NCBI RefSeq assembly: GCF_037893015.1
Contig: NC_133660.1
Span: forward strand, 283,829,534-283,893,533
DNA: 64,000 nt
Direction of reading: 5' to 3'
From: Macrotis lagotis
Taxonomy: Eukaryota > Chordata > Mammalia > Peramelemorphia > Peramelidae
Program-made: the position numbers and the translations under genes
Notes under the pieces: model-generated
Databases searched by the model: none
Seen by the model: the letters and a program-made list of their open reading frames with translations, nothing else
What the model was told of the DNA's origin: nothing
Shown here: piece by piece, positions 1 through 64,000 of the stretch
How the letters are laid out: each line of letters starts with the position of its first letter
How positions within the stretch are numbered: the first letter of the stretch is position 1

Positions 1-454
1 GACACTAGGGAGATGAAGGGCAAAGCTTCCTGAGGGCATCTGGGCTTGGCAGGACCCCCTACCCCTTGGCAGAAAAGTGGGTCAGGCCAGTGCAGCCAGC
101 CTCCTTCCAGTGAGCTAGAACCCATCCCACCTCCACCACTGAGGAGCTCTTCCCCCAGCCCACATAAGCAGCTTCCCCCTCCCCCCCAGGACTGCCCAGG
201 ACTAGGCTGATCCTTCTTCCAAGTGACTGCCCTTCTTCTGGCCTGCCCCACCCTGCCCCCAAGTCTTCTCCAGGTGAAAAATACTCAGATGGGGTGGGAC
301 CTGGGTGGCTTGTCACCTCCCTGGTCCTGGACTCCTTTAGTAAGAAGGATCTATTTATCTAGGAATGGACCCAAATTTAGAACTACAGTATTTCAGACCA
401 TAGAAAATAAAACAAGGACCTTCTAGAACCTAAGATTTCATCTGGTTCTCATCC

Positions 455-540
455 CTTCCTTTGACAGATGAGGAAAAATAAGTCCCAGAGAGGTTAAGGG
501 CTCTATCCAGGTATTAAGTGGTACAGCCAGGTCTAGGCTC
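455..540 (-). repeat. MIR/CORE-SINE relic
   Basis: The core 'gatgaggaaa...agagaggttaag' is recognisable, followed by a degraded 'cacagc' region. It is the antisense of the MIR core and is highly diverged, so it is old. Confidence 0.6.
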
Positions 541-597
541 AGGTTCAAAAGATTAGCTTCACAAGGCATGGTGGGGGGGGGCACCATTAAATATCAA

Positions 598-1115
598 CTG
601 ATCTGAAAAAGATCTGAGGGTCTCGGTGGAATATAAGTTCTGGATGAATAGGATGGGGCATCCAAGAAAGCAGGGTTTAGGAAAGACATGGAGAAGCTAC
701 AGAAAGTCTGGTGGAGGGCAACCAGGTGGGTGAAAGGCTTCAAGTTTGTGCCACATAAGGATTGGTTAAAGAAATGGGGCATGAGTAGCTCAGAGAAGCC
801 TGGAAGGGAAGAGGAGAGCTAGTTCCAGTATCTGCTCAAGGGTCACATTAAAGAATCTTGTTGGGTTTAGCGCCTCAGGGCAGGAGTGAGCAAAGAGGAG
901 GGAGGAGGAAGAGGCCACCCTGAGGCTGCTGGGTTAGCAAGAATTAGGCTTCTTCCTGCCCAGAGAGGGGGTGAGCTTGCCATGCCTGGAAGTCTCCAAG
1001 CAGAGGCTGCAGGACCACTTCTCAAATACATTGGAATGAGATTCCTTTCCTGTGGGGGTTGGACTAGACTGGCTGCTGAATTCTGGGATTCTCTCAAAAA
1101 TGAAGCTGGAGAGTT
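598..1115 (+). repeat. CR1/L3-like LINE 3' end
   Basis: The piece starts with 'atctgaaaaagatctgaggg', passes through 'gtggagggcaaccaggtggg', and ends with 'ggttggactagactggctgc' followed by 'ttctgggattct'. These are landmarks of the 3' part of CR1/L3 elements. It is truncated and diverged. A sister fragment lies at 54574-54910. Confidence 0.6.
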
Positions 1116-1674
1116 GGGGAAGGACATTAGAACATAAAACAACTTTAGAAGTGGGGGGGGGATGTCAGGGCTGGGAGGGTTTAGGCCACAGTCCATTATG
1201 CCAACCACCTTCTACTCATCTGCACATTGCTTGTTCCTAAAGGGCAGGTCTCCTGACCCCCCAGGGCCCCCCTGTGACCTCCGGGATCAAATATAAAATC
1301 TGTCTGGCCTGGAAAGCCCTTCAGTCCCCACCTCCATTGGGGTCCTTGGTGCTCCGGGTCGGCTTCCTGGCCGGTCCCTGCACATTTTCACAGGGTGGAC
1401 ACATCCCTTGCCCTGCCTCTCCCTTCCTCCCCTGGACTCCCTGACTGTCTCCCAACCATTCTGTCCATACCTCGGGGTGGGCTGCTATTGGGGGGGGAGC
1501 TGGTTTTGCCTTCCTCTGCATCCCTAGGACTTCAGGAGATACTTAATTCTTGCTTTTTGACTTAAAATAGGAAAGACCAGAGTTGGGGAGGTTGGAGGAG
1601 CCTGGACCTCAGCTGGAAGGGCTGGCTTGGGACAGTCGGGCCTCTCCTCTGCCACATCCCAACTGGGCACTCAC

Positions 1675-4600
1675 GGGTTCCAGTGCTCTTTGGAGACTCG
1701 ATAGAGGGTCCCGTACACGGCGGGCAGCACGGTGTGGCAATTGTCCTCAATGAGGCTCAGGATGTACTCATTGTTCCAGAAATACAGAGCCCGCTCTGCA
1801 ACCTGCAGGAACGGGGTGGCCCAGTGAGCCCCTGGCCCAGGGCCCCCTCCCAGATTTCCTTCTATCTCAGGGCCTAGCATGGCTGGCCTTTTATACCTCA
1901 GCTGGAAGAGAAACTGAGGCCCTCAGAGGACAAGGGACTTGGCCACCAAAGGAGCCTTGAATGCCAAAGTCAACCCTCTCTCCACTATACCAAGGTGCCC
2001 ATTTTTATAGATGTGAAGACTCAGGCCAAGAAACAACAAGAGGTGACCATTGTCTCCCAGATCATGGAAACTACATGGGATGATGGGTTAGAAATTGAGA
2101 GGTGGGTTGGTCCAATGCCCACATTTGACAGGTGAGGAAACTGAGGCCAGAGATGTTGAGTGACTTTGTCCAAGGTCACACAGGTGATGACTTAGTAAGG
2201 GCTAAGAAAACAGAACCCTTGTCCCTCTTGTCATGATGTTTCCTCTTAGGCACTGTCTCTCTGGGCCTCAATTTCCCCACCTGTAAAACAAGGGAGCTTT
2301 GTCTAAGCTTCCTTCCTGTGCTAAATCATATGACCCCTGCAGACCTCCCCCATGTGGAATGTGGAGGCTGAGCTGCGTGCTTGCTGAGGTCCTGTCTGGT
2401 TCCTTCCCCCCACTCCTGTCATCTTCTGTCTTCTGCACCCCCCCCCCACATCCATACCTGGAAGTGGGGGCTGGAGACACATCGAGCGACCTGTTTGAAG
2501 AGTGGTTCTTGGATCTTGACAAATTGGGAGGGCTCAATGACGTCCAGAATCTCCTCCATCTCCCCCAGGAACATCACCTGATAGATGGGGGGGCATCAGT
2601 GGCCCCCTCACTGAAGATGTCCCTCTAAGCCTCCCTCCCTCCTCTCCTCCCCAGTCGGTACCTCTTTCTGGGTGCAGGTTTTAGGCCAGTATTTGAGTAA
2701 TCCCCGGATCACCTGTGGGGCAGAAGGGAGTCAGAGGGAGAGAGCAAAAGCCCCGCCATCATGGAGTCAGGAGTACCTGAATTTAAATCCGGCCTCAGAC
2801 ACTTAATAATTGCCTAGCTGTGTGGCCTTGGGCAAGCTACTTAATCCCATTTGCCTTGCAAAAAAAAAAAGCCCCCGCCATCCACCATCCCCCTGAGGAT
2901 GAGCCACTCTGATGCCCTGGTCACTCACATGCTCGGTCAGGGTGGCGTCCTTTTCCAGGAATTGTACTACGCAATATGCCAGCTGCAGAGGGCAAGAGCC
3001 AGTCAGCCAGGCAGGAGAAAAAGAACAAGGCAAGGTGAACAAGCAGCTCCCCCCCAAGAGAGGCAGGGTACAAGGGGAACCAAAATATTACAGTGGGAGG
3101 GACCTCAAAGGTCATCAGTGCCACCCACCCCCATTTCACAGGTAAGGAAACTGAGGCCCAGAGAGGCAGTGTGACTGATCCCCGGTTCTAGCCAGGAAAC
3201 GGCAAGGCCAGACCAACACCTTTCTACTCTCCTTTGATGTTCCCCTAAAGTTTCATAGGGCAGGTCTATTTTCCAGTCTCTCTCTGGTTAGGTTGGGTGG
3301 GGCCCATCCTCCTGAGCAAAGGATCCCCTGGGAAGGGAAGGCTTGGCAACAGTGGTCCTGGAGACCCCGAATCCTCGGGTTCTACTTGGGGACTGAACCT
3401 TGGGCTGGCAACTCAGGGAGAAGGGGCTCACCTGGGCATGGAAGTTGGAGAGAGATTTGACTGAATGGAGAGGGATCAGCACACGGACCAGAAACTGTTT
3501 GTGCTCAGTCTTCAGGGGCAAAGCGAAGCCATTGATGATGCTGTGGAGTGGGGAGGACATGTGAGGGAGGAGCGAGAGGGGAGGAGAAGCAAGGATCCCC
3601 CCCAGCCCTGGGCTCAGGCCTGGGCCTAGACCCTGGACAGCTCCCTGGGCCAGGGTGGCTCACCTCCCTAGGATCTCCAGCAGCTCCGCCACACCATTGA
3701 AATGCTCTAGCTCATAGATGAACCTGGGGTAAGGGGGAGCAAGTAAGGAGACTTTTGAGCCCCGCCCTCCCAGAGTGTGCCCCCCTCCCCCAGAGCTAGG
3801 TTCCACTTGGAGCTCTACCTTTAAGTCTTTTTTTTTTTTTAGGTTTGTTTTTGCAAGGCAAATGGGGTTAAGTAGCTTGCCCAAGTCCACACAGCTAGGT
3901 ATTAAGTGTCTGAGGTTGCATTTGAACTCAGGTCCTCAGGGCGGGTGCTCCATCCACTGCGCCACCTAGCTGCCCCTACCTTTAACTCATACCCCTTTTT
4001 AACTCTCCCTTCTCCCAGATCCCTGGGTCTGCCCCTCACCCCCAGCCTAGTGCCCTGGGGCATGCTCACCTCAGCACCCCCCACCCCATCCCACAGCCGG
4101 GGTCAGGATGGCTCATGCACTCACCGTAGGAAGATGTGGTTACATTGCTTTCGAATGTAAGCCCGCAGGCCCAGAAACTTGCCATAGACTCGGTGCAGGA
4201 TGGTTTTGAGGTACTCTCGTTCCCGGGGATCCTCGCTGTCAAACAGCTCCAGGAGCTGTGGGCCCAAGGTCAGGGCCAGGCTGGCGGAGGGGAGGCCCCA
4301 GGCAGCCTCAAGGCCCGCTCCTTCCCTCCCTCCCTAGGCCGAGGGTCCCTCCAGCTCCAGTCCCGGGTACCAGACCCAGGCCCACCCCTCCCAGCCATCA
4401 AGCCCCTGGGCTCCCACTTCACCCACCATCAGCACAAACTTCTGATCCACGTATCTCTTGGCCACTGAAGGTTGGAAGTCTGGACTCTCCAAGAAACGAA
4501 GGAAAAACTCGTAGACCAGCTGGAGAGGGGAGGGGATGGAGAAGTGAAGCCAGCCCCTCACCCCCCACGCCCCAGCCCGTATTCTCCTGCCAGGCCTCAG

Positions 4601-5808
4601 CGCCTGGAGCCAAGCCCAGTCACCTGCAGATGGGGCCAGGAGGGCTCCAGGTTCGGTTCATCCTCTTCAGGGTCAAACTCCGGATTCTCACTGGGTGGCA
4701 GCGTCCGGAAGATATTCACTGAGATCTAAAAGGAAGGGTCAGGGTGCTCAGGAAGGGGCCCCTTCATGGCCTCTAGCCGGGGGGCCGGTAGAGCACAGAA
4801 CACCTGGGTTGGACGCCCGGAGTGGTGCGACCCCAGACGAGAACCTAACCCCCTGGGCCTCAGTTTCCTCATCGGTCCAATGAAGGGGCTTCTCAGGTCC
4901 TTTTCGGCTCGTGACCCACCACATCCTGCCCCCGTCGGCCTCACGAGGGAGTTGGGGGACCCAAGCCTGCTCACCATGCGGATGATATCGGGGTACACCG
5001 GCTCAATGAGGACACCCCGGGTGCCCCCCACACACTCCACCAGCTCATTGAGGGCCGCTCGCTTCACCTCCTTCCCCTTCAGGTCAGCCACACAGTCCAG
5101 GAAGTCAAAGAGGACCCCACACTGAGCCAGCTTCCGGCTGAGCAAGTCATGGAGCTCCGAGGCCGGCACATCTGCGGGAAGCAGGGCCAGGGTGAGCCCC
5201 GGGAGCAGAGGCCCCCCAGGGCTAGGGCCCCCTCGCCCCTTCCGAGGCCCGTCCACCTGCGTCCCCGCTGGGCTCCCCGGCTCTGGCGCCAGGTAAACAG
5301 GCTCGGGCTCTCCTGGGAGTTGGCCCGGAGATGGAGAAGCGATGCCCGAGGGATCCGAGGCGGCGCGGTCTCAGGAGCCCCGGGCCCCGGGAGCCGCAGA
5401 CTCATCCGGCTCCTTAGCAGCGCCGGCCCGGGGCTCCCACCGGCCGGAGACCCCCTGCTCCGAGACCCCCCCCCCCAGGACCAGTGCCCCCTCCGGGCTG
5501 ACGGGCACAGCAGAACATGCGTCAGCACCGGGAGGCAGAGCTGCCACCCCGAGAGGGCACGGCCCGGGGGGCAGAGGGGGGCCGGGCGTGGATGGGGGGG
5601 CCCACTCACCCTTGAGCAGCGGGAGGGGGGTGAGCTCCTGCTGGTTGCTCTGGTATCGGAACTGGGAAGAGCTGTGGGAACGCCGGGGCCGGGCCCTGCG
5701 GAGGGACCGCCGGGAGAAGCCGTCCACCTTGTCCGGCGGGGGGACCGGGGACAGCCCGGGGGAGGAGGGGCTGGTCGGGGTGCTGGCCGGGGGCAGCTTG
5801 GTGTCCAT
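1675..5808 (-). CDS. PPP2R5B: PP2A regulatory subunit B56-beta, partial (C-terminus off the window)
   Basis: This is the targeting subunit of the PP2A holoenzyme; it selects substrates (B56 family, LxxIxE-motif binding) and bridges to the catalytic core. Eleven exons join in frame on the minus strand: 5610-5808, 4975-5171, 4624-4725, 4427-4519, 4125-4255, 3664-3723, 3432-3540, 2929-2982, 2662-2712, 2458-2577 and 1675-1802. They give 1,244 nt, or 414 codons plus two bases. The product begins [18 protein letters not shown], has a Ser/Arg-rich N-terminal tail ([18 protein letters not shown]), and then the HEAT-like B56 body with blocks such as [35 protein letters not shown] and [20 protein letters not shown]. 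The N-terminal tail identifies the beta isoform rather than alpha, gamma, delta or epsilon. The start codon sits in a good context (gtcaccATGG). By comparison with the 497-residue human protein, about 83 residues are missing at the C-terminus, beyond base 1. No internal break is seen. All introns have GT/AG ends. Confidence 0.97.
2095..2205 (-). repeat. MIR/CORE-SINE relic
   Basis: 'ggtgaggaaactgaggcc' followed by 'ccaaggtcacacagg' is the antisense MIR core. It lies in PPP2R5B intron 10. Confidence 0.65.
2762..2870 (+). repeat. tRNA-derived marsupial SINE, 5'-truncated
   Basis: The copy runs from 'ggagtcaggagtacctga' through 'ggcctcagacacttaata' to 'ttgccttgc' plus an A-tail. It lacks the A-box half. 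It lies in PPP2R5B intron 8. Confidence 0.85.
3105..3180 (-). repeat. MIR/CORE-SINE relic
   Basis: 'ggaaactgaggcccagagag' is preceded by 'ccccatttcacag'. This is the antisense MIR core, in PPP2R5B intron 7. Confidence 0.6.
3828..3976 (-). repeat. tRNA-derived marsupial SINE, nearly full length
   Basis: An oligo-T stretch leads into 'tttgcaaggcaaatggggtt' and the copy ends 'gcgccacctagctgcccc', which is the reverse complement of the SINE head. It lies in PPP2R5B intron 5. Confidence 0.9.
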
Positions 5809-6494
5809 GGTGACCGGGGGGGCGGCGGAGTCCCGCCGGAGGCCCGCTCTGCCCAGGGGGTGCCGGGGAGGGGGTCCTGGCTACCAGGGAGCCCCGGGCC
5901 GACCCATCCCGGCCGGGCCGGCCCCGGGAGGAGAGGCGGAGAGGCTGGGGTCCGAGTGCCGCTCCCCTCCCCCCGGGCCTCCCTGCGGGCGCTGGGGGAG
6001 GAGGGGGGCCCGGGAGGCGCCGGTCAGAGTTCCGAGCGGGGGGGCGGCCGAGGTAGAAGCGCGGCAGTGAGAGGGGGCGCAGCGGGGGGGGGGGGGGAGG
6101 GCAGCGCCCCCGGGGCGGGGGGCCCTCAGCTGGAGCCCCCCCCCGGCCTGGGCTGGCGGGCGCGGAGGCGGCGGCCCCGGCTGTTCGCCCCGGCTGGGGA
6201 GGCCCGGGGCCGGGGGGTCTCCCGCGGGCGCTGGGGCATCCCCCGGCGCGCGCACCCCCCTCCCGGGGCCGGGGCCAGGGGTGCCGGCGGGGAGCTCCGA
6301 GCGCGGGGTGCCGGCGGCGACGGCGGGCTGGGGGCCCCGGCCGGGCCGCCGCTGGTCCCCCCTGCCCCTGCGGGGGCCCGGCTCCCGGCTCTGGGGGGCG
6401 CTGGCGGGCGGCGGGGAGGGGGCCGGCGGCTGCTGCGCTCCGCCTGCTGCACCGGCGCCCCAGCTGCTCCGAATGACATCAAGCCGCCTCCCCC

Positions 6495-6527
6495 GGGGGC
6501 GGGGCGGGGGCGGGGCGGGGGCGGGGC
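6495..6527. promoter_or_regulatory. GC-box array, possible G-quadruplex
   Basis: At least four consecutive GGGGCGGGG-type units lie on the plus strand just upstream of the PPP2R5B coding start. Each is an SP/KLF site by consensus, and the run has enough G-tracts with one-base spacers to fold as a G-quadruplex. Confidence 0.6.
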
Positions 6528-6545
6528 GCCGGCCGGGGGCGGCGC

Positions 6546-6557
6546 GGGAAATGTAGT
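6546..6557 (-). promoter_or_regulatory. ZNF143/SBS-type motif 1
   Basis: The plus strand reads GGGAAATGTAGT, one mismatch from GGGAATTGTAGT, the reverse complement of the core ACTACAATTCCC of the ZNF143/THAP11 promoter element. Confidence 0.5.
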
Positions 6558-6960
6558 CCGGCTCGCCTTAAAGGCGCCGCGCCCGGCGCGGGGGGGGGGG
6601 GGGCCTGGCTCGGAGACAGCCCGGGAGCCCTCGCCGCTCCGGCTCCCGATCCCACCTCCCCGGGCCCCGGGCCCTGGGGGGGGAGGGGGGCGCTGCTTTC
6701 TGAGAGGGGGAGGCGCCGCCTCCAGGGAGGAAGGCGGCCTCTGACAGAGGGGGAAACTGAGGCCCAGAGAGAGGGAGAAGGCCTCCGGTCCCCCAGGCCC
6801 GGCCCCCGCCCGCGCATCTTGCTTCTGCCTCTCAGACTAGTAAGCTTCTCTTCTGGGGTCCCAGGACCCCGCAGCCCCCGGCGCGGGGGAGGAAACCCAG
6901 GCCCGCCTCCTCTCGGCCGGCAGCGCAAGAGTTAACCTGGGCCGGCGGAGCCGGGCGCCT

Positions 6961-6974
6961 CTGGGAGTTGTAGT
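6961..6974 (-). promoter_or_regulatory. ZNF143/SBS-type motif 2
   Basis: The plus strand reads CTGGGAGTTGTAGT, one mismatch from CTGGGAATTGTAGT. It lies about 400 bases from motif 1 in the same orientation. A third, weaker relative (GGGAAATGAAGT) follows at about 6990. Confidence 0.55.
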
Positions 6975-7633
6975 CCTGCGGCGGCTGCCGGGAAATGAAG
7001 TCACCCGGGGTCCTGCAGTCCCCCGCCCTTCGGCAGAGTCTGCGGTGACATCATCGTCTCCGGATTAAAGGGCCAGAGCGGAATGGCGAGGCGGAGGACT
7101 AACCCCGCCCCGGGCCAGACTCTGCCCCCTCCCCGGGAGGAAGGGGTGGGGAATCCCCGCCCGGGGCCCCCAGAACAAAACAAACACAGACCCCGAACAG
7201 GTGGCTGCGCCCTAGAGGGGGAAGGGAAGCTACTGGCCGGGGTGTTCCCCCGGGAGTCCTGGCCCCCTTCCCAGCACCGCCCCCCAAACTCCTCCATCAG
7301 CTAACTGCCCCCGGCCCCCCTTTCCCTTTCCCCTCCGCCGCTGCATCCAGGCCCCTCCAGCCCGGCCCCCCAGAGCCCAGCACCCCCAAGCGCTTCCCCC
7401 CAGACTTCTTCCTCCCTTAGATTCCGACTGTCTCCTTCCATGGCTGCACCCCCAAAACCGGCTCCCCCAGAGAGCACCATCCTGGGACCTTTGCCCTACT
7501 GGCCTTGCAGCATCCCACACTGGCTTCCACCCTCCGGCGCCTCGGGATCTCCCGGTTGAATGAACTGGACCTTGCTCTCCCTGAGTTACAGTGTGGTCAG
7601 TCCCGAGGAGGGTGGCCTGTGGGCCGGGGGAGC

Positions 7634-10600
7634 ATGAGCAGGAAAGGAGGGCCGGGGAAGAAGGCAAGGGAGCTGAGGGGCCTCCTGGAGCAGGTGGGAG
7701 GATGGGGTCGCTTCCAGATGATCCACCTGGTCATCCTGACGGTGCCTTTTGCCTTTGTGGGCACTCACGGTTTTCTCCAGAACTTCACGGCCACCATTCC
7801 TGACCACCGCTGCCGGAGCGCCGGCGACCTCTGGCCGGTGGATGCCCAGGGCCGGCCGGAGAGGTGCCTCCGCTTCCGGGGCAATGCTACCAACGAGACC
7901 GAGCCCTGTCTGGAGGGCTGGGTCTACAACCACTCGGCCATTGGGACCACCATTGTGTCGGAGGTAACAGGAACAGAGATGATGGCTAGCTTTGCTAGAC
8001 AAACGCTCCACTTGGGCAGCCTCTCAGAGACCCTAGGAGGTGGGGGGCTATTAGTCTTGCCCATGAGGAAATTGAGGCTCAAAGGGGGAAGTGACTTGTC
8101 CGAGGTCACTCTGCTAGACAGTCTCTAAGGGAGGGTTTGAACTCAGGTCTTCCTGCAGGTGAGGCCCTGTATCTCCGTCTTTGAAAGTTAGAAGATGGTT
8201 CTATCCTGCTGGAGTACACCCCCTAGTAACACTTGGGGAAACAATTTGATAAAGAAACAAGGGATTGAAGGAGTTTAAGGAAGATGAAGTCCATTCTGGC
8301 CGGCAGGGCCAGGGCGGCAGCCTTCCTGGGGGTGGAGACTGATGGCTAGATGGGATTTCCATGTGCAGAAAGATGGGAACTTTTCAGGCAGGTACTGTCC
8401 TGAGCTGCTGATGGGAGGGGGTGGGATGAACTGGGAGGGAAGGTAGTGGACTGTGAGGTAAATCAAAGCCCAGCCCAGCCCAATCCCATTATATTACAGA
8501 TGAGGAAACCAAGGCCCAAGGAGGTGAAATAATTACCCAAGGTCACAAGGTAGTAAGCAACCAACAAGCATTTATTAAGTTTCTACTGTATACAGACCCT
8601 GAACTATATATACTGGGAACACAAAAGGGCAAAAATGCAACAGTCCTCCCAGTTGAGAAGCTGGCCTTCACCCATGAGGCAGAGGCCTGGACTGGAGGGC
8701 TGAATGATCTGGATTCAAATCCCCTTCTAAGGCATTTATTCCTTCAAGTCACTTAATTTTTGTGCCTCAGTTTTCTCATTTCCAACATGGAGATGGGGGT
8801 GGAATCAATGACCTCTAAGGTCCCTTCCAGATAGAAATCTAAGGGTCACAGCTCTATTGGTTTCTACAACGTGGATGACAGACAGATTTGGGGAGACCAC
8901 TAGCCAGGAGGACCTTGCACTAAAGCTGGTTCTTGAGCCATTTTGAAGAAAAAAGAGATTCTGGTCAGTAGAAGTGAGATGGGAGGACATTCCAGATGTT
9001 GCTTGTCCAGAGGTGAGAGTATAGTTGGTAGACAGTAGGAGCTTAATAGAAGCATCTTCACTCATCCATCCACAATGAACTGAATTCAACATTTATTAAG
9101 AACTGGTGGTGTGCACAGCCCCAGACCAGCACTGACATAAGAGCTGAAGGCACCGTCCTCAGGGAGCCTCCAGTTTAGGGAGGTAGGACACTGAGGAAGC
9201 CATCTAAGCACCTTGGAGAGAGGGCCAACCCTTTCAGGTCGGCTCTGCTAGAGAATGACTGGACCAGTTGACTGCTGGGTGGCAAGACTGAGCAGTGAGG
9301 AGGAAGGGATGGCCAAGTCTGTTGTTCTTCCTCCTCCTCCTCCTCACCCCTTGATTTCATTCTCCCCTCTCCTCCTCTTGGCTCAGCTGTAACCACTGCT
9401 TTCCTGGGCATGTAATCAATGCCTTAGCTGCAGCCTTATAGGTAGGTGCAGGGGGAAAACTGAGGCTTGAAGGGTACATTGGAAATTCCCCAAGATGCCA
9501 GATGGCTGAGCCTGCCCAAGTTCACTCTCCTCTCCCAGTCCAGTTCTTCCCCCCCCCCAGTCTATCTACCTGGGTACAGGTGCTCCTGAGCCTCACCTTG
9601 CACTGTTCCCTCTCTTCCCCCCTTACCCTACAGTGGGACCTGGTCTGCAGTCTGAAAAGCCTTAAAGGGGTGGCCCAGTCAGTTTATATGGCAGGAGTGT
9701 TCCTGGGTGCCATCACATTTGGGAGACTGGCTGACAGGTAAGCATCATAGCAGTTCTGCCAGGTGGGCATCTGTCCCTGGGGCCAAAGGGGGAATTGCAG
9801 CTCCAATCAGTTGTTAGGTGGTCCCTCAGTGGAATGGCCCAAGAATGCCCATTCTTAAGACCCTGGTAGCAAAGGCTGAAGAAACCCTTCTCAGAGATGG
9901 GGGTACCAGGATGAGACTTTTTGTTGGGGTAGCTGAGGTCCCTTGCAGGACTGGCATCCAAATAATCTCCTAGGTTTCTAATTTGGATCTGTCAGGCAAT
10001 TGTCTTTCTTGGAACCTAACCTAGCCGGGTGTGTGTGTGTGTGTGTGGGGTGTTTTTTGGGGGGATTAGTGCAGACCAGGCTGGCCTTGACTCTGGTCTC
10101 TGCCCCTCCAGGCTGGGCCGAAGGACCATATTCCTTTGGTGCCTCCTTCAGGTGGCTTCTCTGAGCACAGGGGCAGCCCTGGCTCCCTCCTTCTCCATCT
10201 ACTGTGTCTGTCGCTGCCTCTGTGGCTGTGGCATGTGTGGCCTGGTGCTCAATGGAATGGGGCTTGGTGAGTAGAAGCGGGGGGCGGGGAGGCAGGTGGC
10301 ATGGAGGGACTGAGGCTTCCTTGCCACAGAGGCTCTGGCTAAGCCAGAATCTCCAGACTGAATGGGAGGTTGGGATATGCCAGAACTTCTGCCCCCACCC
10401 CCCAACTTGGACATTCAATGCTTTGGATTCCAAGGATTCTCAGCTCTATTTCTGAAGCAATCTGTGTTAAGTGACTTGCCCAGGGTCTCACAGCTAAGAC
10501 ATTATCAAGTGTCTGAGGTTGGATTTGAACTCATTTCCTCCCATCTTCAAGGTTTTGCTCTATACACTGTGCCACCTAGCTGCCACCTGATTGCCCCCAC

Positions 10601-13600
10601 CTCCCATCCTGTCCTTCTGGGATTGCTCCCCTTGGGTGTGTGTGGGACCTCCACCTTAACACCACTAAGGCATGCCAGATGGCTGAGCCTGCCCTTACAG
10701 GGTTGGACACCCCCTGACAAACCCCCTTACAGAGATAGGCCTGGAGGGGTAGGGTCAGCACTGTGAGAGAGGGCCTGTCTCTCCCCAGTTCTTGAGTGGA
10801 CGAAACCCTCTCACCGGGCAGCAGTGTCTGGCTTCCTTTCCTTTGTGCTCAGCCTGGGTCAGCTCAACCTGGCGCTGCTGGCCTTCGGCCTCCGGCACTG
10901 GAGGCACCTGCAGCTGGTTTCTGGGGCACCCTTTGCCCTCTGCTTCCTCTGTAGCTGGTGAGTACCTCGTGGGGCCAGACCCCACTACTGCCACGGGGAG
11001 GGTGATGGGTTGCTGGGCTTCAGGGTGTGGAGCAGGCCTGGCCTGGCTACACCTTGACTTCTGACTCTGCAGGTGGCTCCCAGAATCTGTCCGGTGGCTG
11101 ATGGTGAGGCGGCGCTTCTCAGGGGCCCTGAGGGCATTGAAGCTGGTGTCATGGATCAACAGGACTCCGGCAGCCAGAGTCCAGCTCTCCCTGGAGGTGA
11201 GGAGGCGGTGGGGGGGGGCAGGAAGGGGCTGGCCGCTCCCCAGAGTCCACTGGAGTCAGCTCCTGAGACTTTTCTCTTCTCCATAGATGTTGGAATCAGA
11301 CTATTCCCAGGAAGAGGGTGGAGAAAGCCCAGAATATTCTGTCCTGGACCTCTTTCAAACCCTGGAGATCTCGGCCCTATTGGCTTTTATCATGGGAATT
11401 TGGTGAGTGAGGTGGGGGTCAGGAAAGTTTGGGATTGAGCCAGGAAACAGAAAGTCTGGGAGGGAAGGGCAGGCTCCTGTTTCCTTTCCCCAGGACCTTG
11501 GTTCTAGAGTCAGAAGTCACCTAGCCCGACCCTCTCATTTTACAGATAAGGGAAACTGAGGCCCAATTTCCTGTAAGGTCCCTGGACTTCACCAAGTATT
11601 TATCAAACAGAGAATTCTGGAGAAAAGGGGACAATCCCTCCTTTGGGACTGAATGGGTAGGACTGTAACTGGGGGGAAAGTCACCCATCCACATGGCCCC
11701 CCGGGGACGCACCTTTGATGTGTGTGATGGTGAGTTGGCAAGCTCAGTTTAGGGAACCTGCTTCTTAAAGGGACCTCAAGGCTGAGCTTCTTTTGTTTTA
11801 TATTTGTGGGTCTAAGAATGTGAGAGGTGGAAAGACCCATGGAGCATGGAAGGTCAGAGCTAGAATGGACCTTAAGAACATAAAGCATCAGTGATAGAAG
11901 CAACCTGGGACCATGGGAGACAGAATATCCACAGTGGGGAGACCTTGGAACACAGAACACAGAAAGAAGCATAAAATATGGAATATCAGAGACAGAAAGG
12001 ATCTTGGGAACCTAGAACAGAGAACAGGGAGCTTCAGAGGTAGAAGGAAACTTGGAACATAAGACATGAAACATCAATGAAAGGAAGCTTGGCACATCCA
12101 ACCCAGGAGAGACCTTGGAACGGAGAACATGGAACTTCAGAACTAGAGACCTTGGAACTTAGAACACAGAACATCGGAGCTGGGAGGAACCTCAGAACAA
12201 GGACCATGGAACCTCCACACGAGGAAGGATCTTGGAGGCCAGCTAGTCTGGCTGTCTCACTTTACCAATGAGGAAGATGAAGCGTCATGCGGCAATGACC
12301 AATATCATACAGAATTAGCGACTGGGCAAGATTGGAATCCAGGCAGCTCATTTCCTAGCTCTAGGTTTGTTTAAAGGAGGTGCTTTGGTGGGGAAGGCGA
12401 AGCAGATTGGGTTGATCCCCCCCTTTCCTGTCCCTCTCCTCCCCCAGGTTCTCTTCCAGCCTTGCCTTCAATTCCCTGGCCCTGGATCTCCAGCGTTTCC
12501 CTGGGGAAGATCCCTACTTGGTTCAGCTCATCCTGGGGGTCATTGATCTCCCCTTTCGCTTCCTGGTGTCCAAGCTGGCCGACTGTCTGGGGCGCAAGCT
12601 CACTCTGGCCTCTTGCATGATACTTGGAGGGAGCCTCCTTCTGGGGGCCACTGCAGTGCCACAGGGTGGGTATGGGTGGGTGGGCCAGAGACTGCCTGCA
12701 GAAATCTGGGGGATGGAAGGGCTGACCTTGACCCTCACCTCCTCAGCCTCTGCCTCTGAGGGGATGGAGCTTGGGGCAACCGTGGCTGGGAAAGCCCTTG
12801 GGGGGCGGAGGCACAGGAAGGCTGGACAGCCCTCTTCCGGGCCTCTAGGCCCTCCCACTGTGCCAGTTCAGATGTACTAGATTCCCCCCTCCCCCACTTA
12901 GACTATGGCTGATCCATGAGCTGGGTTGCCTTCCCCCTCCTTTACCCTCTCTGCTCCTCTACTGTTGCCCTGAGCCCTCTGGTCCCTTGGTCTGATTCTG
13001 GCCTCTGCCCCTTGTGCCCACAGAGCTGGGTCACCTGCGCATGGGGCTGTCAGCCCTGGCCAAAGGCTTCACCTCAGCCTCCCTCAGCTGCACCATCCTC
13101 GTGGCCTCTGAGGTCTTCCCAACCTCCCACCGGTGAGTCCTGGGCCCTCCTCCCTCTCCCTCCCAGATGTCTGGGTGTCTGTGTCCCACATACCTGAAAT
13201 CCTTTGAAGCCTGGGCAAGATGCCAAGCAAATATTAAGCCCTTACTGTATGACCAGGATACACCAGGAAACCTGGCTTCAGGTCCTGCTTTTCCTACTCA
13301 CTCTGGGCTATGTGATCCTGACAAGGACATTTCCCCCCCAAGAGATGACCTCGAAGGGTCCACATGCTCCAAATCTGGGGATCGGTGTCAGGAATTCTCT
13401 GAGGTGGCGGGTGTTGCTGTGTGTAGGTGTGTCCAAGCATGTGCCCGACCACACCCTTTCTGCTACTTTGTAGGATGACTGGCATGGGCATCACCAACAT
13501 GGTGGGCCAACTGGGAGGGGTAATAGCCCCACTGGTCCTGCTGGCAGGTCCCATGCTCCCTCTGCTGCCGCCCATGCTCTTTGGTACCACCATCTTGCTT

Positions 13601-13681
13601 GCCAGCTTCCTGGTTGTCTTCCTGCCTGAGACAAGGGGTCTGCCCTTGCCCGACACCTTGGAACAAGCTCAGAGCCAGTAG
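7634..13681 (+). CDS. SLC22 organic-anion-transporter-like protein
   Basis: This is a plasma-membrane MFS transporter of the SLC22 OAT clade; the substrate cannot be told. Coding exons are 7634-7963, 9634-9737, 10112-10266, 10789-10957, 11073-11196, 11287-11402, 12448-12665, 13024-13132 and 13474-13681. Exons of 104, 155, 169, 124 and 109 bases match the usual SLC22 pattern. The 510-residue product begins MSRKGGPGKKARELRGLLEQ and carries TM1, then a short extracellular loop with N-glycosylation sites (NFT, NAT, NET, NHS). The MFS signature GRLADRLGRRT, the SWWLPES motif and a C-terminal LPETRGLPLPDT follow. The start at 7634 is the first in-frame ATG (A at -3) and adds about 15 residues before the usual OAT start region. 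The reading frame is intact. Residues are unusual: Gln replaces the TM11 arginine at 13508, and FNS replaces the usual YYG of TM7. Similarity points to the SLC22A6/A8/A11/A12/A20 group; which human gene is the ortholog is unresolved, so no symbol is given. Confidence 0.88.
8055..8160 (-). repeat. MIR/CORE-SINE relic
   Basis: 'catgaggaaattgaggctca' followed by 'gtgacttgtccgaggtcac' and 'gggtttgaactcaggtcttc' is a diverged antisense core. It lies in intron 1 of the SLC22 gene. Confidence 0.6.
8480..8790. repeat. Cluster of old SINE/L2-type relics
   Basis: This holds an antisense MIR core ('gatgaggaaaccaaggccca'), then a piece resembling 'caagcatttattaagtttct' repeats, then a sense MIR-like tail ('tgcctcagttttctcattt'). 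It lies in intron 1 of the SLC22 gene; I see no exon here. Confidence 0.5.
10465..10590 (-). repeat. tRNA-derived marsupial SINE, truncated
   Basis: The copy runs from 'ttaagtgacttgcccagggt' to 'ctgtgccacctagctgcc'. The T-rich end is lost. It lies in intron 3 of the SLC22 gene. Confidence 0.85.
11815..12260 (+). repeat. Degenerate minisatellite, unit about 40-45 bases
   Basis: The motif 'gagaccttggaac', then 'agaacacagaacat', then 'cagagctag' recurs about ten times with point changes and length drift. It lies in intron 6 of the SLC22 gene. The reverse complement of the same unit forms the array at 50490-50960. Confidence 0.75.
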
Positions 13682-14690
13682 GTGCCCTCTAGCCCTCTTC
13701 TCCAGCCTTCCCTGGAAGATATCCTGACTCTTGGGATCTCCCCAGGGCTTCCCTCCTCCACCCTCTCCCTCTGTGGCTCCAGCCTGAAGAGGCCTGAGTG
13801 CCCCCTTGCCCCCTGAGCTGCCTGAAGGGAAAAAGGGAGGGGACTGAGCCGCCAACAAGCTCCATCCCTTCTTCCTGTCCCTCTCCAGGATCCAGAGATG
13901 CTGGCTCAGATTGCGGAGGAAGCCATGGCAAAGGGCCCAACCCATCCAGACCAAGCTCTGACATCCTCGGGAGGAGTCTTCCCCAGTTTGGCCCAAGAAG
14001 AGGATGGTGCTCCATCACGGTGGAATGGGAAGCCGGCCGCTTCCTGCCTCCAGGACCTTGGACAGGCCCCTGGCTGACCTCTGGATCTCTCTGCTCTAGG
14101 GCCCTTCCAGTGGGAGTTGCAAGTGGAATTTTCCCAACTGGGGTGAACTCTGAGTCACATCAGACGCCTCGAGTCACTTATTATCCATTTACTTATTCAC
14201 TCGCTAAGAATCACAAACTGCCCTAGTTACAGGGGACTGTGACTAGAAGGATCAGAGAAACACGTTTTCGGGCATGAGCCAACATTGCACACGCAGCCCA
14301 CGGTACATCCGGGTGACCCTCTGGACCCTGAAACCTGCTATGACTCCCATGCCCGCCCCCCTGCCCGGCCGAGGGCTCCATCTCTGGGGCTCTTTGGGTC
14401 AAGGTGGGTGGATGACCTCATCGGGCGCCCTCCTGGGTCCTCTGGGATCCCTGTGGGCTGCTTCCTCCGGACAGGGTCACAGGGCCTGGCCCTGGGCGGT
14501 CCTCCTTGAGCCAATGGCAGCTTTCAAGGGGCCGAGATGAAGGAGGTCCATCGGGGAATCTGTCCCGGTCCGTCTGCCTGTCCAGGGACTAACCGAGCAG
14601 CCTCCTCCTCACCTCTCGGCCTCCAGGGTCCAGCCCGCACACCCAAGGGCCATTATCGTTTCACCCAATAAACACCTATCGATCAGAATT
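13682..14690 (+). other. 3' untranslated region of the SLC22 gene
   Basis: Unique sequence from the stop codon to the poly(A) signal AATAAA at 14667-14672. Cleavage is expected 15-25 bases later. I see no further SLC22-like exon. Only about 1.1 kb separates the signal from the ATG2A start codon. Confidence 0.6.
14667..14672 (+). terminator. Poly(A) signal of the SLC22 gene
   Basis: Canonical AATAAA about 1 kb after the stop codon, before the next gene on the same strand. Confidence 0.65.
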
Positions 14691-14714
14691 CCTTCTCCTT
14701 CCCTGCCTGGCGTG

Positions 14715-14815
14715 GGGAGACCTGGGTTCTAATCCTGCTTTTCCATGAACTCACTGACCTGGTGGCTTTAGGAAACGCTGTACCTCAGTTTCCCCATCTG
14801 CAAAATGAAGCAGTC
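14715..14815 (+). repeat. MIR/CORE-SINE relic
   Basis: 'gacctgggttctaatcctgc' leads to 'cctcagtttccccatctgca', in sense orientation, between the SLC22 and ATG2A genes. Confidence 0.65.
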
Positions 14816-15099
14816 CCCCTTCTGGGTGTGTCCTAGACTCCAGGGGCAGTCAGGCTGGGGGGACCCTTCTCAGAACGGCCACCGGGGTCACAAGAGAAAC
14901 GAACTATATTTAAAGAGTTAAAAACAAAACAAAGGACGGATGGCCCCCCCGATGGGCAGTCTCCCAGCCCCCCTCGTTTTCAGGGATATTCTTGCTGCCC
15001 CCCTGCACAAAAACCCTCGAACCCCGGGCCAGGCGCCAGGTCCCCAGCCCTAAGCTTGGGGGCGCCCCCACCCGCCGGGGCGGCCGGGCTGGGGGGAGG

Positions 15100-15172
15100 G
15101 CGCTGTGGCCCTGTGACCTTGGACGAGTCACGTGTGCCTCGGTGGGTGTCCTCACCCCTAAAGTGAGGATGG
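15100..15172 (+). repeat. MIR/CORE-SINE relic carrying a CACGTG E-box
   Basis: 'tgaccttggacgagtcacg' then 'tgcctcggtgggtgtcctca' fits the MIR core 'gaccttgggcaagtcac...cctcagtttcctca'. The palindrome GTCACGTG at 15127-15134 lies inside it. The CpG content is unusually high for such an old repeat. Confidence 0.5.
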
Positions 15173-15588
15173 GGGGGCTCCCCTGGGGCGCTGCCATTGG
15201 GGAGGGGAGAGGAGGCTCCGCCCAGGGGGTCCCCCTCCCCCTCCCTGCAGGGGTGGATCAGGAGGCCCCGCCCCCGGGGGCCCCCAGGAGGAAGGGCGTC
15301 TCTCTCTCTCCCCAGAGCCCCCACCCCAGGTCCCCAGAAGCTTCATGGGGTGGTGGGTGGCAGAGTCCTCGCTTTCCTCCCCCCCCCCCCGTAAAAGCCG
15401 GGGCTCCCGGGGAGCGCCCGCTCAGCCGCCGCCCCCCAAACTCCCGACTCCCGGGCCGGAAGGCGGGGCCGGCGGGGCGCATGCGCACCGCGCCTCGGGA
15501 CGTAGTTCTCGGGCGCCGGCGCCGCCCCCTCCGCCCCGGGTCGCCGGCTTCGGGGGCGGGAGGCCGGGGGCCACGCGCAGGCGCGTTC

Positions 15589-15602
15589 CGGCGTCGCGAG
15601 AC
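15589..15602. promoter_or_regulatory. TCGCGAGA-type promoter element of ATG2A
   Basis: The 14-mer CGGCGTCGCGAGAC contains TCGCGAGA, eight bases of the palindrome TCTCGCGAGA found in CpG-island promoters (bound by BANP). The identical 14-mer occurs in the EHD1 promoter at 63616-63629. Confidence 0.55.
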
Positions 15603-15734
15603 CTCGGCGGCCCCGCGGGCGCCCCGCCTCCGCCGCCCATCCGGGGCCTCGCGCCGCGGCCCGGCCAATGGGAGCGAGGGGGGCGTGGCCCGGCGCCGGG
15701 TCGAGCGGCGGGGCCGAGCCGGGGGCCGGAGTGA

Positions 15735-15763
15735 GCGGCGGCGGCGGCGGCGGCGGCGGCGGC
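15735..15763 (+). repeat. GCG trinucleotide run in the ATG2A 5' leader
   Basis: About nine and a half uninterrupted GCG units end 17 bases before the ATG2A start codon, so they are almost certainly transcribed in the 5' untranslated region. Confidence 0.9.
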
Positions 15764-15780
15764 TCCGGGCGGCTCCGGCC

Positions 15781-18700
15781 ATGTCGCGCTGGCTGTGGCC
15801 CTGGTCCAGCTGCATGAAGAAGCGCGCCTGCCGCTACCTGCTGCAGCACTACCTGGGCCACTTCCTGCAGGAGCGCCTCAGCCTGGAGCAGCTCAGCCTG
15901 GACCTGTACCGGGGCAGCGGCGGCCTGCGGGACATCCAGCTGGACGTCTGGGTGAGCGCCGGCCCGGGCCGCGGGGGCCGCGGGGGCCGGCCCGGGGCGG
16001 GGGGCCCGCGAGGCCTCGGCGCCTGACCTGTGACCTCAGCAGCTGGGCCGGGCCGCGCCCGCCCTCCTCCGCGATTGGCCGCGGCCGGCCCGGGCCTGAG
16101 GTCAGCGGCCGCGCCTCCGCCCCTCCGCCGGCCAAACAGGCCCGGGCTCCCTGCCCCCCGAGAGCCGGGGAGAGCCGGGGCCCCCCCCGAGCCGGGGCGC
16201 CCCGAGAGCCGGGGCCCCCCCCGAGAGCCGGGGCCCCCCCAAGCCGGGGTCCCTCCCGAGAGCCGGGGACCCCCCCCCGAGCCGGGGGCGCCCCTGGAGC
16301 CGGGGACCCCCCGAGCCGGGGTCCCTCCCGAGAGCCGCCCCCCCCCGAGCCAGCCCCCCCCAGCCTCCCCCATGCAAGGACCCGCCCCCGCCGGCAGGGA
16401 CCCCCAGGCCCTCAGCCGCCGACTCCCGAGACCCTCGCTGGCTGCGAGGACCCCCGAGGCCGGCCCCCGCCGGCTGACCCTTCCCGGGGCTCCCCAGGCA
16501 GGGTGACCGCTTCTGGATGGGGCCCTGTGTCGCGGCCCCTCCCGCCAGGGGAGGGCAGAGGGAAGGCCAGAGGCAGCCATCAGCACCCCCAGGACCCCCG
16601 GGCCTTCCCGGGGGGTGAGCGGCCTCCGCGGATGTGACCCCCGTTTTGCGGCCTGGCCCGGCCTCAGTCTTCCGGCCCTTAGAGAGCCTGGGGGTGCTGC
16701 TGGAGCGGGCACTGAAGTGGGACCCCAGACAGGGGTGTAGTCTGCTGCACCTTCTCTTGTCCCGTGCCCCCACCCTGTTTGGGGTTTTCTCCAGGTGGCT
16801 TGTTGTTCCTGCTCCACCCTCCTATAGAGGAGGGAATTGGGGTAAACAAGGTGGAGTGACTCAGCCAGGGCCCTACGACCAGCAAGTGCCTGGGGGAAGA
16901 TTTGAACTCTGGTCTGGTGACTCCAGGCCTGGGGCTCTGTGGCCCCACCTAGTGCCTGTAGCTGTCCTCTTTGGCACAGCTGAGGCTCTGCCCTGAGCTG
17001 GGGGCAGGGGTGGGGGCAGGGCTCTGGCCTCCCAGGTCCAACCACCCTCGCCCTCAGCCCCAGCGTGTCCCCCTCTTCCTAGTCTGTGAACGAGCTGCTG
17101 GAGTCTGTGGAGTCCCCGCTGGAACTGGTCGATGGCTTCGTGGGCTCCATCGAGGTGGCCGTGCCCTGGGCCGCCCTCCTTACTGACCACTGCACCATGC
17201 GGGTGTCCGGCCTGCAGCTCACCCTGCGGCCGCGGAGCGGGCAAGGTGAGGCCGGGGCCGGGGAGAGGGAGCTGGGGGCCTGGGCCGGGGGCCTGGTCCT
17301 GACCCCTGCTTCCCACAGCGCCTGGGACGGCCGAGTCCCAGAGCTGGACCTCCTGTATGACCACCAGCCTGCAGCTGGCTCAGGAGTGCCTTCGTGAGGG
17401 GCCCCCCGAGCCCTCCGAGCCCCCCCAGCCCTTGGAGGGCCTGGAGATGTTCGCGCAGACCATTGAGACGGGTGAGTGGTCTGAGCCCAGGCCTTTCCTT
17501 CCCTTTGGATGTTCCCCTGCTCCCGGGGCCTGGACCGAAGGGGCTGCCGGTCTTGAGTGTCCCCCACCACCCTTCCCTTCTCTCGACTGCCCTGGAGACT
17601 GGGAGGCCGTGGCGTCCGGGGTCGGGCCTGACTCTGGTCTCTCCCACCCCAGTGCTTCGGAGGATCAAAGTGACCTTCCTGGACACCATTGTGCGGGTGG
17701 AGCACGGGCCAGGTGGCGGAGACAGCAGCATGGCTGTGGAGGTCCACATTCAGAGGTGGGCAGGCACCCCCAGGGGGCAAGGAGCAAGCTCGGGACTCAT
17801 TAGCACCCTTCCACCTCCATACCTTTGCTCTGATTGGTCTGGGCTGGTCTGGCCTGGCCCCAGGGTCCTCCTTGTGCCCTGACTGGGGTCTCCCCTCTTT
17901 CCCCCCAGACTGGAGTACTGTGACGAGGCCGTCCGGGATCCAAGCCAGGCCCCCCCTGTGGACGTGCACCAGCCCCCTGCCTTCTTGCACAAGCTGCTTC
18001 AGCTTTCTGGCGTGAAGCTTCACTATGAAGAACGTCCCCCCCATCAGGTGGGAGTCCTACCAAAGGGCTGGGGGGATAAGGGGGCCCCCCTTCTGATCTC
18101 TGAACTCTGACCTCTGCTCTTTCAGGAAGAGCCCCCCGGACCCCCCCTGCAGATTGGCAGCTGCTCTGGCTACATGGAGCTAACCCTAAAACTGAAGCAG
18201 AACGAGGCCTTCCCTGGGCCCAGGGTAGGGACCCTTGGGGAGAGGGGTCATGTGGGGGGCCTGGGCACAGGACAGATGAGGGGGTCACGGTGCCAGGGGC
18301 AAGGCAGGGGTCTGTAGGCTGCGGGGAGAGGGAGGGGGCCGCTGAAAAATGGATCAAAGGATTCCTTCCAGCTCTGCCTGGGGATGGGCTCCCTCTCCAT
18401 CGGGCTCAGCTGATCCATCTCTGTCTCTCTCCCCCTCTGCAGATGGAGGTGTCGGGGCAGGTGGGTTGCCTGCACTTGCTCCTGGCTCCCCAACATCTCC
18501 TGCAGCTGCAGGACCTCCTCAGTGCTCTCAACCTAGCTGGTGAGGCCCCAGCCCAAGCCGGGGAGGGGTCAGGACCGCCATAGTTCCAGGTGGGGGTGGC
18601 CAGCCATGCTGCAGCCTGAGGGTCTCCTCCACTCTCCCCCCAGACACAGAGGGACTGTCAGAGAAGGTGAACAAGTGCCGCCCCCTTGGGGCCGAGGACT

Positions 18701-21700
18701 TGAGGCTCATCGAACAGGACCTGAGCCAGCAGCTGCAGGGGGGCAGCCCGGCCCTCTCCTCAGACCCTCTGGTGGGCATGGAAAGCACAGGTATGGGATG
18801 GGACCTTGGCCTGAATGGGGGGGGGGGGCACCATGGCATTCCCTCTGAGTCGGCCTCCCCTTCTCCCCCAACGTCCAGATCTCTTCTTCTCCATGGCCGC
18901 TCTGACCAGCAGCGTGACATCGGCCCGCTCTGTGTCTGAGTTATCCCTCTCGGATGTGGACCTGAGCTCATCCCTGCACAGTGATGGAACCTCCCGGCGC
19001 CCCCACACCCACCCTGCCCTCCATGGTCTCAGTCGCCTGCCCGGTGAGGGAGAGGACTGGGCTGCTCCCCCTCTCTTATCCTTCCCACCCCAAGGCCTGT
19101 GTTCCTGTCACCCCAAATGGGGGGGAGGGGTTATCACAGTGGGTAAGGCAGGATGGGCTGAGGGGGGTCCCTGTTTTGCCTTCCAAGGGGGCATTCCTCC
19201 ATGACTCACCCACCCAACTGGGTTAGGATCAGTCCCATTGTAGGCTTTCCACAAGTGAATGTTTGTGGTAGACGAGGCCATTCTTAGATTGAACTGGAAG
19301 GAGAGCAGGGAGCACTGGGACCTTTGGGAGTGTGGGGGAAGGCATGCCAGGGTTCCCCAGAGCATTGCCCAGGTCCCCAATACCAGCAGCTCACTCTTCC
19401 TACAGGCAAGGCCACAGCCCCCATTCCCCCTGAGAGCCTGCGTCCAGAGTCGCTGTTGAAGGTGACCTTGGGCGGTCTGACGCTGACAGCCCTGCAGCAG
19501 CCCCCGGGGGCACCCCCTGGATGCCCCCCTGACCTGGCCACCCAATTCTTTGCCGAGTTTGACGCAACCAAAGAAGGGCCCTTTGGGTCCCGGGACTTTC
19601 ACCACCTTCGACCCCGCTTCCAGAAGGCCTGCCCCCGAAGCCACGTGAGGTATGGAGTGGGTGGGAGGGCTGGGGTGGGGTCCGGACCATATGGGGGAGA
19701 GGGGAGATGGAGTGGCTGCTGAGAGCCATGCCCTGGACCTTGCAGGCTAACAGGCTCTGCGGTGCAGCTGAGCTGGGAGCAGCGAGGAGGGGCTGGAGGT
19801 AGGGGCCGGGCCTTCAGCACCGACCTGCTCTTTGGCCAGTTGGAAGTGTTGGAGTGTCTGTGGCCCGAAGGGGCAGCTGAGCCCGAGTACAGGGAGGTGA
19901 GTGGTGGTGGTGGGGCCTGGCCCTATGGCGGGGGGAAGTGTGCCCCCAGCCAGACCTTCACGTGGCCTCCCCCCTTCCTGTCCCCACAGCTCCTGAGCTT
20001 CCCCAGTGGCTCCGGCTTTGGGACCTCAGCCCGTCCCTGTGCCCACCTGCGCTATATCCAGACCCAGCGCCGGATCCCCAAGGTAAAGAGGGGAGGCCTC
20101 TGTTTCTTTTCAGCCCTCTCCCTGAGGTTCCTTCCCTTTAACTCTGTGCCCTCCCATCTTTGCCCATTGCCAGAGCCACCCACGGCGGGCAGCTTCATGC
20201 CACTGTACCTCTGACTTGTCCCTGGAGCTGGCTGGATTCCAGTCTGACGTGGAGCTGGGGGCTCTGGACCGGCTTGGGGCCCTCTTCCATCTGGCCACCA
20301 CGCCGATGGACCAGGAGCAGGGCTTGCTGGTGAGCCGGCCAGGGGGCAGTGAGGTGGGGAGACAGAACCTGGAGGGGTCAGAGAGCCGGTCAGCAAGCTC
20401 CCTGCTTGCCTGGGAGGGGTCCAGGCTCCCGGAGGAAGGCCAAGCCAGGTGGGGGCGGCACAGGCTTCCAGGAGTGAAGCGCACGGGGTTTTGCCCAGGA
20501 GTTGGAGGGTGGCATGGAGGTCTCAGCTGCCAGGCTTTTGTTGCCTTGTTTCTGTGCCAGACTTGTGATTTCGTGGGTGTTGGGGACCCTTCCTTTCTCC
20601 ATCCCTGAGGCTCTTGGGGGGGGGCGGGGTCTCAGCCAGGAAGACTGCCCCCAGGCTTCCACACATTCTCAGGCTCAATTCCCTCTCTTTCATCAGAACG
20701 GGAGAGATGGGGGGAGGTCAGAGGATTTGTCCTTGGCTCTGCGCCTCCTCGTTGATACAGTGGAAGAGCTGTGGGTCTCGGAGGGGCTGGGGTCAGGAGA
20801 GGAGCTCCCGAGAAGGCCCAAGTACCCCTGAGTCTCACCTTCCCCCAGGGAGAACCTCCTTGTGCTGTGGAGCACCAGACGGCTCTGCGGGTCATGGCCC
20901 CCCATGCCACCCTGCGGCTGCGGTTCCCCATCCCTGACCTGCGCCCAGAGCGTGACCCTTGGGCGGGCAAGGCTGTGCGTGAGGAGCTTCTCCGCCTCGA
21001 GCTGACGGACCTCCAGTTCCAATCTGAGCTGAGCCACGGCCTGGGTCCACAGGCCCCCACCCGCATGGAGCTGACTTGTAGTGACCTGCACGGTAGGGGA
21101 GCCTCAGAACCCGTCCCCAGCCCTGAACCTTGGACCAGGCTTGGTCTAGTGGTGACCGGTTCTCCTTTCTTCCTCTGATCCATCACAGGGATTTATGAAG
21201 ACAGAGAGAAACCCGCTGTCCCCTGCCTTCGTGTCACCAAAACCCTGGACCCCCAGGTCCCTGACCGCAAGTACATCCTGCCCAAGTAAGTGGGGGTTCT
21301 TCCCCACACACAGCAGATTGAGCCATGGGGCTGGGGGGTCCGGGCTCCCAGCCCCCCTGTGACAGCCCTGCTCCCTGGCAGGGCAGTGGTGACCCTTAAT
21401 CCCCAGTACAGCAGCTCCCAGTGGGACCTGGTACTGGAGAAGGGGGACGACCCGGAGCTGTCATCGGCTGAGAGCCCCTGTGAGCTGCGCCAGCCTGAGC
21501 CCTCTCCCTTTTCCTCCAAGAGGACCATGTATGAAACTGAGGAGGTGAGGCCCCTCTGCCAGGCCCGCTGCCCCCCAGAGAGTGAGGACGACCTGGGTCA
21601 GGGGGCGGATGGTCACGACTGCCCCACAGGGCAGACACAGACCCTGGCTCTCCAGAGTTTAGTCAAATTAGTGATGCGGAAGGGCAGCGTCCTGTGACGT

Positions 21701-24700
21701 CATGTCACCTTATATCCATCGGTAATTGGCATTTATTGAGTGTCTGCTGTGTTGGGCCCTGAGGCTATGGGGAGAGGTGCAGGGAGCTCCCAGCCTAACA
21801 GGGCAGAGTATAGGGGACCTGGGGGGGGTGTCTCGTAGCAGCTGAGGCTTTACTTGGGACTGAAGGAGACCCAGAAGAGCAGGAGGGGAGCAGCCAGAGA
21901 GATGCCAGGGCCCTGAATTTCTCTGGATGCTGGAAAAGCAGCAAAGGCAAATGAAGTGTTTTATGTTTGCTCTGGATGGGGGGGGGGATTCCCTCTGGTG
22001 GCCGAGTGGAGGAGGAGGAATGGGGGGGGGAGGCTTGAGGCCAGCCAGACCCCCAGCAGCTGCTGCCATCATCCAGGACTGAGGGTATGAGAGTCTGTCC
22101 CAGGATGGGGGCTGGGTTGGGGGAGAGGAGAGGGCGTGGGGGAGAGGAGGGCAGAGGGAGGTCGTTGAAGCAAAATCAACAGGCCATTGAGTCTGGGGCA
22201 AACCCCAGGTGGGGGGGGTCTAGAAGGATGATGGCAGGACCCCGCCCCCCGTACACACATCCAGAGTCATCGGTGAGGGGAAACGTTAGAGAGTGCAGTT
22301 TTGATCAGTCTGAGGTCCAGAGACGTCAGGAGGCCTGCAGAGCAGCCAGGGCAGGCAGGTAGAGGGGAGTCTGATGAGGTCAGCAGGAGGGAAGGGACGG
22401 AGGCCCACAACAGAGCCTTGGGGGGCTCCCTGGTCCCGGGGTGGGATCCAGTGAAGAAGCCATAGAGGGAGCAGGATCAGGAGGAGAGGTGCCGAGGAGT
22501 GGCCCTTGGCTTTGACCACTAAGACTGAGCTAGAGCTGTGCTAGGAGAGGGAGGGAGGTATCCCTGAGGTGCCCACGGTATGCAGCCCCACAAGTAACAT
22601 CTCACAAGGGTCCTGCGGGGGGGGGGTGCCGTTGATCCTCAGGTAGCAGGTGGCTTATCGGCAGGAGCGGCTCTGCACTGTGATGTGCCCCCCATCCTGT
22701 GACCCAATTTGCCTGGGGTGGAGTCATTGCAAAAGAGGTTGGGTCCATAGCTCCGGGGAGCCCCAGAGGGTTTCTGAGCATCCAAGGAGTGACCTCTGGG
22801 TCACTGAGAAGAGGGTGTGGGAGAGGCGGCTTGGAGGGGGATGGACCAGAGGCCTGGCCCGGTCAAGGTTGACTTCAGAGGAAAAGGGCTTTGTGTGATG
22901 CCCAAGCAAGGGTCTGTGGCATTGGGCAAGGCCCACATAGCTGCCTCTGCTTGAAGCCTGGCAGTGACGGGGAGCTCACTCCTGTTGATGGTTCATTCCA
23001 TTTGTTGATAACTGGGGCTCAAACCTCAAAGCACTTCTTCAGCACCTCTCGTTGCTCTTTTAATCCCGTTGGGACTTCACTTTTGACCTTATCCACTGAA
23101 CTCAGTGGTCTGGTGAGCTCAGGGTGGGAGCCCCCTACTCATTCAGGAGAAGAGTGGCCACGCCAGCCCCAACTGAGCTTTGGGGGATCCTCCGGCCCTC
23201 CCAGATGGTGATTCCCGGTGATCCTGAGGAGATGGGAGAATTCCAGAGCCGGACGTTGGCCCTGTCCCGATGCAGCCTGGAGCTGACCCTACCCAGTGCC
23301 CACATCTTTCTGCCCAGCAAGGAGGTCTACGAGAGCATCTACAACAGGTGGGCATGCACCTGGGGGCCCAGCCAAGGAGGGTCAGGAGCCCCTGCTCCTC
23401 TCACCTGGCTATTCTTCCCTCCCATCCTCTCTCCTCCTGCCCCCCTAGGATAAACAACGACCTGCTGATGTGGGAGCCTGGGGACCTGCTCCCTGATCTT
23501 GGCCCCGCTGCTGCCGCAGCTGCTTCTGGCTTCCCTGGGCCCTCCACCTTCTGGCAGGACAACTTCAAGATGTGCAAATCTGCCTTTAAATTGGGTATGA
23601 GGGCTCTAGCTCCCACCTCACCCCAGCCAAGGATGCTGGGAAGGAGAACCTGGGGTCTGGGGCCTGGTCATGGGGCTGGTCAGGAACCAGGCCCCTGGTG
23701 ACCAAGTGTCCTTCCTGTACCTAGACTCAGACTCTGAAGATGAAGACACTCACTTCTTCTCGGTGGATGAGCCAGGTGTCCCACAGCCCCCCGCACCGGA
23801 AGCCCGCAGTTCCCGGGCCCAGAGCACCTTCTCTACTCTGATGACAGTGCTGAAGGGACGCATCACTGTCCTGTGTGAGACCAAGGTGAATGAAGCCAGG
23901 GCAGAGGTGGTGGGGGGGCTTCCAGGTCAAGCCAGGGCTTTCTGAGGTGGGGCAGAGACCCTGAGGATGCCAGCAGCAGCTACATCTCAGCTGGGCCATG
24001 TCTGGGCCAGGCTGGTTCAGCTTGGGCTTGTGTATCACAGGGTGAGGATGGGAAGAAGCTGGAGGACTGTCATGGGGAGCTGGTCCTCGATGTGACCCAG
24101 GGCACCATCTTCAGTGTCTCCCAGTACCTGGGCCAGCCAGGCCTTGGCTACCTCTGTCTCGAGTCTGAGAAGGCGGCTCTTTACCACCAAGGTATGAGTG
24201 GAGCACCCTAGGCCTGGGGGAGGGAACAGAGGAGCAGGGGGAGCCCCCCCTGCTAAGGCTCTTCCTTTTCTTCAGCGGTAGTGGAGGACTACTTACTACC
24301 TTCCCGACTCGAGGTGCCTAGTTTCATGCCTCCTGCCCATCTGGCACCAACCATCTACCCCTCAGAGGAAGGAGTGACAGATCGGGGAGCCACAGGCCGA
24401 AAGGGTCAGGGCCAGGGGCCACGCATGCTCTCTACAGCTGTGCGCATTCACCTGGACCCCAAGAAGAACGTCAAGGTACCGTGCCACCTTCAACCAGCGT
24501 GTTTAGCAGATGTGAGCCTGGGAGGCTACCCCTGATGCCTGCCATGCTCTGACCCTGTGTTTCCTCTCCCCCAGGAATTCCTAGTGACCCTGCGGCTACA
24601 TGGAGCCACTCTCCGCCACCGCATGGCGCTGCCTAGCCAAAGTTGGCACTGCCAGGTGAGGGGGGGGAGGTGAGGGGGCTGCTCTGAGCCCCTGCTGCCT

Positions 24701-27700
24701 CCCTGCTCCTTACCTCTTTTCCCCTGTCTGTAGCTCCTGGATTTTTTGGATGTTTTAGATGACCCCATCCTTGGTTTCCTGCCACCCACGGTCATCACTG
24801 TTCTACACACGCACTTATTCTCCTGTGCTGTTGACTATAGGTACCCCTGGGCTCAGGACTGCCCGTTGGGGTGTGGGGAGAGGGTGGTGGGACCCAGGAG
24901 TCCTCTGCCACCCTGACCCTCTCCTGGGGGGGGGGGGGGTGTCATTGTAACCGACATCTGCTCCGCCAGGCCTCTCCACCTTCCCGTACGTGTCCTCATC
25001 ACTGCCGAGACTTTCACCCTCTCCAGCAACATCATCATGGACACTTCGACCTTCCTGCTCAGGTGGGTGTCCCTGCCACTGTGCCTCCCTTCTCCCTTTT
25101 CCCCCTCTTCCCACCCTTCTCCAACTCCTCTTTCTTCCTTTCCTCTTACCCCTCCTGTCCCCCTTGTCTCCCACCTATCCTTCTCCCATGACTCTGTGGC
25201 CCACACCAGTTCAGCCCCTAGCTATTTGGGAATGGGAAGAGAGCAGGTTCACGTTGGTTGATTTTTGAACTCAAAAGGTGCTTGGTGCTCACTGAGCCCA
25301 GGCCCTTCATTTTACAGATGAGGAAACTGAGGCATAGATCATCCCAGAGCTCCTGGGGTATGAGGTGGAATTGGGGTCCCTGGACTAGGGTTGGATGTGG
25401 GCACCTCCTCTGGAGGGGAAGTGTAAGGTGGGGTTGGGATCTGGGAGGAGAAATGGGGGGTCAGTGTTCGTTTGGGGCTGGCCTGCAGTTCAGGCCAGCC
25501 CAGTGAGTGTTTCTTCTGCATCTGCTGGTGCCAAGCAGAGAATGGAAAATGTTTTTTGTTTTTCTTCTGCTTCTTTCGTTGTTGCTTTCTTTGTGGAAAA
25601 ATAGTTTTCAGTATAAGTTTTTGTGAAGTTTTTCCCTTCTACCCTTCCTCCTGCCCTAAAGTAGCATGTAATCTGATATAGGTTATACATATATAATCAT
25701 GCTACATGTATTTCCTTATTAGTCCTGACTGAAAGAAGAATCAGAACAGAAGGGTAAAAACTCCAGAAAGAAAAAGCAAAAATAATTTTTAAGTGAAAAT
25801 AGTCTTTATTTCTATGCTCTAGCGTTTTTAGTTAGGAATGGGTGCTGTATTTTGTCAAAAACTTTCAGCATCTATTGGATAATCATATGATTTCTGTTAG
25901 ATTTGTTACTGATATGATCAGTATATGCTGATTATTTTCCTTATGTTGAGTCAGCCCTGCAATTCTTTGTATAAATCCTCCCTGGATGTAGTGTGCTATT
26001 CTGGTGATTAAATTGTGGCAGTCTCTTTGCTAACACTTTATTTAAAGTTTTTGCTTTTCTATTCAAGGGAAATTTCTCGGGTTTGGCTCTTCCTGGTTTA
26101 GCTATCAGCACCAGATTGGTGTCATAAAAGGAATTTGGTAGGATTTCTCCAGTTTATATTGTATTGGAATTAATTGTTCTTTAAATGTTGAGTAGAATTC
26201 ACTTGTGAATCCATCTGTTTCTGGAGATTTTTTTCTTAAGGGGTTTACTGATGACTTTTTCAGTTTCTTTTTCTTATTTGGGGTTATTTAAATATTTTTC
26301 TGTTAATCTGAGCAATTAAAATTTTTGTAAATATTCATCCATTTCACTTAAAATGTCAGATTGGTTGGCATACAGTTGGGCAAATGGCCCAAGAATTTTT
26401 GCTTTAATTTCCTCTTCATTAATGGTGAATTTACCCTTTACAGTTTTGATTCTGGTAATTTGGTTTTTTCTTTTTTTCACTTTAATCAAATTATCCAAAT
26501 ATTTGTCTATTTTGTTGGTTTTTCTCATAAAATCAACTCTTAGTTTTATTTACTGGTTTAAAAGTTTTCTTGCTTTCAATTTTATTAATCTCTCCTTTGA
26601 TCTTCAGGATTTCTAAATTGGTATTTAATTGGGGATTTTCTAGTTTTTTAAAAAATGTTTGCCCATTTCAGGGAGAGAGTTTTGAACATTCTTTTTTGTA
26701 AGATTTTCTCTCTCCATCTCTTCCCACCTCCCTCCCATGACAGTGAGTAATCTGGTATAGGCTGTGCAGCATGTTAAACATTTTCATATTAGTCATGCCA
26801 TGAAAGAAGAATCAGAATAAAAAACTACGAGAAAGAAAAAACAAAACAAAATTTTAAAATGAAAAATAGTCTGCATTGGTCTGCATTTAGGCTCCATATC
26901 TTTTTCTGGATGTGGCTGGCATTTCCCATCACAAGTGTCTCAGAATTGCTTTGGTCACTGTGTATTGCTGAGATGAGTAAGTCCATCACAGTTGGCCATC
27001 ACCCCATGCTGCTGTTAGCCTGTTCAGTGTTCTTCTCTTCTGCTCCCTTCCCTCAGCATCAATTCATGCCAGTCTTCCCAGGCTTCTCTGAAGTCCTCCC
27101 CCTCATGACTTCTTTTTGAACCACTAGTGTTCCATCATATTCATATACCACAATCTGTTCAGCCATACCCTGGTTGATGAGCATCCCCTCCATTTCCAAT
27201 TCTTTGCCCCTCCACAAAGGGAAATTCACTTTCTCCTGGAAGCTGCAGGAAAGAAGTTTGAACCCTTCTAGGCCAACCTGGGATATCATCCCCTTGCTGG
27301 TCATCAGACCAGGCAGATAGCATGTTAGCTACTCTGGGGGCAGCCCCAGAGATGCAATGGTGCTTCAGGCTGGCCTGGCCCAATGAGGGTGTGAAAATAC
27401 CTGGTCTGACCCCCATTCTATCTCTCTCCTGCCCCCTGCTCCCCTGGGCCCATACTGCTCTCAGCTTCACAAGCCCCTTAGAATGGGAGACTGCAGGGCA
27501 GCTAGGTGGCACAGTGGATAGAGCACCAACCCTGGCGTCAGGAGGACCTGAGTTTAAATCCGGCCTCAGACACTTAATAATTACCTAGCTGTGTGGCCTT
27601 GGGCAAGTCACTTAACCCCATTGCCTTGCAAAAACCTAAAAATGAGAGAGAGAAATAGGACTTTGGATGCTGTGTGTGTGGGGGGGGGGGTGGCTTAGAG

Positions 27701-30700
27701 CAGCCACTCCCCCGTTCTAGACAGATTCCTAAGCATAGTGAACCCTGGGGGTTGAGGAGGTCAGGACTGTGATGGGGATGAAGCTGGAGTTTGAGCCAGG
27801 TCTTGAAGGAATCCAGTGGCTGGAGATGAAGAAGGAGGGCACTGTAGCCTTGAGGGACAGCTTGGACAAAGGCCTGGTGTTGGGAGATGTCAGGAGCCTC
27901 AGCAGGAAGGCAGGCAGGGCCAGAGAACTGGGCTTTGATCCTGGAGTGACAGGGCCTCCAATTTTCTTCCGGCCTTCCCTTCTTTCATTCAACTCTGTCT
28001 TCTTCCCTTCAGGTTCATCCTCGATGATTCTGCCATCTACCTTTCTGACAAGTGTGGGAGTGAACCCCTTGATCTGAGGAAAGGTGAGAGACTTGAGAGT
28101 TTGGGGAGGGAGACTGAGGACAGCTGGAGCTCCCACAGCCCACCCCCTTGGGAAGCTTCCAAGACAATAAGGATGTTTCTCTCAGACCTGAACCTCAGGG
28201 ACTCCCAGTCCTGGGGCTCTGAATTATAGGGTCAGGCTAGGCACTGACCCCTCCCCCACCCCCACCCCCAACAGTGATCACTGCTCCAGGGGCAAGACTC
28301 TGCCCACCCTAGGTGTCTAATGTTTTCAGAAGGAGCTTTCCCTGACCAGAATGGCCAGTCTGAACTCCTCCCTCAATTTCCCTGGCAGATTATGTCTGTG
28401 TCCTGGATGTGGATCTACTGGAGCTGGTGATCAAGACCTGGAAAGGCAGCACTGAGGGCAAACTGGTGAGTGGCAGTGGGTGGTGGTGGGCACAGATCCC
28501 CCTGGGAGCCGAGAGGAAGTCTTTCATTCATGGGAGCAAGTAACCCGGGGAAGGCCCTGGGGAGCCAGGTGACCCTGCTGAACTTGGGGGATTCCCTTCT
28601 TGGACCATTACTCTGCCCCGTAGGGAAGAGAAGGGCCCTAACAGTCTATGACTGAACTGAGCTCAGGAGGTTCCCAGGGCCAGTTCCGGGACTGTAGAAC
28701 TTAGGCCTTGGGACGAGGGGAGATGAGCTTAGTCTGTCTGTTTAGAAGTTCTTGGGGTGGCTAGGTAGCTCAGTGGATAGAGCACCGGCCCTCAAGTCAG
28801 GAGGACCTGAGTTCAAATCCAGCCCCAGATATTTCATAATGACCTAGCTATGTGGCCTTGGGCAAGCTGCTTAACCCCATTGCCTTGCACAAAAAAAACT
28901 AAAAAAAAAAAGAAAAATAGAAGTTCTTCAGGGCAGCCCCTCACTTTACAGATGAGAAACTAGACCGGGAGAAGGTGGAAGCCCTTCCCCTGGGGGTCAT
29001 GCAGCTGGCAGGCACATGGCAATCAATGTCCATCCCAGCCAGGGGCCTCCATCAGGCTGCCCCCTGAGCACCAGCACCCTCTCCCCTGCAGAGCCAGCCT
29101 CTCTTTGAGCTCCGTTGCTCCAACAATGTGGTCCATCTACACAGCTGTGCTGACTCCTGTGCCCTGTTGGCCAACCTCCTCCAGTACGTGGTGGGTTCCG
29201 GGGACCTGCACCCTCCGGCCCGGCCCCCCAGCCCCACTGAGATCGCTGGCCAGAAGGTCCAGGTGAGGGCAGAGGCTCCGGTCAATAGGGCTGTGCGTTT
29301 GGTGAAGTTGTCAGAGAGGAGCCATGGGGGCCAGAGCCCTTCTCGCCTTAAGGCTCTACTGATTACCAGGAGAGTCAATGGCTGGGGGGGGTGGAGTCTG
29401 TGGAGGACTCAAATGATGAAGGCCCCTCCCACAGTCATTGGGGAGTGCACCCTAGGATCAAGCTAGTTGAGAGCCCCAAGAGGCCTCAAGGGTCATGGAG
29501 ATCAGCTCCTAGTTACCAGGGAGGATCCTGAAGCCCAGAGCCCCTCCTTTGGCATCTTTGTGGCTACCCAAGCTCCTCAGTGGGTCACCAGGACTTCCTG
29601 CCTCTGCCTTCCTTCCTGCTCACCCTTCACTTCCCCCAGCTCTCAGAGAGCCCGGCCTCCCTGCCCTCCTGCCCCCCAGCTGAGACTGCCCTTATCAATC
29701 AGCGGGACTTGACGGATGCCCTCATTGATACAGAGCGGAGCTTGCGGGATCTGGCTCTGCCACCAGGTACAGGCTGGGGCAGGTGGATTGTGCTTCCTGA
29801 GGGCCAGGGCACTGCCCCCTGCCCGTCACCTGTCTTTCTGTTCCCACAGGTGGTGGATCCCTGCGGCAGGCCTCTCCTGTCTCTGTTTACCTGTTCCCAG
29901 GTGAACGGAGTGGGGCCCAGCCCCCTCCGCCCCCTGATCCTTCCTCAGAAAGCAGCCTTGGAGCCAAAGAGGAGGAAGCAGAAGAAGAAGAGGAGGAAGA
30001 TGAGGAGGATGGCGATGGGGATGCCCTGGATAGTGATGAATTCTGTATCTTAGACGCCCCTGGCCTTGGCATCCCTGTGCGTACTTGGGAAGAAGCAGGA
30101 CCCTGGTCTAGTTGGGGCATGCTTGAGGTGTGTTCTGTTCCTTACTCAGCCTGGCCTACTCACCCTTTCTCTACCCCACTTCTGTCTCCCTAGCCCCGGG
30201 ATGGAGAGCCGGTCGTGAAGAAGCTACAAACCGGGCCCATCATGGTCCGGGATGGTCATTTCTCTCGACCCCTGGGTAGCACGGACCTGCTACGAGCCCC
30301 TGCCCATTTCCCTGTGCCCACTAGCCGCCTGGTGCTGCGAGAAGTCTCTCTGGTCTGGCATCTTTACGGGGGCCGGGATTTTGGACCTCACCTTGGCCAC
30401 AGGTAAGAGCAGTGCCCTGTTCTTTTGTTTGAGGGGGAGAGAGTGGACCTTTTTGGAGAGGACCTCACTGGGTCAGAAGGTAAATTCTCCAAGTTGACCG
30501 TACCCTCTGATGAGGGCACAGAGGTGGGCCCAGGGTAGACCAGGCAAGGCCAGGATTTGGAACCAAGAACCTGGGCAGCTCACAAGGCCTAGAGGGGTGA
30601 CCTCTCAGCCATGGTCCCTTCAGGCTCCAGCCAAGTGGGTCCACTCTGCACCCACCACCCTGAGCACCACTTCCTCACCCTGTGCCTTTTCCCAGTGTCT

Positions 30701-33700
30701 ATCCTTGGAGCAGCCTGTTTGTTCCTCCCCTCTCCATTCCTTTCTTTCTTCCCTGTCTCACTCTCCCCCACTCCCTCCCCTAGCTCTTCTCATCCCTTCC
30801 TGTCTGACTCTCTTGTCTTACTCTCCTCCCTCTGTCCTTGCACTGGTTCCCTTCATCCCTCCTGCTGCCTCCTCTGAGAGGTGGATGGTCACAGCTTGGG
30901 CCCAGAGGACTTTCCTGAGATGCCTGTTTGAGTGACCCCAGAAGAGTCCCCCCATGTCAGTGGATGTCGTGGGTGATCACTGTGTCTGGGCTGGCTCGCT
31001 GTTGCCTTGTTGGAGTCCCAGTCTCTGGTGGCGGGTCCTCAGCTCCTCCCAGATGGAGCTCTGTGGAGTCAGGGGTCAAGTCTTAGCTACACTGACCTCG
31101 TTCCCTGCACGTAGTAGGTGCTTAATAAAGGATGACTGAATGCATCCTTCCTTACTCCCTGGCAGGACAAAATCTGGCCTCTCGGGTCCCCGGGGCTCCC
31201 CGTCACGCTGCTCAGGTCTCAATAGGCCCCAGAACTCTTGGCGCACCCAGGGCGGAAGTGGCCGGCAGCACCATGTCCTCATGGAGATCCAGCTCAGCAA
31301 GGTGAGGGCAGAGCAGACTTGGGGTCCAGAGGTGAGAAGTCTAAATGACAAACAGGGAAGCTGAGAAACTGATCTGGTATCCTTGGACCATGGGTTTGGA
31401 GTTAGGAGAGACCTTCGAGGCAATTCTGTCCAGCCCCTCATTTTTTTCCAATTATTTTTTATATTTTTTCTGTTTTTTAAACTTTTTTCTTTTTTTTTTT
31501 TTAAGATTTTGCAAGGCAATGGGGTTAAGTGGCTTGCCCAAGGCCACACGGCTAGGTAATTATTAAGTGTCTGAGGCTGAATTTGAACTCGGGTCCTCCT
31601 GACTCCAAGGCCAGTGCTCTATCCACTGTGCCACCTAGCCACCCCTGTTTTTTAAACTTTTTATTAAAGATTTTATTAAGTTTTGCAATGGTCCAATGCA
31701 ATAAAAGTCATATGCAATATTGGGCAAAGGAGATATAGATCCTGAACCAATTGGAAACTGAATAACCTCATTTTAAAGAATGAGTGGACCAAAAAACAAA
31801 TTATAGAAAGAATTATTTTATTCTGGATAATGACAATAATGAAATAACATACCAAAATCTATGAGATTCACTCAAAGCAACTGTTAGAGTATATTATATC
31901 TTTAAATGCTTACATGAATAAATTAGAGAAAGAGGAAATCAATGCAACTAAAAAAATTAAGAGAAAGAACAAATTAAAAATCCCCAATTAAATTAGAAAT
32001 TCTAAAAATTAAAGGAGAAATTAATAAAATCCAAAGCAAGAAGAGTATTGAATTATGTAGTAATATTGGGAAACAAATCTTTACAACTAATGATTCTGAC
32101 AAAGGACTCATTTCTAAAATATACAGAGAACTGAATCATATTTTAAAAAAAAGCCAATCCCCAATTGACAAATAGGTCAAAGGATATGCAAAGGCAATTT
32201 ACAGATGAGGAGATCAAAGCAACCCATAGTCATATAAAAATTGCTCTAAATCATTAATTATTAGAGAAATGCAAATTAAAGCTTCTCTGAGGTACCACCT
32301 CACACCTCTCAGACTGGCCAATATGACCAGGAAGGATAATGATCATTGTTGGAAGGGATGTGGGAAATCTGGGACACTACTACACTGTTGTGAAGCTGTG
32401 AACTCAAGCAACCCTTCTGGAAGAGCCATTTGGAACTACGCCCCGAAGGGCAACAAAAATGTGCATCCCCTTTGACCCAGCAATACCACTACTGAGTCTA
32501 TATCCTGAAGAGATGATAAAAAAGGGTAAAAACATCACTTGTACAAAAATATTCATAGCAGCCCTGTTTGTGGTGGCAAAGAATTAGAAATCAAGTAAAC
32601 GTCCTTCATTTGGGGAATGGCTTAGCAAACTGTGGTCTATATATGCCATGGAACACTATTGTTCTATTAGAAACCAGGAGGGACGGGAATTCAGGGAAGC
32701 CTGGAGGGATTTCCATGAACTGATGCTGAGTGAGATGAGCAGAACCAGAAGAATACTGTCCACTCTAACAGCAACATGGGGGTGATGTTCCACCTTGATG
32801 GGCTTGTTCATTCCATCAGTGCAACAACCAGGGATAATTTGGGGCTGTCTGCAATGGAGAATACCATCTGTATCCAGATAAAGAACTGTGGAGTTTGAAC
32901 AAAGACCAAAGACTATTCCCTTTAATTTAGGGGGGGGAAAACCAGCTATCTTGTTGTCTGAGCTTGTTATCTCTTGTGCTTTTTGTTTCTTCCTTAAGGA
33001 TATGATTCTCATCACACTCAATTTGGATCAATGTACAACATGAAAACAAAAAAAAAAGAATGACAGATTGCTTTCTGTGGGGGAGTGGGGGGGAGAGAAG
33101 TAGGATTGGGGGGAAAATAGTAAAACTCACAGCCCCAAATTATCCCTGGTTGTTGCACTGATGGAATGAACAAGCCCATCAAGGTGGACCATCGCCCCCC
33201 ATGTTGCTGTTTGGGTGGACAGTGTTTTTTTGGTTCTGCTCATCTCACTCAGCATCAATTCATGCAGATTGTCCAGGCTTCCCTGAATTCCCGTCCCTCC
33301 TGGTTTCTAATAGAACAATAGTGTTCCATGACATACATAGACCACAGTTTGCTAAGCCATTCCCCAATTGAAGGACGTTCACTTGATTTCCAATTCTTTG
33401 CCAACACAAACAGGGCTGCTAGGAATATTTTTGTACAAGTGATGTTTTTACAAACCTTTTTTATCATCTCTTCAGGGTATAGACCCAGTAGTGGTATTGC
33501 TGTGTCAAAGGTGATGCACATTTTTGTTCTAGCCCCTCATTTTACAGATGATGAAACTTGAGTCCCAAGGAAGTTTCCCCAGGTGTTCCCAGCCTCCAGA
33601 TCTGCTGTGCCCAGCCCCCTTGGGTGTCTGAAATCCTGAAGCTGACTCTGACCAGAGAAGAGTGAAAGCTCTTGGAGGGCAAGGACAACCTTTGATCCCT

Positions 33701-36700
33701 TTTTGTGATTGATGTGTTTCTGCCCTGCCTCTGTCACTCCAGGTGAGCTTCCAGCACGAGACTTACCCAACAGAGAGCGTGCCAGCCCTGGGAGCTGAGA
33801 TGGGGGAACAGCCCCTGGCCCGCCAGGTATTCATTGTCCAGGAGCTCGAGATCCGAGATCGGCTTGCATCTTCCCAAATCAACAAGTTCCTTTACCTGTA
33901 CACGAGTGAGAAGATGCCTCGGCGGGCACATTCCAACATGGTATGGTGCTAAGAAGTCCTTGGAGACAGTGTACCCGTGGGGTTCCCAGGCCAGGGATTT
34001 CTCCTAACACTGAAGGAGTAGTGGATCTTGATGTAGGACTGAAGTGAACTTGAGTCAAGTCCAACTCTGTAAACAAGGAAATGGAGGCCTAGAGAGGAGA
34101 GGGAAGTGATTTGCCCAGGGTCACACTGCTCAGTCATAATTGGCTCTTTGGCTCCTGGTTAACCTTGGGCAGGTTCTTGCCTCTCTAATGAGGCCCCTTC
34201 CAGCTCCCAAGGGAGGGCTGGGAGGACCAGAATTAACTTGGGCCATAGGATGGGGGACAGGGGCTGCATGGAAGCTGGAGGAACTGGGACTCAAGTGGGT
34301 CTGGGGTAGTGACTCTTCTGTGCCTCCTAGCTCACTATCAAAGCCCTTCATGTGGCCCCAGAAGCTGGTCTGGGAGGCCCCGAGTGTTGTCTCCGAGTTT
34401 CCCTCATGCCTCTGCGTCTCAACATTGACCAGGTGAGATTGGATGGGGCTGGCCCTTCCTCACCCACCTGCAGTCCATCTAGAGGATGGGGTGTGTGTGT
34501 GTGTGTTTGTGTGTGTATGTGTTTTGGAGGGTTTTTGTTCCTTGCCCATTCTCCACCCTCTGGAGCTGAATACATTTCCCTCCTCCACTTTGCAGGATGC
34601 CCTATTCTTCCTCAAAGATTTCTTCACTAGTCTGGCTGCTGGCATTAACCCTGTCATTCCCATGGAGTCAGCAACTGAAGGTGAGGGGCTGGGCTCAAGG
34701 ACAGGAGGGATGGGGGGCAGCCCTCAGGAACAGGAATGGGAACTGAGCATTTCTCCAGCCACTGTAGGGGATGGTCTTTGCGGAAGGTGTCAGCTTCCTG
34801 CAGCAGCAGGGGACCTCCTTAGGAAGCATTTAATGAGAAACTGGGTCCCCAGATAACGCCACCGGATACAGCAGCGAGGCCCTGTCCTCCATCAGCTGAT
34901 CCGTCAGAAGAGAAACATGGATGTTAGGGTGAAAGAGGCACTAGAAATGGGCTTGAGGGTCAGGATTAGGGGAGCTTTCTGGGGAAGGTATCACTATACT
35001 TGGATATTACAGATAACAGGGTCCTAAGAAATAGAGGTGAAGAGGTAGAACATTCTAGTTTATGGAGCGTGACCAGTACAAAAGAGTGGAGGTGGGAGAT
35101 TGAGTGGTCGATAGGACAGATGGTTAGAAGGGCAATTTGCTGGACCATAATATATTCAAGGTAGGTTAGGATTAGCTTGTGAAGGCCTTGACGTGCTTTC
35201 GAGAGGCACTTGAATCCTACTTTGTCCGTGTGTCCCACCTGGGAGGACAAGCCCTGGTAGCTGGGGAGGATAAGCACTGGAAGCTGGGTAGAGGTGGCCT
35301 GGGGTGAGACAACAGGCAGTGTGCCCAATTGGGAAACCCCCAGAAGAGTCCAAGTGAGGAAGGATTGACACTCAGGGTCTGGAAGCTGCAGGCAGGGAAA
35401 AACACACCCCTGAGGCCTTTCCCCCACACTTCCCTGCTCTGACAGCCCGGCTTCCTGAGGCAGATTACAGTCATTGGCTCTTTTCACCTTACTTCCTTTG
35501 GACAGCTTATGCTATGGAGGCACGGAAAGGTAGCATTAGTTCCATTTGGCAGGAGAGGAACTGAGGCCCAGAGACCCCTCAGAAGGGGTGGTAGTCCACC
35601 TGTGTCTCAGGCCCAGCCTCTGCCATGGCCTCTCCTGCCAGTTTGATGCTTGCTCAGAGGGTGGCTACCCAGGGCCCAGAGGCAGGAGTGCAGCCATAAG
35701 ACCATTCTCAAGGCCTTTGGTGCCTTTTGGCACCAGACCTCCTTTACAGAGAGAAGAGCAGGGGAGTGGGTGGTAAGGAGCAAGGCTAGGGCTGGCCCCC
35801 GGGAACCTTCCCACTGTTGCCAGGTTTCCTGCCATCCATCCTTGTGTCCACCCTGCCCTCTTCCTCCACGCAGCCCGCCAAGATCCCACCGTCCGGAGCG
35901 GTGCTACCCAGGACAAGCTGCTGGAGGGGGCGGAGATGAGCGGCTCTCTGGAGACCACAGTCAGTGAGCAGAGTTCCTCATCCGCCTCTGCTGCCTCAGC
36001 TGAGCAGCCCATTTACTTCAGGTGGGAACGGCTGGGAGGGTGAGCAGGGAGGGAGGGAGGGAGGCCAGAGGGATGGGTCCAGCAGCTCAAGGCTGATGTG
36101 CACACTCCACCCCCACCCCCCTTGTGCCCCTCAGGGAGTTCCGATTCACCTCTGAGGTGCCAATTTGGCTGGATTACCACGGCAAGCATGTCACCATGGA
36201 CCAAGTGGTGAGTGGGTGTGGCCTGGGGGGGCCCTGCCCGAGGATGCTTGGATGTGTGCATGGGGGCCTGAGGCGCTTGATGCAGCTGTTTGCCCTGGCC
36301 TGGTCCTCTGTTAACCGAGGGGGTGACTGGTGCACGGCCCCTCCGCGCCGACCGACTGGGGGTCAGGGCGGGGACTGGACCGCGGCAGGGAGGAGAAGAC
36401 AGTCGTCCTGAGTCCCGGTGTCTACGTACCTAGGTGTCCCTCTGGGGCTGGGGGTCTCCTGAGTCCTCCCAGTCCCGGACTCTGCAACGACCTGCCCACC
36501 TCTCCCTCCCAGGGCACCTTCGCTGGGATCCTCATTGGCCTGGCCCAGCTCAATTGCTCAGAGCTCAAGCTAAAGCGTCTCTGCTGTAGACACGGGTGAG
36601 CCTTCCCAGCAGCCTCCTCTCCCTGAGAACCCCGCCCCGGGAAGGCCACAGTCCTGCCCTCACCTGGCACTGACCTGCCAGCCAGGTCTCCCGTCCCCTG

Positions 36701-38072
36701 ACCAGGCCAGACCTTGCCGTGGGTCACCGGATAGTCCCTACTGCTCGGGGAGGAATCGCTCCACCCTCCCCTTTCCCTTGTGTTCCACGCACAGGCTCCT
36801 GGGGGTGGACAAGGTGCTGGGCTATGCCCTCAATGAGTGGCTGCAGGACATTCGGAAAAACCAGCTGCCGGGGCTCCTGGGAGGCGTGGGCCCCATGCAC
36901 TCCGTGGTCCAGCTCTGTAAGTGCCGCTTACCCATGGACAGGCCCAGGTGGAGGGGCCTTGAAACTCCCATTTCTGTGGGACAACTTAGAAACTGTTGTG
37001 GTCCTGCCCCCCATGGGGTGACAGAGGGTGGGGCAGACCCAGCCCAGGAAGGGGGGGGCAGGGGGAAGAAGAGCTGGAAGAAAGGGCAGCAGCCCAGTCC
37101 TGGGCTTGCCCCTGACCCTGCTCCTCCCTGCACCAGTTCATGGCCTTAGAGACTTGCTGTGGCTTCCCATTGAGCAGTACCGGCGGGATGGACGCCTCAT
37201 GCGGGGGCTGCAGCGGGGGGCTGCCTCCTTCGGGTCTTCCACAGCTTCGGCCGCCCTGGAGCTCAGCAACCGCCTCGTGCAGGCCATCCAGGTGACCGGG
37301 CCGAGGCTGGGGCTGAGGGGCCAGCCTAGGGTGCTTCCTACCTCAAAGAGCAGCTCATTCCATTTTGGGGTGCTGCTGATAACATTAGGGGTTCCAGGCC
37401 CTGGAGGCTCCTCCCAGGCCTTGGTGGTGCCTTCAAAGCCAAGCAGAGCAAGTGAATGAGAAGCCCCTGGGTGGGCCAGGAAGTATGTGTGTGGGGGTGA
37501 GACCCACTCCATGGGAGCCCAGGAAAGGGCAGGGGGCTGAGCAGGAGAGGTGCACTCACTCCTTCTGCTTGGCCTTTGCTTCTCCCCCTCCTCTTCCTCT
37601 GTCCAGGCAACAGCTGAGACGGTCTATGACATCCTGTCCCCTGCCGCTCCTGTCTCCCGCTCGCTCCAGGACAAACGGTCAGCCCGAAAACTGCGCAGGG
37701 GACAGCAGCCAGCTGACCTCCGAGAAGGCGTGGCCAAGGCCTACGACACTGTCCGAGAGGTACCGCCTCCCCCCCCACGGCTCCCTCCCCAGTGCTAATT
37801 GTCCCCTCATCTCATGTCCTCCTCCCACCTCCTAGGGCATCCTGGACACGGCCCAGACCATCTGCGACGTCGCTTCTCGGGGTCACGAGCAGAAGGGGCT
37901 GACAGGGGCTGTCGGGGGGGTGATCCGCCAGCTGCCCCCCACAGTAGTGAAGCCCCTCATCTTGGCTACCGAAGCCACCTCCAACTTGCTGGGGGGGATG
38001 CGCAACCAGATCCTCCCTGACGCCCACAAGGACCACGCTCTCAAGTGGCGGTCGGAGGAGTCCCAAGACTGA
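15781..38072 (+). CDS. ATG2A: Autophagy lipid-transfer protein ATG2A
   Basis: A rod-shaped bridge protein that moves lipid from the ER to the growing autophagosome and also acts at lipid droplets. 41 coding exons join in frame to 1,946 codons (human 1,938): 15781-15951, 17083-17245, 17319-17471, 17653-17755, 17909-18047, 18126-18224, 18443-18539, 18644-18790, 18879-19043, 19406-19649, 19746-19896, 19990-20082, 20174-20329, 20849-21092, 21189-21285, 21382-21544, 23205-23347, 23449-23594, 23725-23885, 24041-24191, 24276-24475, 24575-24655, 24734-24840, 24970-25062, 28013-28083, 28389-28465, 29092-29262, 29640-29766, 29850-30076, 30194-30402, 31166-31301, 33743-33940, 34331-34432, 34596-34680, 35874-36021, 36135-36207, 36513-36595, 36795-36916, 37137-37291, 37607-37759, 37836-38072. 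Exon 1 encodes the chorein-N start [20 protein letters not shown]. The GABARAP-binding LIR core FCIL is at 30041-30052, after a Glu/Asp run. The C-terminus ends [15 protein letters not shown]. Exon 29 uses donor CCT/GTGCGT; the exon 27 donor is ambiguous. The frame is unbroken. Confidence 0.98.
16150..16345 (+). repeat. GC-rich tandem repeat in ATG2A intron 1
   Basis: About ten irregular units of roughly 19 bases built on 'gagagccggggcccccccc', with C-tract length changes, lie 200-400 bases after the first donor site, inside the CpG island. Confidence 0.85.
21545..23204. other. ATG2A intron 16
   Basis: The 1.66-kb intron has no exon I can recognise. It has a fragment resembling 'tttattgagtgtctgctgtg' repeats near 21725-21800, several poly-G runs, and otherwise unique-looking GC-rich sequence. 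Confidence 0.6.
25610..26690 (-). repeat. L1 fragment, reverse transcriptase part joined to 3' UTR
   Basis: Read on the minus strand, 26528-26316 encodes [19 protein letters not shown] followed by [19 protein letters not shown], the stretch of L1 ORF2 leading into the reverse transcriptase. Degraded RT sequence continues to about 25830 and then meets L1 3' UTR text ('tctgattcttctttcagtca'). The middle and end of ORF2 are missing, so the copy is internally deleted as well as 5'-truncated. It lies in ATG2A intron 24. Confidence 0.85.
26691..27215 (-). repeat. L1 3' end
   Basis: A second minus-strand copy follows directly: the C-terminal/3' UTR text, including the reverse complement of 'ccaattctttgcc', 'gcatcaattcatgcc' and 'aagaagaatcagaataaa'. 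It lies in ATG2A intron 24. Confidence 0.85.
27496..27645 (+). repeat. tRNA-derived marsupial SINE, full length
   Basis: The copy begins 'gggcagctaggtggcacagt' and ends 'ttgccttgcaaaaacctaaa'. It is close to my recollection of the family consensus, so fairly young. It lies in ATG2A intron 24. Confidence 0.95.
28754..28911 (+). repeat. tRNA-derived marsupial SINE, full length
   Basis: The copy begins 'ggggtggctaggtagctcag' and has an A-rich tail. It lies in ATG2A intron 26. Confidence 0.95.
31470..31662 (-). repeat. SINE with an 18-base target-site duplication
   Basis: The minus-strand SINE body is at 31488-31644. The same 18-mer, CTGTTTTTTAAACTTTTT, flanks it at 31470-31487 and 31645-31662. 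A perfect duplication marks a recent insertion by L1 machinery. It lies in ATG2A intron 31. Confidence 0.9.
31663..33055 (+). repeat. L1 fragment, internally deleted
   Basis: The 31690-32050 part resembles the L1 ORF2 stretch between endonuclease and RT ('gaaataacataccaaaatct', 'aaaggagaaattaataaaat'). From about 32060 the text is ORF2 C-terminus and 3' UTR ('gacccagcaataccactact', 'tgatgctgagtgagatgagc'), ending in an A-rich run near 33050. About 2 kb of ORF2 is missing. It lies in ATG2A intron 31. Confidence 0.85.
33120..33534 (-). repeat. L1 3' end, inverted relative to its neighbour
   Basis: This is the reverse complement of about 32450-32855 at roughly 90% identity by eye. It starts 'ccccaaattatccctggttg' and ends with the reverse complement of 'caaaaatgtgcatca'. 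It makes a 400-base inverted repeat with a spacer of about 270 bases. It lies in ATG2A intron 31. Confidence 0.9.
34488..34519 (+). repeat. GT-rich microsatellite
   Basis: An imperfect (GT)n run with TT and TA interruptions, in ATG2A intron 33. Confidence 0.85.
34681..35873. other. ATG2A intron 34
   Basis: The 1.2-kb intron has no exon seen. The part at about 34930-35230 resembles an old interspersed repeat also represented near 55040-55420 and 60985-61075 ('ggcctt...', 'gccactgaag'-type text). I cannot name the family. Confidence 0.45.
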
Positions 38073-38530
38073 AGGGGACGATGGGGTCTGGCTGCCAGGA
38101 CGCTGCTTCCCCCTCTGTCTTGGAGGACACTTGCACTCTGGGAGCCCGTGGGCCTCAGCCCGCCGGCCATTCAGGGTCCTTGGCCGTGGCGTTCCCAGGG
38201 TGGGGCGGGGAGAGGCCCTGCTTTGAAACAGACTCCTTGAGGCCCCCTGCCAACCCCACTGCCCCCATCCTTTGGGCCTGGGCTGAGGGAGTCCCTGTGG
38301 CCTGTGGAGGAGGAAGGGGCCGGGGGCCCCTGCTGCTGCTGCTGCCGCCTGGCCACAGTACACAGACTTGTCTCCTTGGGGTCCCCCCCAGCCAAGTGTC
38401 TTTCCGTGTTCTGATGTGGGCAGGGCCAGGCCCAGGGACACACATGTGGTTCCGTGGTTCACTTTCTAAGCTCCCCAGGAGTGGGGGTTGCGGCTTCTGC
38501 ATGATGTGGAATAAATTGTGCCCATAGCCG
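38073..38530 (+). other. 3' untranslated region of ATG2A
   Basis: A short 3' UTR that ends soon after AATAAA at 38510-38515. The T-rich stretch downstream (around 38545) is a plausible cleavage-support element. Confidence 0.75.
38510..38515 (+). terminator. Poly(A) signal of ATG2A
   Basis: Canonical AATAAA 438 bases after the stop codon. Confidence 0.85.
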
Positions 38531-40308
38531 CCAATTCCCCCATTCTTTTTGTTCCCTGCACCCCAGAAGCTCAGGGCTGAGCCCAGGTTGGGGTGGGGCA
38601 CATCTGCTAGCTTCCGCCCCCCCCAGCCCAGTCCCACCATGTGCTAAAGAGCAGGATGCCTCCTCTCCCAGGGCTCTGCACCCCTTCACTCTCCTGTGCC
38701 CGCTGCCCATCCTGGCCACCAACCTGTTTGGGGGCCCAGGGAGCTGCCCCTGTACTTCTGTCACATCACCACTAGAGGGCGCCAGGTGCCTGCCCCAGAG
38801 AGCTGTCCAGGCCTGGGGAGGGGACCGCATCTGATCCCAAAAATATTCATCCTGGTTCCCAAAGTGCTCTGGCCTTGGAGTGCAGAAGCCCTGGGTTCAA
38901 GTCCTGACTCTCCCAGGAACCAGCTGCTGCCTCTGGGAGGGCACACTGGAGGGAACTCTGAGTGAGCTGGGTTCGGTGCTCAGAAGGGACATAGCCACAG
39001 GTCGGAGGGGGCAGGCAGGCCACGGGCAGCATGAAGCAAGTTTGATATTGGGAAGACTTTGTCCTCCCTTGGGGCCCGGCTCCCCTACCCTGGAGATCCC
39101 CAGGTCAGGAGGCCTCTGGTTACCCCAGGAACATGGATTTAGGGGCTCAGAATGCCCTCTTTTGACAGATGAAGAAACTGAGGCCCCATATACTTAACCC
39201 AGCAGCTGCTGATAGGAGGCAGATGGAAATTGAAAAGGGCCCCCAAAGGCTAGTGTTTTGCTCAGGATTTGAACCCAGTTCTGACTCTGGCCTAGCGTTC
39301 TAGCCCCTTTGTGCCTTCTCTCATTGATCCAGAAAGAACTTTTGTTTGAGGTCATCCAGACCAGTGGAGGAGAGGAAACAGCCCCAGGTTGGGGGGGGGG
39401 GGGTCACCCGGGTTCAGTCACTGGCAGAGCGGGCATCAGAACCCAGGTACTCTGTCTCTTAGCCAGCACATCCCAGTGTCCTATGCCCTCGACCTTGAAT
39501 GTTCTGTCTGCCCCCCCAGCTCGAAGCTTTCCTTGACCTGTTCCACTCCCAGGGTGGGGCTGCCCTCCACTCCTTGGGGATGTGGCAGGAAGGCTGAAGG
39601 TCTCCCGGCAAGGGCAAGGGATAGGGTGGGGGCTTTGGTGACACCCTGATGAGTGCAAAGGTTCCCCTGATCCTTGGGGTGAGGGGGGTTCAGAGAAAGG
39701 GCAAGGCAAAAAAAGTCTGGGGGGGGTCTAGACCTTGCTGCATCCTCCTTCCAAGGTTCAGCCCAGGAGCCCCTACCCTTCTCGGGGTGGGGCAGGAAAC
39801 GCCCCCCAAAGTTTGCCATTGTCTCCATCCCCTTTCTCCCAAGGCCCCTCCACCTTGGAGTTGCATCACCTCTCCCTTAAACTGGGCCAGAACTGTGGAG
39901 CAATGGAGCTGACCCCCTGCCTTGCCCGGGGATTTTCTGCCCTCCTTAGATGGGGGGGGGGTGCCGAGAGCCCAGCCTGGCTGCCTAAGCCTCTGCTTCT
40001 CCATCCCAGGGGGCCCTGCCCAGGAAGGCGGGAGTCCTACTCCATCTGGACCCTTCCAGCACCTAGTAGGTCCTTATTGCTGAGGACCCTAAGGGGACCA
40101 AGTTACCCTTCGAATAGCCATCCTCATCTGTTGGGGGTGTAAGTCATGTCCCCCCCACCCCGGAGGAACTTGGAGCCCCATGCGAATCAATGGGGATGAC
40201 AATCTAAAGCTCCTTTCTCTTGTGGATCCAGGGAGGAGGCCTCTGGATCTGGGGAGCTTGGAGAATGAGCCTTGTCCCATGGCACTCTTCAATTGCCATT
40301 GGTATTTG

Positions 40309-40337
40309 GTGATGATGATGATGATGATGATGATGAT
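40309..40337 (+). repeat. GAT trinucleotide microsatellite
   Basis: About nine uninterrupted TGA/GAT units next to the L1 fragment. Confidence 0.9.
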
Positions 40338-40344
40338 CTCTGTT

Positions 40345-40760
40345 CTCAAGTAGTCTTTTTTAAGTGATTTACTCAGTTTCTCTAAGTATACCATCCTATC
40401 ACCTGCAAAGAATGACAGTTTCGCTTCCTCATTGGCAATTCTGATTCCATTCCTTTTTCTTCTTGCTAAAGCGAACCTAATGCCATATTGAATAGTAATG
40501 GGGGTCATGGGCAGGCATCTTTATTTCTTTTGTTTGTTGGGTTTTTTGCCAAGCAATGGGGTTAAGTGACTTGCCCAAGGTCACACAGCTAGGTCATTGT
40601 TAAGTGTTTGAAGCTCAGGTCCTCCTGACTCCAGGGCCAGTGCTCTATCCACTGCACCACCTAGCTGTACCAGGCATCCTTAATTTAACCCTGATCTTAT
40701 TGGAAACAGTCCCAGATCATCCCATTCTATATGATATTTGTTGGTTTTAGATAATTGCTT
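40345..40760 (-). repeat. L1 reverse-transcriptase fragment, split by a SINE
   Basis: On the minus strand 40500-40360 reads GIRIANEEAKLSFFAGDRMV and then YLEKLSKSLKK, matching the region around the L1 active-site box FADD, here FAGD, so the catalytic aspartate pair is lost. L1-like text resumes at 40672 ('cctgatcttattggaaacag') after the inserted SINE. Confidence 0.8.
40530..40672 (-). repeat. tRNA-derived marsupial SINE inside L1
   Basis: The body runs from 'gccaagcaatggggttaagt' to 'caccacctagctgtacc'. The near-copies 'caggcatcttta' before and 'caggcatcctta' after the element look like its target-site duplication, one base diverged. Confidence 0.85.
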
Positions 40761-40769
40761 ATTATGTTT

Positions 40770-41026
40770 ATCTTTTGTTCTCAAAGAAGATCCTGAGGTC
40801 AGGGAAGTGATGCTGTGACAAACACAGGAACTGAAAGGGGGGGGGGGTGTTGCTAAGTCACCAGTCTCACTTTCCAGAGCATTTGAGTCCAGTGGCCAGA
40901 TATGGATGGGGAAGACTTGGAGATGACTTGTCCAAGGTCACACACTAGTTTGACGATCGGATTTGAACTCGGGTCCTCTTGACTCCAGGACTGGTGCTCT
41001 GTCCACTATGCCACCCAGCTGCCCAT
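40770..41026 (-). repeat. Composite SINE with a longer 3' tail
   Basis: The tRNA-like part (40918-41026, ending 'ccacccagctgccc') is preceded by 'gttctcaaagaagatcctga', 'gaagtgatgctgtgacaaa' and 'tccagtggccagatatggat'. As I recall, this text accompanies a longer marsupial SINE variant. Family name uncertain. Confidence 0.55.
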
Positions 41027-41971
41027 AGGCATTTATAAAGCCCTTGAGGGCCATACTGTACATGTGTGATCTCCTGGAACTTCAGGACTTCGCTGAGAAG
41101 GGGGCACTGGGGTGGGTTCCCCAGCTGATAGACATGAGGACAGACATCCACTAACTCCTATGGAGGAGCTGGGGCAGAAATATGGACACAGGGGTCAGCC
41201 AGACCATGCTGAGGAGGTTGAGCCAGGGCCAAGGGGCTCATGGGCAGCAGGGGGCTTGGCCCAGAGGCTCTTCCCAAAGAGGTTGTCTGGCTCCTTATTG
41301 CTCCCTTGGGTACCCTGCCCAGGAGCCTGGTCCTTGTGTCCCTAGGGCCAAGAGTGGAGGTCCGGGGAGCCAGGGTCTCAGACCCACTGTTCTTCAGTGA
41401 TTGCCCCCCTACATCCCAGGAGGAAATCCAGGCCCCAAGGGAGGGAGGGGTGGGTAAAGGCCACCCGGGTGGACCTTTGTCCCTCTCGAGAGGAGAACTT
41501 CTTGACCCAATGAGATGCTGAGCGGCAAGATAAGATTAGCTCGCCTTCCCCCAATGCCTCCAGATTTGCACATTTTTACGGAAGAGTAAAGTGAGGCCCA
41601 GAGGGATTTCAAAGGTTTGCCTATTGGGGTCTCCAGGGTATGGGAGATTCGTCATGAACTTGGGGCATCTGCTCCAAAGCCAGTGAATGGACTGACCATT
41701 GTGCCATCCTGCCTCTTGCTACTTGGAGGGGTGGCTGCCAGCTCCTGTCATACCCTTCTGCCCCCCCCACACACACACATACAGCACACAAGCACCTGTG
41801 CTGCCCGGGGGGAGACCCCAGGCTGGACTTGGCCAGGTGGGGTCCAGGGGTCTGGCTGGCCAGGGCAGAAGCCTAGGTTCCTGGAGGCCCCACCCCACCC
41901 CCTCCCCGGGCACAGTACAAGTTCGGAGATCGCCCTTCGAACTGCACTTGTGATCCCATATTGATGGGCAA

Positions 41972-41984
41972 GCTAATCATTAAC
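41972..41984 (+). promoter_or_regulatory. HNF1 binding site, candidate promoter of the miR-194/192 transcript
   Basis: GCTAATCATTAAC matches the HNF1 palindrome GTTAATNATTAAC at all positions but one. It lies 2.05 kb before miR-194 on the same strand. HNF1A is known to drive the miR-194-2/192 cluster in intestine and liver, so the place fits. Confidence 0.6.
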
Positions 41985-42034
41985 CCCCAGGGGCACTAGG
42001 CTTGGCCAGGGATTCAAAAGGCAGCAGGTCCACC

Positions 42035-42108
42035 CTGCCTGGCTCACTTCCTCCTCAGGCTCCCTGGCGAGCCCCACCGCGGGCACAGCCCCTAGAGAGG
42101 ACGGCAAG
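42035..42108 (+). ncRNA. Possible first exon of the miR-194/192 host transcript
   Basis: About 50-70 bases after the HNF1 site a short GC-rich stretch ends in a strong donor, GGCAAG/GTAAGA, at 42108/42109. Position and donor suggest a spliced primary transcript. The 5' end is a guess and the exon has no independent support. Confidence 0.3.
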
Positions 42109-43784
42109 GTAAGACTCGGCAGCCCCCCGCTCCCGGGCCTCCCTCCTTTTCTGGGCCCCAGGTTGCTTCTTGTCCCCCCTTCCTTCCTGACTGCCCATCA
42201 ACCAACCAGCTCCAGGAGGTGGAATGCTGACTGTCATCTCGGCCTCTTTGGGGGCTGCTCTGCTCCCAGGGGCCACAACTCTGCCAAGGAATCCCTTTGT
42301 GACCTTGGGCAAACTGATCTCCCTGGCCTCAGTTTATCCTAATCTAAAAGAGGGTGAAATTAGGTGGCCCCTTCCGCTTGGCGGGCTTGGCCCCGTCTGG
42401 GGGTCTGTGGTCCTGCCTTGGTCACTGTGCTGGGATCCTCCCCATCACCAAACCTACCAGGAAGGCTTCTGGGAACTGAATCTTCTGGGGGGTGCCAGAG
42501 GTAGAAGCGGACTGATACTGGGCCCAGGCCCTGAGGCTAAGGCCAAGATCTGAGGCTGGCTGTGCATCTGGGGAGGTACAGCAACCCCAGGGGCTGTGGG
42601 CCCCTCTCGCCCTCTGCCTCTTTCCCTGCCTTCTCACCGCTCAAGAGGGAGGAGCCCGAGGGAGAAGCTCAGAGACTACCTGGTTCAAAGCCTTCATTTT
42701 AGAGGAGGGGAAGGGACTGGCCCAAGGTCATACACTCAAAGGTAAGTGAGCCCCTGGGGCAGCATCTGCCCTTGATCCTAGCCTGGGAGGCCAGAAGCCT
42801 GGGTTCTAGCCCTGGGCTTCTAGCGGTCACTTCCCTTTCCTGGCCTTCCTTCAACTCTCGAAGGTGGGCTGCCCTTTCCAGAAGGTGGGCTCAGAGCCTG
42901 GAGGATGGGCAGCTGGTCAGTCAGCAAACCTTCAGGGAGCATTTCCTTTGTGGGTCTAGTGGCCTGAGCCTGGTCTTAACCCGGAGGGGACCTCCCTCCC
43001 ACACTTCTACAAAGGAGACTTCCAGACCAGCCCATAAATTTAGAGCCATGGTCAGCATTACAGAAAAGGAAACTGAGGCCCAGGGAGATGAAAGGTCACA
43101 CAGGGATTAAGGAGAAGAATTAGAATCGAAGTCCTCGAGCTCTGGAGGTGGCTCTGGGGGCCCACCCTGGGATGCTCCCTTAGGACCCTCAGCCCTAGGG
43201 CTATGGGCCCGGTCCTTTTGGGCAGAGAAGCCCCACCCTCCTCCAGGGGAATCTAAGGAGACCTTGGGTTTGAAAGGCCTTGGCAAAATAAAGGGAATTA
43301 TTACCCTCCTATGATTTTGAAGCTCCATCCCTGGCCCTGGGACCCAGGTTCCAGGTCAGGTTGGTAACCTGAGCCGAGTGTGAGACCTTGGACTAGTCAC
43401 TTGCCCCTGAGTCTCAATCTCTTCATCTGAGAGACAGGACAACCCCATGGACACTCATCCAGTCCAACCCTCACTTTACAGAGGGGGGAGCAGGGACCCA
43501 AGCTCAGGGTGGCCTGCTTCCATGCCAAGAGGACTTGGAGATACTCCCTGGTAAGGGGCCCCTTGGCACCCCCGTTGCCCCAGCTTGCCTATTGCCCCTC
43601 TGCAGCCCCCCAGACATTCCGGAGGAGGTGAGCAGAGCAGGTCCTGGGGCGAGCGGGTGGGTGGGTGGCATGGGGGGGCCCCTTCCGTTTGGAAGGCTGA
43701 GGGCAGCGGGGCCCAGGCAACGGTTGGAAACAGGAAACCGAAAGGACAAAGAAGGCCGAGAGAGGGAGGGGGCCCCAGGCTGCC

Positions 43785-43930
43785 CAGGCTGTAAATCAGA
43801 GCCGCTCCCCAGTTTATTGAGGCTGGTAGGGGCTGGAGCCCGGACTTCGCCCAGGGTGAGGAGCGTTGGCATGGGCGAGGGCGTGCCAAGTGTGGGCGCC
43901 AGGTGATAAGGAGCTGTAATAAAGAGACTC
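43785..43930 (+). promoter_or_regulatory. Candidate gut-type regulatory element before miR-194
   Basis: Within 150 bases there are TGTAAATCA (FOX-like, 43790), TTTATTG (CDX-like, 43813), TGATAAG (GATA, 43904) and GTAATAAA (CDX-like, 43916). This is the mix expected of intestinal regulation. Individual motifs are short and could be chance. Confidence 0.35.
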
Positions 43931-44017
43931 TGACCCTGGGGCCCGGGAGAGGCTGAGTCTGGGGCACTTTGAGGGGCACCAGCTGGGCAGAGACGGAAGA
44001 AGATCCTTGAACGCGGC

Positions 44018-44106
44018 CCGGGTGGCACCCACTCCCTGTAACAGCAACTCCATGTGGGACGGTTTTCTGCTTCCAGTGGGGGTGCTGTTACCTTGGGTGG
44101 GCAGCC
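44018..44106 (+). ncRNA. MIR194-2: microRNA mir-194 precursor
   Basis: The 5p arm at 44037-44058 reads TGTAACAGCAACTCCATGTG plus GG, identical to miR-194-5p through 21 bases and differing only at the last (G for A). The 3p arm at 44073-44094 reads CCAGTGGGGGTGCTGTTACC plus TT, close to miR-194-2-3p. The arms pair across a loop of about 14 bases. The miRNA represses many epithelial and hepatic targets. It lies 179 bases before miR-192 and shares its strand with ATG2A and EHD1, as in the human MIR194-2/MIR192 cluster. Confidence 0.97.
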
Positions 44107-44214
44107 AAGATCATCGGAGGAAGAAGAGGACAGGGTCTGGCCTCCTGGGGGGGCTGGCTCACTGACCAGTGAGGATGGAGGCCCCACACCCCCTTGACGG
44201 GCCTCCGGCCCCTC

Positions 44215-44317
44215 CCCTGACAGAGTGCGCAGGGCTCTGACCTATGAATTGACAGCCAGTCCTCATTCTCCCTTCTGGCTGCCAATTCCATAGGTCACAG
44301 GTATGTTCGCCTCATTG
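44215..44317 (+). ncRNA. MIR192: microRNA mir-192 precursor
   Basis: The 5p arm at 44237-44257 begins CTGACCTATGAATTGACAGC and then C, identical to miR-192-5p. The 3p arm at 44279-44300 (CTGCCAATTCCATAGGTCAC, then AG) is identical to miR-192-3p. The flanks AGGGCT and GTATGTTCGCCTCA are conserved too. The hairpin is complete with a loop of about 21 bases. It belongs to the p53- and HNF1A-linked miR-192/194 cluster, and shares a primary transcript with mir-194. Confidence 0.98.
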
Positions 44318-44645
44318 CCCACGGGGACGGCCTGCCAGGGCCCAGTGTGGGTGCAGGAGGGGGATGGGCCCGTCCCAGCCAGCCCCAGGCCTCCCCTGGC
44401 TCCCTTGGCACAGGCAGCTTCCCTAGAGGAGAGCTCTGGGCCCCAGACCAAGCAGCCAAAGGGGACATTGGGAACAGGTGGCGCTGCCCACCAGGCCCTA
44501 CAGGACCAAATGCAAACACCACTAGCTCTTCCATGGGAACAGGGTCTACTACATCCTAAGCAAGCAATAAACACATTTTACTCCCCCCACTGGCTTTCCT
44601 TTCTCCCATCCTCCTTCCTTCATCCCTCCCTCCCCTTCCTTCCCT

Positions 44646-44780
44646 TTTTTTTTTAGGTTTTTGCAAGGCAGTGGGCTTAAGTGGCTTGCCCAAGGCCACA
44701 TGGCTAGGTCATTATTGTCTGAGGCCAGATTTGAACTCAGGTCCTCCTGACTCCAGGGCCACCTAGCCATCTAGCGACCC
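44646..44780 (-). repeat. tRNA-derived marsupial SINE with an internal deletion
   Basis: The body runs from T-run and 'aggtttttgcaaggcagtgg' to 'gccacctagccatctagcga'. The stretch between 'ctccagggcc' and 'acctagcc' is shortened. Confidence 0.85.
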
Positions 44781-44900
44781 CATCCTTCCCTTTTCCTTCC
44801 CTTCATCCCTCCCTCCCTCCCTCCCTTCCTTCCTCCCTCCCTTCCCTCCTTCCTCCCTCCCTTCCTTCCTCCCTCCTCTTTCCTCCTTTCTCCCTCCTAC
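44781..44900 (+). repeat. CCTT/CCCT polypyrimidine tract
   Basis: About 120 bases of (CCCT)n and (CCTT)n on the plus strand, next to the SINE. It is a purine/pyrimidine mirror-type run. Confidence 0.9.
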
Positions 44901-45159
44901 CCTCAAACCTCAGTCCTGTTTGCCAGGCTTCCCTTCCCCTTTTTTTCATTTACTCTCTTGCACCCACTTGCCTGGGCTGGGGCAGCTTCTAGGGGATCGA
45001 GGGCCGGGGCTATTTCTTGTCTTTGTCTTTCCAAGCTTGGCCCAAAGTCGAGGTTTAATTAATGTTTCCTGAGTTAAACTGAATGACCAGAGCCAATCCT
45101 GGGGGAGCTTGAGGGTCTATCTTCAGTGGGTACAGCTGGCATCGTCCTCGCCGGTGCTT

Positions 45160-45275
45160 ATCTCATTTTATAGATGTAGAAATGGAGACAAACAGACAAG
45201 TGACTTGTTAGGAGTGTCTCAGGTTAGATTTGAACTTGGGTCTTCCAGACTTCCAGGGTCTCCTTAGACCATGGA
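45160..45275 (-). repeat. MIR/CORE-SINE relic
   Basis: 'cattttatagatgtagaaat' then 'gttagatttgaacttgggtc' is a diverged antisense core. Confidence 0.55.
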
Positions 45276-47224
45276 GCATCTAGCTGCTTCCTAGAAGGGA
45301 CATTTTAAATGTGCCACAGGAAATCCCACTCCCCTTAGTGTCTAGGTGTCTATTTGGGGGGGGAGGTTAAGTCCCAGGGCTGGAGAGCAGGTTCAGGATA
45401 CCTGCCCCTCTCTGCCCCTGCCTGGGTCAGGGCACACCCAGGCCTGTCTCCAGTTCTAGATAAGGGCAGAGGTGCCCCTCCCTCCTGGCACCCACAGCCC
45501 TGCAGGAGCTCTAGACTAAGGGCCCCGGTGCCCCCCTGGCCACATCCTGCCTGCTGGCACCTCTGTCAATAGGCACAGTTAGATGGCCAAAGTGTGATCT
45601 TATGGCGCCGTGTGGTCAGTGCACCAGCCCCAATGGGGGAAACTGAGGCAGAAGATCCAAAGTGCCAGCTGTCAAGAGTCTCCAGCCAGTCTGGGACCCA
45701 CCAAAGGGACATCCATACCAGAAGCCACTCAGGGTCCTAGTGGAGAGGAGGGTGGGTCCATCAGGGAAGGCTTCCCGGAGGTCAGGCCTGGTCGATTGAA
45801 GAGCCCCCTCGCGGCACATCCTAGATTGTGAGCTGGACCGCAGGGCCCGGCAGGTCACTAGCGATGCGGAGCAGGGCGAGGTCAGATCCGTGCATCCTCT
45901 CTGACTTTGACTTGCCATCTCTTGGATGACATAGCTTCTGCCGTCCCTTCCGCTTTGTAATTGCAGATGGATTGATACCTTGAATAAATGCTTGTTGACT
46001 TCCACTGAATAGCGCTAACGTGTATTATGAGTCCCCAGTCCTGTCTTCACCCTTTTGAAACCCTAAGTGTTGTCGGGATGTTATTTTGAGCCAGAGGCGG
46101 CCAGCCCAGAGTGTCACTAGATTCGTACTGGATTAATAAATATCCATAGGACGGAGGAGGAAACTGAGGCAGAGGGAGGTTCCCTGGAATAGCTGAGGTC
46201 ATTTGATCCCATCTACCCTCAAAGGCAAGTTGGGGTCGAACTGGTCAGAGCTCAGGCCGCTGGACCCTTGACCCTGAGCTTCTCCCAGCCATCACCAACA
46301 CAAGTTTCCCCTGTAGCCCCCCAGCCTTCTGGTTGCTACCCCTGACTTTGGGCTCCCCTAAGGTCTGAGACTCTGCCAGAGGGCACCCCCATGGGGCCCA
46401 CACCTGAAACCCACAGCCAGTGTCAAGGGCAGGGCTCCTGGCCTCGGATGAATGCCTGAGGCTCCCACTGCACATGTGTTCCAGATGTTGGAATGTGGGG
46501 GGAGAGCATTCTCCTTCCTCAGCATCTTCCCATCCCCCCATCTGGCCCTGTACCAGCCCCCCTCCCCCCACCAAGTTCACAGCTGGGACCCCGGAATCAA
46601 TGAACAATCCAGGCTTGGGGGGGGGGGGGGTGAGGGAAGAGAGAAGACTCCACAAACCCAGCTCCTGAGAGACGCAGCCAAGAATGAGAATGACTGGATG
46701 GCGCGCTGGCAGAGGGCAGGCCCCTCATCTTGGGCAGCAGCTGGGGCACGGCCCAAGAGTGGTCCCAGAAACCTGACCCAAAGCCCAGGACAAGCAAGGG
46801 CAGCGATGGGCCCTGTGTCCGCTGTCCTCACCAGTCTCCGACTGGAGGATAAGTGGGCGGTGACCCGAGAAGGGCAGCTAGGATGGGGCAGTGGTGGAGA
46901 TGAAGGAAGAGAAGCCTCCGGGGAGCTGTGGCCGTCTTCAGGCCTCTTGGGGCTGTCCTGAGGAGTCGAGGGGAGGCCCAGACATCAGTTTTTGGCTCGG
47001 TGCCAGGAAAGGGGTGCCAAGAAGGCCAGAGTCCCCAAACGAAAGGGGCTGCCTGCAGGGTAGTGGGTTCGAGCAAGGACCCAGCACACTTTGTCATGTG
47101 GCAGGGGATTGGGGTCAGGGGAGGTTGAGGCCAGATGGGCCTGAGCTCCCCTCCCACTCTGAGGCTCTAATAATAGCCAGCATTGAGGGACCCTTCACAA
47201 ATATTATCCTACAACTCTCCAGGA

Positions 47225-47335
47225 AGCAAGTTGTATTATTTTCTGCTTTTTACAGGTTAGGTGACTTGGCCAAGGCCACACCACTAGGGTCTGAAGCTCA
47301 CTTTTCCTGACTCCTGGCCCGGCTCTATCCACTGG
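47225..47335 (-). repeat. MIR/CORE-SINE relic
   Basis: 'ggtgacttggccaaggccac' then 'ggctctatccactgggcc', antisense and shortened. Confidence 0.55.
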
Positions 47336-47519
47336 GCCCCTTAATTATTATAAGACAGGACAGAAAGATCTGGGCTAGTGGGAGAGAGGGCCAAGGACAG
47401 GGGGAGAGTGCTGGGCAAGTCCGACTCAGCTCAGGCTCAGAGGACCTGGGGAGAGTTGTGTCACTTTCTTTTTTTGAAAAACCAGGGGGGTTGGAGGGTC
47501 CAGAGTCAGATAAGTGTTC

Positions 47520-47655
47520 CTACACCGGCCCTGGAGTCAGGAGGACCTGAGTTCAAATCCGGCCTCAGACACTTCATAATGACCTGGCTGTGTGGCCTTG
47601 GGCGAGCCACGTAACCCCACTGCCTTGCAAAAACCTAAAAAACAAAAAACAAAAC
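47520..47655 (+). repeat. tRNA-derived marsupial SINE, 5'-truncated
   Basis: The copy starts at 'ccggccctggagtcaggagg' and has an A-rich tail with AAC interruptions. Confidence 0.9.
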
Positions 47656-50489
47656 CAGCTCCCCGTTCCTGTTAGTTCTTGCTAGAAGGAATCTGAAGGG
47701 ATTCTTTTTGGGGGGTGGGACAAATGACCCTGACTTAGGACTCTCCCTGGGCCCCTTTGCCTTGCCTTCCCCTCTGGGCAGATTCGTCCCTTCCCTCTCC
47801 CTTGGATGGAGGTTTTTTGAAGTCGGTGTTTTTCCCTTCAGCTCCTGGGGTGTCTTTGTTTTTGTTTTTCCTGGCCAGACACTGTGGAAAGAGCGGGCCC
47901 AGCCCAAGGCTCCTGGGGTGTGTGTAACCTCCGATGCTATCTCTCCTGGAGGTGGCCTGCCCTGGGTCACAGAAATAAGTGGCTTCCTGCCAAGGCCTTG
48001 GCACAGCGTGGACCAACAGCTGGGGATTGAAGCCAGACTTGGGGAGCTCCCGCCCAAGCAGCCCCTGCAAAAGTGGGAGAGCCGGGGGTGCGGCAGTGGA
48101 TGGAGCAGCCTTCTCATCCCTGCCCTGGTCCTGAGCTTTCCAGGCTCTGGGCAGTTCCCCATACCTGGCATCCCCATGCCCGAGGAGGGGCTGATCACCT
48201 TCATCCTCATCCCACTCTGGCAGCACCCCTGTTCTGTGATTGGCAGCTTTCTGAGGGCAGGGGGGGGAGCCCCACGCTTCCTCTCCATCTCTCCAGCCCT
48301 GGGGAATGTTGACCATAAGGGGAGGGGGTCAGCCCAGCTCTCACTCCTCTCTGAGGGCCCAAGAGGGGCAGTGTGGTCCAGTGGCTAGGGTCCAGGGGAC
48401 GTGTCCTGGGTCCAACACATGTGACCCGGGGACAGGGAAACTCTATGGGACTGCCGAGCCCTTGCCTGGCTCCACCGAGAGATGGCAACCACCAGGGTTG
48501 CGGTCCCGTGCCCCCCACCCCCCCACCCACCAAAGCTTCTTTCTTTCTTGTTGGTGGATGCCAGAACCATAGAAATTCCCCAAAGCCACACCAATGAACA
48601 ATTCCTGACCTGGCCTGGAGGGGGAGCTCCCTACCTGAAGATCGGTCCCTGAGCTGGGAGAGGAGAAATCAGCTCCTCCAGGAGGGTCTGCATGGGGAAA
48701 GCTGGAAGGGCAATGGAGAGCACCCCAGTCCTCCCCTGGAATCAGAGGCCGTCCTGGGCCCCGTAACCCTTCCCCCAAACCCTACCAAGACAAATAAGCA
48801 AGTAGTCCGGTCAGATCCCTGCTCTGTTATTTAAGTCCTTCATGGGTCCTCAGCCTGAGCCCATCTGTTAAAGTGTCGGGGGGAGGGGGCAACTAGCCTC
48901 TTATAAAGAAGGGCCAAAGGGAAGCCCTTCCCTGCTGCCTTTTCTTCAGACATCTCAGGCTTTTCCAGATTACCCCCCCCCCCATTAGCCTTTTCTTGTC
49001 ACAAAGAAAACTATTTCAGGCAAACCAACCTTGGTAGCCACCCTGCCCTGCCCTTTGGAATATGCCCCGTGCTGTACCCATGGGCCTCCACCTCTCCAGC
49101 GAAAGGAAGCATCCTCTCCTCCTCTCTGGAGCCAAGGCTGGTCATTACAGGGATCTGGCCCCAGCCCCCGCTTGTGATTGCCCAGTTAAACTGAAAAAAC
49201 AAGAACGACTTTGTTCAATCAATTTGGATCTTCCTTCCTTTGAATTTAGCTTCTTTTCTGTAGCTTCAATCAATGAATATTTGTTATGAGGGTTTCTCTT
49301 TCTTTCTCCTCCAAATAGGGGTGGAAGGGAGAGAAAAGAGACTTTTGTTCAACGAAAATATTAGCTAAGCTAAAATATGGGGTGGCCCTGCTTCTCTTGC
49401 CTTCTGCCCCCTCAAAGAGGTCTTCCCTGATTTCCATGGAATCATGCTTCTAAGAGGTTTGGTTTGGGTTGGCTGGTTTTTAGAGCATTTCATTTGTCTG
49501 TAAAGCAATGATATCATAATCTATTCCATTATTTTGCAAGGCATTGGAGGTGGAAATGAGTTTGAAAGACGTCTCTGAAGCTCTGTAAAGTAACTAGGGT
49601 GGTGCCACATGGCTTTGGCCCAGGGCCCCAAACTTCAAGGGTGCTGAAGCATCGCCGACCCCCCTGGGCTTGCTGGGTGCCTAGGTTAGTCCTAGAGGGG
49701 TGCGGGGTGGCAGCTGGGCTTCTGGTCCTCCCCATTTCCTGTGGGCAGTCCAGCCACAACTCTGGGGCCAGTCCTCCTCCTTTCAATGAGAGGAGCCTCA
49801 GGGTCCTCCAGCCTGACCTCCAGGCTCACCCCAGAGCCAGCTGCATCCTGTCTGCAGAGAAGCCAGGGGCCTGTCCCAAGTTCCCCTGGTTCCTCTTGGC
49901 CTCCCTGAGGGGGTTTCTGGGAACAGTGCAAAGGCGAAAGGCTTCTGGGGTCCTCCCAGCAGAGGCTGAGCCTGCATCTGTCTCTGGCTGGGCCTGTCCC
50001 ACACTCTCCGAGTGACCTCAGCAGCGAGAGCCGCCCAGCTCCCCGGTCATCCTCTGACCCCTCCTTTTGGCAAAGCCGGCCCCAGAGTGGGGGCCCTTCC
50101 GACTGCAGGGAAGAGCAGAGAGCTGCCTACAAGTCCCAGCCATGGGAAAAAATGAGCCTGCCCCACAGCCCACGAGGCTCCGAAGAGCTCCGGGCCCAGC
50201 TCCCCACCCTTATTTGGAGAAAACCCTGAGGGCCAGGGCGGCTGGGGCTGGGGAGTCGACTCAGGGATGAGGCATTTTTGGCCACACTTCTGGACCAAAC
50301 AGGAGCTCGATGTGCCTCTGCCAGAGCAGGGGGAGTCCACCTGCGACGCCCAGCTGGGCTACTTATTTGGGGCTAGGCAAACAATTTCCCACTCTGAGTT
50401 TCATTTTTCTGTCTTTGTAAGATGGGCAATTAAATTAGCTGTCCCTAAAGTCTGTTCTCAGAGCTGACATTTGAGGTTCCTCCCATTTC

Positions 50490-50960
50490 TGTCATGACAC
50501 ATGCTAATATCAATCACTCTCATCTCTGACATTCCATGTTCTAAGGTCCCTCTCAGCTCTGACAGTCTGGGTTCTTTTTTAAATTTTTTATTTATTTAAG
50601 GCAATGGTATTAAATGACTTGCCCAAGGCCACATAGCTAGGCAATTATTAAGTGTCTGAGGTCAGATTTGAACTCAGATCCTCCTGACTCCAGAGCTGGT
50701 GCTCTATCCAGCTGGTGGTCCAGCTGTCTCGACAATCTGTGTCCTAATTTCCCTCCAGCTCTGCCTCTCCATGTTCTAAGCCTCCTTCCCAGCTCTGACA
50801 TTCCCTGTTCCTGGGACCCTCCAGCTCTGATATTCCCTGTTCTAAGGATCCTCTCATCTCTGACATTCCCTGTTCTAAGGACCCTTTCAGCTCCATGTTC
50901 TATGGTATGAGAATCTTTCCAGCTCAGAGTCCACATTCTAAGCTCCTTCCCAGCACCAAC
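50490..50960 (-). repeat. Degenerate minisatellite split by a SINE
   Basis: Units of about 35-40 bases such as 'cagctctgacattccctgtt' then 'ctaaggaccctt' recur on both sides of the SINE at 50575-50718. The reverse complement ('agaacagggaatgtcagagc') is the unit of the array in the SLC22 intron at 11815-12260. Confidence 0.75.
50575..50718 (-). repeat. tRNA-derived marsupial SINE inside a minisatellite
   Basis: The body runs from 'ttatttaaggcaatggtatt' to 'ggtgctctatccagctgg'; the head is shortened. Confidence 0.85.
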
Positions 50961-52552
50961 GTTCTCTTTTCAAGGCCCTGCCACTCTGAGGGTCCGTCTC
51001 TGACATTTGACCAAGCAACTTTGAACGAGTCCTTGTGAAAGTCCTTCCAGTTGGGACTGTTTTCCTGGTGCCTTCAACCTGCTGGGCATTCTCAGACTGG
51101 CTGCACTACTGGCACAGATAAAGTCTTGCCCAAGGTTCACTGGGCTCCTGGGGCCTGGGCCTCAAAGCCAGAGAATCAACATCTGGGTGAAAATCTCTAG
51201 AACAAACACTTGAGACCAGAAAGAGGAAGAATAATTCTAAACAATATAAAATTGTCATCTTCCTTCCTGGTCTTGTCCAAATGGGGTGAAGACAGGTTTG
51301 AAAGTGAAAATGATTCTGAAAGCCAGCAGGGAGGTGAACAAGTCAAAAGGCCACTCTGTCCCACGGCATGGAAACCCCCAAACTGGACACAATGCTCTGT
51401 TTCCCTTCAGCGGGGGGGGGAGTGAGGCTGCTGCCCAAAGATGGGACTTTCAGGCTTCAAAAGTACCTTACCCACCTTCGCTGGATCCTGACCCCCCAGC
51501 CTCAGTTTCCTCTCTTGTAAACAGGGCTGGAGTCAGGGCTGGAGAGTGGAGAACACCGTTGGCTTTGGATCTGAGTGCCCCTGGGCTGGGGTACCTCCTG
51601 GGCCTCAGTCTTCTCATCTGCCAAATGGACTAAGTCCAAGACCCTCCGATCTTCCCCTCGTGAGTGTCCCCTGGGTCCCTGACTGTGCTCTCCCTCTCGG
51701 TCTCTCTTTAGAGAGGAGCAGTGTCTCGTTCCTTCCAGCCTCGCCAGGGTGAAGAAGATCCTTTCTTACAACTCCCAGAGATCTGAGGAGAAAGCCAAGG
51801 CCCTTTACAAACACTTGCTGAGGGAGTTTTATAAATAACATTTTTGTTTTGGAATCCAGCGGGGCTGGGTTTTCCCACCACACACTCAGGGCCTCCGGGG
51901 GACAGGACAAACAAGGCTAGGCCTCTGTGGTCCAGTCAGTGGCATTGCCCCAGGCAGAACCGGGGTTGGCATCGGAGCTAGACAACTGACCCATTCAGGG
52001 CTCCCCAGACAGGCACCCCTGCTTCCTTTGCTCTGTAGGAGAGAGCATCTCCGGGGTGGGTCCATAGAGTAACCAATGGAGCCTTTCTAAGACTCCCTGG
52101 GGGAGGGAAAAGGGGGGACTGGAGGCCCTAGGGTATCTTCCCAAGTTTGACACACCTCCTCAGCTGGAAAAGTCATGAGGTTTCTTGGTGCCTCAGTTTC
52201 TTCTCAGAAAGCTGAGAACAAAAGGATAATGGAATCATAGAATCTACTATGCCAGACTGGGAGTTGTTTCAGAATAATATTAAAGAATCATATTAGAGCT
52301 GAGAGGGCCCTCAAAACAAGGAATGGCAGAGCTGGGATCACCTCATCTCTGCTCCTTGGATCCATAGAGAAAGAACGTAGATGTTTTGGACATCAGCGGT
52401 TTGTGAGGCCCTCCATGGCAGGGTCATCTTCATCCAAGCTTCTTCACTCCAACTCCTACTCTGGGGTTCTCTGCTCTTGACCAATGGTAGGAGACCACCA
52501 CCCCTAGGCTGACCCATACTCAGCACCCTGCGCTTGGCAGACATTAGACCCT

Positions 52553-52682
52553 TTCCTTCTTGTCTTTCTCTTTCTCCCCTTGTTCTTCTTCCTCCCCTTC
52601 TCCTTCCTCCTCCTCCTCTTCCTCCCCCTTTTCTTCTGCCTCTTCTTCCTCCTCCTCTCCCCCCTTCTTCTTCCTCCTTTCT
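52553..52682 (+). repeat. Polypyrimidine CTT/CCT tract
   Basis: About 130 bases of almost pure pyrimidine with CTT and CCT units on the plus strand. Its minus-strand translation gives a Gly/Arg/Glu low-complexity reading frame, which I do not regard as a gene. Confidence 0.9.
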
Positions 52683-53704
52683 AGTAATACTTCCCTGTAA
52701 TTTTCTAGAATCTAGAAAGTCTGGCAATGCTCCTATCAGGGGTCTCCCCAAAGTGTGGAGCTCCTTCTAGAAAAGGTACCTAATGGAAAGTAGGGGTTTC
52801 TACAGCAGAAAGAGGGTCTATGGAACAGACATAGAGATGGGGGTTCAGGGACTGATACAGGAACACAAGTCATTTGTTGGTCCACCCCCTCCCAACCAAT
52901 TCCCTAAGCACAAAGAGCACATAACTTATCTTCACCTTCTACCTAAGACGCCTCAGTAGCTCCTTGGCTTGTTCCCTGACCTGCTCCCCGGCCAGCTTTC
53001 TTTAGGTGTCCAGCTCCAGGGGTCTCCATCAATGGTCAGCTTCTCCCTAGAGTGGCATGCTATTAAGGAAATCTGAGTGGGCAGGGCCTGGCACCATACA
53101 TAGATAGAGATGCGAGAACATTCAAACTCTGGTGGTAATCCCCAAGGCAGGAAATGTCCATTCTTTATGATCAGTAGAGCCTCAAATAGACTCAGGGTAG
53201 AAGGGCAGATAAAGGCAGCCAAGATCTCCAAGTTGGACCAGTTTTGATGGGGAGGATGGGGGAAAGCCCTCTCATCCATCCCTTGCTGGAAGTCCAACAG
53301 ACCGCATGAAGAGTGAGGGGCCCAAAGAAGAAGGGCAAGGTCCTTTGCCCAATTCCAGGAGACCAAAATGGGGTGACTTCTTTTCACAAGATCCCATTCT
53401 CCTGACTCGACTGCCAATCATCTCTGATTCATCCCTGGCCATCGAGGACCATTCCCAGGAATGACCCAATCCCTATCCTTCCCCTTTATGGTGGTTTCCC
53501 CCTTTTTCTGTCATCCCCAACTCTTTCCAGCCCCTATAACCAATCAGTTGTGAATTCTGCTACCCCAGTCCTTACCTTCTTCTTCTCATTTTCACTCACA
53601 TAGGAACAGGCAGCCTGCTCAGCTCCATGGAAATGCCAGTCCAACAAGCCAGGTCCTTTCTCTAGCTAAATGCCAAGCATTCCAGTATCACTACAGACAG
53701 TGTA

Positions 53705-54165
53705 ACTATGATGGGCTAGTCATGTTGTTAGGATGCCAGACGTACGCTTGCCCAAAAAAAACTATTTTATGGAGAACTCACCCAGGGCAAATGCTTATAA
53801 GGGAGTCAGAAGAAGTGAAACTGGGACACCCCGAAGGGCTCTGAAGAACTTTAGAGTTGATTGTACAGCATGGGAGACCCTGGCCCAGGCCTGCCCAGCA
53901 GGGTGTACCTTCATCACAGAGGGGCTGCCCTCCATGAGGAAGGCAGAATGGAAGCAGCTCAAAGGAAATGTGACATCTGTAAGTTCAGAATACCCACTCA
54001 GGAGTTCCCATGGACTATTTGTACCCAACCTATGGTAGAACATTCCGAGCTCGTATTGTTCTGAGCCGTAGTCGAATACATTGTCACTTGTCTCTAACAT
54101 AGTGATGACATTTGGGTCTTCTTCCATAAAGAAAGACAAGACCCAACCCCAGTCACCCCCAGTCA
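53705..54165 (+). repeat. LINE 3' fragment ending in a zinc-knuckle-like coding tail
   Basis: Read in shifting frames this resembles the tail of a non-LTR retrotransposon ORF: 'GxxxRMPDxRLPKK', 'TILWRTHPGQ' and 'YPTYGRTFRARI', the last recalling CPTCGRxFRAxIGL. The end 'atttgggtcttcttcc' fits the 3' tail. Several frameshifts show it is dead. Which LINE clade is uncertain. Confidence 0.5.
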
Positions 54166-54573
54166 CCCCCATAATATCAGTTGGTTATAAACAAAAGCAA
54201 AGACAGAATGTCATGCAGGCTTGAAGGAAAGGGATGAAATGTTGAATTCAGCCAATATTCCACTTTGGCTGGGTTGTATAGAAATGAGGTGAGAAAGGTT
54301 GCTTGGAGCCTTCAGGGTCAAGTTGTGAGTGCTTTGTATTTCATCCAAACAAACCCACTCTTTCCAAAGTACCTTCTATGTAAATGCTTTGGAATGAACT
54401 TTACAAAGGAGGGTCGGTCATACAAAGCTTGTAATCATCATCCTCATCCTCATCTAAATGAAGAAAGTAGGCACAGAGAGGTAGGAATGCCAGTCTAATA
54501 TCACAGATGGTTTTTACTGGAGCCAGAATTCAAACTTAGATAGGGTAGGGGATGGTGGGGATCCAGAGCAGCA

Positions 54574-54910
54574 GGTGATCTGAAAAAGATTTGGGGTTTC
54601 AGTGGACAGCAGGCTCAACCAGGAGCCTGTCATCCAATGCAACAGACATAGCATTGAGACAGGCACTGCCAGGTTGCTGACAGTGCTTCTCTCTAGACCT
54701 GGTCAGCCCACAGCTCTGTTCTGCTTTTGGCAACACATTTCAGGAAGATGGGAGAGTGTCCAGAGGAGGGCAATCAGAATGGGGAATAGCCTGCAGGTCA
54801 TATCATATGAAAGTGGAAGGAACTAGGGATGCTTTGACCTAGAGAAGAAAAGACTTAGGGAGGATATAATAATTGCCTTCAATTCTCTGAAAGACTGTCA
54901 CAGAGAAGGA
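54574..54910 (+). repeat. CR1/L3-like LINE 3' part
   Basis: 'tctgaaaaagatttggggtt', 'tgtccagaggagggcaatca' and 'ggaactagggatgctttgac' are landmarks of CR1/L3 3' ends, here in sense. Confidence 0.65.
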
Positions 54911-54914
54911 TGAA

Positions 54915-55035
54915 CTAATATTTATAAAGTAAAGATGACAATATTATAAATGTAATATTTATAAAACATTGTTTAATGTAATATAAATTTATATTAATAA
55001 TAATAATATAAATGTAAGATATTATTATCATCATT
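54915..55035. repeat. AT-rich low-complexity stretch
   Basis: Repeated 'aatattataaatgtaatatt'-like text and an 'aataataataata' run. Confidence 0.8.
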
Positions 55036-56186
55036 AGGAATAAATTCCAAGTACTGGGGGAACTAACAACTGGGAGATCAGGAAGGGCCTCAAGGAGGTA
55101 GCCCTTGAGTGAACCCTGACTGGCAGGAGAGATAACTAAGGCAAAGGTGCAGAGGCAGGAGATAGGGTATCTGGTCTCAAGAATGATAAATAAGGCTCAT
55201 TCAGTTGGAATTCAGAGTACACGAGGTCCAGCAATATGTAATCAGTCTGGAAAAATGGGCTGACGCCAGTTTGTGGAGGGTTTAACTGCACAATGGGGGA
55301 GCTGACTAGCGCCTGGTACAGGGTAAACTTATATACTGACTGATGGAGTTTGTATCTTAGCCTAGAGATGATAGGAAATCACTGGAGCTCCCTGGACAAG
55401 GGAGTAGCCTGGTCAGCCCCCAAAATAAAAGAATCATCATTTAGCACCTGGTGGGGGGAGGGATTGGACTCAAGAACTTTGAAACACTAGAAGAAAATGT
55501 CTATTATGATTGTATCTGGTCAGGGGGCTCTTGGATTGGACCAGGTTCAATCTTGGAATTGACTTCAGAGAGGGTCATTTTTTCTATTTCTTTTGTTGCT
55601 TTTTTTCTAGGAAAATCTCCTAGCACACTCATGGAAAACACATCTAGATTTCCCCAAATGTGTGTAAAAGGAGTCTCCAGCTCCCCTCCAAGCATTCAGC
55701 TTAGCCTTGTACATATGGGACTGCCTTTATTTCAGCCCCAGAAAGGGCAGAAGTCACAAAGGACTTATAGAGGCCCATAATAGATGCAGAAACAGATATT
55801 GTTCTCTAGTGACTTATTAGCTATCCCTAAAAGGACCCTGAATTTGGGTGGCTTTCAGGGCCACCCTGTCATCTCCCAATGAGTCTCTCTTTTCTCTAGA
55901 GTCCTATATAATTCCCTTCCATCCCCACCCCACCCTCAGACCCAAACAAGATTCACATTATTACCCTGGGGTCTAGATAACCCAAGGAAGGCAAGTATAT
56001 TTTGGTGCCTCTAAGCAAGCAATTGGTCCCAGTGACCAGTGAATATCACAATTTTAGTCCTTTGGCTGCAATAGTTGGGTCAACAACCTCTTTTTTCTCT
56101 AAGAAACACAATGTTGAAACAAATGTAAAAAACAATTTAAAAAACAAAAGATATCAACAAAAGTCTATTTTTTTAAAAAAAAATAT

Positions 56187-56342
56187 GGGGCAGTTAGGTG
56201 GTACAGTGACTAGAGCACTGGCCCTGGCATCAGGAGTACCTGGGTTCAAATCCGGTCTCAGACACTTAATAATTACCTAGCTATGTGGCCTTGGGCAAGC
56301 CACTTAACCCCGTTTGCCTTGAAAAAACCTAAAAAAAAAAAT
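56187..56342 (+). repeat. tRNA-derived marsupial SINE, full length
   Basis: From 'ggggcagttaggtggtacag' to an A-run; slightly diverged. Confidence 0.95.
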
Positions 56343-56640
56343 TACTCGCTGCCAAGGAAAGGGTGGGAGGAAGGGAGGAGGAAAAATGTGGGACTCAAAA
56401 CCTTATTTAAAAATGAATGTTGTAGGGGTGGCTAGGTTGTGCAGTGGATAGAGCTCGGGCCCTGGAGTCAGGAGTACGAGTAGTACCTGAGTTCAAATCT
56501 GACCTTAGACACTTAACAATTACCTAGTTGCCTTGCAAAAAAAAAAAAAAAACTGAATGTTGAAAACCATCTTTGCACGTAGTTGGGAAACTACATAAAT
56601 AAATACATTTATTTTAAAAAATAAAAATAATTCTCCAAAC
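56343..56640 (+). repeat. L1 3' end interrupted by a SINE
   Basis: L1 3' UTR text ('gggtgggaggaagggaggag', 'ggactcaaaaccttattt') runs to 56422, a SINE fills 56424-56551, and the L1 tail resumes ('gaatgttgaaaaccatcttt'). The word TGAATGTTG is present on both sides of the SINE as its target duplication. The SINE itself lacks part of its middle. Confidence 0.8.
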
Positions 56641-57069
56641 AAAAAAGTAATGGACATTTTAGTCATTTACTCCCATAATTCTAAACTGTATTTTAGAATG
56701 AGTACATCCTGGTTTTTCTCCTACTTTTCTGACTATTCCTGTCCTCTCTCCTTCAGTGTTTGTTCTTTGCAACTCTGGAAGTTGGGCAAGTTTCCCGAGC
56801 TCTGTTTCTGACTCTGTCCATTTTTTCTTTTGGAAGTCTCTCACTCCCACAATTTCCCCTCAGATAGTTCCCAAGCTATCCCTCTCTCCTGATCTCTAAA
56901 CCTGAGTATCTAAAATTCCATTATTCCAGAAATGAGGGGTTGCAAAAGCTCCGTGACTGATTGGTTTAGGGGAAGAGATGAAGGATGATTGCAAAGTTTC
57001 AAGCCTGGGTGATAAAGAGCCTCAAGGTTCCATTTCTAGAAATTGGAAGAGAGTGAAAATGATACGCTT

Positions 57070-57475
57070 AAGGTTTTAAAAAAGTTTTTTTGATTACATG
57101 TAGAGATAGCTTTCAACAGTCACTTTGTAAAATGTTCTCCCTCCCTCCCTCCCTCCTTTCTCTACCCCCTCCCTCCCTAAGACAGCAATCTGATATGGTT
57201 TGTCCATACGGAATCATGTTAAACGTATTTCCATATTAGTCATGCTGTGAAAGAAAAATCAGAACAAAAAGTAAAACCACAAGAAAGAAAAAAACAAAAA
57301 AACAGATTAAAAATATAGTCTGCTGTGATCTGCATTCAGACACCATAGTTCTTTGTCTGAATGAGGATGACATTTTCCATCATGAGTCTTTTGGATTTGT
57401 CTTGGATCACTATACTGCTGAGAAGAGCTAAGTCCATCAGTCGATCATCACAACATTGCTGTTAATGGGTACCGC
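57070..57475 (-). repeat. L1 3' end
   Basis: Antisense L1 3' UTR: 'cagcaatctgatatggtttg', 'catattagtcatgctgtgaa', 'actgctgagaagagctaagt', 'acaacattgctgttaatggg'. Confidence 0.85.
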
Positions 57476-58579
57476 GTTCTGCTTGATGTTTTACGTTTTA
57501 ACACTGTTGTTCGGCAACATGGGACTGAAGGACTGGAATGATCTAGCATGGGGAGTCACCCATGGGGAAGCAATAGCTGGATCTTCAGGAATGGGAAATT
57601 GCTGTAGGAAAAAGATGAATGGAGAGAAGAAAATACAAGAGGGAAAGAGACTGAGGAATGCCAGGTTTTATGAATGGGCAGATGGATGGCATGACTTTAA
57701 ACAAAGGAGAGATGCTGGTGAATCATAATCTAGACTTACACCTCCCTTTTCTTCTCCCTGGGGGCAGGGGAGTGCAGTGAGTCCTACCCTGAGAGTATTG
57801 GTGAATAACCCCATCTGGAAGGAGCCAGCATTCCACTGGGATGAGAAGAGAGAAGAAAGAAGGGAAGGGAAGATTGAAGATAAGGAGGAATTAGTCCAAG
57901 AATTTCTTAGAGGTCATTGAATAGAGTTAAGAGAAGGGAGGATGGAAGGGCGATGGAGAGCTGGGACTGCCCTCAGTTGGGTTGGAATGAAAGCAAGGTG
58001 TTCATGGAGGAGCTTGGCTCTTGGCCATTCTTCAGACTTTGACCTCTGTCTATTGTCTTCTCCACCTGGATCCTCTGTGTTCTTTAGGTCCTTTTCACAT
58101 TCTTCTCTCCTAGTTCTCCTTTTCAGTCCCATTGACTAATTATTTCCTAACCATGGGGATCCCCCAGTGCTGTGGCCTGGGCCCCTTTTCCTCATTGTCA
58201 TCAACTCCCATGGGTTCAACAATCATTTCTATGAAGATGACCCTCAGATTTCTATATCTAGTCCTAACCTCTCTATTGGATCATGTGCCTCCTTTGCATT
58301 CTAGATATCTCAAATTCCTGTTCAAATTAAAATATTAACTTCCCCTTGCACCCTCCCAACCCTTCTCCATTCTGAACTTCCTTATTTCAGCGGTACTGCC
58401 ATCCTTCTCACTCCCTGGGCTTGTCATCTCAATGTCTTCAGCTTCTTGCACCCCCTTGGCTCACACATCCTCTCTCTTGACAAATTCTGTTTTTTTCTGT
58501 ACTCACAACACCTCCTTCCCTCCACTCATACAGCCACCACAGGCCCTGATCACCCCTCACCCAGATGACAGCAGTCTTT

Positions 58580-58715
58580 TCTTTTGAATGCTATTTTATT
58601 TTTTCAATGACAGTCAGAGCTAGTTTTCAACATTCATTTTTTTTGTAAGATTTTGAGTTCCACATTTTTCTACCTCCCCATAACAGCAAGTATTCTGATA
58701 TAATCTTTACAATGT
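58580..58715 (-). repeat. L1 3' terminal fragment
   Basis: Antisense of the last about 130 bases of the same L1 type: 'gctagttttcaacattcatt', 'ccataacagcaagtattctg'. Confidence 0.75.
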
Positions 58716-59083
58716 TCGCTCTGCCCCCATCTCTCATGCATCTGAGCTTAGCTGATGAGATGATTTTTGAACTATGTAGGCCTGAATACATCACCCCAGG
58801 CCCAACTTGATCCAGTGACCCCAGAGGGGAAATGGGGTCCTATGAGGAAGGGGGGAGGCTAGAGAGAAAAGTGGAACTGCAGGGAGAGAAAGAGAAGCCT
58901 AAATCATCTCCAGGATCAATACCAGCTCCTCTGATTGTGGTTCCAAGTCCATTCCTTTCTTCTTATTCTTTCTCTCCTCTCCTCACTCCATTGTCCAGCT
59001 ACATCAGCCTTCTTGCTCTTCTCCCTCATAACCCTCCATGACCCATAACCTTACTTTAAAAATTTTTTTAAATATATTTAAGG

Positions 59084-59182
59084 TGGGGCAGCTAGGTGGC
59101 GCAGTGGATAGAGCACTGGTCCTGGAGTCAGGAGGGCCTGGGTTCAATGCGGCCTCAGGCGCTTAATTTGCCTTGCAAAAAC

Positions 59183-59184
<2 letters not shown>
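59084..59184 (+). repeat. tRNA-derived marsupial SINE with an internal deletion
   Basis: From 'ggggcagctaggtggcgcag' to 'cttgcaaaaacctaa'. The stretch between 'gcgcttaat' and 'ttgccttgc' lacks the B-side loop. It is the left arm of an inverted pair. Confidence 0.9.

Positions 59185-59213
<29 letters not shown>
59185..59213. repeat. TA microsatellite between two SINE tails
   Basis: About 13 TA units exactly where the A-tail of the left SINE and the T-run of the right SINE meet. Confidence 0.9.
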
Positions 59214-59225
<12 letters not shown>

Positions 59226-59356
59226 GGCAATGAGGTTAAGTGACCTGCCCAAGGTCACAGCTAGATAATTATTAAGCACCTGAGGCCAGATTTGAACCCA
59301 GGTCCTCCTGACTCCAGGGCCGCTGTTCTATCCACTGTGCCACCTAGCTGCCCCCA
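59214..59356 (-). repeat. tRNA-derived marsupial SINE, full length
   Basis: From a T-run and 'aaggcaatgaggttaagtga' to 'ctgtgccacctagctgcccc'. It is the right arm of the inverted pair. Confidence 0.95.
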
Positions 59357-60225
59357 TCGCCTCACTTTTGCACAGGCTGAACCCCATGCCTGGAATGCCT
59401 TCCTCTCATCTTAGCCTTGGCTTTCTCCCAGACTCAGCTCAAAGCTCACCTTCTGCAGAGGACTCCATCTGATCCTCTCAGCTGCTAATAACATCTCCTT
59501 TCAGATGACCTTTCATTAATTATTCCTATCCCTTGCATATACCTGGTTATTGACCTGTTGGCTCTGCCACTGCTTGAGGGCACAGGCTGCTTTTGGCCTT
59601 TCATCCTCTGCTCACCCTGAACAGGATGCCAGTCAGGCACATTCAATAGTGGTTGCTGACTGACTGCCCAGAGGGTGAGAACATGTGATCCTCCATGCTG
59701 AGCAGTGATGACTGGGCCTGTTGGACCAGTTGCCATTGTCATCTCCCCAAGTGATGGTGCTGGGACTTGGGAGCTTCAGAGATACCAGGCTGAGATGTGC
59801 CAGTGTTCTCACCCGGGGCTGCTGAGCTCCATCCTTGCCCTGCCCGGCTCTGTAAACCTGTTCTCCCTTATCTACTTCTTACCCACTATTAAGGGAGTGT
59901 GAGAAACAGCCGGAGAATGTATGACCCAAATTCTCTGGAAGATTGGGAGGCTATAATTTGAGAATGGGTGGCAAAAATCTTTGTTACTTGATTCTTATCT
60001 ATTGTTTTATTGCTTGTATTCCCTTATGCATTGCTATTAGCGTAGGTATGCTCCGATCCCAACCCCCCAGAATCTGGTCTACTAGAAAATTCTTACAGCA
60101 TTCTTGGGTACTCTGGTGGGGTGTCTTCTTTCCTGCCACCAGATCGAACTCTTGAAAGTTATCTACTTCCATTTGTTAGGGGTCAGTGACTGAGCATCCC
60201 AATTCATTTTAGCCACTTACACTGG

Positions 60226-60461
60226 ATGGCTTTCATTGCAGTGGATAGGGCACCAGGCCTGGAGTCAGGAACATGTTTTCAAATCTGGTCTCTGGCACTT
60301 ATTAGTTGTGTGACCCTGGGCAAGTCACTTAACACTGATTACCTCAGTTTCCTTATCTATAAAAATGAACTGGAGAAGGAAATGACAAACCACTCCAGTA
60401 TCTTTGCCAAGAAAACCCCCAAAAGGAGTCTTAAAGAATTGTACCCAACTGAATAACATCA
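60226..60461 (+). repeat. Mar1-like SINE
   Basis: The tRNA-like head ('gcagtggatagggcaccagg') is followed by a core and a distinct tail, 'gagaaggaaatgacaaacca' and 'ctttgccaagaaaaccccca'. This tail differs from the main SINE family here and fits the Mar1 type. Confidence 0.75.
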
Positions 60462-60635
60462 GGGGTGGCTAGGTGGCGTAGTGGATAAAGCACCAGCCTT
60501 GGAGTCAGGAGTACCTGGTTTCAAATCTGGTCTCAGACACTTAATAATGACCTAGCTGTGTGGCCTTGGGCAAGCCACTTAACCCCATTTGCCTTGCAAA
60601 AACCTTAAGGAAAAAAGACCAACTGAATAACATCA
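60445..60635 (+). repeat. SINE with a perfect 17-base target-site duplication
   Basis: The body at 60462-60618 is flanked by identical copies of CCAACTGAATAACATCA at 60445-60461 and 60619-60635. It landed in the 3' end of the Mar1-like element. Confidence 0.93.
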
Positions 60636-61084
60636 AATTTATTTCAAAGATATTATAAGAACAAATGTCCAGACATTTCCCTCCCAGGTCCTTGACATGT
60701 CCTACAGCACATTGGTCTCTGTTCCTCTATAGTCTTGGTTTCATCGAGTTCATGTCCATATGTGGCAGTCATGCCAGGCAAACCCTTACTGTGCTGGAGT
60801 CCCCAAGGATACTTTTTTGGGTGTTGATCCCCAGATCCCTGGGGGGGGGGGTCTGAAAGTCCATTTTTGGCCTAACACTTAGACCAGAGTTTGAAACAAA
60901 GTATTTCCTGAATGTCTTACTTCATCAGCTTGATGTAGGTTCCTCATTTCCTCAAATATTTAATAAATGTTTATTGATTAACTGATTTTAAATGCCAGAC
61001 AGCTTGTATACTAACATAGAGACCAAAGAGAGTCACTGAAGTTTTCTGAGAGGAGTAGTAATCTGGTCAATTTCGGGGGGGGGC

Positions 61085-61823
61085 ACTAGGAAGACCATTT
61101 TGGGTGGTGGACATAAGAAAGACTATTTTGGATGGTGGGCAGTAGACCATTTTGGGTAGTGGGCAGTAGAAGAACATTTTGTGTGGTGGGCAATAGGATG
61201 ACCATTTTGGGTGGTGGGCAATAGGATGACCATTTTGGGTGGTGGACATAAGAAAGACTATTTTGGATGGTGGGCAGTAGACCATTTTGGGTGGTGGGCA
61301 ATAGGATGACCATTTTGGGTGGTGGGAATCATGAAGACCATTTTGAGTGGTGGACAAGGGGAAGATCATTTTGGGTGGTGACCACTGGAAAAAACCATTT
61401 TGGGTGGTGGGCATTATGAAGATGTTTTGGGTGGTAGACATTAAAAAGACCATTTTGGGTGATGGGTAATAGGAAGACTATTTTTTTTTTCTTTTTTTTT
61501 TCCTTTTTTAGGTTTTTTTTTGCAAGGCAATGGGGTTAAGTGGCTTGCCCAAAGCCAAAGAAGACCATTTTGGGTGGTGGGCATTAGAAACACCATTTTG
61601 GGTGGTGGGCATTATGAAGATGTTTTGGGTGCTAGACATTAGAAATACTATTTTGGGTGGTAGGCAATAGGAAGACCATTTTGGGTGGTGGACAAGTGGA
61701 AGACTATTTTGGTTTTTCTTTTTTTTCCCTTTTAGGTTTTTTTGCAAGGCAATGGGGTTAAGTGGCTTGCCCAAGGCCAAGGAAGACCATTTTGGGTGGT
61801 GGGTGTTTGGAAGATTATTTTGT
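61085..61823 (+). repeat. Composite minisatellite with embedded SINE fragments
   Basis: Some 22-25 units of about 25-31 bases with the core GACCATTTTGGGTGGTGGGC are arranged head to tail. Two antisense SINE 3' fragments, at about 61483-61558 and 61713-61786, interrupt it at equivalent places. The repeat-only translations on the minus strand are open over 128 codons but have a purely repetitive composition (QNGLLP, HHPKWSS). Confidence 0.93.
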
Positions 61824-63111
61824 GATTATCTCAGTCATGAAGGAGCAAGCCCAAACACTTGGCCTCGAGTTTCTCCTAATTCAATCATCACATTCCCTTG
61901 GAATGTTTTTTCTCTGACCCAATTCCACCCCCCCATTGGGATATTCCTTCCAGTTCTCTTTTTTCCCAAAATCCTTCTCTCTTCCTTAAACTAGGAATTC
62001 TTCTTGTCCCTACTCCCACCACAGGGGCAAGAAATAGTATTGGGGGGACTTGCTGCTGTGCCGCTCTGGGCCATCTTCCCTTCCTTCTGTTTGCCCAGAG
62101 GAAGCCATTGCCTAGCATCCCCTCTGTTGACCTAACAATGCCTGTTCCTAGGGCTCTGACATCATACCTTCTACCTGGGCCCCAACCCATCTCACTGCCC
62201 ACCCCAGGGGCAGCTGATGCGGGGTTATGCAATTCTGGGGATGGTGGTGGGACCATCAGAACAATGGAAGAACCAGGAACCGGTAAGGGACCCCTATGTT
62301 GGAGAGTCAATGGAGGGCCTGAGTGGGGGTGGGCAGAAAGCAGAAGTGGTCTCCATTTCCTCGACCTTTCGGATAGCCTGTGAAATTTGATTATTTCCCC
62401 AGACCTCTTCTCCTTCCACCCCACACTAAGGAAGGGAATTTCCAAACCTAGTTCCTCAAAACTCAGCAGGCTCCTTTCCCAAGCAGGCCCATTCTTCATT
62501 CATTCATTCATTCAACAATTATTAAGCACCCCCTGCCTGTTGAATCATTTCAGTCTGTGATTCTCTGGCCCCTCTGGTTTCATTGCTATCCCCCCACCCA
62601 CACCCCAGGCCCCAGACCTGGAGAGCTCAAAACTCCCGTCCCCACCTAGCTCAGCTTTCTCTGCTTTCCCCCAGTTGAACTCCACACACATTAAGCGCCT
62701 GCTGTACACCTCTCCCTTGAACCCCTGGCTTGAGCTCCCCATCCCCATCCCCTTTCTGGTTCTTTCTCATCCACCCCACTGTCTTCCCTTCTCTCTGGGG
62801 GCCAGGAGAGGACCTGGTAAAGGTGGGGGGGAGGCCCAGAGGCTCAAATGGAGGGAGGCCAGAGGGCCCTGGGCATCTTGGGTACTTTTGCCATGGGGCA
62901 TTTGGAGCTTTCAGGGGATGCAGAGCGGGCCAGGAGCCTGGGGGGGCTGGAGGCCTGTGGGGGTGCCCGCTGCGGGCAGCTCCTGGGCCGCTCACCAGGA
63001 CCCTGGCTGGTGGGGGCCTGATGGTCCCTGCCCCCTTCTTGTTGGACTGAGGCTCATCCATTTGGTCGGTGGGGGGGATGAGGAAGGGGCCTCTGGGCCA
63101 CCCTGGCGCCT

Positions 63112-63178
63112 TCTCCTGGAGCCAGGAGGACGGGGTTCGAATCCAGCCTCAGGCATTTGCTAGTTGTGTGACCTGGGG
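63112..63178 (+). repeat. MIR/SINE relic at the edge of the EHD1 CpG island
   Basis: 'ggagccaggaggacggggtt' then 'cgaatccagcctcaggca' and 'gctagttgtgtgacctgggg', in sense. Confidence 0.7.
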
Positions 63179-63615
63179 CGCGCCTCCCACGGGCGTCTCC
63201 GGGGGGCTCGGCCCACATCTGGAGCCCCGGTGGCCGCTCCGCCCCCCGCCCCGGGCGGAGAAGTGGGGCGCGGGGGGGCCCTCGGCCCGGCCCTCTCCCC
63301 TCGTGGGGGGGCGGGGGGGATGGGCCGGGCTCCCCTCCCCCTCTCCCGCAGACTCCCTGGACTTGGGGCCGACCGAGGCACGTGACTCCCGCGGGGGGGG
63401 TGGGCCGGGGGAGGTGGGCGGGGCCGAGAGGGGGAGGGCTCGACAGGCCCCGCCCCCGGCCGCGCTCCGGCCCGGGGGCTGTTCCCTCTTCTGCGCACGC
63501 GCGCCCGCCAACTCCCCTCCCATCCCCCTCTGCACCGAAAGGAAGAGGCCGTGGGGGTGGGCGAGGCCCTGGGCGCCGCGGCCTCGGCGGCCTCCGCGGT
63601 GCCGGCCGGGGGAGA

Positions 63616-63629
63616 CGGCGTCGCGAGAC
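63616..63629. promoter_or_regulatory. TCGCGAGA-type promoter element of EHD1
   Basis: CGGCGTCGCGAGAC is identical to the ATG2A promoter element at 15589-15602. It is followed 10 bases later by CCAATGGGAG. Confidence 0.55.
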
Positions 63630-63722
63630 TTGGCGCGGGCCAATGGGAGGCGGGGGAGGACGTGGCGCCGCGGCTCCCGGGGCACGCGGGCCGCTCGGCT
63701 CCGCCCCCCGCTCGGGGCCGCC

Positions 63723-63728
63723 TATAAA
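63723..63728 (+). promoter_or_regulatory. TATA box of EHD1
   Basis: TATAAA in the context 'gccgcctataaaggcggc', 211 bases before the start codon and 79 bases after the CCAAT box. A start near 63750-63755 would give a leader of about 185 bases if no intron intervenes. Confidence 0.7.
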
Positions 63729-63783
63729 GGCGGCGGCGGCGCGGCCGCGCTCTCATTCGGCGGCAGGGGCGGGGCGGGCCGGG

Positions 63784-63804
63784 CGTGCGTGCGTGCGTGC
63801 GTGC
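63784..63804 (+). repeat. GCGT tetranucleotide run in the EHD1 leader
   Basis: Five CGTG/GCGT units just downstream of the likely start site. Confidence 0.85.
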
Positions 63805-63938
63805 CGGGAGCGGGAGTGCGGGCGCGCGAGGGCGCCTGCGCGCAGCCGAGGGGGCGCGGGAGGGCCGGGCCGGGGCCGCCGCGCCGCCGCCTCACGAGGC
63901 CGCTTCCCCGCGCAGCGGCGGCCGCCGGCCTCGTCACC

Positions 63939-64000
63939 ATGTTCAGCTGGGTGAACAAGGACGCGCGGCGCAAGAAGGAGCCCGAGCTGTTCCAGACGGT
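63939..64000 (+). CDS. EHD1: EH-domain ATPase EHD1, first codons only
   Basis: EHD1 is a dynamin-like ATPase that tubulates and severs membranes of the endocytic recycling compartment. Only 62 bases are in the window. They encode MFSWVNKDARRKKEPELFQT and the start of Val, identical to the human N-terminus as I recall it except Asn for Ser at residue 6. The start context is gtcaccATGt. The dynamin-type G domain and the C-terminal EH domain lie beyond the window. The lysine/arginine-rich start and upstream CpG island confirm a gene start. Paralogs EHD2-4 have different N-termini, so the assignment is firm. Confidence 0.96.
   Translation, partial: MFSWVNKDARRKKEPELFQT

What the first reader, a model, noticed from the sequence alone, without database searches (positions are those of the whole stretch)
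7634..13681. Intact SLC22 gene lies between PPP2R5B and ATG2A
From what I know of human 11q13.1, ATG2A and PPP2R5B are head-to-head neighbours a few hundred bases apart. Here an intact, intron-bearing OAT-like gene, with canonical SLC22 exon sizes and its own poly(A) signal, sits between them. Either eutherians lost an ancestral gene or a member of the nearby OAT cluster moved in. Introns rule out a retrocopy.
Basis: partly seen in the sequence, partly recalled or inferred. Interest (0 to 1): 0.72.

Follow-up and report, generated by a model that had tools for sequence, protein, structure and literature searches.

The report
Extra organic-anion-transporter gene beside ATG2A
An intact transporter gene of the SLC22 family, apparently a separate branch of the organic anion transporters, lies between two well-known neighbour genes in what looks like a marsupial genome; it is a solid but fairly ordinary gene-family finding whose loss in other mammals is likely but not shown.

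Summary
Nine exons (window 7634-13681, + strand) with GT-AG splice sites join into one 510-residue frame. The exon plan is that of SLC22A20 in the same genome, save one codon and the length of exon 1. The protein belongs to the SLC22 organic-anion-transporter (OAT) group. The gene sits between PPP2R5B and ATG2A in a gap-free stretch of a 305-Mb contig, and the surrounding gene order is, as I recall it, that of human 11q13.1. It is not a displaced known neighbour: SLC22A20, a SLC22A12-type gene, SLC22A6 and SLC22A8 lie elsewhere in the same genome and group with their counterparts. The window gene pairs with none (best identity 42%) and forms its own long branch, weakly beside A9/A11/A12. Best reading: an OAT lineage older than the marsupial-eutherian split, kept here and missing from eutherians. 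A very fast-evolving copy of A20, A8 or A9 is not excluded. Gate residues are kept but the anion pocket is rebuilt (TM11 arginine is glutamine, TM7 Tyr-Tyr is Phe-Asn), so I expect a carrier with substrates unlike OAT1's. No other vertebrate genome, expression or selection data could be reached.

The parts
7634..7963 (+). coding exon 1 (TM1 and the large extracellular loop)
9634..9737 (+). coding exon 2, 104 bases
10112..10266 (+). coding exon 3, 155 bases
10789..10957 (+). coding exon 4, 169 bases
11073..11196 (+). coding exon 5, 124 bases
11287..11402 (+). coding exon 6, 116 bases
12448..12665 (+). coding exon 7, 218 bases (one codon more than the 215 of SLC22A20 of this genome)
13024..13132 (+). 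coding exon 8, 109 bases
13474..13681 (+). coding exon 9 with the stop codon, 208 bases
14667..14672 (+). AATAAA, the only AATAAA/ATTAAA between the stop codon and ATG2A
1..5808 (-). 5' part of PPP2R5B (runs out of the window at its low end)
15781..38072 (+). ATG2A; start shown by similarity, end read by eye from the sequence, no full model made
   Evidence: start; end, by eye
44023..44104 (+). miR-194 precursor (synteny anchor)
44229..44306 (+). miR-192 precursor (synteny anchor)
63939..64000 (+). start of EHD1 (synteny anchor)

Best explanation
This is an intact protein-coding gene of the OAT part of the SLC22 family. It is an OAT paralogue lineage that was already separate before marsupials and eutherians parted, kept at its place between PPP2R5B and ATG2A in this (by inference marsupial) genome and absent from eutherians through loss. 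The product most likely works as a major-facilitator carrier in the plasma membrane, alternating between outward and inward states by the conserved gate salt bridges. Its central pocket lacks several OAT anion and chloride residues, so it probably does not act as an alpha-ketoglutarate/organic-anion exchanger like OAT1 but carries other, perhaps less acidic or neutral, solutes. Shown: gene structure, OAT-group membership, synteny, presence of neighbouring OAT genes in the same genome, residue changes. Inferred: age, loss in eutherians, membrane location, the number of helices, substrate class.
For: Gene model and similarity. Gene order SLC22A20-CAPN1-FAU-ARL2-PPP2R5B-[this gene]-ATG2A-miR-194/192-EHD1, with 0 N in the joined 304 kb. 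A genome-wide protein search finds this gene at one place and A20, an A12-type gene, A8 and A6 at separate places. In a 14-row tree own A6, A8 and A20 pair with their human, rat or recalled counterparts at 100/100, own A12 falls in the A9/A11/A12 group (100/97), and the window gene stands alone on a branch of 1.19 beside that group (89/90, below the mark for significance). AU tests reject it as one clade with A6 (p 0.016), A12 (0.011), A11 (0.011) or E3 (0.0099). Gate pairs D378-K431, E212-R454 and R219-E447 (rat OAT1 numbering) are kept; R466 is Q, Y354 is N, Y353 is F, G227 is S, Y230 is L, F438 is L. In OAT1, R466K and Y354F have no activity (passages of PMC10643130). A sheep block list names no fourth SLC22 gene.
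Against: The long branch makes placement and age unsure: AU does not reject one clade with A20 (p 0.058), A9 (0.055) or A8 (0.099), nor a place outside all the others (0.121); the groups were named after trees had been seen and the p values are uncorrected. It keeps 89 of 109 columns that are invariant in eight other OAT rows; in leave-one-out checks the eight other rows keep between 89 of 89 and 89 of 99. Several changed pocket positions also vary in other OATs (E3 has S at 227 and A at 230, human A11 has L at 438 and R at 382, recalled A12 has F at 353 and 354), and Y353F keeps about half activity in OAT1. A crude hydropathy scan gave 16 overlapping peaks, not twelve clean helices. TIGR00898 stays below its cut-off. 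No expression, no orthologue, no selection test. Human was not looked at; the sheep list has 5 unnamed LOC entries that could hide the gene.
Confidence: 0.55

Rival explanations
1. A lineage-specific (marsupial) duplicate of an existing OAT gene of the region, most likely SLC22A20 195 kb away, that moved in and then evolved very fast; eutherians never had it.
For: A20 is the nearest OAT gene that I modelled, has the same internal exon sizes save one codon and shares the highest identity, 42%, with human OAT1. AU does not reject window gene + A20 (p 0.058, 0.074). Further OAT-like exons lie at C3:283.47-283.57 Mb, so the region may have gained OAT genes.
Against: The gene is no closer to A20 than to A6 (both 42%), and the best trees do not join them. 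It would need strong acceleration: its end branch is 1.19, against 0.11 for own A20 after a stem of 0.48.
Confidence: 0.3
2. The gene is a recently silenced or decaying copy that still looks intact.
For: Longest branch of the OAT rows and change of several otherwise conserved pocket residues; no expression evidence.
Against: Nine exons with GT-AG splice sites, no stop or frameshift over 510 codons; MFS motif, PESxRW and PETxG motifs and all three gate pairs kept.
Confidence: 0.1
3. Misassembly has put an OAT gene between PPP2R5B and ATG2A.
For: None seen.
Against: No N in the window or in the joined 304 kb, within a 305-Mb contig. A 111-base probe over exon 2 is found once in the genome. The flanking genes agree with human 11q13.1 as recalled and with the genes of the sheep block list.
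Confidence: 0.03

Closest known systems
SLC22A6 (OAT1)
   Same: 42% identity over the length, same gate salt bridges, same internal exon sizes but for one codon in the model of the own A6 (size-limited)
   Different: Separate gene with its own orthologue in this genome (C3:285.78 Mb); window gene differs at R466, Y353, Y354, Y230, G227, F438
SLC22A20 (OAT6)
   Same: 42% identity, same internal exon sizes but for one codon, same region of the chromosome
   Different: Orthologue present beside CAPN1 (C3:283.62-283.64 Mb) on the other strand; it keeps R466 and the Tyr-Tyr pair
SLC22A12/A11/A9 (URAT1, OAT4, OAT7) group
   Same: Nearest group in the 14-row tree (89/90); LPLPDT near the end as in A11 and A12, though OAT1 has QPLPDT
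   Different: 40-41% identity to A12 and A11; AU rejects one clade with A12 or with A11 alone; the A12-type gene lies 375 kb away in this genome

Membership tests
SLC22 family | sequence similarity over the whole carrier domain | tested here: met
   37 PDB sequences at E up to 0.001, the best 26 of them SLC22; Pfam Sugar_tr and MFS_1 above cut-off
SLC22 family | TIGR00898 (2A0119) score above its curated cut-off | tested here: not met
   377.5 bits against a cut-off of 550.75, match over the full profile, best of the 25 models listed; not run on the other OAT genes, so the meaning of the cut-off is open
SLC22 family | MFS signature between TM2 and TM3, and PESxRW and PETxG motifs (the last two recalled as typical) | tested here: met
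   GRLADRLGRR, PESVRW, PETRG
SLC22 family | twelve transmembrane helices | tested here: inconclusive
   hydropathy scan gave 16 overlapping peaks; no structure prediction run
OAT subgroup | groups with A6/A8/A20/A9/A11/A12 apart from A7, A13 and OCT1 | tested here: met
OAT subgroup | OAT exon plan | tested here: met
   104,155,169,124,116,218,109,208 against 104,155,169,124,116,215,109,208 in own A20; own A6 and A12 agree under a size-limited search
OAT subgroup | arginine on TM11 (R466 of OAT1), stated in PMC10643130 to be in all OATs | tested here: not met
   Gln at window residue 454; Arg in 11 of 12 other rows, Asn in recalled A9
OAT subgroup | transport of organic anions | not testable with these tools
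   needs a transport assay
orthologue of SLC22A20 | one-to-one place and pairing in the tree | tested here: not met
   the A20 orthologue lies beside CAPN1; not joined in the trees, though AU p is 0.058
orthologue of SLC22A6, A8 or A12 | pairing in the tree | tested here: not met
   another gene of this genome groups with each

The most novel reading that the evidence does not exclude
A whole OAT lineage, older than the therian split and without the TM11 arginine held to be universal in OATs, survives in non-eutherian mammals with a non-anionic or otherwise new substrate, and was lost in the eutherian ancestor.
Probability: 0.3. Interest if true: 0.5.

Novelty: new member of a known kind. Interest (0 to 1): 0.35.

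Why it matters
SLC22 genes are main drug, urate and metabolite carriers of kidney and liver, and their mammalian history is mostly drawn from eutherians. A further OAT lineage in the SLC22 region, apparently without a eutherian counterpart, would change counts of gene gain and loss. It would also warn against reading marsupial drug clearance from human genes, and offers a natural test of what the OAT pocket residues do.

Tried and rejected
Retrocopy: rejected, eight introns. Displaced SLC22A20 or A12: rejected, both found elsewhere. Kidney promoter signature: within two mismatches of GTTAATNATTAAC the 6 sites of the window all lie from 27573 on, none near the gene. The alternative splice combination of 512 aa was dropped because exon 8 goes out of frame with the family. 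Structure prediction was not run, because the spliced product is not read letter for letter from one DNA frame. A survey of the OAT-like exons at C3:283.47-283.57 Mb and of the minus-strand cluster at 285.36-285.66 Mb was planned but the letters were not obtained.

Full report
What was checked. The finding names an intact, intron-bearing SLC22 gene at 7634-13681 between PPP2R5B and ATG2A. I enumerated GT and AG sites within 6 bases of the guessed ends of nine exons. Two combinations without an internal stop remain; one keeps OAT-like sequence throughout and gives 510 residues with exons of 330, 104, 155, 169, 124, 116, 218, 109 and 208 bases. Introns run from 90 to 1670 bases, the window has no N, and one AATAAA at 14667 precedes ATG2A.

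What the protein is. Against the PDB, 37 distinct sequences reach E 0.001; human OAT1 leads (380 bits), then URAT1 (354), OAT4 (342), and the first cation transporter at 182. Pfam gives Sugar_tr and MFS_1. TIGR00898 matches over its full length at 377.5 bits, below its curated cut-off of 550.75. A crude hydropathy scan shows 16 overlapping peaks and does not by itself give twelve helices; the fold is inferred from similarity.

Where it lies. The own assembly has 3.66 Gb in 607 contigs, and the window is C3:283829534-283893533 of a 305-Mb contig. I fetched 240 kb upstream, joined it to the window (304 kb, 0 N) and searched it with recalled proteins. The order is SLC22A20, CAPN1, FAU, ARL2, PPP2R5B, this gene, ATG2A, EHD1, with miR-194 and miR-192 between the last two. 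From memory this is the human 11q13.1 order apart from the extra gene. The listing of a 790-kb sheep block names SLC22A11, SLC22A12 and SLC22A20 with PPP2R5B, ATG2A, EHD1 and MIR194 and no fourth named SLC22 gene, but 5 LOC entries are unresolved (one passage of PMC10298528). Human itself was not examined.

The other OAT genes of the same genome. A genome-wide protein search gave 66 exon-level matches at E 0.01; 84 of 113 candidates were scored, so counts are lower bounds. Nine of the 66 are this gene. The others fall on C3 at 283.47-283.57 Mb, 283.62-283.64 (A20), 284.22, 285.36-285.66 and 285.74-285.81 Mb, and on C1, C5 and C8. I modelled five genes: A20, an A12-type gene at 284.22 Mb, A8 at 285.74 and A6 at 285.78 Mb, and E3 at 285.79 Mb. 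The A20 model put no rule on exon sizes and gave 375, 104, 155, 169, 124, 116, 215, 109 and 208. The models were held within 9 bases, in steps of 3, of these internal sizes, so their agreement is partly built in; their last exons are 208 in A12 and A6 and read on to 280 in A8 and 268 in E3. Identity to the human row is 71.8% (A6), 70.7% (A8, recalled) and 60.6% (A12, recalled). [quoted passage not shown] this is inference. The same paper counts 16 SLC22 genes in marsupials; I could not see whether this gene is among them.

Tree. In the 12-row tree the gene falls in the OAT group (95/96) but joins no member; identity is 42% to own A20 and to human A6. In the 14-row tree own A6, A8 and A20 pair with their counterparts at 100/100, own A12 falls in the A9/A11/A12 group (100/97), and the window gene lies next to that group at 89/90 on a branch of 1.19. 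Of nine groupings named, one is already in the tree. Of the eight tested, four are rejected at 0.05 (A6 0.016, E3 0.0099, A12 0.011, A11 0.011) and four are not (A20 0.058, A9 0.055, A8 0.099, outside all the others 0.121). The groupings were named after the first trees and the p values are uncorrected. Without recalled rows (9 rows, no outgroup) the gene attaches between the A11/A12 pair and the rest, with A20 0.074, A8 0.061, A6 0.047 and E3 0.011. So age and origin stay open between an old lineage and a fast copy. I favour the old lineage because the gene is about equally far from every OAT group that human and this genome share.

How it may work. In OAT1 (PMC10643130, passages) alpha-ketoglutarate binds near Lys382, Tyr353 and Gly227; Arg466 lies by the chloride site and tolerates neither Ala nor Lys; Tyr354Phe is inactive, while Tyr353Phe keeps about half activity; Asp378-Lys431, Glu212-Arg454 and Arg219-Glu447 are the gate pairs. 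In this protein all three gate pairs are kept, while R466 is Gln, Y354 Asn, Y353 Phe, G227 Ser, Y230 Leu, F438 Leu, N439 Ser and K382 Arg. R466 is Arg in 11 of 12 other rows; the twelfth is recalled A9 with Asn. Some of the other positions vary among working OATs too. The protein keeps 89 of 109 columns invariant in eight unrecalled OAT rows, where those rows keep 89 of 89 to 89 of 99 in leave-one-out checks, or 76 of 86 in a set with recalled rows. I read this as a working MFS carrier with a rebuilt pocket; substrate and tissue are unknown. No HNF1-like site lies near the gene.

What is known in print. In the held library, searches for SLC22 with marsupial terms (20 of 39 listed), for ATG2A/PPP2R5B with SLC22, for SLC22A20 with pseudogene or eutherian (20 of 786 listed), for zebrafish OAT synteny, for SLC22 with monotreme, koala and gene loss (15 of 17 listed), for ATG2A/PPP2R5B/11q13/EHD1, and for gene loss with eutherian, marsupial and solute carrier family 22 (none) showed no description of this gene in titles and starts of abstracts. 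The zebrafish paper (PMC4982206; abstract, passages and first part of the results) finds OAT4-7 and URAT1 only in mammals and calls SLC22A20 an isolated gene on human chromosome 11. The gene may well carry an automatic LOC name in marsupial annotations, which I could not see.

Verdict. Loss in eutherians is likely but unproven.

Noticed in passing
L032-L033 (G000:C3:285791402-285805744): An extra intact-looking OAT gene (E3) just beyond SLC22A6, 55.5% identical to human OAT1, not pairing with A6, A8 or A20 in the tree; possibly another OAT without a human counterpart.
   Followed up: partly
G000:C3:283467056-283566204: OAT-like exons on the + strand beside SLC22A20, with three exon-9-type matches and one exon-1-type match; perhaps up to three more genes near A20. 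Letters could not be fetched.
   Followed up: no
G000:C3:285360916-285660387: About five minus-strand OAT-like genes in a row next to A8 and A6 (five exon-1-type and five exon-9-type matches), perhaps the counterpart of the A9/A10/A24/A25 cluster.
   Followed up: no
window 41972-41984: HNF1-like site with one mismatch 2 kb upstream of miR-194/miR-192; from memory that microRNA pair is HNF1A-driven in eutherians.
   Followed up: no
window 61070-61822: Array of a 28-base unit (ATTTTGGGTGGTGGGCATTAGGAAGACC), about 15 copies plus a further 5, interrupted by pieces that look like a SINE found elsewhere in the window.
   Followed up: no
window 16170-16351: Tandem array of a 34-base G+C-rich unit, about 5 copies, in intron 1 of ATG2A.
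   Followed up: no
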